DNA from: Natribacillus halophilus
Lineage (GTDB): Bacteria; Bacillota; Bacilli; Bacillales; Marinococcaceae
Length of the DNA: 64,000 bases
Direction: 5' to 3'
NCBI RefSeq assembly: GCF_900100185.1
Contig: NZ_FNEN01000010.1
Coordinates: 1-64,000, forward strand
This document shows positions 1 to 64,000 of this stretch, in pieces; the first letter of the stretch is position 1, and the number at the start of each line of letters is the position of its first letter. The notes beneath the pieces were generated by a model that saw only the letters and a list, made by a program, of their open reading frames with translations, was not told where the DNA came from and made no database searches. A program made the position numbers and the translations under genes.

Positions 1-155
1 AGGGATCAGAAGAGCAATCTGAACCCTCAGACGGAAGCGAAGAAGGTCCGAGAGGGATCAGAAGAGCAATCTGAACCCTCAGACGGAAGCGAAGACACTC
101 CGAGAGGGTTCAAAAAAGCTATTTGAAATCTCAAAAGAATGATAGCTACTCCGAG
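1..155. repeat. 52-bp intergenic tandem repeat, about 3 units
   Basis: Units start at 1, 53 and 105. The first two are nearly identical, differing around GAAGGTC/GACACTC; the third is degenerate (ends about 155). Each unit holds the small inverted repeat TCAGA-N7-TCTGA and ends in CCGAG or a close variant. The 52-bp period is not a multiple of three, so it is unlikely to be coding. The array may begin left of the window. Confidence 0.8.
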
Positions 156-253
156 TGGGACAGTAAGTGTAATACGGAGCTGTTTTCCGTATCCCCGTAC
201 ATCCGGCGTCCGCTTCTTTATTTACGATTAATCAACGTTAGAGGGATAAAAAC

Positions 254-1642
254 ATGCCTAAAAAACCGACAAACGCCCCTGTGCAAAAAAATGAACGGAT
301 CGATGTTACTTTTCTGGACCTGACCCATGAAGGGATGGGTGTCGCCAAAGTCGATGGCTATCCGATTTTCGTGCCGGATGCCCTGCCGGGCGAAGAGGCT
401 GATGTCAAAGTCGTAAAAACGGTGAAAAACTATGGCTTTGGCCGTTTAATGAAGCGTCATGTGGAGAGTGAGCAACGCGTTGATCCGCCCTGCCCGATTT
501 ATCATTGGTGCGGCGGTTGCCAGCTCCAGCATATGAATCAGGATGCGCAGCTTCATTTAAAACGTGAACAAGTCGTGAACGCGCTGCACAAGTATATGGG
601 ACGAGACGACATCCCCGTGCACGAAACGATCGGTATGGACGAGCCATGGGCGTACCGAAATAAAGCGCAAGTGCCGGTGGCGGAGCGGGACGGTGAGCTC
701 ATCGCCGGTTTTTACGCCAAACGCTCCCATCATATCGTCGATATGGATCATTGCCTGATTCAAGGCGATCAAAATGACGCGGCCATTCAAGTCGTGAAAA
801 ATATCATGAAACGTTATAAAATAAAGCCTTACGAGGAAGCAAGCGGCCGCGGCGTCATCCGCCATATCGTCGCCCGTAGCGGACGTTTGAGCGGAGAAGT
901 GATGGTAATGCTCGTCACGAACGGCGAGGAGTTGCCTCATAAAAAGAAGATTGTGGAAGATATCCGCCAGGAAGTAAGCGGCATTCATTCCATCGTGCAA
1001 AACATCAATCCGAAAAAAACGAATGTCATTTACGGCGAGCGCACGGAAATCCTCTGGGGCGAAACATATATTGAAGAACGCATCGGCAAACTGCGCTTCG
1101 CGCTCTCACCACGTTCTTTTTTTCAAGTGAACCCGGTACAGACGGAAGCGTTGTATCAAAAAGTCCTCGAGTATGCGGAACTCCGCGGAAATGAAACGGT
1201 GATTGACGCATACTGCGGTATCGGTTCTATTTCTTTATTTTTGGCTGATGAAGTTAAAAAGGTATACGGCGTTGAAGTCGTTGGCGAGGCGATTCGTGAC
1301 GCGCGCAAGAATGCAAAACTGAACGGGATAGCAAATGTCGAATTCTCGGTCGGGAAAGCCGAAGAAGTCGTACCTTGGTGGCGGGCAGCCCTTGGCATTC
1401 AAGCCGATGTCATCGTCGTCGACCCCCCGCGCAAAGGCTGTGACGAAAAACTATTGCAAACGATGATCGAAATGCAGCCTGAGCGCATCGTATACGCATC
1501 CTGCAACCCGGCCACGCTGGCCCGCGATCTCAGGATTCTCGCGGATGGTGGCTATGATGTGAAAGAAGTTCAGCCCGTGGATATGTTTCCGCAGACGACA
1601 CACATCGAGTGTGTGGTTTCGATACGTCGGAAGGATATGTGA
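254..1642 (+). CDS. rlmD: 23S rRNA (uracil-5-)-methyltransferase, RlmD/RlmCD (RumA) family
   Basis: Uses S-adenosylmethionine to make 5-methyluridine in 23S rRNA. The order is an N-terminal TRAM RNA-binding domain (about residues 15-70), an iron-sulfur cluster motif CPIYHWCGGCQ (about 80-91), then a Rossmann methyltransferase domain with DAYCGIGSISLF, VDPPRKG and the catalytic-loop Cys in YASCNPATLARD. The ATG start follows GAGGGATAAAAAC. The 462-aa length is normal for the family. The last dozen codons, after TTH, appear to be supplied by the integrated element: the expected original tail (VESVTRLVRR) is found 47.7 kb away at 49292-49324. The gene therefore stays functional after integration. 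Confidence 0.95.
   Translation: MPKKPTNAPVQKNERIDVTFLDLTHEGMGVAKVDGYPIFVPDALPGEEADVKVVKTVKNYGFGRLMKRHVESEQRVDPPCPIYHWCGGCQLQHMNQDAQLHLKREQVVNALHKYMGRDDIPVHETIGMDEPWAYRNKAQVPVAERDGELIAGFYAKRSHHIVDMDHCLIQGDQNDAAIQVVKNIMKRYKIKPYEEASGRGVIRHIVARSGRLSGEVMVMLVTNGEELPHKKKIVEDIRQEVSGIHSIVQNINPKKTNVIYGERTEILWGETYIEERIGKLRFALSPRSFFQVNPVQTEALYQKVLEYAELRGNETVIDAYCGIGSISLFLADEVKKVYGVEVVGEAIRDARKNAKLNGIANVEFSVGKAEEVVPWWRAALGIQADVIVVDPPRKGCDEKLLQTMIEMQPERIVYASCNPATLARDLRILADGGYDVKEVQPVDMFPQTTHIECVVSIRRKDM
1595..1603. other. attL core of the ICE
   Basis: ACGACACAC inside rlmD codons TTH aligns with ACAACACAG (codons TTQ) at 49283-49291. The longest shared string is ACACA. Upstream is host rlmD; downstream is element DNA that encodes a substitute RlmD C-terminus. 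Confidence 0.7.
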
Positions 1643-1773
1643 AAGTACTGTCATTCCAGCATCCGACGAAATTTTATACGTTTGAAGAAGACGAGGATGG
1701 CTTCCTGACAAAGAAGTTAAATCATTACATCGATGTATGCGTTGCTCTCGACTTGGATCTGCCATTCGTATGA
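1639..1773 (+). CDS. 44-codon ORF at the element left end; possible detached C-terminus of the serine recombinase
   Basis: A GTG at 1639 overlaps the rlmD stop, with GGAAGG upstream. It encodes 44 aa (starting VKVLSFQHPTKFY, ending ALDLDLPFV) with no family I recognise. The frame is open back to the att core, and joining the core to the right end of the element (attP of the circular form) puts it in frame with the recombinase at 47578-49332. The circular form would then make a recombinase ending in this sequence. An intrinsic terminator begins 24 bases after the stop. It may be translated alone, translated only as a recombinase tail, or be an accidental open frame. Confidence 0.45.
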   Translation: MKVLSFQHPTKFYTFEEDEDGFLTKKLNHYIDVCVALDLDLPFV

Positions 1774-1796
1774 AAATCGATGATTAATAAAGCTAT

Positions 1797-1829
1797 GGAA
1801 ATGCCTGTATGACGGGCATTTCCTTTTTA
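1797..1829 (+). terminator. Intrinsic terminator after rlmD / the 44-codon ORF
   Basis: GGAAATGCC (1797-1805) pairs with GGCATTTCC (1815-1823), followed by five T. It lies inside the element's left end, so it would end the rlmD transcript when integrated and the recombinase transcript in the circular form. Confidence 0.8.
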
Positions 1830-1895
1830 TATACATTTTTATTTCCGGTTGCATAATAGAGCAATCGGCTTTTTTTATGAAAGGAGATGTGGGGC

Positions 1896-2765
1896 ATGCC
1901 GAATTCAGACAATCTTTCAACTGTGCGAACGGAAAAAGTGGAGGAAATTCCATTATTGGAGATCAGTCATTTTCCTAATCATCCTTTTAAAGTCAAGGTC
2001 GATGAAGAAATGCTGGAAATGGCAGAAAGTGTGGATCAATATGGTGTCCTTGTTCCTGGGCTTGTACGACCGACGGGAGAAGGTGGATATGAAATGATTT
2101 CAGGACATCGACGGAAAAAGGCTAGTGAGCTTACGGGTATTTCTTCGATGCCTTGTATTGTTCGTGAAATGGAGGACGATGAGGCGACCATTATTATGGT
2201 GGATAGCAATTTGCAAAGGGAAAATATAGCGCCGAGTGAAAAAGCTTTTGCCTTTAAGATGAAGTTGGAAATGATAAAAAGGAAAACAGGACGACTTTCT
2301 AAAGAAAACGTGTCTCAAGTTGAGACAAAAAAACGAGCGGATGAAATACTAGGGGAACAATTAGGAGAAAATAGAAATCAAATACAGCGGTATATTCGTT
2401 TAACGAAGCTAATTACGCCAATTCTTGAAATGGTCGATGAAAAAGAAATTGCGTTTACCCCAGCGGTGGAATTGTCGTATTTAGGAGAAAATGAGCAAGA
2501 AACTCTTTACGAGACGATGCAATCAGAAGTATGCACCCCTTCCTTGTCTCAAGCGATACGAATGAAGAAAATGAGCCAAGAGAATAAGTTAGATACGGAT
2601 ATGATTCTTTCAATTCTTAGTGAACAGAAGCCGAATCAAAAAGAGAAAATAACGATCCAAAAAGAACAAATAAACCAATATTTCCCATCTGGTTATACGG
2701 ATAAGCAAAAAGAAGAGGTGATTGTAAAGTTATTAAAACGGTGGAGTAGTAATAGAAGATTTTAA
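1896..2765 (+). CDS. ParB/Spo0J-family nuclease-domain protein of the ICE
   Basis: About 289 aa. The N-terminal ParB domain includes the GHRRKKASEL motif (about residue 70) and the ENLQRENI-like segment DSNLQRENIAPSEKA, followed by the helix-turn-helix linker region (LGENRNQIQRYIRL). I chose ATG 1896 because AAGGAG (1881-1886) sits at a proper distance; ATG 1887 is too close. ParB-like proteins are common at the start of ICE backbones and may aid maintenance of the circular form, or act on DNA or transcription; no ParA gene is adjacent, so classical partitioning is uncertain. Confidence 0.85.
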   Translation: MPNSDNLSTVRTEKVEEIPLLEISHFPNHPFKVKVDEEMLEMAESVDQYGVLVPGLVRPTGEGGYEMISGHRRKKASELTGISSMPCIVREMEDDEATIIMVDSNLQRENIAPSEKAFAFKMKLEMIKRKTGRLSKENVSQVETKKRADEILGEQLGENRNQIQRYIRLTKLITPILEMVDEKEIAFTPAVELSYLGENEQETLYETMQSEVCTPSLSQAIRMKKMSQENKLDTDMILSILSEQKPNQKEKITIQKEQINQYFPSGYTDKQKEEVIVKLLKRWSSNRRF

Positions 2766-2881
2766 AATCAGCCCAGTTTATAGATAGCTTTTAGGATACT
2801 TGAAAGTGGTTTTTCCATACATTTTGATTCTCTGGTTTTTTACAGGGAAATTTTTTATGTCAGAAGAGGATGAATACTGCT

Positions 2882-3034
2882 ATGAATTTTACAGAAGGAA
2901 AATGGCGTGAATATGAACGTCTCATGAAAGAAACTCCGGGATTTGATAGAGGGAAAGGCATTCAAGATGATCACTCTTCCTCATGTAATAAAAGACAAGT
3001 CAAAGAAGAGGTTATTGTCTCTAAACGCAAATGA
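2882..3034 (+). CDS. Small hypothetical ICE protein (50 aa)
   Basis: The ORF begins MNFTEGKWREYERLMKETPG and ends with a basic tail (VIVSKRK). A purine-rich AGAAGAGG lies upstream; an in-frame ATG at 2870 is an alternative start. It is hydrophilic and I know no function. It sits between the ParB-like gene and the DUF961 gene in the same orientation, so it is probably part of the early ICE operon. Confidence 0.45.
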   Translation: MNFTEGKWREYERLMKETPGFDRGKGIQDDHSSSCNKRQVKEEVIVSKRK

Positions 3035-3148
3035 GATGAATATCTGTGGCTACTTTCATTAAAGGGGGTGATGCTCCATTCGAACGAATATTTGATTTAT
3101 AACTGGCTGTATAACGGTTTTTATTCTATGAAAAGGAGAGATCATTTA

Positions 3149-3550
3149 ATGAGTTATCAAAATGGCATTTTTGCAGATCCAGCGACCTTTGGAGAATTGC
3201 GTTTCGTGGGGCATCAACGGGATCGTTATAAATTTGACCGGGTCCGCCAACAACGAACCGATATTTTGGAAGGCCGCGTGTATAAATTGGTGTCTTCCGT
3301 TCAACGGTCCGAAATCGAAGTGGAAGTACCTGAACACGTGGGAGAAATCGAGTTTGATTTTATGGAGCCGGTCGAAGTGAAACATCCGCTCATTACTGGC
3401 ATGGCGCAAGCGCAAAACAATTTTGCCCAAATTCGTTGGATGACGCGTGTTGAAGATATTGTTAAAGCGAATGCCGGCAGTGGCATGACTTCTGTTGCTT
3501 CCTCTTCATCCAAGAAAGAATCGATCACGGAAGGAACCGACAAAAAATAA
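3149..3550 (+). CDS. YdcP/DUF961 family protein (Tn916 Orf22/23-like)
   Basis: About 133 aa from ATG 3149, preceded by AAAAGGAGAG. The FGELRF motif near the N-terminus and the alternating beta-rich pattern (VYKLVSSVQRSEIEVEVPEH, EFDFMEPVEV, WMTRVEDIV) match DUF961 proteins, which in Tn916 and ICEBs1 stand at the head of the transfer operon (Orf23/Orf22, YdcP). The biochemical role is not established. The longer in-frame upstream extension (to 3068) lacks a good ribosome site. The Ser/Lys-rich tail is presumably disordered. Confidence 0.85.
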   Translation: MSYQNGIFADPATFGELRFVGHQRDRYKFDRVRQQRTDILEGRVYKLVSSVQRSEIEVEVPEHVGEIEFDFMEPVEVKHPLITGMAQAQNNFAQIRWMTRVEDIVKANAGSGMTSVASSSSKKESITEGTDKK

Positions 3551-3560
3551 AGCATCCAGG

Positions 3561-3599
3561 CGTGTTGGCTGATCAAAGCTGGCACGCTTTTCGTTTGCC
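3561..3599 (+). terminator. Intrinsic terminator or attenuator after the DUF961 gene
   Basis: GCGTGTTGGC pairs with GCTGGCACGC (with G-T pairs) and is followed by TTTTCG. It would end or attenuate transcription before the small ORF at 3619. Confidence 0.55.
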
Positions 3600-3618
3600 C
3601 AGAAAGGCGGAATCACGA

Positions 3619-3813
3619 ATGGAAGGCTGCCGGGAAGAACATGAACAACGCGTCTTAGAATGGATCGGCGACCATTTTTATTTGGACCAAATCGAGGTGC
3701 GAGATTATCCGCTTTTTCCGTGTGGCAAATGGATGACCGATCGGAATGGAGAGACCATGATTGTATTTTGGGATATGCTCGATGATCGGATTTCGTATGT
3801 CGTTGAAAACTGA
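3619..3813 (+). CDS. Small hypothetical ICE protein (64 aa)
   Basis: ATG 3619 follows AGAAAGGCGG; a longer GTG form from 3562 would run through the terminator hairpin and is unlikely. The product begins MEGCREEHEQRVLEWIGDHF, is acidic, and contains a WDMLDDRISYVVE end. It lies 3 bases before the coupling-protein gene, so it is probably co-translated with it. No family recognised. Position matches the small Orf22-like genes before orf21 in Tn916 elements. Confidence 0.6.
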   Translation: MEGCREEHEQRVLEWIGDHFYLDQIEVRDYPLFPCGKWMTDRNGETMIVFWDMLDDRISYVVEN

Positions 3814-3816
3814 GAG

Positions 3817-5262
3817 GTGACGTCTATCATCAAGGATCGGTTATGGAAATATCGAGGAAGACGTATCCGTCGCCATATGCGCCATGCTGTATTACGGACC
3901 GGTCTTCTTCTTTTTGGGCTGTTCTTTTTCCTCACGTTAGGCATTTACTTCCGTGACCCCATAATGCATGGGCGACCATGGTTGGAGTTATCAACCTATC
4001 AAGCCATTCGAGATTGGGACTGGCTCAATATCAGTGTGGGTTTCTTCCTTGCTATCGTTGTTGGGATACTGGCGGTCGGTCTGTCCTACGTGATCTTTTA
4101 CGATGGATACAAACGCCTGTCTCACAAACAAAAACTGGCTCGGATGTTTATTTCCAATGGGATGATGGAGACGGCAAACATGGATAAAAAGATACCGTGG
4201 AATCATCGAAAAAAGCAGAAAACCAAGGTAACCTACTTTCCGAAAGCCTACTACCGCGTCAAGGATAATTATATCCATATCAAGATAGCGATGGATATGA
4301 CCAAACACCAGAAACAGTATTTAAACCTTGGAGAGGACATCGAAAACGGCTTTTATGCAGATACGGGAGAGCGGGAACTGGAAGACGGCTACATCTCCTA
4401 CCGATTCCTCTACGATGTAAGAAGAAATCGCATTTCGATCAACGATGTCAAAGCCGAAAATGGTTCCTTGAAACTGATGAAGCACATCGAATGGGCGTAT
4501 GATTCGCTCCCTCATATGTTAATCGCCGGCGGAACCGGTGGAGGAAAAACCTACTTTATTCTGACGATGATCGATAGCTTAATCAAGTCGGGAGCCGTCG
4601 TCTATATTCTTGATCCGAAACGTTCCGACCTCGCTGATTTAGCGGACGTCATGCCGAAAGGCACCGTGTTGTACACGCCAAGCGCCATGATGAAAGTATT
4701 GCGGGAATCCGTGGATGCGATGATGAAACGATCCGAAGAGATGAAAAAAATGCCGAACTATCAAACGGGAGGAAACTACGCCGATGTAGGGTTGCCGCCC
4801 GTTTTTATTGTGTTCGATGAGTATGTCGCTTTCATGGAATCCCTTGATCGGATGGAACAGATGAAGGCGCTCGAATACATGAAGCAGGTGATCATGTTGG
4901 GGCGCCAGATGGGCTATTTCCTTATCCTTGCCGCCCAACGCCCGGATGCCAAATATCTTGCCGATGGGATACGCGACCAGTTTAACTTTCGTGTTGCTTT
5001 GGGTCGGATGTCGGAAGCTGGCTATGGCATGATGTTTGGCGACACCGACAAACGCTTCATTTTCAAGAACATCAAGGGGCGTGGCTATGCCGATACCGGA
5101 ACCTCGGTGATTAGTGAATTTTATACCCCGCTTGTCCCGAAAGAGTATGATTTTCTTAAGGAAATCGGGACGTCCGCCCCGGGAATGGAGCGAGCGTTGG
5201 CGGCGGTAGCCGCCAGCGGTAGCGATCGCGAGCGGAATGAAGGGGCGCCCGGAGGCGCGTAG
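3817..5262 (+). CDS. FtsK/SpoIIIE-type conjugation coupling protein (Tn916 Orf21 / ICEBs1 ConQ, TcpA class)
   Basis: About 481 aa. Two membrane segments near the N-terminus (residues about 27-45 and 70-95), then an FtsK-HerA ATPase: Walker A AGGTGGGKTYF (about 236-246) and Walker B VFIVFDEYVAF (about 327-337), with AAQRPD following. It would bring the relaxase-DNA complex to the mating channel. The annotated GTG at 3817 lies 3 bases after the previous stop; the ribosome site is poor there, so the start is uncertain. The C-terminus is Gly/Ala/Arg-rich and the stop lies inside the oriT-proximal hairpin. Confidence 0.92.
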   Translation: MTSIIKDRLWKYRGRRIRRHMRHAVLRTGLLLFGLFFFLTLGIYFRDPIMHGRPWLELSTYQAIRDWDWLNISVGFFLAIVVGILAVGLSYVIFYDGYKRLSHKQKLARMFISNGMMETANMDKKIPWNHRKKQKTKVTYFPKAYYRVKDNYIHIKIAMDMTKHQKQYLNLGEDIENGFYADTGERELEDGYISYRFLYDVRRNRISINDVKAENGSLKLMKHIEWAYDSLPHMLIAGGTGGGKTYFILTMIDSLIKSGAVVYILDPKRSDLADLADVMPKGTVLYTPSAMMKVLRESVDAMMKRSEEMKKMPNYQTGGNYADVGLPPVFIVFDEYVAFMESLDRMEQMKALEYMKQVIMLGRQMGYFLILAAQRPDAKYLADGIRDQFNFRVALGRMSEAGYGMMFGDTDKRFIFKNIKGRGYADTGTSVISEFYTPLVPKEYDFLKEIGTSAPGMERALAAVAASGSDRERNEGAPGGA

Positions 5263-5302
5263 CGCCGCAGGGTCCTACCCCCTCCTGCTTACAGGGGGGT
5301 AG
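5254..5302. other. Candidate origin of transfer (oriT)
   Basis: An inverted repeat CTACCCCC (5275-5282) / GGGGGTAG (5295-5302) encloses TCCTGCTTACAG. This closely resembles the nic hairpin of ICEBs1/Tn916-type oriT (C-run, GCTAAC, G-run) and stands directly before the MobT-type relaxase, the expected place. A second perfect hairpin GGCGC-GTA-GCGCC lies at 5254-5266. By analogy the nick would fall near TTAC/AGGGG. Confidence 0.75.
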
Positions 5303-5331
5303 AAATGATATCGCGAAAGGAGGGATGATGC

Positions 5332-6348
5332 ATGACAGAAGCCGAAGAACAGCCGCTGACAGCGATGGTGGACTATCTTCGGGTGTCATTCAAGCATCAG
5401 GACGAGGATCGCATCATCCAAAACGTGTTAGGCATCAAAAAAGCGTTTATGATTCATGAAGAGCGAGCGTTCTACGGGTATGTCGGCACCTATGCCCTGG
5501 ATTTTATCCGCGTGCTCTATTCCGTTCCCGGCGACGCGAAAGGAACCTTAATTGAATTGAGCGGCCAAGGCTGCCGGCAGTATGAAACGTTTTTAAAGGG
5601 CATGAAGAAAACGTGGTTTGATTTTCTCCAGCAATGCCTTCAAAACGGCGGCACCTTTACCCGTCTGGATATCGCCATTGACGATCACAAACCGTATTTT
5701 TCCCTCCTGAAGATTCGTGACAAAATCGAACAACAGGAATGTACGACACGGTTTAAAAAGATTCGCTTTCATTCCAGTGTCAATGCGAAGGATTGGCAGC
5801 GCGGCGGCCACACCATATATTTTGGTTCCCGTAAATCGGATGTCCACATCTGCTTTTATGAAAAAAATTACGAACAGGCGGAAAAATGGAACCTTCCCTT
5901 AGAAGATTTCGGGGACTGGAATCGCTATGAAATTCGCATGAAAGATCAGCGAGCCCAAGAAGCGATTCGCCATTTAGTTGATCGCCAAGATTTTAAAGGC
6001 GTCGCCATGGAAGTCATCAACAACTATCTTCGTTTTGTAGAGGCCAGGGATGTGCACCGGCGCTATTGGGATACGAGCCTGTTTTGGCAAACGTTTGTCG
6101 AGGACTTTGGGCACTTACGCCTCTTTGTGGAACCGGCTCAAGACTTTTACGAAAAAAGCTTGAATTGGATGAAGAATTATTGCGCACCGACCATGAAAAT
6201 GGTGTGGGAAAAAGACCGGATATTAGGCACGAACGATTTGATGGATATGATCCATTTTTCCGACATGGGCAAGCGTCAAGAAAAAATGCTGGATGTTTTG
6301 GTGACGGACATTGACGACATGATGATACGCGAAAAAGCCTTCCTTTGA
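5332..6348 (+). CDS. mobT: MobT-family relaxase / replication initiation factor (Tn916 Orf20, ICEBs1 NicK-like)
   Basis: 338 aa, ATG after AAAGGAGGG. Rep_trans-type relaxase: MVDYLRVSFKHQD near the N-terminus, the acidic metal-binding segment FTRLDIAIDDHKPYF (about 106-120), and the catalytic-tyrosine region including IYFGSRKSDVHICFYEKNYE (about 163-182). It nicks oriT, attaches to the 5' end and starts rolling-circle transfer and replication of the circular ICE. It lies just after the oriT hairpin and is followed by a terminator. Confidence 0.93.
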   Translation: MTEAEEQPLTAMVDYLRVSFKHQDEDRIIQNVLGIKKAFMIHEERAFYGYVGTYALDFIRVLYSVPGDAKGTLIELSGQGCRQYETFLKGMKKTWFDFLQQCLQNGGTFTRLDIAIDDHKPYFSLLKIRDKIEQQECTTRFKKIRFHSSVNAKDWQRGGHTIYFGSRKSDVHICFYEKNYEQAEKWNLPLEDFGDWNRYEIRMKDQRAQEAIRHLVDRQDFKGVAMEVINNYLRFVEARDVHRRYWDTSLFWQTFVEDFGHLRLFVEPAQDFYEKSLNWMKNYCAPTMKMVWEKDRILGTNDLMDMIHFSDMGKRQEKMLDVLVTDIDDMMIREKAFL

Positions 6349-6366
6349 ACAAGGAGGCTTTTTTGT
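6330..6366 (+). terminator. Intrinsic terminator after the relaxase gene
   Basis: AAAGCCTTCCTT pairs with AAGGAGGCTTTT, followed by further T. The stem overlaps the relaxase stop codon. Confidence 0.8.
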
Positions 6367-6404
6367 TTGGATTCAACACCCATAACGTTCATTCGCTTCC
6401 ATAT

Positions 6405-6640
6405 AGGTATCCTGTCAACGGTAAGCGGACCGCTTGTAGCGGGAGCATTAAGGAGTTGACAGGAATGAGGCTTGACACCCTCTTGGCTTTGGAAGAAAAC
6501 ACTTTTTCTTCCTTGCCGCCCGGCGAGGGAGCCCCCGATTGCAATCGGGGGTTGGGGGTAAAAAAATGGCGGTCAAGCTGGCTCAGCTTGCAGGTTTGGA
6601 CAGCGTCCAAGATTTTACAGGAATGAAAGGTTTGCCCGAA
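6405..6640. other. Hairpin-rich non-coding region, candidate single-strand origin (sso)
   Basis: About 320 bases without a convincing gene between the relaxase and ardA. It holds an outer repeat CCTGTCAAC / GTTGACAGG (6411-6464), an inner AGCGGACCGCT, a perfect GC-rich palindrome CCCCCGATTG/CAATCGGGGG (6534-6553), CAAGCTG-GCT-CAGCTTG and TTGGAC-AGC-GTCCAA. Tn916 and ICEBs1 have an sso close to the relaxase gene that starts second-strand synthesis; this region is in the right place. A regulatory leader for ardA is the alternative. Confidence 0.5.
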
Positions 6641-6682
6641 CGATAGGAATTTGTTTTGTCTTAGGAAAGGATGTGAAAAAAG

Positions 6683-7180
6683 ATGGACATGCATGTGTTC
6701 ATTGTGAATCTTGGAAAATATAACGAGGGGGAATCGGTGGGCGCGTGGTTTACCCCGCCGATTCATATGGAGTACGTCCAAGAACGCATCGGTTTGAATG
6801 GCACGTATGAAGAATATGCGATTCACGATTATGAACTTCCATTTGATATTGGCGAATATACTCCGATTGAGGAAGTCAACCGTCTATGTGAAATGGCGGA
6901 AGAATTAAGTGGGACGCCGATGGCAGGGGCGATCAGAGAACTCCAGGATTATTTTGGTAGCTTTGAGGAACTGATGGAGCGACAAGACGATATTATTTAT
7001 TATCCCGACTGTAACGATATGGAGGATGTAGCCATCTACCTGATTGAAGAAACAGGGATATTGGGCGAAATCCCCGGCCAACTGCAAGGCTATATTGACT
7101 ATAAAGCTTTTGGACGTGACCTTGAATTGAATGGGGGTTTTCTTGTCACGTCTCATGGGATTTTTGAAATTGTCCATTAA
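6683..7180 (+). CDS. ardA: Antirestriction protein ArdA
   Basis: 165 aa, the usual ArdA length, and very acidic. The N-terminal strand VFIVNLGKYNEGESVGAWF matches ArdA proteins (the family includes Tn916 Orf18). ArdA dimers mimic bent B-form DNA and block type I restriction enzymes, protecting the single-stranded DNA once it becomes duplex in a recipient. The ATG follows AGGAAAGGATGTGAAAAAAG. It is the first of a probable two-gene unit with the ORF at 7183. Confidence 0.93.
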   Translation: MDMHVFIVNLGKYNEGESVGAWFTPPIHMEYVQERIGLNGTYEEYAIHDYELPFDIGEYTPIEEVNRLCEMAEELSGTPMAGAIRELQDYFGSFEELMERQDDIIYYPDCNDMEDVAIYLIEETGILGEIPGQLQGYIDYKAFGRDLELNGGFLVTSHGIFEIVH

Positions 7181-7182
7181 CC

Positions 7183-7875
7183 ATGAGGAACGCAATTACA
7201 GGGTTGGTGGTTATATTCCTTATGATTAGAAATTTAGATTTTGTTCGTAGAGGTTTGACGCATTTAAATGTTGACGTGGATATAAGAAACATTGAACGAG
7301 CGATGGTTGATGAAGCAGAGAATCATTGTATTCGTTATGGGGAACCATTCATGATTCGCGTGCCTTTTTATCATGGCTTACGTGATTTAGGGTTTGATGA
7401 AGAAGGGGTTCTATCATTAGATGTGGTCCTGTTTGCGGTGAGAGATAGGGAGGCCTATACAAAGCATGGAGAGCCTATGTCTATCGACTATGTAGGCATC
7501 TTTGATCTGTTTATTGTTCCTTTGGAATATCAGGCAGTCCTTGAAAAAAGAGCAGATGAAAGAGAAGAAATGGAGGGCGATGATGAAATGAAACAAGTGG
7601 CATTGTTGAATCGTTCCTATTTAGAAAAGGCGTTGGATGATGTCGGCATGGTGGATGCAACAGAAGAAATCGTTGAACGCATGAAAGAACATGTGCTTTC
7701 GATGGTCAAACATCTTTATGAACAGTTTGTCATTGATGTTCGATGCATGGTGGATGATGTGTTGGAGACCATTCGACTTGTGTTTATCACGACAGAACAT
7801 GTGGACCCGCCCGAAGATGGCGAAGAACAACCGCAATATGTCGAATTTGTCTCCCTCGAACAAGCAAACGAGTGA
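7183..7875 (+). CDS. Hypothetical acidic ICE protein next to ardA (230 aa or shorter)
   Basis: The frame begins 3 bases after the ardA stop; ATG 7222 (MIRNLDFVRRGLTHL) is an alternative start. The product is acidic and mostly helical by eye, with a hydrophilic middle (EKRADEREEMEGDDEMK) and helices such as VERMKEHVLSMVKHLYEQF. I recognise no family. The position, coupled to ardA and before the mating-channel genes, suggests an accessory or anti-defence role, which is inference. Strong T-run terminator follows. Confidence 0.7.
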   Translation: MRNAITGLVVIFLMIRNLDFVRRGLTHLNVDVDIRNIERAMVDEAENHCIRYGEPFMIRVPFYHGLRDLGFDEEGVLSLDVVLFAVRDREAYTKHGEPMSIDYVGIFDLFIVPLEYQAVLEKRADEREEMEGDDEMKQVALLNRSYLEKALDDVGMVDATEEIVERMKEHVLSMVKHLYEQFVIDVRCMVDDVLETIRLVFITTEHVDPPEDGEEQPQYVEFVSLEQANE

Positions 7876-7946
7876 TTGTTTATGACTAACCAATGTACCG
7901 AAAACCCATTAACGGTAGGAAAAAAGGTATATGGAATAGGCGTCGC

Positions 7947-7982
7947 CAACAAGGGTGTTACGAAGCGTAACATCCTTTTTCT
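7947..7982 (+). terminator. Intrinsic terminator
   Basis: AAGGGTGTTACG pairs with CGTAACATCCTT, followed by T5. It separates the ardA unit from the channel genes. Confidence 0.75.
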
Positions 7983-8012
7983 ATTGGCCGGAAAAAGAGA
8001 GGGGATGAAGGG

Positions 8013-8987
8013 TTGAAAGCGTCATTCAAACATGTATGGGAGCGGATGAAACGGCGGAAAGCAAGCATTCATCGGCCGCCAAAAGAAAAATCAACCATCA
8101 AAAAAGATACGTCGAGACGGACAGCGATCGCCGTTTGGATGCTCATTGGCGGATTATTATTTTTCTCGATGCTTGCCGTGATGCTTTCGATGCATACCCG
8201 TTCTACGTTCAATGATCTACGTGCGGCGGTCGTTGATGATGATCAAGAACCAGAAGAAGAAGATTCGGACATGGATGTTGTTACGGCGGATGCCTTTTTA
8301 AGCGATTTTGTGGAAGCGTATATCAATGTGAGGGATGATTCGGAAGCGTTAGAGGAACGGCAGGGCGCATTAGAGCCCTTTATGGCTTCGATGGAAACGG
8401 ATGATGAATGGGATATGTATGACGTGGATATGGACGGGGAACGACGACTCGAACATGCAGCGTTGTTTCATGTTGACGAGACGGATGATGGCGGCGTTTT
8501 TCAATATGAGGTCACTTATATCAATGAATACGACGATGAAAGCGAAGAAAAGACCCTGCTCCTTCACGTCCCACTGGCTGAAGCAGATGGGCAATATGCA
8601 GTGACGGGGGAACCGTATTTTACGCAAGTGTATGATTTGGGTGCTTCTTCGATCACGCTTGAAGATGAAGAAAGAAACATGGATGCGTATGTGGGGGATG
8701 AACAGGAAGCGATTCTTGCCTTTCTGGATGATTTTTTTGAGGAATATGCCTCGGGGGACGAAAACGATTTAACGTATATGATGAGGGACCCGGAAAGTTT
8801 AAACGGGGCTTTTGTTTATGAAGGCATGGCAAATGAAACGATGGAGCAACAAACGGATGGCTTTTTGGTCCATACAGAGGTTCAGATGGTCGAAGAAGTG
8901 ACAGACCTTGCGTATGCCTTTGACGTTAATCTTTATTTGGAAGACATGAACGGAAACTATATGGTGACGCAAATGGATTATGAGTAG
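8013..8987 (+). CDS. TcpC-like conjugal transfer protein (Tn916 Orf13 / ICEBs1 ConB)
   Basis: 324 aa from TTG 8013, with GAGGGGATGAAGGG upstream. A basic cytoplasmic N-terminus is followed by one membrane segment (about residues 42-63, WMLIGGLLFFSMLAVMLS) and an extracellular, extremely Asp/Glu-rich part holding two NTF2-like (VirB8-type) repeats (about 90-205 and 225-320). TcpC proteins are a structural piece of the Gram-positive mating channel. The strong acidity of the outside domain suits a high-salt environment. First gene of the channel operon 8013-12238. Confidence 0.85.
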   Translation: MKASFKHVWERMKRRKASIHRPPKEKSTIKKDTSRRTAIAVWMLIGGLLFFSMLAVMLSMHTRSTFNDLRAAVVDDDQEPEEEDSDMDVVTADAFLSDFVEAYINVRDDSEALEERQGALEPFMASMETDDEWDMYDVDMDGERRLEHAALFHVDETDDGGVFQYEVTYINEYDDESEEKTLLLHVPLAEADGQYAVTGEPYFTQVYDLGASSITLEDEERNMDAYVGDEQEAILAFLDDFFEEYASGDENDLTYMMRDPESLNGAFVYEGMANETMEQQTDGFLVHTEVQMVEEVTDLAYAFDVNLYLEDMNGNYMVTQMDYE

Positions 8988-8999
8988 GAGGGGAGGCTC

Positions 9000-9254
9000 A
9001 TGGACATGATGGCATGGATCACGATTGTAGGGCAAGCCAACTTGCCTGATTTGTCGGCGGTTGAAAATTGGGGTTTGAATATTGTAACGCAAGTCATCAC
9101 CTTAATTGTGATTTTTTTGGTGACGAAGCATCTGGCCAAATTTCGGGTCGGTGCCGTGGTTTCGGCTTGTATCTTTGCAGCGGTTGTGACGTTTGTGGTG
9201 CAAAATTGGGATCAAGTGACGGAATGGGTGGAGGCATTAATTGATCTCTTGTAG
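9000..9254 (+). CDS. Small membrane protein, TcpD/ConC-like
   Basis: 84 aa, directly after the TcpC-like gene; ATG follows AGGAGGGGAGGCTC. Two hydrophobic helices are visible (about residues 28-44 and 50-67). Small two-helix proteins stand at this place in Tn916/ICEBs1-type operons (ConC, TcpD). The assignment is by position and topology more than by sequence. Confidence 0.75.
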   Translation: MDMMAWITIVGQANLPDLSAVENWGLNIVTQVITLIVIFLVTKHLAKFRVGAVVSACIFAAVVTFVVQNWDQVTEWVEALIDLL

Positions 9255-9330
9255 GTGTTATGAACACTATCATTCCCATCTTTCGTTTTGTAGCGTTGGT
9301 TGAATGGATGATTGGATGAGGGGGGCTTTG

Positions 9331-9855
9331 ATGCGCGTGATTTTTAACTATCGGCAGGCCTTGCGAGAACCGAAAAAAATCCAACAAATCACGGAAAACT
9401 ATTCGTTGCCATTTTCGATTGAGTTCATCCCTGCGATGAACTTTTTAATTTTTATGGCCATGACAGCCGGTGTGCTTTATGGCATCCATACGGTTTTTCC
9501 GTTTGCATTGGAATGGACATTTGTCATCTTTCTGATTGGGATTCCCCTTATGTTAACGGCGTTAGTGAAAAAAATACAGCCCGATGGGAAAAACATTTAT
9601 CTCTACATCTATGATTTTGTCAAGTATTTGGTCAGCGTGAAACTCCCGAACAAACGGCTTTGCCATGATCGGCCCGTGGCATGGATGAAGGATGCAAGAA
9701 TTCAATTTCGTCAATGTGTGAAAGTGGGGAGAAAGAAACATGGGCGTATTAAAAACACCGATCAAAACGATGATGGGGAATTTATTGTTAACGAGTACGG
9801 GCGACGTGTGGGCGTTCTATCGTATTCAAAGCACATCGATTCCCAAGCAGAATGA
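9331..9855 (+). CDS. TcpE-family conjugal transfer membrane protein (Tn916 Orf17 / ConD)
   Basis: About 174 aa from ATG 9331 (MRVIFNYRQALREPKKI), preceded by GAGGGGGG; the in-frame ATGs further up lack a ribosome site. Two adjacent membrane helices (about residues 36-55 and 58-78) in the N-terminal half, then a basic cytoplasmic tail. Its last 116 bases overlap the start of the TcpF gene in another frame, so the two are probably translated together. Confidence 0.87.
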   Translation: MRVIFNYRQALREPKKIQQITENYSLPFSIEFIPAMNFLIFMAMTAGVLYGIHTVFPFALEWTFVIFLIGIPLMLTALVKKIQPDGKNIYLYIYDFVKYLVSVKLPNKRLCHDRPVAWMKDARIQFRQCVKVGRKKHGRIKNTDQNDDGEFIVNEYGRRVGVLSYSKHIDSQAE

Positions 9856-12238
9856 AAAAGTCGTGGATAGTTATAAAAAGAATTGGAAGCAATGCCTGGA
9901 AGAATTAACGGATTATCAGGATGTTCACTTTATGATGTATCCGCAGGAGTTTCGCTTAAACGAACGATTGGAGGACCTGTACCAAGATGTTGCCATGGAT
10001 GCAGAAGCGATGGCGACGTATTACATGGATGAAACGCTCAACTTGTTGGAACAACGGTTGGGGCGACTCACCAAAAATGATTTCATTTTAGGCGTTCGAT
10101 TGAAAATGGAACGAATCAACGTGGACGCCGAATTAAAAGAAAATGTGTTCTCGCTTTTTTCGGGTGTGACGGATACGATTGTCAATCTATTAGGGTGGGA
10201 GCAGCACGTGTCTGCTTCCTTTTTTGAGCAATTTCGGGAAGCCGAAGGCGAGTTAGCGAATGTGGTTGCCATGGTTGGGGGCGTAAAACTAACCGAGCGT
10301 GAATTGATTTATGTGAACCGCTTTCATTTTATGCGGGGGTTAGATCATGACGTATCGGAAGAAATGGATCATGCGTCGCCGGAAGCCATTACCAATACTA
10401 TGATTGATCCGACAACGCCATCGGTGCTTCACCTTCATAGTGATGAAGATGACGGGTACATCTCGTTTGTGGTGGTGGATGAATACCACCATAACATGGC
10501 CGGGAGTGAATTGTTTTATGAAGCCCAATCCCTTCCGTTTCCCGTTGAGATCGATATCAAAGCGCAAGTGGAAAGTAAAACCAAAACAAAAACGAATGTC
10601 AATCTCAAAAAACAACAATTGCGAGAATCCGCTAAAGAGCAAAATCGGATTGGCGATGAAACGGATGCATCGGTCGCCACCAGTGATTATTTAGTGCGGC
10701 AGCTCCAGGATGAGATTAAAAAAGACGACGTTCATATGATCAATTGGATCGCCGTCCTGATTGTGGATGGAAAAACCAAAAAAGCCTGTTTGAATCGTGC
10801 CAAAGCCGTTAAACGCCATATGAAATCGGCAGGGATGATTTGTCGTGTGCCTGTGGCGGATCAACTTCTATTGTTCTATCAAAGTTTGCCCGGCAAACGT
10901 CTCGATTTAACCCATCGGAATTGGCTCCAAAAAACCACCCAGGATGGGTTAGCGGAAAACTTTTTTGCGGTAAATGCGGATGTCGGTTCAAAGGTCGGAT
11001 ACTTTATTGGATGGATTGACCGGTTTGACAAGCATACCGATTTGGCAGCAGCGATTCAGTCGAGTCGAGACCCGATCTTTTTTCATCCGTTTTTAGCGAA
11101 TCAACAAGTCAAGGGCTCGAAAACGAGATCCCCCCATGTGCTGATCACAGGCGATACCGGCAATGGAAAATCGTTTTTGGCAAAGTTGCTGTTTCTCTAT
11201 ATCACGATGATGGATGTGAAATGTTTATATATTGACCCGAAAAAAGAGTTACGAAAATGGATACGGAAAGCGATGATCCATCCCGACGTGAAAAAAGATT
11301 TTCCTTTATTTGTGGAGCATTTGAAAACGTTCCACTTTATTACGCTTGATGCGGAAGACGAAGAAAATTGGGGTGCGTTAGATCCCATTTCTTTTTTGCC
11401 ACCGATGCAGGCGAAAGAAATGGTAGAAATGATTGTGTCGCAAGTGTATAGCTTTAAGGGCAAAGATGATGTTCATACGGCGTTCTTAAAAGCGATTACG
11501 ACGGTCATTGAACAAAAAGAGAAAGGCTATCAAGTTGGAACAACACACGTGATTGAAGCATTAACCGCCCATGAGGAACCGGCGGTGCGAAAGGCCGGGG
11601 CATTTTTAGCGGAAGTGACGGCTGATTCCGTCATGAAATTATGTGTGCATGATGGGTCAAACGATGCGTTATCCCTTGATAAACGAATCAGTATTGTTGA
11701 AATTGAGAATTTAGATTTACCGGAAGCCACCGACAGTATCGAAAGTTATACGAATGCGCAATTAAAATCCAGTGCGGTGATGTATGCCCTGGGAAAGTAT
11801 TGTGAACTCTTTGGGAAAACGAAAGAAGAACGAACGGCCGAGTTTATGGATGAGGCATGGATGATCACAGCGAATGCCACGGGGCGGAAAGTGGAAAAGC
11901 AAATGCGACGAGTGGGGCGAAGTTACAATAATGCCTTGTTCTTCATCTCTCAAAGCACCAAGGATGCCCTACGAGAAGAAGAAAGTGGGAACTATGGGGT
12001 GGCCTTTGCCTTTGACGAACCCAACGAACGTCCCGACGTTTTAACATGGATGAATATGGAGGCCACGGAAGAAAATATTGAGATGCTTGAGGACATGTAC
12101 CAAGGGCAATGTTTGATGAAAGATTATTATGGTCGAACAGCGAAAATGAGTGTGGAATGTTTGTTTGATGAATGGACTTCGGCCTTTGAAACGGTGGAAG
12201 CCTCAGCTGTTGCATCCGCTGAAGAAAAATATTTATAG
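9740..12238 (+). CDS. VirB4/TcpF-type conjugation ATPase (Tn916 Orf16 / ConE)
   Basis: 832 aa, the normal length for the family. The C-terminal half is a HerA/VirB4 ATPase: Walker A ITGDTGNGKSFLA (about 468-480) and Walker B FMDEAWMI (702-709), then the sensor-like FFISQSTKDA. The N-terminal half is the VirB4 channel-binding part. It is the motor of the mating channel at the membrane. It starts inside tcpE and ends just before a terminator. Confidence 0.94.
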   Translation: MGVLKTPIKTMMGNLLLTSTGDVWAFYRIQSTSIPKQNEKVVDSYKKNWKQCLEELTDYQDVHFMMYPQEFRLNERLEDLYQDVAMDAEAMATYYMDETLNLLEQRLGRLTKNDFILGVRLKMERINVDAELKENVFSLFSGVTDTIVNLLGWEQHVSASFFEQFREAEGELANVVAMVGGVKLTERELIYVNRFHFMRGLDHDVSEEMDHASPEAITNTMIDPTTPSVLHLHSDEDDGYISFVVVDEYHHNMAGSELFYEAQSLPFPVEIDIKAQVESKTKTKTNVNLKKQQLRESAKEQNRIGDETDASVATSDYLVRQLQDEIKKDDVHMINWIAVLIVDGKTKKACLNRAKAVKRHMKSAGMICRVPVADQLLLFYQSLPGKRLDLTHRNWLQKTTQDGLAENFFAVNADVGSKVGYFIGWIDRFDKHTDLAAAIQSSRDPIFFHPFLANQQVKGSKTRSPHVLITGDTGNGKSFLAKLLFLYITMMDVKCLYIDPKKELRKWIRKAMIHPDVKKDFPLFVEHLKTFHFITLDAEDEENWGALDPISFLPPMQAKEMVEMIVSQVYSFKGKDDVHTAFLKAITTVIEQKEKGYQVGTTHVIEALTAHEEPAVRKAGAFLAEVTADSVMKLCVHDGSNDALSLDKRISIVEIENLDLPEATDSIESYTNAQLKSSAVMYALGKYCELFGKTKEERTAEFMDEAWMITANATGRKVEKQMRRVGRSYNNALFFISQSTKDALREEESGNYGVAFAFDEPNERPDVLTWMNMEATEENIEMLEDMYQGQCLMKDYYGRTAKMSVECLFDEWTSAFETVEASAVASAEEKYL

Positions 12239-12240
12239 CG

Positions 12241-12272
12241 AGAAGAGTCACGGTCCACGTGGCTCTTTTTTA
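12241..12272 (+). terminator. Intrinsic terminator after the VirB4-like gene
   Basis: AAGAGTCACG pairs with CGTGGCTCTT around GTCCA, followed by a T-run. Confidence 0.75.
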
Positions 12273-12397
12273 AGTGATTGGTTTTAAATACTGTGATCGT
12301 GACCGTGTGTATCGCGTATGTACGGAAAACGACGGAACGAAGGTGATGGACGACGTTCATTGATGAACACGGTTGGATGAAGAAGGGAGGGATTGGG

Positions 12398-14554
12398 GTG
12401 TGGTCGAAAAGACGCGTGGTCCTCATGCTTATCATGGGGATCTTTTTGCTTTTTCCCTCGGTGGGGATGGCTTTTATCCCCGGATTGTTTGAGAGTGATG
12501 AAGATGCCGATGACGTGATGAATCCTCCCGACACGGTCGAAGAAGGCGGTGTGGAGGTGGAAAGTGAACGTTTCCCTATGGAATCCTATAGGGTCAACAA
12601 TGAATCGAACGATGAAAACATCATGGGCATTTTTGTAAGTATAAGTAACGCTGTCATGACGTTTTCAGGGCATGTGGTCTTACTCGTGGACACGGTTTTG
12701 GATGAATTATTTTCGCTTAATCCGATTGAACGATTTGCAGGGGCGATTAATCTAATCTCCCAATCCATTTATGACACCTTACAGGAACGCTTTGGTCAAT
12801 TATTGTTTCTTATCGCGATGGGATATATCACGTTTGTGATTGTCACAAAGGCATCCTTTCGAGAAGCCATCCGTCGTTTTATGTTATTTATCGGTGTGTT
12901 GATCTTTGCTGGGTTTTGGATGTTGAACAGTGGCTTTTTTATGCAGACGTTTAATGCGCTGTCTTTAGAGATGCAAGGGCACTTGATTGACGCCGGCAGT
13001 GGGATGTTTCATATGGTTGATGGCGATGGGGTGTATGATCAGTCCGGTTACATTGATGTGGAAGACCCGATGGATGGCACAATTGCGATGATGCGTAATG
13101 TCTATTTTGAACTGGCGATAAAACGCCCCTATATGATCGTTAATTATGGTGAAACGAGCGAAGATGCAGTTAATGAAAATGATGCGGTAGATACAGAAGA
13201 CTATGGCGGCAGCCAGTATAATCGTTTTGATCGACTTTTAGCGTTTGATTCCACGGAAGATGGGCAGGCCTTAAAGCAACAATATGTCGAGGAGGAAGAG
13301 GTGGATCAAAACGAGAATCTGTCGATGGGTTCAGGGGCCGTCTTTACCCAGCTGGGTCAAGTGCTGATTGGTTTACTGGTCGCCCTTTTTCTTGGCATTC
13401 CATTTACGGTTTTGGGCTTTTTAAATTTTTTGTTGCAGTTGATCGCGTTAGCCTTAGCCTTTTTCCTTCCGTTTTCCTTGATCCTGTCGTATATTCCACA
13501 CTTTGCGTATAGCGGTTTTAAAACCTTTTTTAAATTGTTGACGGTATTTTTAGTGAAAGCCATGTTGGGGCTGATCGTCGCGTTTGTCTATGTTTTGACG
13601 TTTGTCGTGGAAACCATGGTACCGCCGGATACCTTTGGGTTGTATTTGGCGAATGTCACGGTGTTGATATTCTTGCTTATTCTTCTCATGAAAAAGCGAG
13701 ACGCTTTGGTGAAATTGATCACGGCCGGACGTGTGCAGTCGTTGGACGGCCAATTTATGAATCAAGTGAATCAACGCATGGTCAACCCTGCGATGGATAA
13801 AGTCGGAAAGACGGCGTCCGCATTTAATCCGACCGCGGGAATGATGATCCATAAAATGAATCGAATGCGCCAACCATCAACGGAAAGGCCTACGCCCCGT
13901 TCATCGTCGAAGGCGGAAGCCAGCCAAGAAACCATGCATACGCAAGGCCAAGAGCAACGGGCTTCTCAAAAGGATCAACGTTTAGAAGGCGATCAACCGT
14001 CTAATCGTCAATATCATCAACCAGAAGAACGTCGCCCGCAAACGGATCAGAAAGAGAAAAAACAGAAGAAAAAGGAAAAACGAGGCGACGAGAGGAAAAG
14101 CGATGCGTCGAAAGAAGGGTTTCGTCCCGATAACAAGAAACGGAACAAAGATGGGTCAACGAAAAGGAGACATAAGCGTCGGTCTGATTTAGAAGATCGT
14201 CCGAAGAAACGTTCATCGAAGGATCATGCGGATGTAAACCAAAAGGAAAAACGAGGCGAAGAGAAGAAACGGAATGCACCGAAAGAAGCGTCACGTCTTG
14301 ATAGCAAGAAACAGAACAAAAATGGGTTAACGAAAAGGAAATATAAGCGTCGATCCGATTCATCAGAGCGCCGGATGGATCATTCATCGAAACATCATGT
14401 GAACATGAACCCAAAGGAAAAACGAGGGCAACCTTCGCCGAAGAAAAATCAAAGCCGAAAGGGAAATGACCACCCGAAACGGACCCCGCAAGAGAGAAAG
14501 GATGAAAAGGTAGAAAAGGAAATAAAACCCGTTGATAAAAAGGACAATCGTTAA
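12398..14554 (+). CDS. TcpH/ConG-type polytopic mating-channel protein (Tn916 Orf15) with a basic repeat tail
   Basis: About 718 aa. GTG 12398 is preferred because AAGGGAGG lies 8 bases before it; ATG 12377 would place that site inside the gene. A signal-peptide-like start (VVLMLIMGIFLLFPSVGMA) is followed by several membrane helices in two groups (about residues 135-180 and 310-440), as in VirB6-like channel proteins. From about residue 455 the tail is hydrophilic and very rich in Lys, Arg and Gln, with a 57-residue tandem repeat. The tail is much longer and more basic than the membrane core would need. Confidence 0.88.
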   Translation: MWSKRRVVLMLIMGIFLLFPSVGMAFIPGLFESDEDADDVMNPPDTVEEGGVEVESERFPMESYRVNNESNDENIMGIFVSISNAVMTFSGHVVLLVDTVLDELFSLNPIERFAGAINLISQSIYDTLQERFGQLLFLIAMGYITFVIVTKASFREAIRRFMLFIGVLIFAGFWMLNSGFFMQTFNALSLEMQGHLIDAGSGMFHMVDGDGVYDQSGYIDVEDPMDGTIAMMRNVYFELAIKRPYMIVNYGETSEDAVNENDAVDTEDYGGSQYNRFDRLLAFDSTEDGQALKQQYVEEEEVDQNENLSMGSGAVFTQLGQVLIGLLVALFLGIPFTVLGFLNFLLQLIALALAFFLPFSLILSYIPHFAYSGFKTFFKLLTVFLVKAMLGLIVAFVYVLTFVVETMVPPDTFGLYLANVTVLIFLLILLMKKRDALVKLITAGRVQSLDGQFMNQVNQRMVNPAMDKVGKTASAFNPTAGMMIHKMNRMRQPSTERPTPRSSSKAEASQETMHTQGQEQRASQKDQRLEGDQPSNRQYHQPEERRPQTDQKEKKQKKKEKRGDERKSDASKEGFRPDNKKRNKDGSTKRRHKRRSDLEDRPKKRSSKDHADVNQKEKRGEEKKRNAPKEASRLDSKKQNKNGLTKRKYKRRSDSSERRMDHSSKHHVNMNPKEKRGQPSPKKNQSRKGNDHPKRTPQERKDEKVEKEIKPVDKKDNR
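14072..14460 (+). repeat. 171-bp (57-codon) in-frame tandem repeat
   Basis: Units start with codons KEKRG at 14072, 14243 and 14414, exactly 171 bases apart. Two full units are followed by the beginning of a third. Shared blocks include KEKRG, SKEG/PKEA, KKRNKDG/KKQNKNG and TKR-KRRSD. It encodes the basic tail of the TcpH-like protein. Confidence 0.85.
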
Positions 14555-14592
14555 GGGATGCTTGCGGGCATTCCTTTTTTGGTGGTGATACA

Positions 14593-15624
14593 TTGAAAGG
14601 GATCAATGGCCTGATTGTTGGTGTTTTTGGGGTTGTATGTTTTGTTTTGATGGTGGTTGGTACTTTAGTGATGATGATGGGGTCGTTTTTGATCACACAA
14701 GAAAATGAAGGCGATGGGGTAACCGACGAGCAAGATTTGGTTTGTGAAGGCAACCAAGTGAATGAGGATGTGGAACGTTATGAGCCTCATTTTGAACGTT
14801 ATGCGGGGGAAAACGGGATCGATGATCAGGTGGATATTCTTATGGCGATGACGATGCAGGAATCAGGAGGGCAACTAGCGGATGTGATGCAGTCGTCAGA
14901 GTCAATGGGTGATCCCGTAAATACCATTAATAGTCCTGAACAGTCGATTGAGCAAGGGGTCTCTTACTATGCGGATATGTATGAACAAGCAAACGGTGAC
15001 ACGGAACTGGCTATGCAGGGCTATAACATGGGTGGCGGCTACATCGACTATGTGCAGGACAATCATGATGGTGAGCATAGTCGAGATGTGGCCTATGAAT
15101 TTGGCGAACAACAAGCGTCGGAGTTAGGGTGGGATAATTACGGGGATGAAGATTATGTGGAGCATGTCATGCAGTATTTAGAGGATTGCGAGGAAACCGA
15201 GCAAGAATCAGGCGATGGCGATTGGGATATGCCTGTTGAACAAGTAAATGTGACATCAGAATTTGGGATGCGTGACCATCCCATTCATAATGAACCACGG
15301 TTACATGCAGGCACGGATTTTGGTTGTAACATGGGCGATGCTATTTATGCCGTGGCAGATGGCACAGTTCAAACCGCCGTTCAGCAAAATACGGGACTCG
15401 GAAACAATATCAAACTTCAGCACGGGAGTGATGAATATAGCGTGTATGGTCACTTGAGTAGCCTCTATGTGAGTGAAGGCGATGAGGTGCAGCAAGGGGA
15501 TCAGATTGGCGAATGTGGATCGACGGGGGATTCGACAGGCCCCCATTTGCACTTGGAACATCATACAGAACCAGAAGCGACGAATGATGAAAAAGAAGAT
15601 CCTGCAGAGATTTTAGATTTATAG
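14593..15624 (+). CDS. Two-domain cell-wall hydrolase: lysozyme-like + M23 peptidase
   Basis: 343 aa from TTG 14593 (GGTGGTGAT upstream). One N-terminal membrane helix (about 7-33), a lysozyme/SLT-like domain (about 58-200; catalytic-Glu context MTMQESGG, then YNMGGGYIDYV) and a C-terminal LytM/M23 zinc peptidase (HAGTDFG about 240 and HLHLEHH about 318). It opens peptidoglycan for the mating channel, like Tn916 Orf14 and ICEBs1 CwlT, but those carry an NlpC/P60 domain instead of M23. Directly downstream of the TcpH-like gene. Confidence 0.93.
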   Translation: MKGINGLIVGVFGVVCFVLMVVGTLVMMMGSFLITQENEGDGVTDEQDLVCEGNQVNEDVERYEPHFERYAGENGIDDQVDILMAMTMQESGGQLADVMQSSESMGDPVNTINSPEQSIEQGVSYYADMYEQANGDTELAMQGYNMGGGYIDYVQDNHDGEHSRDVAYEFGEQQASELGWDNYGDEDYVEHVMQYLEDCEETEQESGDGDWDMPVEQVNVTSEFGMRDHPIHNEPRLHAGTDFGCNMGDAIYAVADGTVQTAVQQNTGLGNNIKLQHGSDEYSVYGHLSSLYVSEGDEVQQGDQIGECGSTGDSTGPHLHLEHHTEPEATNDEKEDPAEILDL

Positions 15625-15669
15625 GGTTTCGTCAAGGAATCAATGACGGATAAGGAAGGAGAATCCATC

Positions 15670-16170
15670 ATGAAAAAAATGATGGTAGCGGTGCTTGTTT
15701 TGGGGTTTGTCGGCGGCTATTTGTTTTTAGAAAATTCACATGTTAAAAATGAATCACAAGCCTTACAACAAGCGTTGGAACAGGTCCAGGATGAAGAAAG
15801 GGAGCATGCATATCACGGGCAAGCAGGGGTGGCGGCGGAACGTTTTGTAGAAGCGTATTTTACGTATGAGGGGCAACCCGTTTGTGAAAACGTTGAACCG
15901 TATGCGGATGTTCGTGTACTAGATGAATTACAGTTTGAAGAACCGGAGATGGGATATGACGATATGGAGGCTGTGCAGTCAAGCGTTGATGATGTCGATG
16001 TTTATTACGGGCCGTCTACAGACGATCAGCAAGCCATTGTGGTTCATTTTGATAATGCCATTCGTTTGGATGGGGTTAATACGAGCACCTATTCCATATT
16101 GGACATGGATATGGTTTTATCGGATGAGACATGGAAAGTTGAAGCATTGCAGTTTTATCAGTTGCCATAA
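15670..16170 (+). CDS. Membrane-anchored acidic protein, possibly single NTF2/TcpC-like domain
   Basis: 166 aa from ATG 15670, preceded by AAGGAAGGAG. One hydrophobic N-terminal segment (KKMMVAVLVLGFVGGYLFL), a short helical linker, then an acidic outside domain with FVEAYFTYEG and a beta-rich end (MVLSDETWKVEALQFYQLP) that resembles one VirB8/TcpC repeat. No firm family. It belongs to the end of the transfer operon. Confidence 0.75.
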   Translation: MKKMMVAVLVLGFVGGYLFLENSHVKNESQALQQALEQVQDEEREHAYHGQAGVAAERFVEAYFTYEGQPVCENVEPYADVRVLDELQFEEPEMGYDDMEAVQSSVDDVDVYYGPSTDDQQAIVVHFDNAIRLDGVNTSTYSILDMDMVLSDETWKVEALQFYQLP

Positions 16171-16248
16171 GGAAAGGAGGTAACGGTTTTAAATCTCGTT
16201 GAGGAGGCGAAAGTTGTAGAATTACTGACGTATTATGAACGAAGAGGG

Positions 16249-16449
16249 ATGGAGAAAGAGAAACAAGATTCCATTTTAACTTTTTTGGATGCAAGGTTTG
16301 GCTCAACTACGGATTTAATACAAAAACAGGTGCGGTCAATCAAAGATTTACAGTTGTTAGATGATGTATTGCAAAAGGTTGTTTCAACGATATCTTTTGA
16401 AGATGCTCAAGAGGTAATTGATGAAGCAGCAAAAAAGCAAAACGAATGA
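16249..16449 (+). CDS. Small hypothetical ICE protein; start codon problematic
   Basis: The frame is open and protein-like back to 16189 (encoding LNLVEEAKVVELLTYYERR before ATG 16249), and a near-perfect AAAGGAGG (16173-16180) lies 8 bases before 16189, but the codon there is TTA, not a start. The likely native start has been lost by one substitution from TTG/ATG, or translation begins at the poorly placed ATG 16249 (66 aa). Helical, hydrophilic, no family recognised. Last gene of the transfer module, followed by a terminator. Confidence 0.55.
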   Translation: MEKEKQDSILTFLDARFGSTTDLIQKQVRSIKDLQLLDDVLQKVVSTISFEDAQEVIDEAAKKQNE

Positions 16450-16492
16450 TTGAATGAATTCTATATCCGTATTGTTTAATTGGTTTATCGAC

Positions 16493-16546
16493 AGCACCAA
16501 TAAAAATACTGACACACGAACACTTTCAGTGTGTTGGTGCTTTTAA
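16493..16546 (+). terminator. Intrinsic terminator at the end of the transfer module
   Basis: AGCACCAA (16493-16500) pairs with TTGGTGCT (16534-16541) around an inner ACACT-TTC-AGTGT hairpin, followed by TTTT. Confidence 0.75.
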
Positions 16547-16689
16547 TTTAACATGACATATCAAGTGTTTTGAGAAAAATGTTCACACATTTCCCAATTC
16601 AGAATGTTTGGGAATAGAAGTTGCATTTGTTACAAAAAGGTGTTCCGCAATACTAACGGGAAATTATGTTGAATAAAAATTTCTCGCTA

Positions 16690-17106
16690 ATTACACACGA
16701 TGGCTGAAGAAATGGGAAGCAATAAATCAAATTTATTTGATGATCGGTCATGTGACGAGGACTTGTGGTTTCTTCGGGAACAAGTTTTAAATGCTTAGCC
16801 ACATCAAGAGAGACCATCTGCATTTGTACTGTCCATTCAAAAAAACGTTTCAGTGTGTTTAGTCTTCGATTAATGGTCTTCGGTTTTAAGGAACGAACCT
16901 TTTGCATGTATTCTCAGTAGTGGATCAAAGTCGGCGTCGTTATCTCATTAGGCACGAAATGAATTTCTTCTTCCTGGTGACGATGCCAGCTATGCTCATA
17001 CCAATTGGCTAAATGTCGTAAGTCACTTGCATACTGCGTTAAAGTCTTGGCACTTAGATCCTCGCTGGATTCTAAATCATTGATAAATAGTTGGATGCAA
17101 TCATTG
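16690..17106 (-). pseudogene. Decayed tyrosine recombinase (phage integrase / XerC-like)
   Basis: On the minus strand the frame encodes an integrase SAM-like N-terminal domain (FINDLESSEDLSAKTLTQYA, then HLANWYE), an in-frame TGA after TPTLIHY, and the continuation MQKVRSLKPKTINRRLNTLK followed by FFEWTVQMQM. The similarity ends near HMTDHQIN at about 16730 and the catalytic domain with the R-H-R-Y residues is absent. It is a remnant of another integrated element. Confidence 0.75.
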
Positions 17107-17147
17107 CCTTAAACCCTTATCTGGCAACGGGTTAAGGCTGTTTTTTC
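17107..17147 (+). terminator. Intrinsic-terminator-like hairpin
   Basis: CCTTAAACCC pairs with GGGTTAAGG, followed by CTGTTTTTT. It stands just outside the IS element. Confidence 0.6.
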
Positions 17148-17220
17148 ATTAATTATTATTGCAAACGTCAAGTTATAACACAGTAGAGGTTCATTCCCTC
17201 TTTATGCTTCCACTTAATTA

Positions 17221-18805
17221 CTCAACTTTCGGACATGACTAACACTCGTAAACCACTGATATAAAGGGATTTAAGACTAATTCACCCTCGAGAAAGTAAC
17301 GGTTTTCGCAAAAATTCCGGCAAGTTATCAAACAAGCGATCCAAAAACGGCTGAATTTGCTCGTCCGTGAGCAAGTGTTCTTCCGCCAGCATCGAGCCTA
17401 AAACATCAAGGATCATCAAAAGGGCTTCAGAAAATCGAAGATCCTCTATCTCATCACAACACATGAAAAACAGCTGACCAATCGTGCGAGGATCTTCTTC
17501 CTCCCGCGAGCTCACAGCGAGCATCATGTAGCGGAGAAAAACAATTGATGTGTGCGCAGTTAACGCATCATAACTGCGGCATTGGAATTCTTTGGCCAAT
17601 CTCAAGTGAGATTTGGTCACTTTGAAAAAGCATTCAATGGCCCCAGCGTTTACCATAAATGCGAACAGCATCTTCTTCGGTATGATCCAGGTTCGTCGTG
17701 AGAATGGCTAACCACTGTTTCGAACGGTTACGATCACGAACAAAAATGATGCGAGCTTGAATCTCTTGCCCATGTTCATCCGAACCTAGACCAACAAGAA
17801 TGGAAGCAAGGATTTTTGCCCGGCCTCGTTTCTTGCGCACGTTTTGGTAAAGCTGGTTCAACGTATAGGATTCCCCTTCGTAGGTATAGTGAATCTTGGG
17901 GGATCGCTTGATCATACATACGACATCCAGGGGATACTGGGTGACCACTCGTTTGATGATCGAAGGGTAGGCAAACCAACTATCGAATAGGAGCGTTTTA
18001 GCGCCAAGCTTCACAGGATTGATGTCATCCAGCAAGGTGAACAACGTTTCCGTCCCTTTCTGCAGTGCTTCTTGTCGGCGGCGGTAATCCACCGTTCGTT
18101 TGTCGATGTTCGGATTCACCTCCTGGAAACGGTTTTTTTCATTTCTCGAACTTAGCAATGAAAAAGCCAAGGGCAGAAACGTCGCACCATCCGACCAACC
18201 AAGCGTAAGCATGCGAAAACCTTTAAAGTAGGCGCCTGTGCTGTGGTCTTTGACACGTGATAGGAGTTCGACGGCTTTACTGCGATTACGGTCATAGCTC
18301 GAATCATCGACGATCAACACACCATCGCGATCCGTCAACGGTTGGAGATAGGTCTCTATGAGATGCGCGCTCACCAAGACGAGAAAATTCCGCCAGTTAT
18401 ACGTTGCGCGTTTCATCAAGTCGTACACGGCATCCTTTTCCGGCGCATCCGGAAGGCGGCCGGACTCGAGCGTCCGATAAAGATTCTTCCCTTGCAGAAC
18501 GAGGGAAAAGATAAATTGTACAAGAACGAGGGCAGAAAATCCTTTTTCTTTATGGATATTGGATTGGTGCAAAAACGTACCAATTTTAGCCTGTTTGAAA
18601 AAGTGCGTCACGCGAGATTGTTGCTGGTTACCTTGATCAGAATTTGGTATCATTGAAACCACAGAAAACATCCTTTCTTTGGTTTTGGTGTGGTGCCTTT
18701 ATTTTACCAAAGAACAGGGTGTTTTTTGCTTTTTTGGACAAAAAATCTGCTACAAATCCTAATTTTATAAGGGTTTACCTGTGATTTTCAGCTCCGAAAG
18801 TTGAG
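17221..18805. mobile_element. IS4-type insertion sequence, 1585 bp
   Basis: Perfect terminal inverted repeats CTCAACTTTCGGA (17221-17233) and TCCGAAAGTTGAG (18793-18805), with GTAAACC shared further in. Flanking direct repeat TTAATTA at 17214-17220 and 18806-18812 is the target duplication. It contains one transposase gene on the minus strand. Confidence 0.9.
17282..18671 (-). pseudogene. IS4-family transposase with a frameshift
   Basis: The first frame (18671 to about 17634) holds the DDE catalytic residues in VDDSSYDRN and LFDSWFAYP; the second frame (to 17282) holds the C-terminal IECFFKVTKSHLRLAKEF. The YREK signature is split: YGKRWG in one frame and IECFFKVTK in the next. Removing one base in the GGGGCC run near 17640 restores Y-2-R-3-E-6-K. 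Otherwise full length (about 460 aa). The copy is inactive unless the indel is a sequencing error or programmed. Confidence 0.88.
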
Positions 18806-18813
18806 TTAATTAT

Positions 18814-19611
18814 TTACAAAGGTAAATCACGCTTTTTGAACAATGCAATACCTCCAGCATAGAGCACCACTGCAATTGATCCTAGAACGGTCATCCCAAT
18901 ATAAGCGAAGGTATCTCCGGCAAATAATCGATCTGGATCAAACAGTGCAAAAATGGATAAGTTGCCAAGCCAACTAACGTTTTCCCCGGTATTTCCAAGC
19001 ATCTCTAGCACAATAAAAGCAATGGGTAGTCCTGCACCAAGTCCTAAGCTGTATCTTGCTTCATTGGATGTACAGGAAGCAAAAAAGCAAATTCCGCTTA
19101 TTGCATAGTAGAGCAGCATCGCGTAGACGTTGAGCAAAATAAACTGTCCTACCTCCAGTTCGCCTGGAAACATCGACACAGAGACAATGATTTGAACAAT
19201 AGTAATAACCGTAAATACCAGTGTAATGGAAAGAATGCTAAACATTGCCTGTGTTACTGCAATTTTAGTTCGTGAATTAGACGTAGAGAGTAAATAAGCC
19301 ATACTTCCCTTATCTACATGACTCGCAATGAGCTGATGATTGACAATAACCGTGATAATTAACGGGAATAAATATAACAACATCGAATACAAAAAACCTG
19401 AAATATGGGTTAGAAGTGTGCTACCAAATGTAATACCACCTGCATCAAGAAGTTCTTGTGGCATCATTTCCATCATCTCTGCCATTGTATCCGCATTTTC
19501 CGGATCAAACATTGATACTATAATAACCGCGTAAAAGGAATAAATGATCGTGATCAGCAGCCAAATAAACCGATTCGCTTTCACATCTGCTTTAAATAAG
19601 GTGAATGACAT
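18814..19611 (-). CDS. ABC-2 type permease (exporter 1)
   Basis: 265 aa from ATG 19611 (MSFTLFKADVKANRFIWLLI), preceded by GGAGGGAAATTAAC on the minus strand. Six hydrophobic segments and the general pattern of ABC-2 export permeases. The start lies 1 base after the stop of the ATPase gene, so the two form one operon. The IS4-type element sits directly downstream of its stop codon. Substrate unknown; drug or peptide export is the usual guess. Confidence 0.85.
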   Translation of the reverse strand: MSFTLFKADVKANRFIWLLITIIYSFYAVIIVSMFDPENADTMAEMMEMMPQELLDAGGITFGSTLLTHISGFLYSMLLYLFPLIITVIVNHQLIASHVDKGSMAYLLSTSNSRTKIAVTQAMFSILSITLVFTVITIVQIIVSVSMFPGELEVGQFILLNVYAMLLYYAISGICFFASCTSNEARYSLGLGAGLPIAFIVLEMLGNTGENVSWLGNLSIFALFDPDRLFAGDTFAYIGMTVLGSIAVVLYAGGIALFKKRDLPL

Positions 19612-19612
19612 G

Positions 19613-20494
19613 TTAATTTCCCTCCTTACCGTAATAACGCATAAATATTTCCTCAAGTGTTTGAGTGGAAGCATCGATACTGGTAACATTGCAATTTGCC
19701 AATGCTTTTAGCATCTCGTTATAGTTGCCGTTAATCACAATTTCCACCTTGTTAACATCAGAAACGGTATAATCCAAACCGCTCATTTTAACTTTTTCTA
19801 TATCTCTTTTATGTTCAAATGTAATAAAGAACCTTTTTTTTAGGGAAGCTTTCAAAGTGGTTATATCCTCTACGGCGACAATTTTGCCTTCACGAATAAT
19901 CGCCACTCTTTCACACGATTGATCGACTTCACCAAATAGATGGGAGGACATGAGAATGGTTTTCCCGCGATTCCGTTCTTCATTGATAAGCTCTACAAAC
20001 TTTCTTTGCATCAGTGGATCCAGACCGCTCGTAGGTTCATCAAGAATGATGACTGCCGGATCATGCATAAATGCCGCAATCAATCCTACTTTTTGTTTCA
20101 TTCCCTTGGACATCTTGCGAATTTTTCGACCACTATCTAACTCGAATCGTTCAATGAGACTGTCTTGAAGCTTCTTATTATCGATGCCACGCATGTCTGA
20201 AATGAATTTGAGAAACTGCATGCCTGTCAGATGATTGAAAAAAGCAATTTCCCCAGGTACATAACCTAGCTGCCGTTGAATTTTTGCTGCGTCTGTCCAG
20301 CAATCTAATCCACTTATAGAGGCACTACCATTTGTTGAGTTAACAAACCCCATTAAGTGACGTATTGTTGTTGTTTTTCCTGCTCCGTTAGGACCTAAAA
20401 ATCCAAACACCTCTCCATTTTTCACCTGAAAACTTACATTAAATATCCCTTTGCCGTTGGAATATTTCTTCGTTAGTGAATTTAATTCGATCAT
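19613..20494 (-). CDS. ABC transporter ATP-binding protein (exporter 1)
   Basis: About 293 aa from ATG 20494 (MIELNSLTKKYSNGKG). Walker A GPNGAGKTTTI (about 36-46), signature variant MSKGMKQKV (about 133-141) in place of LSGGQ, Walker B VIILDEPTSGLDP (about 150-162), and the C-terminal extension of the antibiotic-exporter class. Divergent from the TetR gene at 20644, with paired operators between, so control by that regulator is likely. Confidence 0.9.
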   Translation of the reverse strand: MIELNSLTKKYSNGKGIFNVSFQVKNGEVFGFLGPNGAGKTTTIRHLMGFVNSTNGSASISGLDCWTDAAKIQRQLGYVPGEIAFFNHLTGMQFLKFISDMRGIDNKKLQDSLIERFELDSGRKIRKMSKGMKQKVGLIAAFMHDPAVIILDEPTSGLDPLMQRKFVELINEERNRGKTILMSSHLFGEVDQSCERVAIIREGKIVAVEDITTLKASLKKRFFITFEHKRDIEKVKMSGLDYTVSDVNKVEIVINGNYNEMLKALANCNVTSIDASTQTLEEIFMRYYGKEGN

Positions 20495-20540
20495 GGTCAT
20501 CACTCTTTTCCACAAAAATATATAACATATATGCAACTAC

Positions 20541-20587
20541 GTTACATAATATCAAATAAAATCACACCTGTCTATAACTTATGTAAC
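20541..20587. promoter_or_regulatory. Inverted-repeat operator between ABC exporter 1 and its TetR gene
   Basis: GTTACATAA (20541-20549) and TTATGTAAC (20579-20587) form a perfect spaced inverted repeat in the divergent intergenic region; a weaker ATAACATATAT / TGTTATATACA pair flanks it. Probable site(s) of the TetR protein. Confidence 0.6.
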
Positions 20588-20643
20588 AATTAATTTGATT
20601 TGTTATATACATTTGCGTAAAATGATGATGGGGTGATTAAGAA

Positions 20644-21243
20644 ATGAACGGTTTTGAAAAAAGAAGAAACGAGAAAAAAATACAGATTATTCATGCACTA
20701 ACAGATCTTATTTGGACACGAAGCTTGAGAGAAATTGGAGTGCGGGAGATCGCTGAACGTGCAGGCGTTTCTCCAGCATCGATATATAACTTTTTTGGGA
20801 GTAAGGAAGAGCTGGCAAAACAAGTCTTTTACCAAGTAACAGAAGAGGTTACGGATGAGCTTAAACACCTTATAGATGATGAAGAACTTACTTATAAGGA
20901 AAAAATAAAAAAAATATTTTATTCTTCTTCAGAACGACAAGAAATGTTAAAGAGTGAGGGGTTGAAAAACTTTACGTTTGAAGATCCTTCATTTAAACAA
21001 CATGTTGATGAATTAATACATAAACATACCATTCCTATGTTTGTGAAGTTAATTGAACAAGGAAAAGCTGAAGGAAAAATTTCTCACGGTGTTTCTGCAA
21101 GAGCCATCATGATGTATGCAGACGCTATATCAGTCATGATGAGCAACCCAGAAGCAAGAGAAAACATGGATGTGGGGCTTCGCAAAGAAATGACACACTT
21201 ATTTATGTACGGTGTTTTTGGAAACGAGGCGGAAGAAAAATAA
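20644..21243 (+). CDS. TetR/AcrR family regulator (exporter 1)
   Basis: 199 aa. N-terminal helix-turn-helix REIGVREIAERAGVSPASIYNFFGSKEEL (about 24-52) is typical; the C-terminal ligand domain is helical. The ATG follows GGGGTGATTAAGAA. Divergently placed from the ABC operon 18814-20494, so it probably represses it and itself. Confidence 0.92.
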   Translation: MNGFEKRRNEKKIQIIHALTDLIWTRSLREIGVREIAERAGVSPASIYNFFGSKEELAKQVFYQVTEEVTDELKHLIDDEELTYKEKIKKIFYSSSERQEMLKSEGLKNFTFEDPSFKQHVDELIHKHTIPMFVKLIEQGKAEGKISHGVSARAIMMYADAISVMMSNPEARENMDVGLRKEMTHLFMYGVFGNEAEEK

Positions 21244-21376
21244 GAAGTGGGGCTAAAACATGGGGACGGCTCTCGTGTTTCGTTGTTCTAATTTCCGAAC
21301 TCCTCGTATTAAGCGGTAAAATAAATATTGAATAATCCTGATATAGACCTTTTCGAGGGGTTGGGCAGTGCCCTTA

Positions 21377-21441
21377 TTGATAAGTCATCTATTATGTGTT
21401 ACTATGTACCAGTAGTAAGTAATACATAATATCAGTATTAC
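21377..21441 (+). promoter_or_regulatory. Promoter and operator, first copy (PadR operon)
   Basis: -35 TTGATA (21377-21382), 17-bp spacer, -10 TACTAT (21400-21405), then inverted repeat GTAATAC-N9-GTATTAC (21419-21441) downstream, a likely PadR operator. Confidence 0.65.
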
Positions 21442-21515
21442 GTAATAGCAAGCGGTAAAATAAATATTGAATAATCCTGATATAGACCTTTTCGAGGGGT
21501 TGGGCAGTGCCCTTA

Positions 21516-21580
21516 TTGATAAGTCATCTATTATGTGTTACTATGTACCAGTAGTAAGTAATACATAATATCAGTATTAC
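21516..21580 (+). promoter_or_regulatory. Promoter and operator, second copy (PadR operon)
   Basis: Same elements 139 bases on: TTGATA 21516-21521, TACTAT 21539-21544, GTAATAC/GTATTAC 21558-21580. This copy ends 19 bases before the PadR start. Confidence 0.65.
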
Positions 21581-21599
21581 GTAATAGCAAAGGGTGATT

Positions 21600-21929
21600 G
21601 TGCTGGAAAACCTAACGGCAATGTTCAAAGGCGTGCTTGAGGGCTGCGTCCTTGAAATTATAAGCCGCAAAGAAACCTATGGCTACGAAATCACGAGGCA
21701 GCTAAATGATCTCGGTTTTACAGATGTTGTGGATGGGACAGTTTATACCATTTTGGTGCGACTTGAGAAAAACAAATTGGTGGAGATTACGAAAAAGTCA
21801 TCTGATAAGGGACCTCCGCGCAAGTTTTACGTACTTAACGACGAGGGGCGTGAGGAGCTGCGGAGGTTCTGGGAAAAATGGGAATTTGTTGCGTCGAAAA
21901 TTAACGAGTTAAAGGAGAAAAAACAATGA
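21600..21929 (+). CDS. PadR family transcriptional regulator (exporter 2)
   Basis: 109 aa from GTG 21600, with AAAGGG 7 bases before; GTG 21594 is possible. Winged-helix motif ILEIISRKETYGYEITRQL-like (here LEIISRKETYGYEI) and VDGTVYTILVRLEKNKLV are classic PadR. It heads a five-gene operon with two DUF1048 proteins and an ABC exporter, the usual setting. PadR proteins repress such exporters until a drug binds. Confidence 0.92.
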   Translation: MLENLTAMFKGVLEGCVLEIISRKETYGYEITRQLNDLGFTDVVDGTVYTILVRLEKNKLVEITKKSSDKGPPRKFYVLNDEGREELRRFWEKWEFVASKINELKEKKQ

Positions 21930-22273
21930 ATTTATGGGAAAAAATTACAGTAAGCGACATGACTAAAGAAATGAAAAGTTTTGAATCGAGAGCCAAAAAG
22001 CTACCGGTTGATTATCAAGTGGCATGGGAAAAAATTAATGCCAATCTTTGGCCGCACTCAGATTTCACCGGGCGCAACCTTATGCCAATTCTTGACGGTG
22101 TACTTGGCCTGCTCGAAGAAACGGCGGCGGACGGTCAAAGTGTCCAAGAGGTTTTAGGTGACGATATCAGAGGCTTCTGTTTGGCGCTGGCCGGCGAAGA
22201 AGGGGCAAAGTCTTTTCGCGACAAGTGGCGCGAGCAACTCAACAATAACATTGCTAAAAAGTTAGACAAATAA
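21926..22273 (+). CDS. DUF1048 family protein (first of pair)
   Basis: 115 aa, ATG overlaps the padR stop by 4 bases (ATGA type). DUF1048 proteins are small helical cytosolic proteins found with PadR regulators and ABC exporters; function unknown. Visible motif: KKLPVDYQVAWEKINANLWP, with a paralogue directly downstream (ALPQDYQIVYKEIQKYL). Confidence 0.87.
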   Translation: MNLWEKITVSDMTKEMKSFESRAKKLPVDYQVAWEKINANLWPHSDFTGRNLMPILDGVLGLLEETAADGQSVQEVLGDDIRGFCLALAGEEGAKSFRDKWREQLNNNIAKKLDK

Positions 22274-22284
22274 GGAGGCAAAAA

Positions 22285-22668
22285 ATGAGTATACAAGACA
22301 TTATCGAAGGCAAAAAAGAGTGGCGAGCGCACATGGCGCGTGTCAAAGCGCTTCCGCAAGATTATCAGATTGTTTATAAAGAGATTCAAAAATATCTCTT
22401 TAAGGTCGGCCCCGTTGAGCTAAACGACGGGATAGGTTTGCTCTCGGGGATTATCGATCTTTTAGAAGAGGGTGCGGTCTCGGGAAAAGGAGTGCTCGAA
22501 GTGACGGGTAGTGACGTAGCGGCATTCTGCGACGATCTAATCAAAGATTCAAAAACCTACGCTGACCTCTATCAAGAATCTGTTAACCAAGAAGTTAACA
22601 AATCCATGAAAAAGGCTACAGATAAAACAAAGGAAAAGGGGGGATATCGGGATGGAAAAAGCAATTGA
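22285..22668 (+). CDS. DUF1048 family protein (second of pair)
   Basis: 127 aa, ATG after AAGGAGGCAAAAA. Paralogue of the preceding gene; shares the DYQ-KEIQ-YL core and a DGxGLL...DLLEEGAxxGxxVLEVTGxDVxxFCDDL pattern. Ends inside the start of the ATPase gene (17-base overlap), implying coupled translation. Confidence 0.87.
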   Translation: MSIQDIIEGKKEWRAHMARVKALPQDYQIVYKEIQKYLFKVGPVELNDGIGLLSGIIDLLEEGAVSGKGVLEVTGSDVAAFCDDLIKDSKTYADLYQESVNQEVNKSMKKATDKTKEKGGYRDGKSN

Positions 22669-23410
22669 AGTGAAAAGTCTGCAAAAGTCTTTCAAAGACA
22701 CAGGGGTCCTAAAGGGCGTCGATTTTGAAGTAAAACGAGGTGAGATTTTCGCCCTACTCGGTTCCAACGGCGCGGGCAAGACAACGATTGTTAAAATCCT
22801 CACCACGTTGCTTATACAGAACGGAGGAACCGCCGTCGTAAACAGCTTTGATGTAACGTCAAAGCCCGATAGCGTACGGCAGTCAATCAGCCTGACTGGA
22901 CAATTTGCAGCTGTAGACGAGATTTTGACCGGGCGGGAAAATCTTATTATGATTGCCAAGTTGCGGCACCTCAAGAATCCGCGAAAGATTGCGGACGATA
23001 TGCTCGATCGTTTCGGCTTGACCGCCGCTGCAGATCGCAAGGTATCCACATATTCAGGTGGTATGCGTCGCAGGCTGGATATCTCCATGAGCCTTGTGGG
23101 AAAACCGCAGCTCATTTTCCTCGACGAACCGACTACCGGGCTCGACCCCGAGGCACGCATCGAGGTTTGGAAGGTAATCAAAGAACTTGCTGACAACGGA
23201 ACGACGGTATTCTTGACCACGCAGTATTTGGAGGAGGCTGAACAACTTGCCGACCGGATTGCCATTCTGCACGAGGGAAGGATTATCGCCAATGGTACGC
23301 TCTCGGAGCTAAAAACGCTGTTCCCATCCCCAAAGGTGGAGTATGTGGAAAAACAACCTTCATTGGAGGAAATATTCCTCGCAATCATTGGTAAAAAGGA
23401 GGCAAAGTAA
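22652..23410 (+). CDS. DrrA-like ABC transporter ATP-binding protein (exporter 2)
   Basis: 252 aa. Walker A GSNGAGKTTIV, signature YSGGMRRRLDISMSL, Walker B LIFLDEPTTGLDP, and the H-loop replaced by Gln (TTQYLEEAEQLAD) as is usual in the daunorubicin-resistance (DrrA) group. Expected to pair with the permease directly downstream and export hydrophobic drugs or peptides. ATG preceded by AAGGGGGGATATCGGG. Confidence 0.93.
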   Translation: MEKAIEVKSLQKSFKDTGVLKGVDFEVKRGEIFALLGSNGAGKTTIVKILTTLLIQNGGTAVVNSFDVTSKPDSVRQSISLTGQFAAVDEILTGRENLIMIAKLRHLKNPRKIADDMLDRFGLTAAADRKVSTYSGGMRRRLDISMSLVGKPQLIFLDEPTTGLDPEARIEVWKVIKELADNGTTVFLTTQYLEEAEQLADRIAILHEGRIIANGTLSELKTLFPSPKVEYVEKQPSLEEIFLAIIGKKEAK

Positions 23411-24178
23411 ATGGAGAGTACAAAGAAACACTTTTTCAGCGATATGGGCGTTATGCTTGGACGTTCCATGCGCCATATTACCCGCAGTATGGACACTATC
23501 ATCACGGTCACCATCATGCCGATTGCACTTATGCTGTTATTCGTCTATGTAATCGGAGGTGCGATTCAATCCGGAACGGATAACTATGTGAATTACCTGT
23601 TGCCTGGCATACTGCTAATGGCCATTGCAAACAGTATAGGCTACGTGTCTTTCCGCTTGTTTACCGATGTACAACGAGGAATATTCGATCGTTTCCACTC
23701 CATGCCAATTGCGCGTTCGGCCGCACTGTGGGGACATGTGCTGACCTCGTTGGTATCCAATGCTATTTCAATTGTTGTCATTATTCTTGTAGCGTTGATC
23801 ATGGGTTTTAGTTCGTCGGCGGGGATACTGTCATGGCTAGCCGTAGCAGGCATACTCGCGTTATTTACACTGACCTTAGCTTGGATCGCGGTGATTGCCG
23901 GAATATCCGCGAAATCAGTGGACGGTGCAACCGTAGTTGCCTATCCGATTCACTTTCTGCCTTTAATTAGCTCGGCGTTTGTGCCGACCGAGACGATGCC
24001 TTCGGGCATTCGCACCTTTGCCGAAAACCAGCCGGTGACTCCGATCGTGGAAGCTATACGCGCGTTCCTCTCAGGTCAGCCGGTGGGCAGCGATATATGG
24101 GTTGCTCTTGCCTGGTGTGTTGGGATATTGCTCGTAGCGTATTTTTTTGCGATGAGGGTTTATAAAAAGCGGGTATGA
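23411..24178 (+). CDS. DrrB-like ABC-2 permease (exporter 2)
   Basis: 255 aa, starts directly after the ATPase stop. Six membrane segments and the ABC-2 features VYVIGGAIQSG, NYLLPGILLM, a cytosolic DVQRGIFDRFHSMPI loop and PLISSAFVPTETMP. Last gene of the PadR operon; a terminator follows. Confidence 0.92.
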   Translation: MESTKKHFFSDMGVMLGRSMRHITRSMDTIITVTIMPIALMLLFVYVIGGAIQSGTDNYVNYLLPGILLMAIANSIGYVSFRLFTDVQRGIFDRFHSMPIARSAALWGHVLTSLVSNAISIVVIILVALIMGFSSSAGILSWLAVAGILALFTLTLAWIAVIAGISAKSVDGATVVAYPIHFLPLISSAFVPTETMPSGIRTFAENQPVTPIVEAIRAFLSGQPVGSDIWVALAWCVGILLVAYFFAMRVYKKRV

Positions 24179-24193
24179 TTTATTTAAAGAAGG

Positions 24194-24240
24194 AAGCAGC
24201 AGTTTAGAACTTTATTTTCACGTTTGCTGCTGCTTTTTCT
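24194..24240 (+). terminator. Intrinsic terminator of the PadR-ABC operon
   Basis: AAGCAGCAG (24194-24202) pairs with the TGCTGCTGCTT arm ending at 24235, followed by T5. Confidence 0.8.
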
Positions 24241-24428
24241 ATTTCAATGATAAGACTATAACTATGGGACGATCTATCCATCCTTAACTGTATATTTTAC
24301 ACGTATCATGTAGATACCCCCGTATATGGTTATTGAACGGAATAGGGACTGCGCCATAATCCTATAAAAATGAATAAACTGCATGAAATCAAATTTAAAA
24401 TCCTTTTTTCATTTTCCGTCCCAGTCTC

Positions 24429-25604
24429 TTAAAAGATAGTTAAAAGCGATCCTCCTATTGCACCGGAAAGAACAATGATCCAAGGTGGAAGTTTTAAATA
24501 AACGAGCATAAAGAACAACAGTGCAGCTAAAGCAAAGTCCATAGGGGTGAGAATAGCACTCGTCCATATGGGTTGGTAAAATGCAGAGTTGAGTATGCCT
24601 ACAACGGCTGCATTAACGCCCATAAATGCACCTTTAATCTTACTGTTTTCTCTCAACGAATACCAAAATGGTAACGTTCCCAATATAAGGAGAAATGCTG
24701 GGAGGAAGATCGCAACTGTTGCCATTAGTCCACCTGCCCACCCACCAATATCAGCTCCAATATAGGAAGCAAACGTAAAAAGAGGACCCGGAACAGCCTG
24801 GGCTGCACCATAACCGGCAAGAAATGACTCTTCACTGATTAATCCCGTAGGAACAAATTCTCGTTCCAAAAGAGGAAGGACCACGTGTCCGCCTCCGAAC
24901 ACTAAGGATCCTGCACGATAAAAGCTATCGAATATGCTGATCCAAGTCATTGAACTAAAATGACTTAAAAGAGGGAGGCTCATCAATAGTCCGAAAAATA
25001 ATGTTAAACAGATGCCCCCAAACCGTTTTGAAATCGGAAATGTCATGGATAGCTTTTCCTCGTTTTGATTGTTCCTAAATATAAAGTAACCTACGAGCCC
25101 TGCAATAAGAATGACACCGATTTGAGAAAGAGAATGAGGGATCATTAAAGTTGCAATGAGAGCAAATAACGCAATCGTTTTTCTTGTTAGGTCGGGCGTT
25201 AAATTTTGAGCCATACCGAGGATTGCATGAGCAACGACAGCTACGGCAACAATTTTCAAACCTTGAATAAAACCAGCATCTACAACGCCAAACTCCTGTG
25301 CGATGAATGCGAATAAGATTAGCGCAGTGACGGATGGCAATGTAAATCCAAGAAAAGAAATAAAGCCACCAAAAACGCCACCTCTCATTACCCCAATACC
25401 GATTCCTACTTGACTGCTGGCTGGTCCGGGTAAAAACTGACTTAAAGCCACTAAATCAGCATAACTTTTTTCATCCATCCACTTCCTTCTGCGAACATAT
25501 TCTTCATGAAAATAACCTAAATGAGCAATAGGACCGCCAAAGGAAGTTAGTCCAAGCCTTGTAGAAACAACTAATATCTCCAAAAGTTGTTTTAAATAAG
25601 CCAC
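24429..25604 (-). CDS. chrA: Chromate transporter ChrA
   Basis: 391 aa with about 10-12 membrane helices and two related halves. The family motifs are present: TSFGGPIAHLGYFHEEYV and LSQFLPGPASSQVG in the first half, FGGGHVVLPLLEREFV and GYGAAQAVPGPLFTFASYIG in the second. Predicted chromate (and perhaps sulfate) carrier that lowers cellular chromate. In one unit with the PadR-like gene upstream (15 bases apart). Confidence 0.93.
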   Translation of the reverse strand: MAYLKQLLEILVVSTRLGLTSFGGPIAHLGYFHEEYVRRRKWMDEKSYADLVALSQFLPGPASSQVGIGIGVMRGGVFGGFISFLGFTLPSVTALILFAFIAQEFGVVDAGFIQGLKIVAVAVVAHAILGMAQNLTPDLTRKTIALFALIATLMIPHSLSQIGVILIAGLVGYFIFRNNQNEEKLSMTFPISKRFGGICLTLFFGLLMSLPLLSHFSSMTWISIFDSFYRAGSLVFGGGHVVLPLLEREFVPTGLISEESFLAGYGAAQAVPGPLFTFASYIGADIGGWAGGLMATVAIFLPAFLLILGTLPFWYSLRENSKIKGAFMGVNAAVVGILNSAFYQPIWTSAILTPMDFALAALLFFMLVYLKLPPWIIVLSGAIGGSLLTIF

Positions 25605-25619
25605 TCCTGCACCTCTTTT

Positions 25620-25928
25620 CTAATCTTTGATTTCCTTAAAAAGTTCATAAGCCTTATTCCTGGCTTCAACTAATACTTTTTCACCTTGGTCGGTGATGGA
25701 GTAGTATTTTCGAATCTTGCCGCCAACGTTTCGATTTTCTTTAGTTAGCAATCCATCGGATTCCATTGTGTGTAGAATTGGATAGAGTGTTCCAGCACTA
25801 ATATTGTATCCGTGTTCTTTTAACTCTTCGACCATCCATACACCATAAATGGGATGTTCTTTTGCATGGTGTAGAATGTGGATTTGAATAAAACCAAGAA
25901 AGAGCTTTCTGAGAATTTTTTCTTCCAT
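25620..25928 (-). CDS. PadR family regulator of chrA
   Basis: About 102 aa from ATG 25928 (MEEKILRKLFLGFIQIHIL), preceded by GGAGATTAAGC on its strand; the longer frame to 25991 runs through the operator. PadR core: HPIYGVWMVEEL, ISAGTLYPILHTMESDGLL and a basic wing GGKIRKYYSIT. Regulators of this type are regularly found before chrA in Bacillaceae. Confidence 0.9.
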   Translation of the reverse strand: MEEKILRKLFLGFIQIHILHHAKEHPIYGVWMVEELKEHGYNISAGTLYPILHTMESDGLLTKENRNVGGKIRKYYSITDQGEKVLVEARNKAYELFKEIKD

Positions 25929-25959
25929 GCTTAATCTCCTCTCAAAAGAGATATAAAAA

Positions 25960-25980
25960 CGATATCGAATAACGATATCG
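25960..25980. promoter_or_regulatory. Double palindrome operator upstream of padR-chrA
   Basis: Two copies of the palindrome CGATATCG (25960-25967 and 25973-25980), 13 bases apart, just upstream of the padR start. Likely autoregulatory site. Confidence 0.6.
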
Positions 25981-26158
25981 AAATAATACATTATGAAATG
26001 TTTATATTCAAGGCTTTTTAAGGATATTTACACAATCTTTATATTTAAAATGGAGCATCAACCTTTTAAAAGACGCGATCGTGGAGGTTGTTTGGAAACC
26101 AATGCTTACGGGCAGAATAATTGCGTTTGCCACCAGGGTGATTTTTTCAGAATTTGAA

Positions 26159-26208
26159 TTGACCATTATGGTCAGAAGAGATATCCTTGAATTGACCGAA
26201 ATGGTCAA
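26159..26208. promoter_or_regulatory. Paired TetR operators upstream of exporter 3
   Basis: TTGACC-ATTAT-GGTCA (26159-26174) and TTGACC-GAAAT-GGTCAA (26192-26208). Same half-sites and 5-base spacers, 33 bases apart, right before the TetR start. Probable autoregulation. Confidence 0.7.
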
Positions 26209-26232
26209 ACAAGAGACAGGGGGTGAGCAGAT

Positions 26233-26868
26233 GTGAACCAAACATTCAAAAATCTCGATAAAACAAAGCAAAAACGGATATTGAATGCGGCTATGAAAGA
26301 ATTCGCCGAAAATGGGTATGAGCAAGCTTCTACCAATAAAATCATACAGAACGCTGGGATCGGCAAGGGGACGCTCTTTCATTATTTCAACAATAAAAAA
26401 GACCTTTATGAATATCTTGTCGATTATGCTCTTAACATTACCAACACCGAATATCTGCAACACATTGATATCGATGAATCGGATTTCATCGAAAGGTTGA
26501 AGCAAATCGCACGGATCAAAGCAGAGTTTCACGATAATAATCCTGATGTCAGAAATTTTATAGGAACGGTCGTTCTGAATGATGACGTGGCATTGCCGGA
26601 TGACTTAGAAACTCGCCTTTCCAATTTTCAAAAAACCGGCCATGCATTGTTGTATGAAAAAATTGATAAAAGCTTATTTCGTGACGATATTGATGTAGAA
26701 AAGGCTTTTCAAATTATTAGATGGGCCATTGAAGGTTATCAAAATGAGCTACTGCAACAATTTCAAGGCGAGAAGATTGCACACATCGATTTACAACCCT
26801 ACTGGGATGAATTCTATGAATATCTAGATGTGCTAAATACGACATTTTACAAGGAGGATCAGACATGA
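26233..26868 (+). CDS. TetR/AcrR family regulator (exporter 3)
   Basis: 211 aa from GTG 26233 (GGGGGTGA upstream). Helix-turn-helix ENGYEQASTNKIIQNAGIGKG continued by TLFHYFNNKKDLYEYLVD. Its stop overlaps the ATPase start (ATGA-type), so regulator, ATPase and permease are one operon, controlled from the paired TTGACC sites. Confidence 0.93.
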   Translation: MNQTFKNLDKTKQKRILNAAMKEFAENGYEQASTNKIIQNAGIGKGTLFHYFNNKKDLYEYLVDYALNITNTEYLQHIDIDESDFIERLKQIARIKAEFHDNNPDVRNFIGTVVLNDDVALPDDLETRLSNFQKTGHALLYEKIDKSLFRDDIDVEKAFQIIRWAIEGYQNELLQQFQGEKIAHIDLQPYWDEFYEYLDVLNTTFYKEDQT

Positions 26869-27773
26869 GTGTGCTAGCCGTGAATAATCTAACGAAACGA
26901 TTCGGGAAATTCACAGCATTAGACGGGGTGAACATTGAAGTGAATGAAGGGGAGATCTATGGTTTCATCGGTCCGAATGGTGCTGGAAAATCAACGACCA
27001 TTCGTGTACTTCTCGGTATTTTAAAAGCGACACAAGGAAATGCGAAGATCTTTGGGCAAGACGCATGGTCGGATGCGGTTGAGATTCACAAGCATATCGC
27101 ATATGTGCCGGGAGATGTGAACCTTTGGCCAAACTTGACGGGCGGTGAGGTGATTGATCTTTTTGTGAAACTGCGGGGAAATAACAATAAGAGCAGGCGG
27201 GAAGAATTAATCCAAAAGTACAATCTCGATCCCACCAAAAAATGCCGAACCTATTCGAAAGGCAATCGTCAGAAGGTCGCGTTAGTGGCTGCTTTCGCCT
27301 CCGATGCTGATCTTTATATATTAGACGAACCTACATCCGGCCTTGATCCGCTCATGGAACAAATCTTTCAGGAATGTGTGCTGGATGTGAAGAGCAAAGG
27401 CAAAAGCGTGTTGCTTTCCAGTCATGTCTTATCGGAAGTAGAAAAGTTATGTGATCGCGTCGGTATTATTCGCCAAGGAAAAATGATTGAATCGGGCACG
27501 TTAAGTGAATTGCGTCATTTGACACGCGTCCATATGCTTGTCGAAACGAAACAAACACTCACCGGCCTGTATGAATTAGAGGGTGTTCATGCCATAGAGG
27601 AGAAGGATCAAGCCGTATCCTTCCAGGTTGATGCCGAGGAATTGGATAACGTCATCAAGCATGTCAGTGCATTCGGCATCTTAAAATTGGAAAGCACACC
27701 GCCAACATTGGAAGATTTATTTATGCGTCATTATGAACAAAAAGATGAATCCGAGGTGGGAGGTGCATCCTGA
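26865..27773 (+). CDS. ABC transporter ATP-binding protein (exporter 3)
   Basis: 302 aa. Walker A GPNGAGKSTTI, signature variant YSKGNRQKVAL, Walker B LYILDEPTSGLDP, H-loop LSSHVLSEVEKLCD, and an about 80-residue C-terminal domain. ATG after AAGGAGGATCAGAC. Overlaps the permease gene by one base. Confidence 0.93.
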   Translation: MSVLAVNNLTKRFGKFTALDGVNIEVNEGEIYGFIGPNGAGKSTTIRVLLGILKATQGNAKIFGQDAWSDAVEIHKHIAYVPGDVNLWPNLTGGEVIDLFVKLRGNNNKSRREELIQKYNLDPTKKCRTYSKGNRQKVALVAAFASDADLYILDEPTSGLDPLMEQIFQECVLDVKSKGKSVLLSSHVLSEVEKLCDRVGIIRQGKMIESGTLSELRHLTRVHMLVETKQTLTGLYELEGVHAIEEKDQAVSFQVDAEELDNVIKHVSAFGILKLESTPPTLEDLFMRHYEQKDESEVGGAS

Positions 27774-29374
27774 TGGCCCAATCTCTTTTTAAAAAAACCG
27801 GCTCTCTATTTCGATTTATGTTGAGACGTGATCGCCTCCGTATCCCTTTATGGTTAATCGGGATCACCTTCTTTACATTGATTGTACCTATAGCCTTTGT
27901 TGATTTGTATGCTTCCCAACATGAGAGGGACGGGTTGGCTGAAACGATGGCCAATCCCGCGGTGACGGCCATGGTAGGCCCGGGGGATTTGGAAAATTAT
28001 ACGATCGGTGCGATGACGTCTCATCAAATGCTGCTATTCACAGCTGTTGTGGTCGGTCTGATGAGCATTTGGCTTGTGGCTCGTCATACGCGCGCAGATG
28101 AAGAAGATGGACGAATTGAAATGATCCGCTCCCTTCCGATCGGGCGTGTATCCAACTTAAATGCAACATTGCTGGTTTTGTGTGTAACACATGTAATTTT
28201 AGCGCTCATCACTGGCTTTGGATTGTATGCTTTAGGGATTGAAAGTATGGGTCTAGAGGGTTCCCTACTTTATGGTGCTTCGTTAGGGGGAATCGGTATT
28301 TTTTTCGCTGGTGTAACAGTTGTTTTCGCTCAGCTCTCTGAGAGTTCACGTGGAACCATTGGTTTTTCCATTGCAGTGCTGCTCATCGCTTATCTTGTTC
28401 GCGCGGTTGGTGATGTAGGGAATGAAACGTTATCATGGATCTCCCCTTTTGGTTGGGTGACGCAAACGGAGGTTTACGCGAACAATCATTGGGAACCGCT
28501 GGCTTTAATGGTTGGTGTAGCAATCGTGCTGGGGGTGCTAGCCAATTATTTAAACGCGATTCGCGATTTGGAAGCCGGTTTTTTTCCGGCAAGACCGGGA
28601 AGAAAAAAGGCCTCAGCCTTTTTGCAAAGCCCGATAGGACTCGCTGTAAAACTGCAGTGCACCGGCATGATTGCCTGGGCTATTGGAATGCTCGTGATGG
28701 GTGTTGCCTATGGATCCGTACTAGGGGACTTGGAAGCTTTTTTTGAAGGCAATGAAATGATGGAACAAATGCTCGTGGCCGAGGAAGGATATACGCTGAC
28801 CGAGCAATTTATTCCGTCGTTAATGGTTGTTATGGCATTACTTGCCACTGTGCCCCCTGTCATGGCAATGTTGAAACTTTATGGGGAAGAGAAAAAGAAC
28901 CGCATTGATCATTTGCTTGGAAGGGCTGTCTCGCGCACAAGGTTGATGGGCAGTTATTTGATCATCTCAGTCGTGAATGGGTTTGTCATGCTTTCTCTAA
29001 CGGCCATCGGTCTTTGGTCTGCGGGCGCTACCGTCATGGAAGAAGGCCTTGATTTTGGCACAATCTATGGTGCAGCGTTGGTCTATTATCCGGCCATGCT
29101 CGTGATGATCGGTCTTGCCGTTCTGTTCATCGGTGTGCTTCCAAAGTTGGGTAGTGTCATTTGGCTTTATGTCTTTTATACTTTCATTGTTCTTTATTTG
29201 GGTGGATTATTAGATTTTCCGGATTGGGTCGGGCATTTATCTCCATATGGGTATATCCCCGAACTCCCGGTTGATGAGATGGAATGGGTGCCGATAAGCA
29301 TTTTGGTTATCATCGCGGTTATTCTAATGATTGCAGGGTTTATTGGGTACCATAAACGAGATATAGAGGGATAA
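27773..29374 (+). CDS. Large ABC-2 type permease (exporter 3)
   Basis: 533 aa with about 12 membrane helices in two halves (six around residues 25-265, six around 300-525), the type annotated as exporter of polyketide antibiotics. Soluble acidic loops (EAFFEGNEMMEQMLVAEEGY). Probably works as one double-size permease with two ATPase copies. Substrate unknown. Confidence 0.9.
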   Translation: MAQSLFKKTGSLFRFMLRRDRLRIPLWLIGITFFTLIVPIAFVDLYASQHERDGLAETMANPAVTAMVGPGDLENYTIGAMTSHQMLLFTAVVVGLMSIWLVARHTRADEEDGRIEMIRSLPIGRVSNLNATLLVLCVTHVILALITGFGLYALGIESMGLEGSLLYGASLGGIGIFFAGVTVVFAQLSESSRGTIGFSIAVLLIAYLVRAVGDVGNETLSWISPFGWVTQTEVYANNHWEPLALMVGVAIVLGVLANYLNAIRDLEAGFFPARPGRKKASAFLQSPIGLAVKLQCTGMIAWAIGMLVMGVAYGSVLGDLEAFFEGNEMMEQMLVAEEGYTLTEQFIPSLMVVMALLATVPPVMAMLKLYGEEKKNRIDHLLGRAVSRTRLMGSYLIISVVNGFVMLSLTAIGLWSAGATVMEEGLDFGTIYGAALVYYPAMLVMIGLAVLFIGVLPKLGSVIWLYVFYTFIVLYLGGLLDFPDWVGHLSPYGYIPELPVDEMEWVPISILVIIAVILMIAGFIGYHKRDIEG

Positions 29375-29612
29375 TCATTGTATACTGGTGAAACCAAAAG
29401 AAGTAGATTAGTTGATCAGTGTCAATAAAGATGTACCGCAAATGAGATCAGATTGTGGAATAAGGCGATGGTGTAAAATAGGGATTTATAATTTGATGAT
29501 AAGTTAAGCGGTAATGTTATGGAACAAAGCGCCTTGAAGCTTCTTAGCAGTACCAGCAATTTGAGTTAGATTCATTTATGTTATAAGACTTATAAGGTAA
29601 GGAGGTCAGCTA
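29375..29612. other. Intergenic region without a recognised gene
   Basis: 238 AT-rich bases between the exporter 3 permease and the epimerase-like gene. Apart from the AAGGAGG ribosome site at about 29600 I see no clear terminator, ORF or repeat. Confidence 0.6.
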
Positions 29613-30620
29613 ATGAAAGTACTTGTGTTGGGAGGGACCCACCATGTTGGACGCGCTGTTGTTGAAGCTGCATTAGTGCGTGGAGACAAGGTTACTACCC
29701 TTAACCGTGGAATAAGCGGAGTCCCAGTAGCTGGTGTAGAAGAAATTTTCGCTGATCGGATGAACCGGGATGCTGTCAGCAAGGCTATAGGCGACCGTAC
29801 ATGGGATGCTGTTATTGATACATGGGCATGGGAACCACGAGTGGTTCAGGACACAGTAGAACTGCTTGCTGATCGAGTTAACCATTATGGATATGTTTCG
29901 AGTCGGGGCGTGTATCAGTGGCCATGGCCATCTAATGCGGATGAAAATGCACCATTAGTCAATGGAAACCCATTTAGCGAAAACAGCGAAAATTATGCTG
30001 AAGCTAAGCGTGGTTGTGAAATATCAGTAATCAATACCTTTAAAGAGAATGCTCTTATTGCTCGTCCAGGGATGATACTTGGACCATACGAAGATGTAGG
30101 TCGAATCCCTTGGTGGATGCGACGTCTTGAGCGCAATGGAAGAGTACTAGCCCCAGGACCCGTTGATACTCCATTGCAATATATTGACGCTCATGATTTG
30201 GCATTATGGATGCTATCATGTGCTGAACGGGATGTTGGAGGAACCTTCAATGTAGCATGTGAACCCCATTTCACGACCGTTGGAGAGCTACTTTACACAA
30301 TCAAAGATGTTATTGGAAGCGATACTGAACTCGTATGGGCAGATCCTGATTTGCTTGAACGTGAGGATTTTATGCTCGGTATGGAGTTTGGATTACGATA
30401 CCCAGGACTGCCGAAACCTAGTGGATTGCATGACGCTAATGTTACTGCTGCACATCAAGCTGGTCTTACCATTCGCCCTTTACGTAAAACTCTAGCAGAA
30501 ACATGGAAATGGCTTTATGACGAAGGAAACCCCAAGCCGCGTCCCGATTCTCCTTCACTAGATTCATTGATTGATCCTGCTAAAGAGAAAATAGTAATTA
30601 ACAAGATTACTCAATTCTAA
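29613..30620 (+). CDS. NAD(P)-dependent epimerase/reductase-like protein (extended SDR)
   Basis: 335 aa with an N-terminal Rossmann motif LVLGGTHHVGRAVVEAAL and an extended-SDR layout (VDTWAWEPRVVQD, YGYVSSRGVYQWP, the active-site-region NYAEAKRGCE, and ARPGMILGPYEDVGRIPWW). The YxxxK motif reads YAEAK. Good ribosome site AAGGAGG. Close relatives are common in actinobacteria and bacilli but the substrate is unknown. First of a three-gene same-strand cluster with a hydrolase and a rifamycin-phosphotransferase-like gene. Confidence 0.87.
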   Translation: MKVLVLGGTHHVGRAVVEAALVRGDKVTTLNRGISGVPVAGVEEIFADRMNRDAVSKAIGDRTWDAVIDTWAWEPRVVQDTVELLADRVNHYGYVSSRGVYQWPWPSNADENAPLVNGNPFSENSENYAEAKRGCEISVINTFKENALIARPGMILGPYEDVGRIPWWMRRLERNGRVLAPGPVDTPLQYIDAHDLALWMLSCAERDVGGTFNVACEPHFTTVGELLYTIKDVIGSDTELVWADPDLLEREDFMLGMEFGLRYPGLPKPSGLHDANVTAAHQAGLTIRPLRKTLAETWKWLYDEGNPKPRPDSPSLDSLIDPAKEKIVINKITQF

Positions 30621-30747
30621 TAGAAAGCCTTTAATTGAATAACGACAGGAGAAGATTTTATTAAGTATGTAAGTTTAGTTTAGTAAGGGTAGATGAAACA
30701 TTTGAAGAAGAAGTTATTTTAAATGTAAGAAATAAGGGTGTTCAGTA

Positions 30748-31599
30748 ATGAATAATCATTGTCATGATATTAAACACCATTCACTTGAACGACGTGGTGC
30801 AAAAATTCACTATTGGTTGACTAAGCATCATAGTACAGCGTCCACGGTAATTTTAACTCATGGTGCTTCACTTGATCATCGTATGTTTGATACACAGGTG
30901 AAGGTTTTACACGATGCCGGATATCGAGTATTAACATGGGATGTTCGCGGGCATGGGTTATCGAAACCTCTAGGAGAGGAATTTACTGTACAGATCGTTG
31001 TGGAAGACTTAGAGGAAATCATTCATAAACATGAGTTAGATGAGATTATTCTCGTCGGGCATTCTTTTGGTGGTTATGTTTCGCAGATGCTGACATTTCT
31101 TCGGGCAGGAAAGGTAAGGGCGATGGCTGTCATTGGATGTATGGATATTATGGAAGTTCCCTCTTTTGGCATGCGTATAGCCTACCGGAACATGTCGCGT
31201 ATTTTTCGCATGATACCGGAAAGTATCTTACGGAAAAGGTTTGCTGAAGGGATGGGAATAACAGAAGCTGTACAAAACTACGCACTGAACACAAACAAAC
31301 AGTTAACGCGTGATGAATTTATTGAAGTTATGGATGTCGGTGTTCGTGCTATATATGAAGATCCTCTTTTTGGGAAGGAGTACTTCATTCAGAAGCCATT
31401 TTTGTTAACTCATGGTGAGAAAGATAGTGCGGAAAGAGGAACTTTTGTCAAAAAGGCTCCAGACTGGGCAAAGCGTGAACTGTATTGCCAGTATAAAGTG
31501 ATTCCGAACGCAGGGCATAATGCGAATCAAGACAACCCAGATTATTTTAATGGTGTCTTGCTTAAATTCATTGAAAATTTAAATCACAATCAAAAGTAG
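30748..31599 (+). CDS. Alpha/beta hydrolase
   Basis: 283 aa. Oxyanion segment LTHGASLDHRMFD, nucleophile elbow GHSFGG (about residue 113, Ser nucleophile), and the C-terminal catalytic His in PNAGHNANQDNP. Typical esterase/lactonase-like fold with a cap region; substrate unknown. It lies 23 bases before the PEP-synthase-like gene, so they are likely co-transcribed. Confidence 0.9.
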   Translation: MNNHCHDIKHHSLERRGAKIHYWLTKHHSTASTVILTHGASLDHRMFDTQVKVLHDAGYRVLTWDVRGHGLSKPLGEEFTVQIVVEDLEEIIHKHELDEIILVGHSFGGYVSQMLTFLRAGKVRAMAVIGCMDIMEVPSFGMRIAYRNMSRIFRMIPESILRKRFAEGMGITEAVQNYALNTNKQLTRDEFIEVMDVGVRAIYEDPLFGKEYFIQKPFLLTHGEKDSAERGTFVKKAPDWAKRELYCQYKVIPNAGHNANQDNPDYFNGVLLKFIENLNHNQK

Positions 31600-31622
31600 G
31601 GTTAGACAAAGGAGATTTTTTT

Positions 31623-34289
31623 ATGGACTACATTCTTGATTTCCATGATATTGATCGAACTAGTCTATCTATGGTGGGAGGAAAAGGGGCGAACCTTGGG
31701 GAACTAAGCCAAGCAGGTTTTTTGGTTCCCCCTGGATTTTGTGTGACCACTGCAGGATATAAGCGACTCATTCAAGGGAAGGAAGAATTGTATGATATGG
31801 TCCGACAGCTCGATCAATTATCAACAGATCAGTTCGAAGAGATACAACGGTTGGGGCAAAGCATCCGCGACTATATTCTAAATCTTGAAGTTCCCGAACC
31901 GTTATATTCAGCAATCATGATATCTTGGGAAAACACAGGGAAAGAACATACGTATGCTATTCGTTCCAGTGCTACAGCCGAAGACCTTCCCCATGCTTCA
32001 TTCGCTGGTCAACAAGACTCTTTTCTCAATGTAAAGGGGGAGGAGCAACTAGTCGAATCGATTCAAAAATGTTGGGCTTCGCTTTTCACTGATCGTGCCA
32101 TTGTTTACCGTGCTCAAAACGGCTTTGATCATCGATCTGTGTTTTTGTCTATTGTTGTACAACGAATGATTCGTCCTGAGGTATCTGGCATTATGTTTAC
32201 CGCTGACCCAGTTAGCGGGCATCGCCATACAGTTTCCATTGATGTAGGATTTGGCTTAGGGGAGGCACTGGTTTCTGGGGAGGTCACGGCAGACTTGTAT
32301 AAGGTGCGAGATGGGCAGATCACCGATAAGAAAATAGCTAAAAAAGAAAAAGGGATTTTTCCTCTTCCTGGTGGTGGAACGGAAATGAAGCCATTGCCCG
32401 TGGAGCAACAAGATCAACCAGCCCTTAATGATGCAAGGGCTCTGGAACTTGCTAATCTTGGAAAACAGATCGAAGAACATTATGGAACCGAACAAGACAT
32501 TGAATGGTCCCTTGAAGAGGGGCAGCTTTATATTTTGCAAAGCCGACCGATTACTTCACTTTTTCCCATCCCTGCATCCGATGACAACAAGTACCGTATT
32601 TATTTTTCCTTAGGCCATAAGCAAATGATGACGGATTATATGAAGCCTCTTGGCCTATCCCTTTTTCAAACATTAATACCATCGGTTAAAGAAGGGGGAG
32701 AAAATCTCCTTACAAATGCCGGCGGACGGTTATTTGTGAATTATTCTTATTTATTATATATGAAATCTGTACAGAAGCAACTCAAGCAAAAGACGTATAT
32801 AGATCTTGATCTTCGAGCCCTTCAAAACGTTGTGTTAAGTGAGGAATTTGAAAAAAGAATTCCTAAACGAGGAAATAAAAAGAAAGTCGTCCAACTTTAT
32901 ATCAAACCTATATGGCGTATAATGGGGAAGGCCATACCTAGAACCATCGCAAGTATCTACTTTGAGAATCCAACATTGGCCTTACAACGCGCCTATGCTA
33001 ATTTTCATGAAGACATTCATCGTTTTCAACAAAAGATGAAACAGTATGATCATGCCGAACGGATCCGTTTGATCAAGGAACACGCCAGACACGATTTATT
33101 CCAATCCCTTACTAACCCTGTAGCCTATACGTTTGTAGGAATGATAACATTCTCCCGTATTCAAAGGTGTGTCAAAAAATGGCTGGGAGAAGACGTAAAT
33201 CCCGCCATTCATCAATCTCAACCGGGGAATATTACGAGTGAAATTGGAATGAAGATTGGTGATTTGGCGGAGGCAGCAAGACCGTATCCGGAAGTGGTGG
33301 AATACCTTCATAAAGCAAACGATGAAACGTTTGTTCAAGACTTAAAAAGTGTCGAAGGAGGGGAAGTTTTTCTCACATCCCTGCATTCATTTATGGCAAA
33401 TTTCGGGATGCGGGCTTCAGGTGAGATTGATATTACCAGGGTTCGCTGGCATGAAGCACCGACCATGCTTGTGCCCTCTATTCTCAGTCATATGAGAAAT
33501 AACGCCCCCAATGAACATCACGAAAAATTTGCACATGGAGAACAAGAAGCTCGTGAAACGATCCAGGCGTTGTTAGAGCGTGTAAAAACGCGAAGGAGTC
33601 CAAGAAAAGCTAAAAAGCTCTCCCGCCTCCTCACCGTTTATCGGCATACGGTAGGCATACGAGAACTGCCTAAGTATGTGATTGTTTGTTATTTTGACGT
33701 TTATCGAAGGGTGATTCTAGAAGAGGCAAAATATCTTGTTCAACGAGGAGACCTTTATCAAGAAACCGACATCTACTACCTGACGTTAGATGAATTGATT
33801 GTACTATTGGAAAAGGGTTCCGAAGAGACTGTATCATCAATCCCCGATCGGAAAAATCATGAAAAGCGTTACCGAACGCTCATGCCTCCTAGTGTGATGA
33901 GCAGCGATGGAGAAATCTTCTCAGCTGTAAATCAAGATCAAGAATCTGCAAATGTATTGGTAGGAACGCCAGTATCTGCAGGTGTTGTTGAAGGGACTGT
34001 TAAAGTGGTTCGAAGTTTGGAAGAAGGGGAATTGAATAAAGGAGATATTCTCGTCGCCCCTTATACAGATCCAGGATGGACACCTTTATTTTCTTCAGCA
34101 AAAGCCCTTATAACAGAGGTTGGAGGAACCATGACACACGGATCGGTCGTGGCCAGAGAAAATGGCATACCTGCTGTTGTCAGTGTAGAGAATGCAACGA
34201 AAATCTTAAAAGATGATCAAATGATCCGGGTGGACGGAACGGGAGGGTTTGTTGAAATATTAGATGATGAGATAGACAACGCTAAGTAA
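31623..34289 (+). CDS. PEP-synthase-like dikinase, probable rifamycin phosphotransferase (Rph) family
   Basis: 888 aa in the Rph/PpsA order: ATP-grasp domain at the N-terminus (MVGGKGANLGELSQAGF, then IRSSATAEDLPHASFAGQQ, and FTADPVSGHR), a middle helical domain (about residues 330-770), and the swivelling His domain near the C-terminus (GGTMTHGSVVARENGIPAVV, catalytic His). Size and layout fit Rph enzymes, which inactivate rifampicin by phosphorylation using ATP. True PEP synthases have a C-terminal PEP-binding barrel, which is missing here. The drug substrate is inferred. Confidence 0.85.
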   Translation: MDYILDFHDIDRTSLSMVGGKGANLGELSQAGFLVPPGFCVTTAGYKRLIQGKEELYDMVRQLDQLSTDQFEEIQRLGQSIRDYILNLEVPEPLYSAIMISWENTGKEHTYAIRSSATAEDLPHASFAGQQDSFLNVKGEEQLVESIQKCWASLFTDRAIVYRAQNGFDHRSVFLSIVVQRMIRPEVSGIMFTADPVSGHRHTVSIDVGFGLGEALVSGEVTADLYKVRDGQITDKKIAKKEKGIFPLPGGGTEMKPLPVEQQDQPALNDARALELANLGKQIEEHYGTEQDIEWSLEEGQLYILQSRPITSLFPIPASDDNKYRIYFSLGHKQMMTDYMKPLGLSLFQTLIPSVKEGGENLLTNAGGRLFVNYSYLLYMKSVQKQLKQKTYIDLDLRALQNVVLSEEFEKRIPKRGNKKKVVQLYIKPIWRIMGKAIPRTIASIYFENPTLALQRAYANFHEDIHRFQQKMKQYDHAERIRLIKEHARHDLFQSLTNPVAYTFVGMITFSRIQRCVKKWLGEDVNPAIHQSQPGNITSEIGMKIGDLAEAARPYPEVVEYLHKANDETFVQDLKSVEGGEVFLTSLHSFMANFGMRASGEIDITRVRWHEAPTMLVPSILSHMRNNAPNEHHEKFAHGEQEARETIQALLERVKTRRSPRKAKKLSRLLTVYRHTVGIRELPKYVIVCYFDVYRRVILEEAKYLVQRGDLYQETDIYYLTLDELIVLLEKGSEETVSSIPDRKNHEKRYRTLMPPSVMSSDGEIFSAVNQDQESANVLVGTPVSAGVVEGTVKVVRSLEEGELNKGDILVAPYTDPGWTPLFSSAKALITEVGGTMTHGSVVARENGIPAVVSVENATKILKDDQMIRVDGTGGFVEILDDEIDNAK

Positions 34290-34345
34290 TTGTAGCTTTG
34301 AAATAAAGTTTGAGCAATAATACCTCGCAAACCCGTATATTACCG

Positions 34346-34402
34346 TAAACAGAAAGAATCCATTTGGAAAAAAGATTTATCAAAATGGATTCTTTCTTTG
34401 TG
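34346..34402 (+). terminator. Intrinsic terminator after the Rph-like gene
   Basis: AGAAAGAATCCATTT pairs with AAATGGATTCTTTCT around a 17-base loop, followed by TTG; long stem. Confidence 0.75.
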
Positions 34403-34454
34403 CTGTAGTGTTCAATTTTTATAAAAAAGTTTGATCACTTTCTGATGATGATAT

Positions 34455-34713
34455 TCAGCAAAAGCTTCGATTCTTGAATAGGATAACTCGTATTAGCTGG
34501 TTTTGCTGGGGATCACCTTTTAAGTAATTCATCGCAACATTTCTGGTTTGTTCATCTGGATCGTCATATAATAGTTGTTCGGTGAACTCCTATATATCTT
34601 CTAGCCTTCTTCTTTCATGATAAAATTTTAAGGTATCAGGATTGACCGAAAAGTTCGGGTAAGTATTCAGATAAACACATAAAAATACATTGAAATAAGA
34701 TATTTTTGCACGT
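34455..34713 (-). pseudogene. Small decayed ORF with an internal stop
   Basis: On the minus strand a protein-like frame runs NTYPNFSVNPDTLKFYHERR, RLEDI, in-frame TAG, EFTEQLLYDDPDEQTRNVAM, NYLKGDPQQN and so on to a TGA at 34455. No start codon with a ribosome site is visible. Family unknown. The rest of 34403-34951 holds two copies of AATGAAACATAAG (about 34770 and 34830) and nothing else I can name. Confidence 0.5.
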
Positions 34714-34951
34714 CCCCCCGAAATAGTGGAATAAGTCTGGATTCAGATGGATCCTTTAATTGGATCTTAATGAAACATAAGAGCATTTATGTTTATTTAC
34801 ATCTTACAGATTAGTGTGGTAGCCATAATGAAACATAAGTTATCCTGTTTGGTATTTAACCAAATAAACATAATTTATTTTCTTCTTACTCCCCTTTATC
34901 GTTCCCGTTCCTGTTAATACGATGTAAGCGACATTCCTGATATTCCTGATT

Positions 34952-35728
34952 CTAATGCTGGTCTGCAAAAAGCCACCAATATAATGTACTGAGAAAGCCT
35001 AGCAAACTTGTAATGCCGATGATGATTAAACTGCTCCAACTGATGATGGTTTCTCCGGTTAAACCACTGTAGAGTGCCGGTACCGCCCATGGAAAATATT
35101 CACCGTGCCCTACAGCCGTAAGAATTTGAGAAAAAATAAGGGTAATAATGACAAAGCCTACCGGAGCTAAATACCCACGACTATAACTTGCAAAGAAAGC
35201 AACAGGCGTACTTAGAACAATCGTTAACATGGTAACGATTAGTATGACATACAGATTCTGCATCACGATGGCTGAAGACCATTGTGGAAGCCCTACGATC
35301 CACCCAATAAAAAAACCGAGAGCTACGATATATGCACTTAATACTATGTTTGTCATAAATGATGCTAAAAATTTTGATGTAACAATCACTGCTCTTGAAT
35401 AAGGAAGAGTCAGTAGATCTTTTACAGTGTTATCCACGTATTCCCTTCCAAATATCCAACTTGTAACAAAACCAAAAACGAAAATACCGCCTACTCCAAT
35501 CATTTGGGCATGTAAATCTAAATAGGACTGCCAATTAGCCTCTCCTGCAACTTGTGCTTGAGCTCCGACTAATCCAGCACTTTCCGCAAGTGCTGGATCT
35601 TTTAATACGAACATAAAAAAGCCAGCCATTAGTGGAGCAATGCTAAAAGCTGCTGCGATTATCCAAATGACTTTGGACTTGATGATTTTAAGTCCTTCCG
35701 TGTGCAAGGTAGCGAGAAAATATTTCAT
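34952..35728 (-). CDS. ABC-2 type permease (exporter 4)
   Basis: 258 aa, about six membrane helices, with the loop WIFGREYVDNTVKDLLTLPYSR that is typical of bacitracin/lantibiotic-type permeases (BcrB/LanE-like). Start overlaps the ATPase stop (ATGA type). Last gene of a TetR-ATPase-permease operon on the minus strand. Confidence 0.9.
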   Translation of the reverse strand: MKYFLATLHTEGLKIIKSKVIWIIAAAFSIAPLMAGFFMFVLKDPALAESAGLVGAQAQVAGEANWQSYLDLHAQMIGVGGIFVFGFVTSWIFGREYVDNTVKDLLTLPYSRAVIVTSKFLASFMTNIVLSAYIVALGFFIGWIVGLPQWSSAIVMQNLYVILIVTMLTIVLSTPVAFFASYSRGYLAPVGFVIITLIFSQILTAVGHGEYFPWAVPALYSGLTGETIISWSSLIIIGITSLLGFLSTLYWWLFADQH

Positions 35729-36651
35729 TGCAATGTTTCACCTCCTCTTTCGATGATGTTTAGAAAATGAGATTCTAAGTTTTCCTCTTTTACAGTTAAT
35801 TTTGTTGGGGGAAACCCTTTGTAAACAAGCAATCGGGATATCTTATCGGGATCTTGAATTGCCCTTCTATCGGTGGTTTCAATTAATCCTTTGTTATTTA
35901 TTTTTGAGATGTACCCAGCCGTTGTTAGTTGAGAAATAGCTGACTGATTATTACGAGTATCAATGACCAGCTGTTGATTGAGAAGGTCACTCAATTTAAT
36001 GGATTCAATTTCTTGTATTAATCGCCCATTATGAATAATGCCAATTTTCGTTGCTATTTTAGCTACTTCACTGAGCAGATGACTGCTCATTAAAATGGTA
36101 ACGCCTCTATTAAACGCTAAATCTTGAAGTAATTTTCTAATTTCTACAATTCCTGAAGGGTCTAAGCCATTCATTGGCTCATCTAAAATTAAGATTTCAG
36201 GTGAATGAAGAAGAGCCTTTGCAATTCCTAACCGTTGAGCATTCCCTAATGAAAGAGTCCCTGCCTTCTTTTGGGCATATCGTGTTAAATGAAGCTGTTC
36301 CATTACTTTTGGCACGATATCGGGGTCTGAAATCAATCTGATACGCCGAAAAATTGTTAAATTTTCTAGAACAGTAAGCTCAGGATAACAAGGGGGAGTT
36401 TCAACGATGTGTCCTACGCTTCTCCAAATACGATGATTAGTGGAAGTTATTTTTTTCCCTTTTATATAGCAAGTGCCTTCTGTTGGTTTGATCATGCCAA
36501 GTAACATTCTAATCGTTGTCGTTTTACCAGACCCATTTAATCCGATAAATCCATATATTTCTCCTTCACAAATGTTTAACGAAACATCTTTAACAGCCTG
36601 AAAACCTTTGTAGTTCTTTGATATACGGTTTGATTTAATGACTGTTCGCAA
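35725..36651 (-). CDS. BcrA-like ABC transporter ATP-binding protein (exporter 4)
   Basis: 308 aa from TTG 36651 (LRTVIKSNRISKNYKGFQAV), preceded by GAGGAGGGGGAG. Walker A GLNGSGKTTTI, signature LSLGNAQRLGIAKAL, Walker B ILILDEPMNGLDP, as in bacitracin and lantibiotic exporters. The start lies next to the stop of the TetR gene. Confidence 0.92.
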   Translation of the reverse strand: MRTVIKSNRISKNYKGFQAVKDVSLNICEGEIYGFIGLNGSGKTTTIRMLLGMIKPTEGTCYIKGKKITSTNHRIWRSVGHIVETPPCYPELTVLENLTIFRRIRLISDPDIVPKVMEQLHLTRYAQKKAGTLSLGNAQRLGIAKALLHSPEILILDEPMNGLDPSGIVEIRKLLQDLAFNRGVTILMSSHLLSEVAKIATKIGIIHNGRLIQEIESIKLSDLLNQQLVIDTRNNQSAISQLTTAGYISKINNKGLIETTDRRAIQDPDKISRLLVYKGFPPTKLTVKEENLESHFLNIIERGGETLQ

Positions 36652-36652
36652 T

Positions 36653-37264
36653 TTACTCCCCCTCCTCTTTGATAAGACCATCGACAATCAGATCAATAAA
36701 CAGTTCAATTGTTTCCGTATAAACTTCTACACCAATTTCTTTTTTATGAAGTGTTAATAAAAATAAAGAACGAAGCATAGCCGCAATGATCTCGGGGTTT
36801 GCTTCAAGAAGTACTCCTTCCTTTTGCCATTTTTCGATCAAAGGGAATAATGCAGCAGAATCATTATTATAATGTTCCACGAGTTTTTCAGGCGGTAACT
36901 TTCTAAGCAATGCTTCCATATTATTTTCAAAATACAACTGACGAATCAGTGGATTTGTTTCGATTATATCGATTGTCTGAAGGAGTAATTTTTTGATTTC
37001 TTGCTTAGGTTGATTATCCTTCTGGATATCTATACTAAGGAATTGTTTCTTTATTTGCTCCTCTTCTTTTTCAAGGATCTCGAAGTACAGCTCTTCCTTT
37101 GAATTGTAAAATTTATAAAATGTTCCTGGAGCAATACCAACATTTTTAGTGATTTCATTAATGCTGGTTTTTTGAAGTCCAAATTTACTAAAAAGAACCT
37201 TTCCTTGTTCTATAAGTGAATTAGTAATAACGTGTTTTTCATAACCTTTAAAACCTTTCGGCAT
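36653..37264 (-). CDS. TetR/AcrR family regulator (exporter 4)
   Basis: 203 aa. Helix-turn-helix KFGLQKTSINEITKNVGIAP continued by GTFYKFYNSKEELYFEIL. First gene of the operon with exporter 4. Operator candidate directly upstream at 37290-37316. Confidence 0.92.
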   Translation of the reverse strand: MPKGFKGYEKHVITNSLIEQGKVLFSKFGLQKTSINEITKNVGIAPGTFYKFYNSKEELYFEILEKEEEQIKKQFLSIDIQKDNQPKQEIKKLLLQTIDIIETNPLIRQLYFENNMEALLRKLPPEKLVEHYNNDSAALFPLIEKWQKEGVLLEANPEIIAAMLRSLFLLTLHKKEIGVEVYTETIELFIDLIVDGLIKEEGE

Positions 37265-37289
37265 GTTCAGTCCTCCATTATAATAAATT

Positions 37290-37316
37290 TATGAATATAA
37301 AAATTATATATTCATA
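37290..37316. promoter_or_regulatory. Operator candidate of the exporter 4 operon
   Basis: TATGAATATA (37290-37299) and TATATTCATA (37307-37316) form a perfect inverted repeat with a 7-base spacer, 26 bases upstream of the TetR start. Confidence 0.6.
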
Positions 37317-37319
37317 AAT

Positions 37320-38011
37320 TATAATATTTTTTAGGATTAATTTCAATGGCTTTTTGCTTGTCGGATAAAGTTTTTCGATTACCCGAAGTTTATAAAGGTA
37401 TACCTTTAAGGCCAGGAAGACATGGAATAGCACTTGGGTACCGGTTGTAGGAGCAGGTGTAGGAATTATTGCTGGAATAATTTATATTTTTTATGCTTTT
37501 AGTGTAACGTTGAAGATGATTATTACTGATCAAGATGTGACATTATAACAATGATCTGCCGCAATCGTCGTAGCGCAATTGTCGAATAAATGTAGACAGT
37601 TTTAGCCTTACATTGTGTTCATATAAACAACGTGAGAGACTAATTTTTATTTTAGTCTTGATTTTACGAGGTGACAGGTAATACTATCCATTTGATAGTC
37701 GTAAACAAAAACCGTCATCCATATATGGACTTGTTCATACGTTGATACGATGATTGCAACTTAGAAGAAAGTTGTGAATGAAAGCATAAAATGGGGGGAC
37801 TGGGTGAACCAAACCTCTATCTCTGGTGGATGGCACTTTTCAATAGTACAACCATCCGGTTTGAGGTGTCATTCCCCGTTGTCCCCATTCATTGACCAAT
37901 TGATGAAATAAAAAGGGAAGACAATTTATAAAAACGGTGGACATGTTAAGCTGAACGTTAGAAAATAGTAAAGGAAGAAGTAACTTACGGAAAAAAAGAG
38001 GAGCATACCAA
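37320..38011. other. About 690-bp intergenic region, remnants only
   Basis: A short open frame at about 37443-37547 (PVVGAGVGIIAGIIYIFYAF...) reads like the C-terminal part of a membrane protein but has no start; a 33-codon frame lies near 37792. Neither is convincing. No terminator or RNA recognised. Confidence 0.5.
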
Positions 38012-38665
38012 ATGGGGAAGACGATGATGAAAAAAAAACGTAAACGCCGTGCACTGCTGATCAGCCTGGGATCCATTTCTGCGCTTCTCTTTCTTACGAT
38101 CGGAATTTTCATGATAGCTCATATCGTCAATGAGCAGCAAATGAATCGTTTTTTAGATGGCTGGTTATCCGGTTACAGCAATGATGAAATCCCGGCCGAA
38201 TACTTTCCGATATATCAAGACGCTGCCCAAGAGTATGAAATCCCCTGGCAAGTGCTAGCCGCCGTTCATCGTATTGAGACAAAATTTTCAACGATGGATC
38301 CGATGGTTTCGCCCGTCGGCGCGGAAGGGCACATGCAGTTCATGCCTTGTACCTGGCACGGCTGGAGTCACCCGAGTTGTGATGATGTCGGAGCAGGGGA
38401 TATTCCCGAGGACGAGCTCACCGATCCGGCCATGATTGATACGAACGGGGGATATGGTGTGGACGCGTCAGGGAGTGGCGACGCTGACCCCTGGGATGAA
38501 ATAGATGCCATTTTTTCCACGGCTAATTTTTTAGCTTCCAACGGCGCTGATGTCGGGGAACTGGAAAACGCCTTGTATGCCTATAACCGTTCTGAATTGT
38601 ACGTGGATGAAGTCATGACTTACTACGATATCTATCGGAACGAAGGTTATCAAGTGAAAAAATAA
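38012..38665 (+). CDS. Membrane-anchored lytic transglycosylase
   Basis: 217 aa. Basic start, one membrane helix (about residues 15-37), then an SLT-like domain: catalytic-Glu context VLAAVHRIETKFS, VSPVGAEGHMQFMPCTWHGW, and AIFSTANFLASNGADVGE with YAYNRSELYVDEVM. Related proteins stand in conjugation operons or act alone in wall turnover. ATG after GAGGAGCATACCAA. It is the second wall hydrolase of the element, far from the transfer module. Confidence 0.9.
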   Translation: MGKTMMKKKRKRRALLISLGSISALLFLTIGIFMIAHIVNEQQMNRFLDGWLSGYSNDEIPAEYFPIYQDAAQEYEIPWQVLAAVHRIETKFSTMDPMVSPVGAEGHMQFMPCTWHGWSHPSCDDVGAGDIPEDELTDPAMIDTNGGYGVDASGSGDADPWDEIDAIFSTANFLASNGADVGELENALYAYNRSELYVDEVMTYYDIYRNEGYQVKK

Positions 38666-38684
38666 TCATCAGGGGGAGTGCACA

Positions 38685-38825
38685 ATTTCGTCAAATGCCC
38701 ATTATAATCACGTATCTCCAGGAAAAATAGTTTCCAGGAATGAGGTCTATATTACGATTGCCACCCTCATTGGCATCACACTTGTCGTCCCTCTTGGGTT
38801 GGCTCGCTTGCTTTTTGGAGTATAG
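38685..38825 (+). CDS. 46-aa single-span membrane protein with an apparent ATT start
   Basis: CAGGGGGAG is followed after 6 bases by ATT, then an open frame SSNAHYNHVSPGKIVSRNEV and YITIATLIGITLVVPLGLARLLFGV. One clear membrane helix near the C-terminus. No ATG/GTG/TTG in frame is placed better. It follows the transglycosylase by 19 bases, likely the same transcript. Confidence 0.5.
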   Translation: MSSNAHYNHVSPGKIVSRNEVYITIATLIGITLVVPLGLARLLFGV

Positions 38826-39122
38826 CCACGCGCCAAAAACTTCTTTATGGTGTCTTTTCTACGATCCTTTCTGTTAGTATTTAGCTTCATACATTCATAC
38901 AGTAGTATGGAAGAAGATGCTTCCGTTGATGGCGGTGAAGAGGAGAGACGGAAGAAGAGCAGGGAACCGAAGATGAAGGCTTATAGATTAAAACTAAAAG
39001 ATGAAAGTAATGACGTATGAATAAAAAGAGCAACGCCCCCCCATGGCAGGCTTTTTTTGATTACCAGAGAGATTTTATTACAGGGTGGGGGATTCATCAT
39101 AATGTTGGGTATAAAAAGGCCT
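38826..39122. other. Intergenic region before ktrA, possible decayed small gene
   Basis: A frame from 38849 (MVSFLRSFLLVFSFIHS...) becomes acidic, then shifts frame (EEE then TEEEQGTEDEGL in the next frame); it looks like a frameshifted acidic lipoprotein or exported protein without a ribosome site. No c-di-AMP riboswitch features were seen. Confidence 0.35.
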
Positions 39123-39151
39123 TTGACAAAAGGAATGGTATTTGCTTTACT
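39123..39151 (+). promoter_or_regulatory. Candidate promoter of ktrAB
   Basis: TTGACA (39123-39128), 17-base spacer, TTTACT (39146-39151), about 90 bases before the ktrA start. Confidence 0.45.
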
Positions 39152-39240
39152 TAAAACGTTCCAAACTTTTTTATGCCAGTAAATGTCAGGGTTCTTCTTG
39201 CTCCATACAGCAGTACATATCTATTCAAGGAGGATTAGGA

Positions 39241-39917
39241 TGAGAAATCAATTTGTTGTCATTGGCCTTGGGAGATTTGGGCAGAGTGTAACGAAAACAC
39301 TGATTGATAATGAAAATGATGTGTTAGCGATTGATAAAGATGAGCAAATCGTTCAGGAGGTCGCACCGAAAGTCACGCATGCCGTTCAAGTCGATGCGAC
39401 GGATGAGTCCGCATTAGAACAATTAGGTTTACATAAATTTTCCCATGCTATTGTTGGGATCGGCGAAAATTTGCAGGCAAGCATTTTAACGACACTGATT
39501 CTAAAGGAATTAAATGTCGGTGAGGTAACGGCAAAAGCGAAAGATGATTACCACGGTAAAGTGCTCAGTAAAATCGGTGCTGATAATATCGTTTTTCCGG
39601 AACGGGATATGGGAGATCGTCTGGGAAATTTGCTAAGTTCCAGTAATCTGATTGATTATCTGGAGCTTTCATCGGAATATAACATGGTTGAAATTCGGGC
39701 GCCGAAAGCAATGGATGGATGCACGCTTCAGAAATTAAATATCAACAAGACGTATGGGTGTATTGTGATGGCGATTAAGGATAAAGATGAAGAGGTGAAT
39801 ATCTCCCCTCACATTGAAGATCACATTCATCACGGCGATATTCTTACGATTATTGGAAAGCATAAGGATATCCGTCGCCTTCAAAAAGATTACCGGGAGA
39901 AAAGCAGGCTAAAGTAG
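39241..39917 (+). CDS. ktrA: KtrA/KtrC-type potassium uptake regulatory subunit
   Basis: 225 aa from ATG 39241 with AAGGAGGATTAGG. RCK domain: N-terminal VIGLGRFGQSV nucleotide-binding motif (6-16), acidic turn IDKDE, then an RCK-C domain (about 140-218). Forms the cytosolic ring that gates KtrB with ATP/ADP (and c-di-AMP in relatives). Ten bases before ktrB. Potassium uptake is central in salt and osmotic stress. Confidence 0.9.
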
Positions 39918-39927
39918 GTGCGTACGT

Positions 39928-41268
39928 ATGATTTCGCCTAAAAAAACCATTCATTTCAATCCACCGCAATGGATTATTTTCGGTTTTATTATCTTGATTA
40001 TCATAGGGACAATTTTGCTTGTTCTCCCGCAAGCTTCAACAGATGGCGAAAGTGTCGGTTTTTTAGATGCCTTATTCATGGCTGTTTCAGCGGTGTGTGT
40101 CACTGGCCTTGCTGTATTGGAATCTGGTGCAGACTTTTCGAGATTTGGGCAAATAGTGATGATTATTCTCGTTCAGCTAGGCGGTCTTGGTTTCATGATT
40201 TTCGGTGTCTCGGTTGCGGTTTTGGTAGGCAAGGTAATGGGGTTGAAGTACCGTCTACTTCTTCAGTCGACCACAAATACGTTTTCGGCACGGGGGCTGA
40301 TTCGGATAGCCATGATCATGCTGGGCATGGCTTTGCTCCTGGAAGCCATTGTCACACTGATTCTCACGATTCACTGGAGTAGTGAACAACCATGGACAGA
40401 GGCGGCGTATTCTGCCTTCTTTCATTCAGTCATGGCCTTTAATAATGCAGGATTCTCGCTTTATGCCAACAGTATGGAAGATTATATCGGGGACCCCGTT
40501 GTCAATCTTAGCTTGTCCGTGCTTTTTATTGTTGGCGGCCTTGGTTTTATGGTGCTGGTTGACTTATACCGGCAACGATCATTACGAAAACTTTCCTTAC
40601 ATTCTAAACTTGCGCTTGTGACATCCGGCGGACTTTTGGTCGCAGGGTTCCTTTTCCTTTTCATCGTTGAACTTTTTAACCCGGCAACTGAAGGATTAAC
40701 CATCTCCGAGCGATTATTAGCAACTTATTTTCAAAGTGTTACGCCAAGGAGTGGAGGTTTCAACACGTTTGATATTGGGAATATGCTCGTCGCCTCCCAA
40801 TTTTTCATTATCGTGCTTATGTTTATTGGTGCTTCGACCGGTGGCACTGGCGGGGGCATTAAAACAAATACATTTGCCATTCTTGTGCTTGCAACGATCA
40901 ATACGTTCAGGAGTGGCCATCAAGTCCACGCCTTTCATCGAAAAATTGCCTTGGAAACGGTCATGCGGGCGCTGGCGGTTGTGGTGAGTTCGTTAGCTTG
41001 GATCGTGGGAACGACATTACTATTGTCGATCACTGAAGGCATTCATGATATAAATTTTCTCACGGTATTATTCGAATCGGTTTCGGCGTTCAGTACTACG
41101 GGGCTTTCAATGGGATTAACAGAAGAACTGTCTCCGGCAGGTAAAATCATTACAATGATTACCATGTTCGTAGGGCGACTAGGGCCATTGACGCTGGCTT
41201 ACGCATTAACATATAAACAAAGCCCAAGTAAAATCAATTATCCTGAAGATAAAGTGCTTATTGGCTAA
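39928..41268 (+). CDS. ktrB: KtrB/TrkH-type potassium channel subunit
   Basis: 446 aa, about 8-10 membrane helices, with the four selectivity-filter repeats of the Ktr/Trk family (AVCVTGLAVLE, FNNAGFSLYANSM, TPRSGGFNTFD, FSTTGLSMGL). Pairs with the KtrA-type gene upstream. Na+-dependent K+ uptake is the expected activity. Confidence 0.92.
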   Translation: MISPKKTIHFNPPQWIIFGFIILIIIGTILLVLPQASTDGESVGFLDALFMAVSAVCVTGLAVLESGADFSRFGQIVMIILVQLGGLGFMIFGVSVAVLVGKVMGLKYRLLLQSTTNTFSARGLIRIAMIMLGMALLLEAIVTLILTIHWSSEQPWTEAAYSAFFHSVMAFNNAGFSLYANSMEDYIGDPVVNLSLSVLFIVGGLGFMVLVDLYRQRSLRKLSLHSKLALVTSGGLLVAGFLFLFIVELFNPATEGLTISERLLATYFQSVTPRSGGFNTFDIGNMLVASQFFIIVLMFIGASTGGTGGGIKTNTFAILVLATINTFRSGHQVHAFHRKIALETVMRALAVVVSSLAWIVGTTLLLSITEGIHDINFLTVLFESVSAFSTTGLSMGLTEELSPAGKIITMITMFVGRLGPLTLAYALTYKQSPSKINYPEDKVLIG

Positions 41269-41416
41269 AAAGGGACTGATAAAAAGTCAAACATTTTTTA
41301 AATAATTGGGTTGACATTATGTGGTTTCTGTATTAGTCTACTGAATATACAACAAAGAATTGAACTTGAATTAAGGATATTGATTAAAAAATGAATACGT
41401 GTGTGTGTTAACTGGT

Positions 41417-41450
41417 GGAGCCTGCTCATTTGCGGGCTCCTTTTGTCTTT
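41417..41450 (+). terminator. Intrinsic terminator
   Basis: GGAGCC (41417-41422) pairs with GGCTCC (41435-41440), followed by TTTTGTC. Confidence 0.65.
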
Positions 41451-41503
41451 TTTGAACATAAGAGCTAGGGCATTGGATGAGTATTTAATGAGAGGGGTTC
41501 TGG

Positions 41504-41956
41504 ATGGTTAATCAACCGTTGATATCGCAAGTAAGCGCTATCCTTATTGAGCATGCACGTGAACAAGGGGTATCCGAATTGCAATTACAACGTGCTATTC
41601 GGGATGAAGACGTTGATTTTCTAAATAAGGTAAGTGGTGAGCATTTTAAATATGATGAGTTGTTCGCTCATGCATATAGGTATGGTGAGGATCTGGAAAG
41701 AGCGTTATTGCAAGGATACCAAATGAATTTTAATACGCTAGAAGGTCTGCAAATATGGCTCATGCAGAAATTTGGCTTTGAAGAAGGCGTTTCCTACCAA
41801 ATCGAAAAGGGGGAGTTCAAACATATAGTAGTAAAAAACGATATTTTACAAACATTAGAAAGTAGACTTGCCACCAATTGGACAGTAGTTAAAAACGATG
41901 AAGATGAAGAGCAAAAAGAACATGACGTATCATTGCAATTAAATACTTGGTTTTGA
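41504..41956 (+). CDS. Hypothetical protein (150 aa), first of a small cassette
   Basis: ATG after GAGAGGGGTTCTGG. Soluble, helical N-terminal half (LISQVSAILIEHAREQGVSE) and an acidic charged end (KNDEDEEQKEHDV). Contains FNTLEGLQIWLMQKFGFEEG. No family recognised. It overlaps the longest frame of the next gene, so the two are one unit. Prophage-like or toxin-antitoxin-like cassette is possible but not shown. Confidence 0.7.
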   Translation: MVNQPLISQVSAILIEHAREQGVSELQLQRAIRDEDVDFLNKVSGEHFKYDELFAHAYRYGEDLERALLQGYQMNFNTLEGLQIWLMQKFGFEEGVSYQIEKGEFKHIVVKNDILQTLESRLATNWTVVKNDEDEEQKEHDVSLQLNTWF

Positions 41957-41976
41957 TGAAGGAGAACAGCCAGAGG

Positions 41977-42216
41977 ATGAAGTACTATGAATTTGTTTCC
42001 CCATTTTATGCATTGATTAAAGCACAAAACGAACGAAAAGCAAGAGCTATATACAAAAAACAAGTCTGGGAAGGAGGGGGCGATCAATGGCGGGAGCGAT
42101 CACGAGATTATGCCATAATGAAATTTGCAATGGCTCACGATAGCAGAAACACAGAAGTTAGATTAATGCTTACGGAATTTATGGATGATGAAAATGACGT
42201 TTTGTTATCCGATTAA
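41977..42216 (+). CDS. Hypothetical protein (79 aa), second of the cassette
   Basis: ATG 41977 (MKYYEFVSPFYALIKAQNER) with AAGGAGAA upstream; in-frame ATGs at 41947/41956 are alternatives. The N-terminus resembles small phage-type proteins (YYEF-PYYALI-A). Middle ARAIYKKQVWEGG and acidic C-terminus FMDDENDVLLSD. Function unknown. Confidence 0.65.
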   Translation: MKYYEFVSPFYALIKAQNERKARAIYKKQVWEGGGDQWRERSRDYAIMKFAMAHDSRNTEVRLMLTEFMDDENDVLLSD

Positions 42217-42285
42217 AATTATGGATGGTAGCATTCGTGTGGTTTCCCAGCATTTTTCGGTGGTAAGTTTTCGGAGGGGATCTTA

Positions 42286-42399
42286 ATTAGTGGGAAAAAG
42301 GTAGTATTATGGTCAATGTTAATATGGGTAGTTGTTTTTCCAATTAGAATTATACTGATCTTACTGCTTGTTAATAATCTACTCAATAATCCATTGTGA
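42286..42399 (+). CDS. 37-aa hydrophobic peptide with an apparent ATT start
   Basis: GGAGGGG is followed after 6 bases by ATT and the open frame SGKKVVLWSMLIWVVVFPIR then IILILLLVNNLLNNPL. One strong membrane helix. It is the second ORF in this element with a good ribosome site and ATT. No homologue known to me. Confidence 0.35.
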   Translation: MSGKKVVLWSMLIWVVVFPIRIILILLLVNNLLNNPL

Positions 42400-42583
42400 T
42401 CATTATTTCATTATTATAGTATTTATTATAAAATTAAGGATGGTAAAAATGATGTTTTTGTTAATCGATCAAAATTGCTGAAAAGAATGATCTGATTCAA
42501 AATGAAACTGTCTTTATGCAATGCAACCCTACAAAGGTGATCAGCCGATGAATTATAATATCGGCCTCGTTATTTGGTGATTA
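42400..42583. other. Intergenic region
   Basis: AT-rich; nothing recognised apart from weak hairpins. Confidence 0.4.
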
Positions 42584-43606
42584 TCATATTTCACTTCCAT
42601 CTTTATTCTTCGCTAATTTTTCTCGATCTTTCGCTCCTGGCGGTTGTTCAAGCCATTGATGTTTTATCATGATATCAGCTCCACTTTTGGCAAGCTTGGC
42701 ATTTTCTAACGATAATCGTTCATAATCAGTTGCAATATCGCTTCGTTGACTAGCGGCTGCAGCTGTCGCATAGTTTCCTACACCTGAGGAAATGAGCAGA
42801 GACATATTAAACATCATTAATTTGTCGGAAAACGTTGGGGTAGTAGAGTCACTGACACCTACATCTGGTATGCTTGAGACCTCAATTTCATCCTCTAAAA
42901 GCTTGTAAGTAAAAATTTTTGTGTGTTTCTTTGAGACGTCTTTTCCTCGTAGCATAAAATCTTGAACCTCTTTGCGTGGGGAGGTTTGAGCAAAGGCGAT
43001 ACACAATTTCATTCCTATAGAATTCGTGAGGACATTCATATATAAATGGGAAATTTCAACGGCATTTAAGGGACGTTGATCGCTAAAAGGGTTGAAACCA
43101 CTCATATATGCTTTACTATCTATATAATCGCTGCTTTTAGGGACTTCAATAAAAGGGTGCCTACCAGCGATACCCTTTTCAAGCTCAATTTTGCTTGCTT
43201 GATTATAAAGCTTATTTGCTTCCGTTAAGGCTTGTGAAAAATAGGTTCGTATGTCATCCCTGTCACTCAACGAAACAAAGCCACTGTAGGAGAGCATTCC
43301 TACTTTCCCCATGTGCCTCATAAAGGATATACAAAGCGTATCTGTAAACAACCATGGCGCGTTCATGTCGACGTCTTGTTCACCAAAACCATTTGGGAAT
43401 GCGTATGATTCGTCCTCAAAAATGGTGCGTAACTGCTTTAGGTGATCAGATGTAAGATCATAGGCGTACTGCACAATGGGCTTAATGTCTGCGTCTGAAA
43501 TGTGTTTGAGCATAAAACGTAAGATACAGGCAGACATACTATCATTCATGTAAGCTGTCCAAAGGGAACCAATTTCTGCAGATGTTAAGTGAACATTTTT
43601 TGGCAT
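42584..43606 (-). CDS. DUF3231 family protein
   Basis: 340 aa. Two related helical (ferritin-like, spore-coat-like) halves: LTSAEIGSLWTAYMNDSMSA in the first and LNAVEISHLYMNVLTNSIGM in the second, each about 160 residues. The family is widespread in Bacillaceae and linked with sporulation; function not established. GGAGG ribosome site upstream on its strand. Confidence 0.87.
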   Translation of the reverse strand: MPKNVHLTSAEIGSLWTAYMNDSMSACILRFMLKHISDADIKPIVQYAYDLTSDHLKQLRTIFEDESYAFPNGFGEQDVDMNAPWLFTDTLCISFMRHMGKVGMLSYSGFVSLSDRDDIRTYFSQALTEANKLYNQASKIELEKGIAGRHPFIEVPKSSDYIDSKAYMSGFNPFSDQRPLNAVEISHLYMNVLTNSIGMKLCIAFAQTSPRKEVQDFMLRGKDVSKKHTKIFTYKLLEDEIEVSSIPDVGVSDSTTPTFSDKLMMFNMSLLISSGVGNYATAAAASQRSDIATDYERLSLENAKLAKSGADIMIKHQWLEQPPGAKDREKLAKNKDGSEI

Positions 43607-43690
43607 TTTTGGGACCTCCTCCTAAATGGATATTGAGATATGTTATGTTAGATATTGAATTGACACGAAGGTTAAAGGCGCTATCCAGTA

Positions 43691-43945
43691 GTGACACAGT
43701 ATAAGTATCACTCATGTCAATCGCATTATGCTTTCCATATATTTACTTCACTAACACCGGTTGTCGCTTTTATGCAAACGGAGCGCCTTAATGGAATAAA
43801 TAAGTGCCTATTATTGGGGTCAACATCTTTGGGTCAAAGGCTACTTGTGTACAACAGTTGGAACGATCAATGATTAAACGATCCGTCAGTATATTGAAGG
43901 TCAGCAAGTTGAAGGCGACGGCATGTTTAACATCGATGAATAACC
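43691..43945 (+). pseudogene. IS200/IS605 Y1-transposase (tnpA) remnant
   Basis: The N-terminal piece reads YKYHSCQSHYAFHIFTS, and the C-terminal piece YYWGQHLWVKGYLCTTVGT, ND, stop, TIRQYIEGQ, which matches the IS200 TnpA end (LWGxHxWxxGYFVxTVG...IRxYIExQ). The HUH and Tyr catalytic centre between them is deleted or shifted. Hairpin-rich DNA 43945-44100 may be the IS end. Confidence 0.6.
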
Positions 43946-44141
43946 AGAGAACCGAGTTTCAGTCGGAAAACTTCAGTTGGCTTTCAGCCAAAGGTCTTTT
44001 AGCTGGCTTTAGTTGAATAGTGGGCTTTCAGCCGTGAAGGGAACCTACCGGCTTAGGCCAGTAGTCGTTTAGCAAAGGAGGCTGTCTTAGGCTCTGAGAA
44101 TGACTAAAACAGCGTTTCATTTGTTCTTTTACTCCGGCTCA

Positions 44142-44261
44142 AGGTAAAGTCATTGCTGAAGGGACCAGCGGAGAACTGAAAGCTTCCGTCGGTTCAGGCA
44201 CCTTACACGTACGATTGCTTGAACCGGAAACCCGCCCGGAGGCAGACACAGATACTGGCTG
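44142..44261 (+). pseudogene. C-terminal fragment of a DrrA-like ABC ATPase
   Basis: Open frame QGKVIAEGTSGELKASVGSG then TLHVRLLEPETRPEADTDTG and stop. This is the regulatory C-terminal part of drug-exporter ATPases; the nucleotide-binding domain is gone. Confidence 0.7.
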
Positions 44262-44319
44262 AGAAACTTGCCACTGCGATTCACCTTTCACCGATCCGTC
44301 CGCCTTTTCAGCCCGAATA

Positions 44320-45315
44320 TCGGATACCGCATGGTATTAGGTATTGCTGCTATTGCAGGGCAGGTTCTTGGTGGTTTTATCGTAGAGGCTGATTTGGGAG
44401 GTCTAGGTTGGCGCATGATTTTCCTAATCAATGTACCCATAGGCATTTTTCCCATTATCATGGCACGGTTTATCCCTGAATCTCACGCTCCTGAACGGCC
44501 GTTGCTTGATTGGGGTGGCGTGGTGATTGTTAGTCTGGGGCTTATATTATTCCTGTATCCGCTTATTGAATCGCCAAACCATGGATGGACCATCTTATCA
44601 CTTGCTGCTTCTGCATTGGTGTTACTAGGATTTTGGCGGCATCAGGAAAGACGACGAATGGCGAATCAGCAGCCGCTGGTAGACACAATGCTCTTACGTC
44701 AATCCCGGTTTAATATGGATGGCAGTCTGGTATTGCTGATTTATTCTACGTCATCTGTATTTTTCTTAACCTATGCGCTTTTAGTACAAACGGGTCGGTT
44801 TGAGCCCGCTTGCCGCAGGAAGTCTATTTGTACCTTGCAGCATCGCATTTACTGCATCTTCCATAGCAGCCGCCCGTCTTGTAGAACGTTTTGGAACCAT
44901 TGTTATCTTTTGGGGAGCCGTATTCTATACGTTCTCATTTGCTGTATTAATCGGGCAAGTATGGATCGCAGGTGGTGAATTGGTTGCTATTCACCTTATC
45001 CCGGCACTTATTTTTGTAGGAATTGGGCAAGGGTTAGTTATGACACCACTCTTGAATCTTGTATTGGGCTTTGTAGAAGAGAGCAAGGCAGGGATGGCCT
45101 CAGGAGTTATTGCTACTTTACAACAGGTAGGTCCAGCTATTGGTGTTGCAGCAGTAGGCATACTCTTTGGTACCGCAGTTGCTGATGCTGCCGGAGGAGA
45201 CGCCCAGAGCAGTCTATATGTTTCTGCTTTTGGCAGTGCGATGATTTACAATCTTATCGCTTCTTTGATTTCAGCGTTTCTGATTTGGAAAATGGCAAAA
45301 ATGAAAGCAAACTGA
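44320..45315 (+). pseudogene. MFS drug-efflux pump (DHA2/EmrB-like), truncated and frameshifted
   Basis: The first frame gives VLGGFIVEADLGGLGWRMIF, LINVPIGIFPI, up to FLTYALLVQTG; the second resumes at LSPLAAGSLFVPCSIAFTAS and runs to the end. A one-base indel lies at about 44790-44800 and the first four helices are missing. The motif GWRMIFLINVPIG is typical of 14-helix drug pumps. Confidence 0.85.
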
Positions 45316-45482
45316 TGGTTACCCAGTCATTTGGTCTTCAGTACATGAAAATTGTCATTTTTAAGCTGGCTGGCCGAGTTATTCGTAGTCATTGCACAAA
45401 TTTTTATCAGGTATGCTCTCTACTTAAATAAAGGTATAAAAATAATCGTGGATGTATTAGCTAACAAATAAATCATACCTAT

Positions 45483-45523
45483 ACCCAACTGTCTATCCAT
45501 TTTCAGTTGGGTTCCTTTTTCTC
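45483..45523 (+). terminator. Intrinsic terminator
   Basis: ACCCAACTG pairs with CAGTTGGGT, followed by TCCTTTTT. Confidence 0.75.
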
Positions 45524-45631
45524 AAAAAAATTTCATCAAATCTTTGGCAATTTCTAAAAACATTTGTTGAAGGATATGAAAGGGGAAATCATCGCCCACC
45601 TTTGCAGCCATTGCGAAGGGAGATGACATGC

Positions 45632-46063
45632 ATGATCAAACCAAGTCGTACCGAATGGCAAATACGCTGTGCGTTTAACGCCTTTTGTAAACGTGTGTTA
45701 AAGAATGAAGCAACCAACATTTACCACGAGAGACGGCGACAACAAGCCAAGGAAATGACTTTTTCCGGTTTAACACCCCAAGAAGAAAATCAGCTCTATA
45801 CCTTAGACAAACATGAAGAAGACGAACGAGATTTTCAAGTGGCCGGGAAAAGAATGACGTCAAGGTTAGTGGCTCAAGCCATGCACACGTTGCCAAAAGA
45901 AAAGCGTATCGCTGTCCTCTTATCCTATTTCTTTCATCAATCAGATATAGAGATCAGTCAACTGCTCGATGTTCCACGCAGTACCGTGCAGTATAGGCGG
46001 ACAAGCGCATTAGAACGGTTAAAACGATTTTTGGAGGAACATGCAGATGAATGGGTTGATTAA
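45632..46063 (+). CDS. Sigma-70-like ICE regulator (Tn916 Orf7-like)
   Basis: 143 aa from ATG 45632 with GAAGGGAG upstream. The C-terminal region-4 helix-turn-helix is clear: LPKEKRIAVLLSYFFHQSDI, EISQLLDVPRSTVQYRRTSA, LERLKRFL. Such proteins pair with a small HTH gene (next entry) and control transfer or recombinase genes in ICE of this group. Confidence 0.85.
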   Translation: MIKPSRTEWQIRCAFNAFCKRVLKNEATNIYHERRRQQAKEMTFSGLTPQEENQLYTLDKHEEDERDFQVAGKRMTSRLVAQAMHTLPKEKRIAVLLSYFFHQSDIEISQLLDVPRSTVQYRRTSALERLKRFLEEHADEWVD

Positions 46064-46295
46064 TACCGAGAACAATGAGCGTGGTTTGTTGCCGTTTCCG
46101 GTTATTTTAGCTGCAAATAAGGGTGAAGCCGAAGCCATGAAAGTCGTTATCCAGCATTATGAAAGCTATATGGCCAGCCTGTCCATGCGAAAACTTCAGG
46201 ATGAGCAAGGAAACACCTATTGGGGCATGGATAAAGATACACATGATCGCTTACGATCCAAACTTATGCAGTCTGTTTTGGCTTTTGAGATTTAA
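46047..46295 (+). CDS. Small helix-turn-helix protein (Tn916 Orf8-like)
   Basis: 82 aa from ATG 46047, with GGAGGA at a good distance inside the previous gene; overlaps it by 17 bases. LPFPVILAANKGEAEAMKVV and IQHYESYMASLS match the HTH_16-type proteins that follow the sigma-like gene in Tn916-related elements. Confidence 0.83.
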   Translation: MNGLINTENNERGLLPFPVILAANKGEAEAMKVVIQHYESYMASLSMRKLQDEQGNTYWGMDKDTHDRLRSKLMQSVLAFEI

Positions 46296-46489
46296 GCAGA
46301 GAATGATTAGTATTCCCCTTTCGTTATAATCATTTGATCCTTGACAAACGAGCATGGAAGATAACGCCATGCCTTATAATTAGAAAAATCAGATACGTTC
46401 TGCTGATGTTGAGCTACATGATTCTTGCGCCATGACTTTCTTTGGAAACGAGCGATTATCAAGAAATCTAATGTAATCGTGGTGGATTA

Positions 46490-46705
46490 CTGGCGATGAC
46501 CCATCAGTATGGATAATGATACTCCCCTATAGTCATAGTTTGAGCGTTAGAAGCGTCGCAAAGCAATGAGTAGGGCTGGAAGAAATACTTGCAGGGGTGA
46601 AATTCCCGTGGAGCTTTACCAACAGCCGTCTGATTTTTAAAATAGGTAGTGTGGTTGATGAAATATTGGAGTTGATCGTAAATCAGCAAGGTTTTGTACG
46701 GTAAA
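46490..46705 (+). ncRNA. Candidate structured RNA, copy A
   Basis: About 200 bases homologous to copy B at 47143-47350. Shared blocks: CGATGAYCCAT, GGATAATGATAC, GGGTGAAATTCCC-like, and the GGTAAATTTT-AGGAG end. Stems: AGTAT / ATACT around GGATAATG, GGCTG / CAGCC, and GGGG-TGAAAT-TCCC. After its AGGAGA there is no SHOCT-like ORF, so this copy seems to be the leader of a deleted recombinase module. Confidence 0.5.
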
Positions 46706-47142
46706 TTTTTAGGAGATCCTGGCTGAAATGGGATTTCCTATAGGGTGGGAATCGTATTTCCGTTGAGTGAAAAACATTATTTCGCAAAAAGCTTAAAACA
46801 AATGGCGTTTGTACGGTAAAATAGAAATAACGGAAATTAACACTTCATCCTCGACAAAGGTCTACGAGTGTATAGATTTTTTTCAGTGTCTATTGTCAAT
46901 GGAACAGTTTGAATACTGATATTACCAAATTCAAACAGCTCAAGTTTTTTGTGAAATGATACCAATTATTGTCAGGAAATGTCACGGTGGGACTTGTTCT
47001 TCTACCCTTTGGTCTTTGAAAATTAAATAGATCCATTCCGGTACGCTCCCCGCATGAGAAGCCAGTTTGCAGATGCGCCAAGACCATCATGTGAAATGAG
47101 AGCAATGTCATCTATAGCATAAATTAAGTGGTGGTTCCACTT

Positions 47143-47350
47143 AGGGCGATGATCCATGTGGAGGGATAATGATACTTCCGTTCAGCCACAGCTTTACCTT
47201 ATGATGGTGATTCACGCAATGGGGACGGCTCGCAGCGATCCTGGGAGAGGTGAAAATCCTATGGGCCAATCTTTAACCACTGGCCGCTGGAAGGGATATT
47301 GTTATAGTAAAACCTTCAAGTTAAAAATTTGCTTTGGTAAATTTTCAGGA
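47143..47350 (+). ncRNA. Candidate structured RNA, copy B (leader of the SHOCT-recombinase unit)
   Basis: Same conserved blocks as copy A, with compensatory changes in the stems: GGAG / CTTCC instead of AGTAT / ATACT, CGGCT / GGCCG instead of GGCTG / CAGCC, and GAGG-TGAAAA-TCCT instead of GGGG-TGAAAT-TCCC. It ends at the ribosome site AGGAGG of the 48-aa gene at 47358. I cannot assign it to an RNA family. Confidence 0.55.
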
Positions 47351-47357
47351 GGTAACT

Positions 47358-47504
47358 ATGGATAAAACATTATTGAAGTATAGTATGAAAATTGCCATGT
47401 TAAAACAGTTGCTCGCATTGTCCCTGATTACAGAAAAAGAATTTATTTTAGTAAAAAACCATTTAATGGAAAAATACGGAATAATATCAGAGGTGAATTT
47501 TTAA
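47358..47504 (+). CDS. SHOCT-like small protein (48 aa)
   Basis: ATG follows CAGGAGGTAACT. Sequence MDKTLLKYSMKIAMLKQLLA then LSLITEKEFILVKNHLMEKY and GIISEVNF. The L-x-LLxxGLITExEFxxVKxxLxxKYG pattern is that of SHOCT-like proteins placed before ICE serine recombinases. Probably an accessory or regulatory partner of recombination. 73 bases before the recombinase gene. Confidence 0.75.
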   Translation: MDKTLLKYSMKIAMLKQLLALSLITEKEFILVKNHLMEKYGIISEVNF

Positions 47505-47577
47505 TTCGCACAATGGTGAATCAACTCCAATCTTATTATACTTGTAAGTGAGAATAAGATGAAAGGAGTTTTTAAGC

Positions 47578-49332
47578 ATGGAAAATTACGAAGTTGAAGT
47601 CATAAAAGCCAATCGAAAATTAACTAATCGGACCAATTCCGATCTTTCCGACACTTTGAAAGTAGCTCCTTATGCGCGTGTAAGCACAGATACTGAAGAA
47701 CAGCTCAGCAGTTATCAATCCCAAGTACAGCATTACACAGACATGGTGGATCAACGTAGTGATTGGACATTAGTAGATATTTATGCTGATGAAGCAATTA
47801 CTGGAACACAAACGGTGAAACGAGAAGATTTTCAGCGGCTTATTAATGATTGTATAGATGGAAAGATTGATATGATCATAACGAAGTCGATATCAAGGTT
47901 TGCCCGAAATACATTGGATACTTTAAAGCATGTTCGTCAATTAAAAGAGAAAAATATTGCGGTTTTGTTTGAAGATGAGAACATTAATACAATGACAATG
48001 GATGGAGAACTTTTGCTCACCATTTTAAGTTCAGTCGCACAACAGGAAGTAGAAAATATTTCTGCCAATGTGAAAAAGGGACTGCAAATGAAAATGCAGC
48101 GAGGTACTATGGTTGGTTTTCAAAGCTGTCTTGGTTATGATTATGATCCACAAACCAAAGAGATTTGCATTAATAAAGCAGAAGCTCAAATAGTACGCTA
48201 CATTTTTAGACGTTATATTGAGGGAATAGGAACCGGAGTTATTACAAGGGAGCTTATGCAAGCTGGACTTAAAACCAAAAAAGGAAGTGAAATTTGGAGA
48301 GATTCGACTGTTCTTTTCATCCTAAAAAATGAAAAATATAAAGGAGATTTATTGCAAGGGAAATCATTTACGGTTGATCCCATATCTAAGAGAAGACTTG
48401 CAAATTTTGGTGAGGTCAACCAGTATTACGTTAAGAATCATCATGAACCAATTATAAGTAGAGAAGTGTTTGATAAGGCACAAGATTTTTTAAACAGAAG
48501 AAGCAAAGCGAAATTGAAAGGGAAAAGAAAACATGGAAAAACCGGTGGAAAGTATAGTAGGTTATATACATTTAGCAGCTTGTTGGAATGCGCACATTGT
48601 GGAAACATTTATAGTCGGCGTTCGTGGCATGCAGAGACTACACATAAGAAAACAGTGTGGGAATGCGTTACTAAAACTAAAAAAGGAAAGAAATATTGCC
48701 TTCATAGTAAAGCCGCAGGAGAAGCAGTTCTTGAGGAAGCTTTTGTGCAATCATATCGGAAGCTTTGTCGAAACCATAAGGAAGTATTGAATGAATTGCT
48801 TCATACAATGGAATCTTTGCTAATGGATAAAAAGCAGCAAAAAAGACTAGATAAACTCTCAAAAGAGATTAATCATATAGAACAAAAAAGTCGAAAGTTA
48901 CTTGATTTATTAATGGAAGAAGAGATCGATAAAATTTCTTATGATCATAAACGAAATGAACTGCAAACAACCGAAGCTCGATTACGTGAAGAAAAAGAAA
49001 AACTGGAACGATCAATTCAACAAACAAATTCCGTAGAAGCACGGATTAAGAAGTTTCAAGAAGTGCTGACGGAAAATGATATCTTACCTGAGTTTGACCG
49101 TCATGTATTTGAAAGCATCACAGAAAAAGTGATTATGGGTGATCCTACTAAACAAAAACCTAACCAAATCACATTTATATTTAAGACAGGTGAACGTAAA
49201 ATTATGGATGGAAAAAGACTTGCAGATGATCAAAAAAAGCCCGTAGAAAAAGAAAGGAGTGAGCCGCTTTCCCTTTCCTTTAACAACACAGGTAGAGAGC
49301 GTGACGCGGTTGGTGCGGAGGTAATGCCGTAA
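47578..49332 (+). CDS. Large serine recombinase (ICE integrase/excisionase)
   Basis: 584 aa. Catalytic resolvase domain at the N-terminus with YARVSTDTEEQLSSYQSQV (Ser about 39) and SISRFARNTLD; recombinase domain (GYDYDPQTKEICINKAEAQI); zinc ribbon LECAHCGNIYSRR with later Cys (WECVTKTKKGKKYC); long coiled coil (about 410-520); beta-rich end (ITEKVIMGD... ITFIFKTGE). ATG after AAAGGAG. The last 14 codons after FNNT lie beyond the att core, in host DNA. In the circular element the frame would instead run into 1603-1773. Confidence 0.94.
   Translation: MENYEVEVIKANRKLTNRTNSDLSDTLKVAPYARVSTDTEEQLSSYQSQVQHYTDMVDQRSDWTLVDIYADEAITGTQTVKREDFQRLINDCIDGKIDMIITKSISRFARNTLDTLKHVRQLKEKNIAVLFEDENINTMTMDGELLLTILSSVAQQEVENISANVKKGLQMKMQRGTMVGFQSCLGYDYDPQTKEICINKAEAQIVRYIFRRYIEGIGTGVITRELMQAGLKTKKGSEIWRDSTVLFILKNEKYKGDLLQGKSFTVDPISKRRLANFGEVNQYYVKNHHEPIISREVFDKAQDFLNRRSKAKLKGKRKHGKTGGKYSRLYTFSSLLECAHCGNIYSRRSWHAETTHKKTVWECVTKTKKGKKYCLHSKAAGEAVLEEAFVQSYRKLCRNHKEVLNELLHTMESLLMDKKQQKRLDKLSKEINHIEQKSRKLLDLLMEEEIDKISYDHKRNELQTTEARLREEKEKLERSIQQTNSVEARIKKFQEVLTENDILPEFDRHVFESITEKVIMGDPTKQKPNQITFIFKTGERKIMDGKRLADDQKKPVEKERSEPLSLSFNNTGRERDAVGAEVMP
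49283..49324 (+). pseudogene. Displaced 3' end of rlmD and attR core
   Basis: In the frame different from the recombinase, TTQVESVTRLVRR and stop TAA at 49322-49324 form an RlmD C-terminus. The core ACACA is at 49286-49290. This is the original tail of the host gene cut off by integration. Confidence 0.8.
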
Positions 49333-49654
49333 TGATTGCGATCATTTTTTTTTCTCTCATCGGCGTTCTTATCGGTATGACATCCAGTTTATTCGGGTTC
49401 GGCGGTGGTTTTATCGTCGTACCGATTCTTTACGCCTTCTTGCCTGACACGATTCCTGCTGATTATGTGATGCATACGGCGATTGGAACGTCACTCGCCG
49501 TGATGATTATCAATTCTTTCAATTCAACGCTTAATCATGCGAGAAAAGGGAATGTGCAGGTAGAAGGATTGCGCAAACATTGCCCGACCCCCTGTTTTCG
49601 AAAGCGTATATCGTTTTGCTTGTAATTGTTGTGGTTATGATGGTATTTGGCTAA
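49332..49654 (+). pseudogene. TauE/SafE-family sulfite exporter, internally deleted
   Basis: The N-terminal part (GVLIGMTSSLFGFGGGFIVVPIL and following, with two TM helices) is intact to EGLRK, then a different frame gives the C-terminal end LPDPLFSKAYIVLLVIVVVM MVFG and stop at 49652-49654. More than half of the about 260-aa protein is missing. First host gene right of the ICE. Confidence 0.85.
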
Positions 49655-49791
49655 AATGCTTAGCCAATTACCACTCCGTACACAACAATTTTGATTCTCT
49701 TTAGAATGTATGAAAGTCACTTGAAAATATTTTGATCATTATGTATATTAATAATATACTTATACCTTCTATTATTAAAGGGGAGCTCGTA

Positions 49792-51114
49792 ATGTTTGTT
49801 TCTATCACACAATTTTTTGATCGTATGGTGCAACGTTATCTGCCAGATGCCTTTTTGTTTGCGATTATTTTGACTTTAGTTGTTTTTATCGGTGGCATTT
49901 TTATGGCTGATAATACACCGCTTGCTATGATGCAACATTGGGGTGATGGTTTTTGGGATCTATTGGACTTTTCAATGCAAATGGCACTTATTGTTGTAAC
50001 AGGATATATTTTGGCAAACACCCCGATTGTAAAATCTATTCTTTCGCGATTGGCATTATTTGCTCACACCCCGGCGCAAGCCATTGTGCTTGTTACTGTT
50101 GTCGCGACCATTGCGTGTCTCATTAACTATGGTTTCGGTCTTGTTCTCGGAGCATTATTTGCCCGCCATGTTGTTCGTAACGTGCCAACCGTTGATTTTC
50201 GTCTGTTGATTGCATCTGCCTATAGTGGCTTTATCGTCTGGCATGGAGGGTTATCCGGCTCTGTTCCTCTCACAATCAATACACCTGGTCACTTTCTGGA
50301 AGATATGCTAGGGACAATTCCTATTACGGAAACCATCTTTTCTTCGTATAATATATTTATAGTCGTGGCTTTTCTAATCAGTTTACCTTTGGTTAATTTG
50401 CTGCTACTGCGAGGAACGGATCAAACGAATAAAATCGATCCTTCATTTTTGGAAGAAGCAGCATCACGGGAAGATGAATCGACCCCACATCAAACACCTG
50501 CCGATCGTTTAGAAAATAGTCAATTGATCTCAATGGTCATTGGTTTTCTCGGACTCGGTTATGTCGTCTATTTTTTTGCTACGCAGGGGTTGGATCTTAA
50601 TCTGAATATCGTAAATTTTACCTTCTTATTTCTTGGGATTCTCCTTCATCGGACGCCGAGACGTTATTTACGAGTGGTGAGTGATGCCGTTAAAAACGCG
50701 GGAGGGATTATTATCCAATTTCCTTTCTATGCCGGTATTATGGGTATGATGGTGGAATCTGGATTATCTGAACAGTTATCACTATTCTTCATAAATATAT
50801 CTACGGAAGTTACTTATCCGCTATTTGCGTTTTTAAGTGCGGGCATTGTGAATTTTTTCGTCCCATCCGGCGGAGGGCAGTGGGCGGTTCAAGGTTCGAT
50901 TATGATTCCCGCTGCTCTCGAAATCGGTGTGAATCCCGCACGTACCGCTATGGCTGTAGCTTGGGGGGACGCTTGGACTAATATGATCCAACCTTTTTGG
51001 ACGCTCCCGTTATTAGCCATCGCAGGATTAAAGGTTCGTGATATTATGGGTTTTTGTCTTGTGATTCTTTTCTGGTCACTTATACCGATTTCTATCGGGT
51101 TATTGTTTATTTAA
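49792..51114 (+). CDS. atoE: Short-chain fatty acid transporter AtoE
   Basis: 440 aa, about 12 membrane helices, from ATG 49792 (AAAGGGGAGCTCGTA upstream). Family motifs: FAIILTLVVFIGGIF, LINYGFGLVLGALFAR, FIVWHGGLSGSVPLTIN, and VNFFVPSGGGQWAVQGSIMI. Likely takes up or secretes short-chain fatty acids such as butyrate or acetoacetate. Followed by a bidirectional terminator. Confidence 0.93.
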   Translation: MFVSITQFFDRMVQRYLPDAFLFAIILTLVVFIGGIFMADNTPLAMMQHWGDGFWDLLDFSMQMALIVVTGYILANTPIVKSILSRLALFAHTPAQAIVLVTVVATIACLINYGFGLVLGALFARHVVRNVPTVDFRLLIASAYSGFIVWHGGLSGSVPLTINTPGHFLEDMLGTIPITETIFSSYNIFIVVAFLISLPLVNLLLLRGTDQTNKIDPSFLEEAASREDESTPHQTPADRLENSQLISMVIGFLGLGYVVYFFATQGLDLNLNIVNFTFLFLGILLHRTPRRYLRVVSDAVKNAGGIIIQFPFYAGIMGMMVESGLSEQLSLFFINISTEVTYPLFAFLSAGIVNFFVPSGGGQWAVQGSIMIPAALEIGVNPARTAMAVAWGDAWTNMIQPFWTLPLLAIAGLKVRDIMGFCLVILFWSLIPISIGLLFI

Positions 51115-51148
51115 AAAAACCCCGGTGCAAGTCTTTGCACCGGGATTA
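51114..51148. terminator. Bidirectional intrinsic terminator
   Basis: CCCGGTGCAA pairs with TTGCACCGGG (51121-51144) with an A-run on the left and ATT on the right; serves atoE (+) and the MDR gene (-), whose genes converge here. Confidence 0.85.
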
Positions 51149-52081
51149 AGGCTGTTCTTTAATTTTGATCACGAGTTTCCCTTTCGTATGGCCGCTCTCG
51201 ATTTGTTCATGGGCTTCTTTTACGCCTTCCAAGGTGAAAGGGTAGACTTTTGTGATCACTGGACGGATGGCGTTGCTCTCTATGAGTTCGCGTATTTCTT
51301 TCATCAAGCGACCGGATGTTGAAATGGAGGTAAATACGGCGGTGATTCCTGCGCGTTCGGCCGCCTGTTTATCGGGCTGTCTTGCAATAGAGACGAGACA
51401 GCCATCTTTTTTTATAATATCGAAGAATTGACTCTGCTGTTCGCCGCCGACACAATCAAACACGGCATCGGCAGCATCGATACGGTCGAGCATGGATTTT
51501 TTCCTGTAATTGAGCACGTGATCGGCCCCGAGTTTTTTCATGAGCGATTGGCTGTCTGAGCCACCGATCGCGGTGACGGTCGCTCCCAAATGTTTGCCGA
51601 TTTGAATGGCGAAGGTGCCGACTCCGCCTCCGCCTCCGACGATGAGCAAGTGATCGCCCTTTTTGATACGGATGCGTTCGTTTAGGTTTTGCCAGGCTGT
51701 GAGTGCGGCTAAAGGGGTGGCCGCTGCCTCCTGAAAGCTGGCTTGTAAAGGGAGGCGGGTAAGGAGAGTTTCATCGATGGCAACAGCTTCTGCGTAAGTA
51801 GCCCCCGGTATTTGCTTTGGCGTGGCAAAAACACGATCCCCGACGGAAAAACGGGTCACTTCAGGTCCCTTGCCAATCACGATGCCGGCAATATCACTGC
51901 CGGGGATGACCGGGAAGTCGAGGTTTTGTCTTTTGCCTTCTCTAATTTTAAAATCAATCGGATTAACAGACGTCGCATACATTTCTACGAGAACGTCGCG
52001 TCTCCCCAGTTCAGGTTCCGTGATCTCCAGTAGCCGCAATTGCTCCCGTCCGCCGAATTGTTCAATCCCGACCGCCTTCAC
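51146..52081 (-). CDS. Zinc-independent MDR oxidoreductase (quinone-reductase-like)
   Basis: 311 aa from GTG 52081 (VKAVGIEQFGGREQL), with AGGGAG placed well upstream; GTG 52090 sits on that site. Medium-chain dehydrogenase fold: ATSVNPIDFKIREG, PGSDIAGIVIGKG, Rossmann motif VGGGGGVGTFAIQIGKHL, then DHVLNYRK. No catalytic-zinc Cys at the usual place, as in quinone oxidoreductases. NADPH is the likely donor. Confidence 0.9.
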   Translation of the reverse strand: MKAVGIEQFGGREQLRLLEITEPELGRRDVLVEMYATSVNPIDFKIREGKRQNLDFPVIPGSDIAGIVIGKGPEVTRFSVGDRVFATPKQIPGATYAEAVAIDETLLTRLPLQASFQEAAATPLAALTAWQNLNERIRIKKGDHLLIVGGGGGVGTFAIQIGKHLGATVTAIGGSDSQSLMKKLGADHVLNYRKKSMLDRIDAADAVFDCVGGEQQSQFFDIIKKDGCLVSIARQPDKQAAERAGITAVFTSISTSGRLMKEIRELIESNAIRPVITKVYPFTLEGVKEAHEQIESGHTKGKLVIKIKEQP

Positions 52082-52215
52082 GGGTATCACTCCCTTTTAC
52101 TTCTATATTACCCATTTTCACGGATTTAGAATCTCAGAAATGGGTGGTTTTCTCCATGATGGCGCAAATGATGTATAATGATTAGTGAAGAGTTAAAACG
52201 AAAGGGGATGGAAAC

Positions 52216-52488
52216 TTGTCAACTAAGGAAGAAGTCATCGAGATGATAAAAAAGATGCCTGATAATGCGTCAACGGACGATATCATGGAAAAATTATTTG
52301 AAAAAATCAAACGCGAAATAAAAAGCGCCAGATTCCACGCTCAAAGCGCCAGAATATCATCGAAAACCGCCAGAATCTCCCCCGAAACCGAAAGATTCTA
52401 CGCAAAATCCGCCAGATTCCACGCGACCCACACGCAAGCCGGCATCATATCAAAAGCTGCAACGATAGGTTATAATGAAAATAGATGA
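52216..52488 (+). CDS. Small protein with an antitoxin-like start and a repeat-derived tail
   Basis: 90 aa from TTG 52216 (AAAGGGGATGG upstream). The start MSTKEEVIEMIKKMPDNAST then DDIMEKLFEKI resembles the common small addiction-type proteins of bacilli (usual form about 60-80 aa with KLGxELDEGK after it). From residue 36 the sequence is a repetitive run (SARFHAQSARISSKTARISP...) coming from a 21-bp DNA repeat; the original C-terminus seems to be replaced. No toxin gene is adjacent. Confidence 0.6.
   Translation: MSTKEEVIEMIKKMPDNASTDDIMEKLFEKIKREIKSARFHAQSARISSKTARISPETERFYAKSARFHATHTQAGIISKAATIGYNENR
52320..52432. repeat. About five degenerate 20-21-bp tandem repeats inside the ORF
   Basis: Units resemble AAAGCGCCAGATTCCACGC: the string GCCAGA recurs at 52325, 52348, 52369 and 52411, with a variant (CGAAAGATTCTACGC) between. 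Confidence 0.75.
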
Positions 52489-52502
52489 GAGGGGGCCTTA
52501 AC

Positions 52503-53904
52503 GTGACGCCAAAATGGGTGGAAGCCTTACAACATGTCATCCCGGACAACCGTCTGCTCACGTCGTTGCCCGACCGGTTCAGTTATAGTTTTGATGCGTC
52601 TTTTGGCGAGTATTTACCGGAAGCGGTTGTGCAGGTGATGTCGCGGGAAGAAGTTGTCGAAGTCGTAAAAGTAGCTGATCACCATGAAGTTCCCATCACA
52701 CCGAGGGGTCAGAGCACGTCCCTGAGTGGCGGGCCGCTTCCCGTTCACGGCGGGATTGTGCTTGATTTTGCCTTATGGTCGCAGACATTGGATGTCGATC
52801 CGGAAAACAAGACAGTAACGGTTTCGCCCGGTGTTCTTACTGCGGATATTAATGCAGCTGGCGAACCTCACGGGTTGCTATACGCCCCTGATCCGAGCAG
52901 CGCCCATGTCTCCACGATCGGCGGCAATTTAGCCGAAAATTCGGGCGGACCGAAAGGCCTGAAATACGGGGTGACGAAAAATTTCGTCCTCGGCCTGGAA
53001 GTCGTCACTGCCCAGGGAGAAATCATTCAAACCGGCTATCGGACATCGGAAGAAGAGCCTTTTGATGTAACGAAATTGATCGTTGGTTCCGAGGGAACGC
53101 TAGGGGTGATCACCGAAGCCACCCTCAAACTTATGCCGATTCCGCAGGCGACGAAAACGATGATGGCGGTGTTTGATGACATCGTAGATGCGGGAGCCGC
53201 GATCTCGAAAACGCTGACGTCCGGTATATTCCCGTCAAAAATGGAATTAATCGACGAAGGGTGCATGGTCGCGGTCGAAAATTACCAGCCATCCGGACTT
53301 CCGGTCGACGCGAAAGCGGTCATTTTGATCGAGCTGGACGGCCATGCCGACGCGCTTGCTGATGAAGCCGAACAAGTCGCCAATATCGTAAAAAGCGTGG
53401 GCGCAAGAGAAACCAAAATTGCCGCAAACGAGCAGGAAGCCGCGCAAATCTGGACCGCGCGTAAAATGGTGTCCCCGGCGATCTCACAAGTCAAACCGAC
53501 AAAAATATCCGAGGATGCTACCGTGCCCAGAAGTAAAATCCCCGAGATGATGCAAAAATTACACGACATTCGTGACCGCTATGACCTGGATCTTGTCGTC
53601 TTCGGCCATGCCGGCGATGGCAATTTGCATCCTGATATTCTCGCGGATAAACGAGACCCCGATGAAATGGAGAGAGCGGAAAAAGCGGTGGCCGAAATTT
53701 TTTCAGCTGCTATCGAATTGGGGGGGCACGTTATCCGGGGAGCACGGCATCGGCACGATGAAAGCGCCGTTTATGGAAGAGGAACTTGGGGAAACGGGCC
53801 TGGAGATGATGAAACGGTTAAAGCAATCCTGGGATCCGAAAGGCATTATGAATCCCGGTAAAATATTCGCGAGCTCCGGTGCGAAGCTGGTGTTGACGGA
53901 CTAA
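52503..53904 (+). pseudogene. FAD-linked oxidase (GlcD / D-lactate dehydrogenase-like), frameshifted at a G7 run
   Basis: GTG 52503 follows GAGAGGGGG. The FAD-binding domain (PRGQSTSLSGGPLPVHGGIVL; STIGGNLAENSGGPKGLKYGVT; GSEGTLGVITEATLKL) and the C-terminal substrate domain (VFGHAGDGNLHPDI) are present. After ELGG the frame changes: GTLSGEHGIGTMKAPFMEE is found one frame over and runs to TAA 53904. One G too many in the seven-G run at 53720-53726 explains it. Sequencing error at the homopolymer is possible, in which case the gene is intact (about 466 aa). Confidence 0.88.
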
Positions 53905-54616
53905 TGTTCTTGCCGTATCCGGACCAGCTGCATAAAGCCACATTCCTTGAACGTCCCAACCGTTTTATCATCCGAGGAAAAAAAGAAGATGGTGAAGTCA
54001 TCACCGCTCATCTCCCTGATCCGGGGCGCTTAAAAGAATTGCTCCTCCCGGGCCGCCCGATTTGGCTGCGCTATGTTGACGACCCGAACCGTAAGACGAA
54101 GTGGTCGGCAGTGCTTTGTGAAAGCGAAGATGGGCGCGTTTACGTGTCATTGGACACAACCCTGCCCAACCGCTTGATCACCCGTGCATTGCAGGAAGGA
54201 AGATTGAGCCCTCTCTCGGCCTACAGATATGTTCAGCGGGAGTACACCTTCGCGGGGGCGCGTTGGGATTTTTGCTGGAAAAGGATCATCACCCCCTGCT
54301 GTTGGAAGTGAAAAGTGTGACCCTTGCCGAGGACGGCGTTGCTTATTTCCCTGATGCCGTGACCGCTCGTGGCACAAGGCACGTGCAAAAGTTGGCGGAT
54401 ATTCAAGAGGCTGGAACCCATGAAGCGGCGGTGTTATTTGTCGTCCAACGTGGGGATGTTAAAAACGTTCGTCCTGCGACGCACATCGATCCCAAATTTT
54501 CTGCCGCGTTGCAACAAGCGGCCACCCGGGGCGTGCAAATGCTGGCGATGACAACAGATGTCGACTTACACGGCGTGACGCTGGGATCACGGCGTATTCC
54601 TGTATTTTTTAACTAG
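53904..54616 (+). pseudogene. sfsA: SfsA (sugar fermentation stimulation / DNA-binding) with a one-base deletion
   Basis: ATG overlaps the stop of the oxidase gene (TAATG). First frame: ANPGRLKELL-type motif here LPDPGRLKELLLPGRPIWL, up to GARWDF; second frame: LLEKDHHPLLLEVKSVTLAEDG through PATHIDPKFSAAL to VFFN. Restoring one T in the T5 run near 54274 joins the frames into about 237 aa, the normal SfsA length. Confidence 0.88.
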
Positions 54617-54630
54617 AAAGGAACGATAAA

Positions 54631-55197
54631 ATGGCTTTGAACGAATGGTTTGCAAAAGGCATGAGTCCGGGAACGTACATGGAACAGATGACGAAGCACA
54701 AGGAAAATCTCCACTATATCTACGAACGCTTCAGCGTCACGGATGATGAACGATTGACGACGTTAAAACAGAAAAATGACCGCGTGATCGTACTCACGGA
54801 AGATTGGTGCGGAGACGCGATGCTGAATGTGCCGATTTTATTTCACATCGCGGAGCAGGCAAATATGGATGTATCGTTATTGCTGAGAGACAGCAACCTG
54901 GAGCTTATGGATCAATACTTGACGAATGGAAAGTCGCGCTCGATTCCTATCTTTATTTTCATCGATCAGGACGGGAACGAAGTGACGACGTGGGGGCCGC
55001 GTGCGCCGGAAATGCAGGCGAAAGTGGAAGAACTCTTTAAGGCGTTACCGGCAAAAGATGACCCTGATTATGAGCAAAAATGGAAAGAAACGATCGCGAC
55101 GATGACAGAGATGTTGCGCGATGATGAAAACAACTGGCATACGGTGTACGAAAGCATCATAAACACGTTGGAAAGAGCAGAAAAAATGCCGTCCTGA
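54631..55197 (+). CDS. Thioredoxin-like family protein (single-Cys WCGDA)
   Basis: 188 aa. Thioredoxin fold with VIVLTEDWCGDAMLNVPIL (only the first Cys of the usual pair), SIPIFIFIDQDGNEV (cis-Pro) and helical N- and C-terminal extensions, the type described in bacilli as a thioredoxin family protein of about 180 aa. Role unknown; may act with low-molecular-weight thiols, since the bacillithiol genes are downstream. ATG after AAAGGAACGATAAA. Confidence 0.87.
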   Translation: MALNEWFAKGMSPGTYMEQMTKHKENLHYIYERFSVTDDERLTTLKQKNDRVIVLTEDWCGDAMLNVPILFHIAEQANMDVSLLLRDSNLELMDQYLTNGKSRSIPIFIFIDQDGNEVTTWGPRAPEMQAKVEELFKALPAKDDPDYEQKWKETIATMTEMLRDDENNWHTVYESIINTLERAEKMPS

Positions 55198-55216
55198 TCG
55201 ATCAGGGCGGCATTTG
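55184..55216. terminator. Bidirectional terminator
   Basis: AAATGCCGTCCTGAT / ATCAGGGCGGCATTT, between convergent trx-like and bshB2 genes. Confidence 0.8.
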
Positions 55217-55222
55217 CCTTCT

Positions 55223-55891
55223 CTATAGCTCGTAAATCCAAAACTGCTCGTAGCGAATCCACGCTTCCGTATCCTCATCGCCTTCGGCCAATTTCTGTTT
55301 CGTAATCGCGGTCACTTCCTGCATTTGACTTTCGTGGGCCGCGATCGCCTCGAGCTTTCGATCCATCCAATCGCCGATGTCATATTCAATGTCAGGCTCG
55401 CCGATTTCCTCGACGGAGCGGGCGTCAATCGCTTTCGTGTGCAATTTCGGCCGCTCATTTTCCGGAATGCGTTTCATCGCCTCAACCACGGCTGCGCCGG
55501 TGGCATCATGATCCGGATGGATGCTTAATCCCGGATAAAACGTAATGACGAGCGAAGGATTGACATCCATGATGACTTCTTTTAAGTGCGCGGCAACGGT
55601 ATCGAGCTCTTCAAATTCCAGCGTTTTATCCCGGTAGCCAAGATGACGGATCTCATCCACTCCCATGACTTCAGAGGCATTCGCCATTTCTTCACGGCGA
55701 ACGAGCGGTAAGGTTTCCCGGTTGGCGACAGGGGGATTTCCCCAATTTCGACCCATCTCACCTAACGTTAATGAAGCAACGGTTACTTTCGTTCCGTGCT
55801 TTTTTTTATGCATCATGACCGTTCCCGCGGCCGAAAATGTTTCATCATCGGGGTGGGGAAAAAGCAATAGAATGTGGCGTTCTTGATTCAT
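55223..55891 (-). CDS. bshB2: Bacillithiol biosynthesis deacetylase BshB2
   Basis: 222 aa, LmbE-type N-acetylglucosaminyl deacetylase. Zinc motif PHPDDE (about 12-17), the second motif HPDHDATG (about 125) supplying the other metal ligand. Removes the acetyl group from GlcNAc-malate in bacillithiol synthesis (and may hydrolyse other conjugates). Four-base overlap with yojF upstream, as in Bacillus subtilis yojF-yojG. Confidence 0.93.
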   Translation of the reverse strand: MNQERHILLLFPHPDDETFSAAGTVMMHKKKHGTKVTVASLTLGEMGRNWGNPPVANRETLPLVRREEMANASEVMGVDEIRHLGYRDKTLEFEELDTVAAHLKEVIMDVNPSLVITFYPGLSIHPDHDATGAAVVEAMKRIPENERPKLHTKAIDARSVEEIGEPDIEYDIGDWMDRKLEAIAAHESQMQEVTAITKQKLAEGDEDTEAWIRYEQFWIYEL

Positions 55892-56253
55892 GTCGTGTCC
55901 ACTCCTTCTTCAAAAGGGACTGTACTGAGTTGCAGGGCGACGGACAGTTTGCCTTGTTCGTCAAGCCCATACAAATACAAGGATTCATTCGCTTTTTCTT
56001 CAAATGCGGTCAATCCTTCCGCGAAAATCCAGCCGTCTTCGGTTTTTAAACCGACGCGAAAAGGATCATCACCGCTGATTTTTCCGTGCAGGACGTTCAC
56101 ACGGGCGTTACGAACGAAACCGCCGGAGGCTTGAAACTTGCCGTGTCGGTAAGCGGCGTAAGCGCCGTTCGTTAGCTCAAAATGGACATATATTTGTTGA
56201 CCCTTGAACGTATTCAACGCTGTCTGTACAGCGTCTGCCTGTATATTTTTCAT
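55888..56253 (-). CDS. yojF: YojF family protein (DUF1806)
   Basis: 121 aa beta-rich protein; start with MKNIQADAVQTALNTFKGQQIYVHFELTNGAYA-type pattern and GFVRNARVNV. Always next to bshB2 in bacilli; its function is unknown, perhaps an accessory to bacillithiol metabolism. Confidence 0.92.
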   Translation of the reverse strand: MKNIQADAVQTALNTFKGQQIYVHFELTNGAYAAYRHGKFQASGGFVRNARVNVLHGKISGDDPFRVGLKTEDGWIFAEGLTAFEEKANESLYLYGLDEQGKLSVALQLSTVPFEEGVDTT

Positions 56254-56368
56254 AATAAGTCTCCTAGAAAAAAACGATTATAGTTGTATTGTACATTTTC
56301 ACAAATCAGTTTTAAACAAAAACGATTTCGCATAGTGATGGAAAAAACATAGGAAGCGGGGAGCTAAA

Positions 56369-57286
56369 ATGGCCGTTCAGCCACCGATCGTGCAGGCAGG
56401 GGATACGGTAGGGATCGTGACGTTAGGCAGTCCGCTGGAAGCCGCAACGATCGATGCGCGTGTACAATATCTGGAAGCGATGGGTTTAAATGTTGTGCTT
56501 GGCAATCATGTCTACGATTGGGATGGGTTTTTAGCCGCAAGTAACGAGGAGCGGGCGGCAGATTTGATGGCGATGTTCGAAAACGATGATGTAAACATGA
56601 TCCTGCCGACGCGTGGCGGGGTAGGGGTGGCGGGCATTCTGCCTTATTTGGATTATCCGCTGATACATGCCCGTCCGAAATGGCTCAGTGGCTACAGTGA
56701 TATTACGGTCCTTCTTAACGCGCTCTATCAATTTGGAAATATTATTAGTTTGCACAGCTTAATGCTCATTGATTTTCGGGCCACGACCCCTGCATATAAT
56801 TTCGAGCAGTTTTTCAGTGTCGTTTCTTCCGCGGACATCACCCATGAGATCGTGAACCCGCCTGATTTTCCGCCTCTCAATGGACGGGTGCCCGGAAATG
56901 TGACGGGACCGATCGTCGGCGGGAATCTGGCGTCTTTTGTGGGGACGTTGGGGACGGCATTTGAAACGGATACCACGGGGTCTATTTTATTTTTGGAAGA
57001 AGTGAATGAACCGATCAATACGGTGTATCGATGGATGCAACACCTTGAGCAAGCAGGGAAGTTCGCGGATTGCGAGGGCATTATCCTCGGCGAATGCAGT
57101 GACTGCCAGATCGCCTATGGGCAGGATTATGAAGACTTGATCGAAAATTTTTTTGTACCCATGGGTAAGCCGTTAATTACAGGACTGGCAAGCGGCCACG
57201 GCACATATAAAGCGGCGGTCCCGATCGGAGCTGTAGCGAACCTTAACAGCGAAGAGGGAACGATTACGGTGGTGAGCGAAGGATAA
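56369..57286 (+). CDS. LD-carboxypeptidase-like S66 peptidase
   Basis: 305 aa. Nucleophile motif LSGYSDIT (about 110-117, Ser), Glu in FLEEVNEPIN (about 208) and the C-terminal His in LASGHGTYKAAVPIG, the S66 triad. Cleaves the terminal D-Ala from tetrapeptide in peptidoglycan recycling; family members also give resistance to peptide-nucleotide toxins (MccF). ATG after AGGAAGCGGGGAGC. Confidence 0.9.
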   Translation: MAVQPPIVQAGDTVGIVTLGSPLEAATIDARVQYLEAMGLNVVLGNHVYDWDGFLAASNEERAADLMAMFENDDVNMILPTRGGVGVAGILPYLDYPLIHARPKWLSGYSDITVLLNALYQFGNIISLHSLMLIDFRATTPAYNFEQFFSVVSSADITHEIVNPPDFPPLNGRVPGNVTGPIVGGNLASFVGTLGTAFETDTTGSILFLEEVNEPINTVYRWMQHLEQAGKFADCEGIILGECSDCQIAYGQDYEDLIENFFVPMGKPLITGLASGHGTYKAAVPIGAVANLNSEEGTITVVSEG

Positions 57287-57342
57287 CGTTTGCCTAATCG
57301 CTTGCTGGGGAAAAGAGGGGGTGGATAAAGGAGGCTATATGC

Positions 57343-57870
57343 ATGAAGAAGTTTGGAATGATGACATTATCCGTCGTTTTTGCGGCGAGTCTCTCCGCGT
57401 GTGGAGATGGTGAGGAAGCACCGGAGGAAGACGGAACTGCAGATACGAACGATGATATTGAAGTGGAAGAAGAAAACGAAGTGGATGTTGATGATGAGAC
57501 GGAGGAAGATGAAGACGAAGACACGGATGCAGATGATGAATGGTACGAAGCTCTACCATATGACGAGTTCGAATTAGAAGCCGAATATGGTGATGGGGAA
57601 TACGAAGCCGAGTACGAATATGAAGGCGGAAACCCCGAAGCGGAAATCGAGGACGAACGGAATGGCGAAGACATTGAACTCGAAGGTGAAGAGGCCTTAG
57701 AGGAACTTTCCGGCATCCTCCCGGAGATGGACATTGATGAGGATTCCAGCGACGATGAAGTGTTGGAAGCCGCTATCGATGCTTTTGAACTGGATGAAGA
57801 TTACAGTGAGCTTGAAGTGGAAATAGAGTTCTTCGACGGCGGGGAAACTGAAGTAGAAGATGAAGATTAA
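57343..57870 (+). CDS. Very acidic lipoprotein, YusW-like
   Basis: 175 aa. Lipoprotein signal with lipobox LSAC (Cys about 20), then an Asp/Glu-dense linker and a YusW-type C-terminal domain (FELEAEYGDGEYEAEYEY; ILPEMDIDEDSSDDEVLEAA). About half of the residues are Asp or Glu, in keeping with a salt-exposed surface protein. ATG after AAGGAGGCTATATGC. The stop overlaps the convergent CHY gene. Confidence 0.85.
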   Translation: MKKFGMMTLSVVFAASLSACGDGEEAPEEDGTADTNDDIEVEEENEVDVDDETEEDEDEDTDADDEWYEALPYDEFELEAEYGDGEYEAEYEYEGGNPEAEIEDERNGEDIELEGEEALEELSGILPEMDIDEDSSDDEVLEAAIDAFELDEDYSELEVEIEFFDGGETEVEDED

Positions 57871-58187
57871 GCCTGTGTGTCAAAATAAAGATGATAATGA
57901 TATTTGCATCCTTCATTGAAAAGAGCGTGGCAATGCAGGCAGTGATCGGTACCGAAGTATGCCCGGATCGTGTGTTCATACCCGCACACCCCACATAATA
58001 GGGCGCGTTCATCAAATTGGTCTTTTTTCCAGACGGAAATGGGATGATCTTCACATTCCCGGTGGCATTGATAACAGGGGTAATATTTTCCGCAACAGTG
58101 AAACTTAATGGCGATAATATCTTTTGCGGTCGCGTAATGAACGCAGCGGGTTTGCCGGTCGGTCAGTTTTCCATAGACGTGCGGCAT
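57867..58187 (-). CDS. CHY-type zinc finger protein
   Basis: 106 aa from ATG 58187 (MPHVYGKLTDRQTRCVHYAT), GGGAGGGAAGCCA upstream. Cys/His ligands in regular pairs: CVHY, CCGKYYPCYQCHRECEDH, CGVCGYEH, CLHCHALFNEGC. A stand-alone zinc-binding domain; function unknown in bacteria. Confidence 0.9.
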   Translation of the reverse strand: MPHVYGKLTDRQTRCVHYATAKDIIAIKFHCCGKYYPCYQCHRECEDHPISVWKKDQFDERALLCGVCGYEHTIRAYFGTDHCLHCHALFNEGCKYHYHLYFDTQA

Positions 58188-58295
58188 TGGCTTCCCTCCC
58201 TTGCCCTCAGTGTAACAAAAAAATTTGCTATTCACCCACTGAAGGTTATAATAAATGTAGGAAAAAATCCCGGTAAGGGAGGCTCACCCAGTAAA

Positions 58296-58697
58296 ATGAA
58301 CCAAAAAAATATCAGGTGGCGTCAGCGATTTGAAAACTTTGAACGGGCCTACAACCAACTCAGCGAAGCCGTGACACGTTTGGAGAATCTCAGCACTTTG
58401 GAAAAAGAAGGATTAATCCAGAGATTTGAGTACACGTTTGAGCTGGCCTGGAAAACAGTGAAGGATTACTTGGAAGCACAAGACGTAGCCGCTGGTTACC
58501 CAAGAGAAGTGATAAAATCAGCTTTTTATTACGGTCTCATCAAAGATGGGGAAACATGGATGGACATGCTCGAAAAAAGACATTTGATGGCGCATACGTA
58601 TAATGAAGCCCGCTTCAACAACCTCATCGACAAAATCAAAGATGAGTATTACGACGCATTAACCCAAGTTTATCGTGATCTGAGTGAACAAATATGA
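58296..58697 (+). CDS. HEPN-family toxin, HI0074-type (type VII toxin-antitoxin)
   Basis: 133 aa from ATG 58296. Helical HI0074-like protein: the core IQRFEYTFELAWKTVKDYLE and the LEKRHLMAHTYNE end with the Rx4-6H motif of HEPN RNases. Overlaps the nucleotidyltransferase gene by 4 bases. The pair is a known toxin (HEPN RNase) and antitoxin (MNT, which AMPylates the toxin). Confidence 0.9.
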   Translation: MNQKNIRWRQRFENFERAYNQLSEAVTRLENLSTLEKEGLIQRFEYTFELAWKTVKDYLEAQDVAAGYPREVIKSAFYYGLIKDGETWMDMLEKRHLMAHTYNEARFNNLIDKIKDEYYDALTQVYRDLSEQI

Positions 58698-59008
58698 CAT
58701 TCGGACTGCCGGAGAAAAGCAGGAATATGATTATCAAGGAACTGAAACAAAGAAAAGAGATCAAGGAAGCAGCCATTTTTGGAAGCCGTGCCATGGGGAA
58801 TTATAAAAATGGGTCAGACGTTGATCTCGTTATATATGGTCCGGAGGTTACTGAACACGTGATCAGCCAACTCCGTATAACGCTTAATGAAGAACTGCCC
58901 TTGCCCTATTATTTCGATATCGTTCATTATGAAACAATATCTTCCGATCCGTTAAAAGAACACATAGACAGTGTTTCACGGTCACTTTATCAGCCCAACC
59001 CGTTATAA
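58694..59008 (+). CDS. MNT-family nucleotidyltransferase antitoxin
   Basis: 104 aa. Minimal nucleotidyltransferase core FGSRAMGNYKNGSDVDLVIY (GSx10DxD). ATGA overlap with the HEPN gene. Ends exactly where the inverted repeat (59007) begins. Confidence 0.92.
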   Translation: MTFGLPEKSRNMIIKELKQRKEIKEAAIFGSRAMGNYKNGSDVDLVIYGPEVTEHVISQLRITLNEELPLPYYFDIVHYETISSDPLKEHIDSVSRSLYQPNPL

Positions 59009-59080
59009 AGAAAACTTGGGTTATCGCCAAGCCTGGCGAAAGCCTTAGTTGCACTTATGCATGATAAGAAAGTTATACTT
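59007..59080. repeat. Left copy of an about 70-bp inverted repeat
   Basis: Starts AAAGAAAACTTGG, continues through CGCCAAGCCTGGC and TTAGTTGCACTTATGC to GATAAGAAAG. Its reverse complement recurs at 59709-59785 on the other side of the csp gene, with about four mismatches in 66 bases and one small insertion. Confidence 0.9.
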
Positions 59081-59084
59081 TTGT

Positions 59085-59177
59085 ATGAAAACAACCATTA
59101 TTGGAGCAGCGCAAACCAATCAGTATAACCAACATATGTCACGATTATACTTTTTGCGCTAAATCAGTTGTTTTCAT
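59085..59177. repeat. Long imperfect hairpin (MITE-like), 93 bp
   Basis: ATGAAAACAAC (59085-59095) / GTTGTTTTCAT (59167-59177), AGCGCAAA / TTTGCGCT (59108-59115 / 59153-59160), and AGTATAA / TTATACT inside. Followed by a strong GTGGCTAC / GTAGCCAC stem (59186-59208). Confidence 0.75.
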
Positions 59178-59437
59178 GGTAGATGGTGGCTACCGGCAGC
59201 GTAGCCACATTGTTTCTTATCTGCTAAAAAAACTGCGTATGATATTTGCCAAACGCGTTACACTGTGATATAGTCAAAATGTCGAAAGTGATTGAATGTA
59301 CGGTGTCAAATTTTTTCGGCCTCTGCTTTTAAGTTTAGGACGCAAAAAGGTTCACCCCGTTTCAATTATTTTTAGCAAAATTTGGTTCAAGAAGGAACGG
59401 ACCTTTTTGGACTGCCTATTCAAAGGAGGCCATAAGC

Positions 59438-59635
59438 ATGACCGGTAAGGTAAAATGGTTCAACGCCGAAAAAGGATTCGGTTTCATCGAGCGTGAAGAC
59501 GGAGACGATGTATTCGTACATTTCTCTGCGATCCAACAAGAAGGTTTCAAAACGTTGGATGACGGCCAGGATGTAGAATTCGAAATCGTCGAAGGCGATC
59601 GCGGACCGCAAGCAGCTAACGTTGTAGGTCTGTAA
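59438..59635 (+). CDS. Cold-shock protein (CspA/CspB family)
   Basis: 65 aa, single OB-fold with RNP1 KGFGFIE and RNP2 VFVHFSAI. Binds single-stranded RNA and DNA and melts secondary structure, most active on cold shock. ATG after AAAGGAGGCC. The long AT-rich leader (about 130 bases) is usual for csp genes. Boxed by inverted repeats. Confidence 0.95.
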
Positions 59636-59660
59636 ACAGCGTTGAATACTCAGGAATAGA

Positions 59661-59693
59661 GGGGGTATATTCCAATGGGAATATACCCCTTTC
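59661..59693 (+). terminator. Intrinsic terminator of csp
   Basis: GGGGTATATTCC / GGAATATACCCC with an AATG loop, followed by TTTC. Confidence 0.9.
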
Positions 59694-59708
59694 ATGTGCA
59701 GGTAAGAA

Positions 59709-59785
59709 AGTATAAACCACTTTCTTATCCTGCATAAGTGCAACTAAGGCTTTTGCCAGGCTTGGCGATAAGCCAAGTTTTCTTT
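59709..59785. repeat. Right copy of the about 70-bp inverted repeat
   Basis: Reverse complement of 59007-59080; ends AGTTTTCTTT at 59785. Lies between the csp terminator and cshA, 33 bases before the cshA start. Confidence 0.9.
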
Positions 59786-59817
59786 AACAAAAGGAGAAAT
59801 AAAGGAGCAACCGTTGA

Positions 59818-61248
59818 ATGAAGTTTGCAGAACTGGATTTACCCCCCTATCTGTTAAAAAGTGTCGAACAGATGGGGTTTACAGAAGCCACGGCCATACA
59901 GGAGAAAATCCTGCCCGTCGCCCGCGAGGGACGTGATGTCATCGGCCAGGCCCAGACCGGAACCGGAAAGACCGCAGCCTTTGGGCTGCCGATCATCGAA
60001 AACGTCGATCCCGAGGATCCGAAAGTACAAGCCCTTATTTTAACACCGACCCGCGAATTGGCTGTCCAGGTTTCCGAAGAAATCAATAGACTCGGACATA
60101 CAAAAAATGTTAAGTCTGTGGCTGTGTACGGCGGAGCCGACATGGGCCGGCAAATTCGGGAATTAAAATCGCGCCCCTCCATCATTGTCGCAACGCCCGG
60201 GCGTTATATGGATCATACCCGACGCAGGACGATTCGTCCGCAATCGATTCGTACGGTGGTGCTTGATGAAGCTGATGAAATGTTGAGCATGGGTTTCATC
60301 GAAGATATTGAAACGATTCTGGAAGAGATTCCGAACCAGCGCCAAACCCTGTTATTTTCAGCGACGATGCCGAATCGTTTAAAAACCGTCGCCGATCGTT
60401 TCATGACGGAGCCGCAAACCGTTTCGGTGAAAGCGAAAGCGATGACGGTGTCCAATACGGAACAATTGGTCACAAAAGTTCCGGAAAAGCAGAAGTTATC
60501 GGCCCTCGGTCGCTGGATTGATTTTGAGGCCCCGGAGCTCGCGATCATTTTCGGCCGGACGAAACGGCGGGTGGATGAACTGTCTGAGGCGCTGGAACAG
60601 CAAGGATACGAAGCCGCCGGCATTCATGGCGATATGAAGCAGGCGCAGCGGACGAATGTGTTGAATCGTTTCAAAAAAGGGGCCGTGAAGTATCTCGTCG
60701 CGACAGACGTGGCCGCCCGCGGCATTGATGTGACCGGTGTGACCCATGTGTTTAATTTCGATATGCCGCAGGACTCGGAAAGTTACGTTCACCGTATCGG
60801 GAGAACCGGGCGTGCCGGGCAGTCGGGAAAAGCCATTACTTTTGCCGCTCCCGTCGAAATGGATCATATCGAGATGATCGAGAAAGCAACGAATGGAAAA
60901 ATAAAACGCGTTGACGTCCCGAGCGACCGCGAAGCGGAGAGCGCCAGGCAGGAACGCGCGGCTGAAGAGCTCAGCAAAATCATTGCAAAAGAAGGCCATC
61001 ACGGGCTGGAGCCCATGGCCGAAAGATTATTGCAAGAGCACGAAAGTGTGACGGTCGTCGCCGCCGCCCTTTCAATGCTGCAAAAGGGTAAAAGGGAAAC
61101 GACGAAAAAACTTACCGGAGAACCGCCGATGGTCCATCGAAAGAAAAGAAAACCTGCCGGTAAAAAACAGGGCCGTCATTATCAGAATCGTCGTGGCGGA
61201 CGCCGCGATCGAGGGTCTGCCCCTCAAGGACGCAGACGTTCCGGGTAA
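59818..61248 (+). CDS. cshA: DEAD-box RNA helicase CshA
   Basis: 476 aa. Q motif (FTEATAIQEKILP), motif I AQTGTGKTAAF, DEAD box VLDEADEML, SAT, then the helicase C domain with ATDVAARGIDV and HRIGRTGRAG. A basic Arg/Gly-rich tail (RKKRKPAGKKQGRHYQNRRG...) binds RNA. Remodels RNA in ribosome assembly and degradation, especially in cold; the neighbouring csp gene fits. ATG after AGGAGCAACCGTTGA. Confidence 0.95.
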   Translation: MKFAELDLPPYLLKSVEQMGFTEATAIQEKILPVAREGRDVIGQAQTGTGKTAAFGLPIIENVDPEDPKVQALILTPTRELAVQVSEEINRLGHTKNVKSVAVYGGADMGRQIRELKSRPSIIVATPGRYMDHTRRRTIRPQSIRTVVLDEADEMLSMGFIEDIETILEEIPNQRQTLLFSATMPNRLKTVADRFMTEPQTVSVKAKAMTVSNTEQLVTKVPEKQKLSALGRWIDFEAPELAIIFGRTKRRVDELSEALEQQGYEAAGIHGDMKQAQRTNVLNRFKKGAVKYLVATDVAARGIDVTGVTHVFNFDMPQDSESYVHRIGRTGRAGQSGKAITFAAPVEMDHIEMIEKATNGKIKRVDVPSDREAESARQERAAEELSKIIAKEGHHGLEPMAERLLQEHESVTVVAAALSMLQKGKRETTKKLTGEPPMVHRKKRKPAGKKQGRHYQNRRGGRRDRGSAPQGRRRSG

Positions 61249-61257
61249 TAAGATGTC

Positions 61258-61298
61258 CAAACGAGTGAGAGGGATGTGCCTGATTGCTCGTTTTTTAT
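61258..61298 (+). terminator. Intrinsic terminator of cshA
   Basis: AAACGAG / CTCGTTT with a long loop, followed by T-run. Confidence 0.6.
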
Positions 61299-61378
61299 TA
61301 TGTTTTTTATTACGTTTTTTGACTTATTTTGCTAGAATAAGACAAACGCCATGAATTTGAAGAGAGGTTGGTGATCAT

Positions 61379-62374
61379 TTGAAGCGCTTCTTATGGATAA
61401 CGATCGGATTATGTATGGTTATGCTCCTTGGCGGTTGTAATCTGAGAGTTCTCGATCCTCAGGGAACCGTGGGAGAACAGCAACGGGATTTGATTATTCT
61501 TTCCATCATTTTCATGTTAATCATTGTGCTCGTTGTCTTCATCCTCTTAACGTACTTTCTTGTCAAATATCGGGAGAGAGAAGGCCATCGCGGCTATGAC
61601 CCCGACATTGACGGAAGTGTCAAACTCGAAGTGGTATGGACAGTCGTTCCGATTATCATCGTTACGATACTTTCGGTTCCTACCGTGTACACGATTTTTA
61701 ACATCGAAGAGGTGCCGGAGGCGAATACAGAAGAAGAAGAACCGCTTGTGATTCATGCAACTTCGGCGAACTGGAAGTGGATTTTCAGCTATCCGGAAGA
61801 AGATATAGAGACCGTTAATTACATAAATATACCGGCTGAGAGACCCGTGCTATTTAGACTGACGTCAGCGGATTCCATGGCCTCTTTCTGGGTCCCGCAA
61901 CTGGGCGGGCAACGCTATAATATGGCAGGCATGCAAACGGAACTTTACCTACAGGCTGGGGAAGAAGGCACTTATTACGGTAGAAACGCGAATTTTACGG
62001 GTGAAGGGTTCGCGGAAATGCGTTTTGATGTCAACGCCATCGATGAAACCGAGTTTAATGAATGGGTGACGGACGTTCAGGAAGAGGCCCCGCAACTTAC
62101 CCAGGAAACCTATGATCAATTCATGGTGCCGGGGCATGTGGAGGAATACACCTTTTCAGGCACGCATTTGGAATGGGTAGATCACGCGCTCGATCCCGAA
62201 TACGCGCTGGAAGCACGGGCAAGACAAGGATATGAACCAATCCATCCCCACGCTTCGGAAGCACCTGATGATGTTCCTACCTGGGATATTGATGTGGACA
62301 CAGACGTTACCGAAAGACAAGAGTCGTATATAGAAGAAAATCAAGAAAGTGATTCTCACCACCACCATCATTAG
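61379..62374 (+). CDS. qoxA: Cytochrome aa3 quinol oxidase subunit II
   Basis: 331 aa from TTG 61379 (AGAGAGGTTGGTG upstream). Lipoprotein signal LLGGCN, LDPQGTVGEQQRDLI, two membrane helices (about 38-60 and 80-105), and a periplasmic cupredoxin domain without the CuA Cys ligands (WKWIFSYPEEDIETVN), as expected for a quinol rather than cytochrome c oxidase. The acidic tail ends in five His, which is unusual. Directly before qoxB. Confidence 0.93.
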   Translation: MKRFLWITIGLCMVMLLGGCNLRVLDPQGTVGEQQRDLIILSIIFMLIIVLVVFILLTYFLVKYREREGHRGYDPDIDGSVKLEVVWTVVPIIIVTILSVPTVYTIFNIEEVPEANTEEEEPLVIHATSANWKWIFSYPEEDIETVNYINIPAERPVLFRLTSADSMASFWVPQLGGQRYNMAGMQTELYLQAGEEGTYYGRNANFTGEGFAEMRFDVNAIDETEFNEWVTDVQEEAPQLTQETYDQFMVPGHVEEYTFSGTHLEWVDHALDPEYALEARARQGYEPIHPHASEAPDDVPTWDIDVDTDVTERQESYIEENQESDSHHHHH

Positions 62375-62407
62375 ACTATCGAATCGAACCGAAAAGGGGA
62401 GAAACAC

Positions 62408-64000
62408 GTGGACCCAGCTTGGGATGAATTCATTATCACCGGAGAACCATTTATACTTGCCGGACAAATAGCCATATTAGTCACAACCATAGGCATCATC
62501 TTTATATTGACATACTTTAAAAAATGGAAATGGCTTTGGAATGAATGGATTACAACCCCCGATCATCGTAAAATCGGGATTATGTATATCATCGCTTCCT
62601 TATTAATGATGATTCGTGCCGGCGTAGACGCGATGATGATGCGGACACAACTGGCTGCTCCTAACATGCCTTTCCTGGGAGAGGCCCAGCATTATAACGA
62701 GATTTTTACAACGCATGGAACGATTATGATTATTTTTGTGGCGACTCCATTTTTAATCGGTCTTATGAATGTGGCCGTTCCATTGCAAATTGGGGCTCGT
62801 GATGTCGCTTTTCCTTTTGTAAATAACTTGAGCTTTTGGACGTTTTTTTGGGGAGCGATGTTGTTCAACATTTCATTTGTCATTGGCGGTGCGCCGGATG
62901 CCGGTTGGTCGGCCTATATGCCACTGGCTTCCAATGATCTCAGTATGGGGCCGGGGCAAAATTTTTACTTACTCGGTCTGCAAATTTCCGGTATCGGTAC
63001 ACTGGCGACCGGGATTAACTTAGTGACCACGATTATTAAAATGCGGGCAAAAGGCATGACGCTCATGCGGATGCCGATGTTTACGTGGACGACGTTGATC
63101 ACTTCGCTGATCATCATCGGGTCGTTTCCGATATTAACCGTCGCCTTGGCGATGCAGACATTTGATCGCTTATGGGATGCGGCATTTTTCACGTTGCAGG
63201 ATGGCGGTATGCCGATGATGTGGGTCAATCTGTTTTGGCTGTGGGGGCATCCGGAAGTCTATATCGTTATCTTGCCGGCATTTGGCATCTTTTCGGAGAT
63301 TATTACCACCTTTGCGCGCAAGCGCTTGTTCGGATATACATCCATGGTGTTTGCGATCGCCGCGATCTCAGGCCTTAGTTTTCTCGTCTGGGTCCATCAC
63401 TTTTTCACCATGGGAGCTGGACCAATGGTGAACTCCTTTTTTTCCATCTCAACCATGGCGATCGCGGTGCCTACGGGTGTTAAAATATTCAACTGGCTGG
63501 CGACCTTACATCGAGGGCGGATACGTTTTAATGTCCCGATGGTGTGGGCATTAGGGTTTATCCCGAATTTTACCATCGGCGGCGTGACCGGAGTCATGCT
63601 GGCAATGGCTGCCGCGGATTATCAATACCATAATACGTACTTTCTCGTCTCCCACTTTCACTACGTCCTTATCGCGGGCACGATATTTGGTTGTTTTGCC
63701 GGAACGATCTATTGGTGGCCGAAAATGTTCGGGGTAAAATTAAATGAGCGACTCGGACACTGGGTGTTTTGGCTTTTTATGATCGGGTTTAACGTCACCT
63801 TTTTCCCGCAATACTTTCTGGGTCTAGACGGGATGCCGCGGCGAATTTACACATATTTTCCCGAAGATGGCTGGTTTAGTTTAAACTTTTTATCAACCGT
63901 TGGTGCTTACATGATGGGGTTCGCTTTCGTGCTTCTCGTTTATAACATGTATTACAGTTATCGCTATGAAAAAAGAGAGACGAGCGGGGACGCCTGGGGC
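62408..64000 (+). CDS. qoxB: Cytochrome aa3 quinol oxidase subunit I (partial)
   Basis: 531 codons are in the window; the gene runs past the edge (usual length about 650 aa). GTG 62408 follows AAGGGGAG. Haem-copper oxidase: [11 protein letters not shown] (haem His), [17 protein letters not shown] (CuB-Tyr cross-link region), [12 protein letters not shown] and [15 protein letters not shown] (haem ligands). Oxidises menaquinol and pumps protons. Order qoxAB as in Bacillus subtilis. Confidence 0.97.

What the first reader, a model, noticed from the sequence alone, without database searches (positions are those of the whole stretch)
46490..47350. Two diverged copies of a structured RNA upstream of the SHOCT-recombinase unit
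Copies at 46490-46705 and 47143-47350 share GATGAYCCAT, GGATAATGATAC, a GTGAAA-loop hairpin and other blocks in the same order. The stems differ by compensatory changes: AGTAT/ATACT vs GGAG/CTTCC, GGCTG/CAGCC vs CGGCT/GGCCG, GGGG/TCCC vs GAGG/TCCT. Copy B runs to the ribosome site of the 48-aa gene; copy A has lost its downstream genes. An RNA that controls or guides recombinase expression is plausible. I cannot name the family.
Basis: partly seen in the sequence, partly recalled or inferred. Interest (0 to 1): 0.8.

Follow-up and report, generated by a model that had tools for sequence, protein, structure and literature searches.

The report
Tandem antiterminator RNAs of a mobile element
Two copies of a widespread RNA of unknown role (Rfam "pemK") sit at one end of a conjugative element, and the same RNA lies exactly where published Tn916 mutations abolish an RNA switch that makes RNA polymerase ignore stop signals, so its likely job is to turn on the transfer genes after the element excises.

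Summary
Both copies are strong members of Rfam RF02913, "pemK RNA" (64.0 and 67.1 bits, cutoff 34.8), an orphan family typed only "cis-reg". The window is a Tn916-family ICE of about 47.7 kb in the 3' end of rlmD. Both RNAs lie between its orf7/orf8-like genes and its SHOCT-recombinase genes. Tn916 carries the same RNA between orf8 and xis. There, Wirachman & Grossman (PMC11658703) mapped canT, a cis-acting processive antiterminator. Their inactivating S3 mutation (ATA to TGC, +283 after orf8) falls on the first three bases of the RNA's conserved AUAAUGAUAC, and their 162-bp deletion removes the whole Rfam match. That paper does not mention pemK or Rfam. Best reading: pemK RNA is the core of canT. 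Nascent RNA makes polymerase terminator-resistant, so after circularisation transcription crosses the attachment junction, passes the left-end terminators (here 1797-1823, 1845-1868) and enters the conjugation operon. 24 of 26 base pairs show double compensatory changes across 41 loci. The RNA shares its strand with the nearest relaxase in 40 of 42 loci, and twice heads a conjugation operon with no recombinase between. A guide or recombinase-specific role is unlikely. Not tested: antitermination activity of either window copy.

The parts
46473..46627 (+). RNA copy A (pemK/canT-type); P1 46473-46490, conserved block GATAATGATAC 46512-46522, Rfam core 46513-46611, T-loop-like hairpin 46595-46607, P5 short here
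   Evidence: Rfam RF02913 64.0 bits; covarying structure in relatives; P1 hairpin
47124..47285 (+). RNA copy B (pemK/canT-type); P1 47124-47144, conserved block 47165-47175, Rfam core 47166-47264, hairpin 47248-47260, P5 47264-47285
   Evidence: Rfam RF02913 67.1 bits
45629..46063 (+). sigma-70 region-4-like gene, counterpart of Tn916 orf7
   Evidence: Pfam Sigma70_r4_2 8.3e-9; same order upstream of the RNA in Tn916-type loci
46041..46295 (+). HTH_16 gene, counterpart of Tn916 orf8
   Evidence: Pfam HTH_16 5e-21
47358..47504 (+). 48-aa SHOCT-domain gene downstream of copy B
   Evidence: Pfam SHOCT_2 7.6e-6, cutoff met
47578..49332 (+). large serine recombinase (element integrase)
   Evidence: Resolvase, Recombinase, Zn_ribbon_recom
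1797..1823 (+). intrinsic terminator at the left end inside the element (T1-like insulator), 12-bp stem then TTTTT
   Evidence: position relative to the element boundary
1845..1868 (+). second intrinsic terminator at the left end, 8-bp stem then T-run
1887..16170 (+). conjugation operon entered after circularisation: ParB-like 1887, FtsK-like 3817, Rep_trans relaxase 5332, VirB4-type ATPase 9740, lysozyme/M23 14593
1598..49297 (.). limits of the integrated element (3' end of the rlmD-type gene to just inside the recombinase stop), within a few bases
   Evidence: identity to G021 jumps at ~1598 and ends at 49297

Best explanation
The two copies are canT-type processive antiterminator RNAs, and the Rfam pemK RNA is the conserved core of canT. 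Proposed working: (1) the element excises and circularises; (2) transcription starting upstream of orf7/orf8 copies RNA A, RNA B, SHOCT and recombinase, then crosses the joined attachment site; (3) each nascent RNA folds (5' hairpin P1, single-stranded AUAAUGAUAC, multibranched P2/P3/T-loop P4 closed by C-U-Y/R-U-G, 3' hairpin P5) and acts in cis on the polymerase that made it, making it terminator-resistant; (4) that polymerase ignores the left-end terminators (1797-1823, 1845-1868), which otherwise insulate the integrated element from host promoters, and transcribes the 14-kb conjugation operon. Shown by others for Tn916: steps 1-2 and cis, processive, orientation-specific antitermination. 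Shown here: identity of the RNA with the mutated site, its structure, the terminators and the geometry. Inferred: activity of the window copies, direct contact with RNA polymerase, and any additive effect of two copies.
For: Both copies pass RF02913. In loci carrying the Tn916 xis-int, the RF02913 match runs from +283 to +383 after the orf8 stop. The paper's S3 mutation (ATA to TGC at +283) hits exactly the first three bases, and its deletion +229..+390 removes the whole match. The mapping was checked: the minus-strand orf5 there has 83 codons, codon 30 GCA and Tyr65 at the S3 site, as the paper describes, and the old Tn5 insertion at codon 41 also lies inside the RNA. The first base of S3 is invariant in 41 of 41 aligned loci. 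Structure: 89.8% of cells paired against 42-48% when slid, 24 of 26 pairs with double changes, 0 of 500 shuffles. Strand: RNA and nearest relaxase agree in 40 of 42. Terminators stand at the left end of this element and of G021, G382 and G219. The RNA heads ParA-led conjugation operons without a recombinase in G491 and on a Cohnella plasmid. No attenuator-like terminator in or within 200 nt after the RNA in 49 loci.
Against: No activity was measured for either window copy. In the paper S3 had little effect in a 400-bp fragment, a 291-nt fragment holding the S3/deletion sequence was inactive, and some shorter fragments were active, so the minimal active part is unsettled. One relative (G271) shows no strong left-end terminator by my criteria. 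The strand agreement is not corrected for relatedness (several loci are Tn916 itself), and integrase and transfer modules tend to be codirectional anyway. A few loci place the RNA before other genes.
Confidence: 0.83

Rival explanations
1. A riboswitch-like leader that controls expression of the excisionase/recombinase just downstream by attenuation or ribosome-site masking.
For: 118 of 143 loci have a tyrosine or serine recombinase within 3.5 kb downstream; Rfam types the family as cis-regulatory; the T-loop-like hairpin also occurs in known riboswitches (own knowledge).
Against: Tn916 RNA mutants excise normally and lose conjugation-gene transcription instead. No terminator in or after the RNA in 49 loci. 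Distance to the first gene varies (median 83 nt) and the downstream gene type varies, including ParA operons.
Confidence: 0.08
2. A guide or scaffold RNA for the recombinase, in the manner of bridge RNAs.
For: Sits next to the recombinase gene; conserved single-stranded block.
Against: Found with unrelated tyrosine and serine recombinases and without any recombinase. Longest match to the attachment regions equals shuffled expectation. canT acts without other Tn916 genes.
Confidence: 0.01
3. An antiterminator whose activity is gated by a ligand or host factor (antitermination plus sensing).
For: Large conserved tertiary-looking core with a T-loop-like hairpin and invariant unpaired bases, more elaborate than needed for a simple tether.
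Against: The Tn916 element was active in B. subtilis and on heterologous terminators without added signals; no ligand clue in gene context.
Confidence: 0.2
4. Copy A is a decayed relic and only copy B works.
For: Copy A no longer leads a gene; its P5 is short; a close relative (L008) leads a SHOCT-recombinase pair.
Against: Copy A keeps every invariant base and the P1-P4 pairs, and scores higher than the working Tn916 RNA (64.0 against 55 bits). Tandem copies also occur in G253.
Confidence: 0.35

Closest known systems
Rfam RF02913 pemK RNA
   Same: Both copies exceed the gathering score over the full model; same AUAAUGAUAC block, P2-P4 and closing pair.
   Different: The functional element is longer than the Rfam model: a 5' hairpin P1 and a 3' hairpin P5 are conserved outside it. 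The family's stated role is only cis-regulatory.
Tn916 canT (conjugation-associated antiterminator, PMC11658703)
   Same: Same RNA at the same place (after orf7/orf8, before the recombination genes); the S3-mutated bases are conserved in both copies; left-end terminators present.
   Different: Here in tandem and ahead of a SHOCT-serine recombinase module instead of xis-int; activity untested.
EAR element of Bacillales eps operons; HK022 put RNA; pLS20 conAn1/conAn2
   Same: Processive antitermination of long operons (by literature).
   Different: No EAR (epsC) match at E up to 1. conAn needs a protein; put is a different, phage RNA.
IS110 bridge RNA
   Same: Structured RNA beside a recombinase gene.
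   Different: No IS110-type recombinase; no target complementarity; found without recombinases.

Membership tests
Rfam RF02913 pemK RNA | covariance-model score above the gathering cutoff (34.8) | tested here: met
   64.0 and 67.1 bits, full model
Rfam RF02913 pemK RNA | conserved covarying structure shared with other members | tested here: met
   26 pairs, 89.8% paired, 24 with double changes over 41 loci including both copies
canT-type processive antiterminator | homologous to the RNA mutated in Tn916 canT | tested here: met
   Tn916 canT contains an RF02913 match at +283..+383 after orf8; S3 and the 162-bp deletion hit it
canT-type processive antiterminator | codirectional with the conjugation operon that lies beyond the attachment junction and an insulating terminator | tested here: met
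   window geometry and terminators 1797-1868
canT-type processive antiterminator | read-through of distant and heterologous terminators in cis | not testable with these tools
   needs a reporter assay
Riboswitch with attenuator platform | terminator between aptamer and gene | tested here: not met
   0 of 49 loci
EAR/epsC antiterminator (Rfam) | match to the family model | tested here: not met
   no hit at E up to 1 in 46300-47600
Bridge/guide RNA of a recombinase | loops complementary to target or donor DNA | tested here: not met
   longest matches 6-8 nt, as in shuffles

The most novel reading that the evidence does not exclude
The whole orphan family RF02913 is one class of RNA-only processive antiterminators, spread across Bacillota on ICEs, plasmids and even before giant surface-protein operons, and copied in tandem in some elements; canT of Tn916 is its first experimentally tested member.
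Probability: 0.7. Interest if true: 0.8.

Novelty: new member of a known kind. Interest (0 to 1): 0.72.

Why it matters
pemK RNA has stood in Rfam without a known function. Matching it base for base to the canT mutations gives it one, and gives canT, whose authors had only single-sequence folds, a structure supported by covariation. It predicts that many Bacillota ICEs, including resistance-carrying Tn916 relatives, couple transfer-gene expression to excision through the same RNA, and it names the exact bases to mutate. I found no paper in the held library that makes the link; papers not held could.

Tried and rejected
Single-sequence folding: no excess stability, not informative. RNAalifold on the sequence alignment found only P2, so pairs were found by mutual information and then counted. 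Guide RNA: rejected. Attenuating riboswitch: no terminators. The weak AilA thermometer hit (25 of 81 bits) was ignored as chance. A pattern scan of viral contigs gave two hits, both confirmed as pemK RNA; one has the same length and match position as an Anaerosphaera genome contig that was also hit, so the family is not mainly phage-borne as far as seen. An extended covariance model was not built; the Rfam model already decided membership.

Full report
Observation. The region 46473-47285 holds two copies of one RNA. cmscan against Rfam 15 gives RF02913 (pemK RNA, type cis-reg) at 46513-46611 (64.0 bits) and 47166-47264 (67.1 bits), gathering score 34.8. No other copy exists in this genome. The copies share long blocks and align over most of their length, but each is closer to RNAs from other genomes than to the other copy: A is about 0.90 identical to L008 and 0.89 to L006, B about 0.79 to L004. 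So they look like two lineages brought together, rather than a recent duplication. Inference: a B-type RNA-SHOCT-recombinase module replaced the genes once led by copy A, as L008 (an A-type RNA directly before SHOCT and recombinase) suggests.

Element. The window carries a Tn916-family ICE. Its left limit is near 1598, at the 3' end of an rlmD-type gene, and its right limit near 49297, judged from a second genome (G021) that carries the same element in the same place. The left part has ParB, FtsK-like, Rep_trans relaxase, VirB4-type and lysozyme/M23 genes, all on the + strand. The right part has sigma-like and HTH_16 genes like Tn916 orf7 and orf8, then RNA A, RNA B, a 48-aa SHOCT gene and a large serine recombinase.

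Relatives. RF02913 occurs in 28 of 398 sampled genomes of the class, 26 of 398 of the phylum, and 20 of 82 in one class of the phylum; a pattern scan of named genomes hit more than 100 stretches before its limit. Of 143 oriented loci, 118 have a tyrosine or serine recombinase within 3.5 kb downstream; 28 have a SHOCT gene, and nine a PemK-type toxin gene, which presumably gave the family its name (PemK confirmed by Pfam). Two independent settings have no recombinase in between: in G491 the RNA heads a codirectional ParA-to-relaxase operon of about 14 kb, and on a Cohnella plasmid, with the identical segment in G140, it heads a ParA-ParB operon. The RNA is on the same strand as the nearest relaxase in 40 of 42 loci within 80 kb; this is not corrected for relatedness.

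Structure. On a sequence-only alignment of 41 loci the strongest covarying column pairs fall mostly in helices: a closing C-U-Y/R-U-G pair set, P2, P3, P4 (a 3-bp hairpin with a GUGAAAU loop) and P5. Counted as a structure, 89.8% of cells pair, against 42-48% when partners are slid; 24 of 26 pairs show changes on both sides; no shuffle of 500 reaches the observed values. A 5' hairpin P1, often with a GUGGU-like loop, stands about 20 nt before AUAAUGAUAC in 92% of loci (stem of 6 or more) against 27% in shuffles. P1 and P5 are outside the Rfam model. Rfam 15 itself added three covarying pairs to this family, and CaCoFold listed it as having more covariation than its published structure.

Function. 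Wirachman and Grossman (PMC11658703) showed that Tn916 has a terminator T1 at its left end that insulates it from host promoters. They also showed that a region between orf8 and xis, canT, lets transcription pass T1, T2, T3 and foreign terminators; it acts in cis, in one orientation, without other Tn916 genes, and its mutants excise normally but lose conjugation-gene expression. Their coordinates are relative to the orf8 stop: canT +126 to +577, the deletion +229 to +390, S3 (ATA to TGC) at +283. In loci carrying Tn916 xis and int, the RF02913 match spans +283 to +383, so S3 replaces its first three bases and the deletion removes all of it. The frame was checked: the minus-strand ORF over it has 83 codons with GCA at codon 30 and Tyr at codon 65, which S3 turns to Ala, matching the paper's account of orf5; the older Tn5 insertion at codon 41 also lies in the RNA. 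The paper contains neither pemK nor Rfam, and no paper found names both.

Prediction checked. If these RNAs work like canT, the element should carry an insulating terminator between its left end and its first transfer gene. It does, twice: 1797-1823 and 1845-1868. The sequence is the same in G021, and terminators stand at the matching place in G382 (170 bp after rlmD) and G219 (before the orf23-like gene); G271 shows none by the same criteria. No attenuator-like terminator lies in or within 200 nt after the RNA in 49 loci, as expected if it acts on distant terminators.

Limits. Activity of the window copies is inferred. Within canT the minimal active part is unsettled: S3 had little effect in a 400-bp fragment, and a 291-nt fragment holding the mutated region was inactive. 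Whether the RNA touches RNA polymerase directly, needs host factors or senses a signal is open. The bench tests listed would settle this.

Noticed in passing
window 6411-6472, + strand: Rfam RF01691 Bacillus-plasmid RNA (48.4 bits) just after the relaxase gene of the element.
   Followed up: no
window 59364-59692, + strand: cspA thermoregulator RNA RF01766 (89.5 bits), outside the element.
   Followed up: no
window 49332-49625: Start of a TauE/SafE gene directly after the recombinase; it matches only 66 of 237 profile positions, so it looks truncated near 49580.
   Followed up: no
window 16189-24406 versus G021: The same element in G021 carries about 16 kb more here, so the cargo differs between the two hosts.
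   Followed up: no
L118 (4178-4255, -) and L140 (6106-6184, +): In two Bacilli MAGs a pemK RNA directly precedes a baseplate/collar-like gene followed by a large protein gene (at least 955 aa in L118, apparently RHS-like by eye): a possible non-conjugative use of the antiterminator for very long genes.
   Followed up: partly
L030 (G253:C1:315970 and 317226, -): Another tandem pair of pemK RNAs, 1256 bp apart.
   Followed up: partly
L199 2052-2281, + strand: The Tn916 region also carries Rfam RF03532 (SQ2397, cis-regulator of an HTH factor, 229.8 bits) upstream of orf7.
   Followed up: no

Follow-up and report, generated by a model that had tools for sequence, protein, structure and literature searches.

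The window, a stretch of 64,000 nucleotides of Natribacillus halophilus DNA, contains an integrated conjugative element located between a rlmD/rumA-type methyltransferase gene and a TauE-like short frame (49332-49625). The rlmD/rumA-type gene (254-1642, +) codes for a 23S rRNA methyltransferase with the Pfam domains tRNA_U5-meth_tr and TRAM, and takes its last codons (1603-1642) from the element. Pfam matches to an FtsK-like coupling protein, a Rep_trans relaxase, TcpC, an AAA_10 (VirB4-like) ATPase and a Lysozyme_like/M23 cell-wall enzyme were found in the element and, as read from these hits, its conjugation genes are of the ICEBs1/Tn916 kind. A Bacillus-plasmid RNA (Rfam RF01691, 6411-6472) lies directly downstream of the relaxase gene. 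The element also harbors 171-nt tandem repeats (14070-14427) inside a 725-aa conjugation-region gene without Pfam match, a perfect tandem duplication of 139 bp (21311-21588) and an 888-aa cargo gene (31623-34289) with PPDK_N and PEP-utilizers domains, whose size and domain content are reminiscent of rifampin phosphotransferases. The 50-nt repeat D4 is explained by two pemK cis-regulatory RNA motifs (Rfam RF02913; 46513-46611 and 47166-47264), which lie 653 bases apart on the upstream side of the recombinase gene.

The recombinase gene runs from the ATG at 47578 to a stop ending at 49332 and encodes 584 aa, with the Resolvase (PF00239), Recombinase (PF07508) and Zn-ribbon (PF13408) domains of serine recombinases all scoring above cut-off. 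Residues 1-571, through the core codon ACA, are encoded by the element (47578-49290, +) and are identical up to 49290 in G021, another genus of the same family that carries the same element (right-end DNA identity of 99.8%). Junction translations in the three frames indicated that the end of the gene (49291-49332, +) consists of 13 host-encoded codons and a stop, the protein reading ...SFNNT and then, past the core, GRERDAVGAEVMP. In another frame, these bases are the original 3' end of rlmD (VESVTRLVRR and stop). The recombinase frame thus crosses the right att core, as had been proposed from a first reading of the DNA; the 14 codons then given for the host-encoded end are correct if the stop is counted, and correspond to 13 residues proper.

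Attachment cores and exchanged gene ends

The attL core region ACACACATCGAG (1598-1609, +) and the attR core region ACACAGGTAGAG (49286-49297, +) were aligned without gap, anchored on GAG. Comparison with the copy of the element in G021 narrowed the crossover to three bases (1600-1602, equivalent to 49288-49290), because the left ends differ at the host bases 1598-1599 and agree from 1600 onwards, whereas the right-end identity stops after 49290. Joining host DNA to host DNA at this position restores a rlmD gene of 460 aa, ending ...TTQVESVTRLVRR / ...FPQTTQVESVTRLVRR before the stop; the integrated rlmD has 462 aa. This register was retained because it restores the empty-site rlmD and because G021 and about 75 other left ends are concordant with it. 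A register two bases further on, at the second ACACA, would leave a tail of 26 codons and was rejected since it truncates the empty-site rlmD.

When the two element ends are joined instead, the excised attP would read ...AACACACATCGAGTGTGTGG... in frame, and the recombinase would continue as ...SFNNT followed by HRVCGFDTSEGYVKVLSFQHPTKFYTFEEDEDGFLTKKLNHYIDVCVALDLDLPFV, that is 56 codons and a stop ending at 1773, for a total of 627 aa. This segment (1603-1773, +), hereafter the tail, has homologous counterparts in 75 left ends, and its start overlaps the element-supplied end of rlmD in another frame. These translations are in agreement with the earlier note, which had predicted an in-frame join ending at 1773 (57 codons with the stop) and proteins of about 627 aa in the circle and 584 aa in the integrated form. 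An intrinsic terminator-like stem (1797-1823) followed by a T-run (1797-1833, +) begins 24 bases past the tail stop, as was also described there; the recombinase unit of the circle and, after integration, rlmD are expected to end at this terminator. We consider it nearly certain that integration exchanges the C-terminus of the recombinase. On this reading, the element is an ICE with an attP situated within the 3' portion of the serine recombinase gene that it carries.

The frame in which the core is crossed is conserved. Among the distinct related recombinases, the core could be recognised in 85, and 83 of these pass through it in register with the tail, the exceptions being L021 and L026; 12 further related recombinases, in which the core was not recognisable under the pattern used, were left out of this count. 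As they stand in their genomes, the recombinases so counted stop a median of 12 codons past the core, and 18 of them stop within one codon. In the more distant serine recombinases found (about 36% identity), the protein stops close to the final beta strand of the Zn domain, with neither core-crossing nor tail. The earlier note had named, as evidence that would speak against it, relatives devoid of any tail and ending near ITFIFKTGE; within the clade, the recombinases instead cross the core and the left ends encode the tail.

Related recombinases naturally fused to homologous tails were found in tandem arrays. In G021, the recombinase runs straight into the left end of a second element for 58 further codons and, though that left end differs in sequence, the extension has a clear protein similarity to the tail. 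No circle junction (attP) was present in the sequences found, the database recombinase-tail fusions examined being tandem arrays. Two candidates for a natural attP copy were rejected: in the plasmid pAPRE01, the right junction of the recombinase runs into a different, tail-less sequence, and the G529 fusion sits in a chromosomal contig. From its annotation and junctions, the circular plasmid pAPRE01 (NC_013164.1; L189, L329) looks like a head-to-tail ring in which a conjugative element and a smaller one, equipped with a recombinase of its own, are joined at two rlmD-type cores. In four left ends (L174, L195, L205 and L226), the tail is present and the upstream sequence is not the usual rlmD end (FP.T.HVE) but, for example, ...SINSSHVE, which suggests other targets or arrays. 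A decayed left end was observed at rlmD in another genus (L187, G010:C48 56500-64000), with a stop codon in the tail; a related recombinase was not found in that genome at E 1e-60.

Conservation and selection of the tail

The openness of the tail frame alone proves little, because 56 open codons are expected by chance at 2% in a first-order simulation of the stretch and at 22% at random forward positions of the window; the comparison with relatives is decisive. The 75 full-length left ends, collected from across Bacillota, were aligned at the core, an open tail frame being the entry condition (75/75 by construction). Over codons 14-49, a region located beyond the rlmD stop in most of these left ends, dN/dS was 0.18 in the tail frame versus 1.08 and 1.53 in the other two frames. 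In 24 non-overlapping pairs of tails, 35, 22 and 122 changes were counted at codon positions 1, 2 and 3, respectively. A chance open frame, to which the earlier note had allowed about 6%, is excluded by these one-frame selection tests. The same values bear on the idea that the frame is open as a side effect of the att-site DNA or of the rlmD coding frame and contributes no protein function to the recombinase. Over roughly the first 13 codons there is indeed an overlap with the core and with the substitute rlmD end, but selection was measured past the rlmD stop and acts on amino acids in one frame only, two thirds of the changes fall at third positions, and conservation extends across genera with diverged DNA, so that this explanation is extremely improbable. 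On these sequence comparisons, the tail is a selected protein domain, under selection for its amino acids in a single frame.

A profile built from 11 tails was used for searching genomes with related recombinases. The tail was detected in 45 of 47 such genomes, mostly with E values of 1e-20 to 1e-31, and in 18 of a second group of 20 genomes or records, of which two had already been in the first group. One genome, G159, has a related recombinase (49% identity) in which context the tail was not detected. Among 399 genomes drawn evenly from the class, the tail was present in 9 of 10 genomes with the recombinase versus 16 of 389 without it (p = 3e-11, kinship being ignored and no tree correction applied). 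One of the 16 tail-bearing genomes scored as recombinase-less, G404, has a recombinase of 42% identity. Near full-length, stop-free tails were present in 51 of 52 recombinase-bearing genomes versus 5 of 16 with a tail but no related recombinase at threshold, by a hand count from the result tables after removal of two doubly listed genomes. The sequence sets are related by descent, the counts are given without tree correction and the genome handles may include repeats.

How the tail is read was approached through its start codons. No conserved start codon for the tail was found among the 75 left ends. Codon 3 is GTG in 49 of them, but these bases belong to the att core and are also read as rlmD. 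In the window, a GTG at 1639 is preceded by GGAAGGA and shares bases with the rlmD stop (GTGA), as in translational coupling, which would be compatible with a separate small protein translated downstream of rlmD in the integrated element, the in-frame join being incidental. This start is not conserved, since just 3 of the 75 left ends have a start codon at codon 13, and at codons 4-20 ATG, GTG and TTG are all absent from 58 of them; moreover, an independent small gene would not need the recombinase frame that is kept at the core throughout the clade. We therefore regard a separate small protein as very unlikely. Terminator-like structures were present 3' of the tail in 35 of 75 left ends versus 1 of 75 shuffled sequences, which fits a genuine 3' gene end. 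Taken with the selection on the tail, the lack of a conserved start indicates that the circle or a tandem array is most likely its only source. It is highly probable that the recombinase has a functional C-terminus in the tail.

Possible role of the tail and comparison with known systems

As deduced from the sequence, the recombinase gene of the circle encodes 571 residues and the 56 conserved residues of the tail, followed by the terminator, and it is complete only there or in tandem arrays. Crossover at the ACA core places the tail at the opposite, left end of the element, where its initial codons double as the end of rlmD in another frame, and leaves the recombinase with a few host-encoded codons. 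The full-length enzyme present in the recipient cell may be the form that performs attP x attB integration, and the short form, once the tail is lost, may integrate poorly and excise only with a directionality factor. Loss of the tail would then be a self-terminating step, reset by excision, that prevents further rounds or eases factor-dependent excision. Selection on the tail would have to operate in the circle, the simplest setting being a new host just after transfer, in which the enzyme needs to insert the element; support of integration is therefore the likeliest role of the tail. The tail probably favours integration or limits re-excision, the swap is plausible as a regulatory switch of recombinase form, and this form could thereby tell an integrated element from an excised one. 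Taken as a whole, a circle-only tail combined with a directional, self-terminating step is the explanation that we favour, with some reserve; its directional component, considered by itself, is put forward tentatively.

AlphaFold, with 62 aligned tails, predicted a two-stranded beta-hairpin with a core pLDDT above 90. For the natural fusion found in G021 (629 aa), the model shows the usual domains, a long coiled coil, a disordered linker (547-583) and then strands at 584-620 that were predicted with moderate confidence; the tail was not confidently docked. No credible match to the tail was found, by sequence or fold, in Pfam, PHROGs or PDB, and NCBIfam matched only the body of the recombinase; three tail members matched DUF4325, with a best E value of 0.0027. 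The main rival to a directional role is an effect on stability or amount, in which the short form would be weak or unstable and activity would be dampened both ways in the integrated state. A small hairpin joined by a predicted disordered linker is what a stability or partner-binding module might look like, and the integrated form of the Mx8 integrase is reported as less active in a study cited in PMC4701971. We consider this alternative rather unlikely, although the present observations agree with either role.

The one-way control of serine integrases is of central interest, both in mobile elements and in their use as genome-writing tools. It is possible, though short of an even chance, that a widespread clade of serine integrases carries a conserved circle-only C-terminal domain, DNA topology switching the enzyme between a form that integrates and one that does not, so that directionality would not come solely from the directionality factor. 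If the tail belongs to the active integrating enzyme, the recombinases of this clade that database surveys take from integrated genomes would be truncated, with host-encoded codons at their end, and before any assay the tail would have to be put back from the opposite end of the element. As a simple sequence marker, the conserved tail also locates the far end of such elements.

Serine integrases of the phiC31/Bxb1/A118 type perform integration, and excision depends on a factor. The present recombinase shares with them the Resolvase, Recombinase and Zn-ribbon domains and a coiled coil, whereas the distant relatives found (about 36% identity) have neither core-crossing nor tail. In mycobacteriophages such as BPs, integration swaps the C-terminus of a phage protein, which thereby reports the integrated state; unlike here, the protein changed in this integration-dependent immunity is the repressor and not the recombinase. 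The phage Mx8 has its attP inside the integrase gene, and integration replaces 112 C-terminal residues by 13 with a change of activity, according to PMC4701971 and PMC6070905; this older precedent is a tyrosine recombinase of a myxobacterial phage, unrelated in protein and target. The closest system is that of the streptococcal rumA ICEs, for which a C-terminal swap of the serine integrase has already been published (Ambroset 2016, PMC4701971). As described in that paper, these elements have a single serine integrase, the same target (rumA, of the rlmD family) and an attR that lies within the integrase gene; integrase and target gene reciprocally swap their 3' portions with a change of reading frame, and the excised form has a longer or different C-terminus. 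The present element likewise sits in the 3' part of rlmD, has its attR inside the integrase gene and exchanges the 3' ends; its recombinase is 53% identical to that of phi-SsuZKB4_rum, and the streptococcal rum element records MN270258 and MN270269 carry a homologous tail. The swap reported here thus belongs to a kind already described in the streptococcal rumA ICEs and in Mx8. In the literature searched, whose incomplete coverage is not a proof of novelty, no statement was found on the tail as a conserved domain, on its span across Bacillota or on its lack of an own start. Where PMC4701971 deals with streptococcal elements and with a changed length and C-terminus, the tail appears here as a selected domain distributed across Bacillota, and what seems new is that it forms a conserved, selected domain of a large clade.
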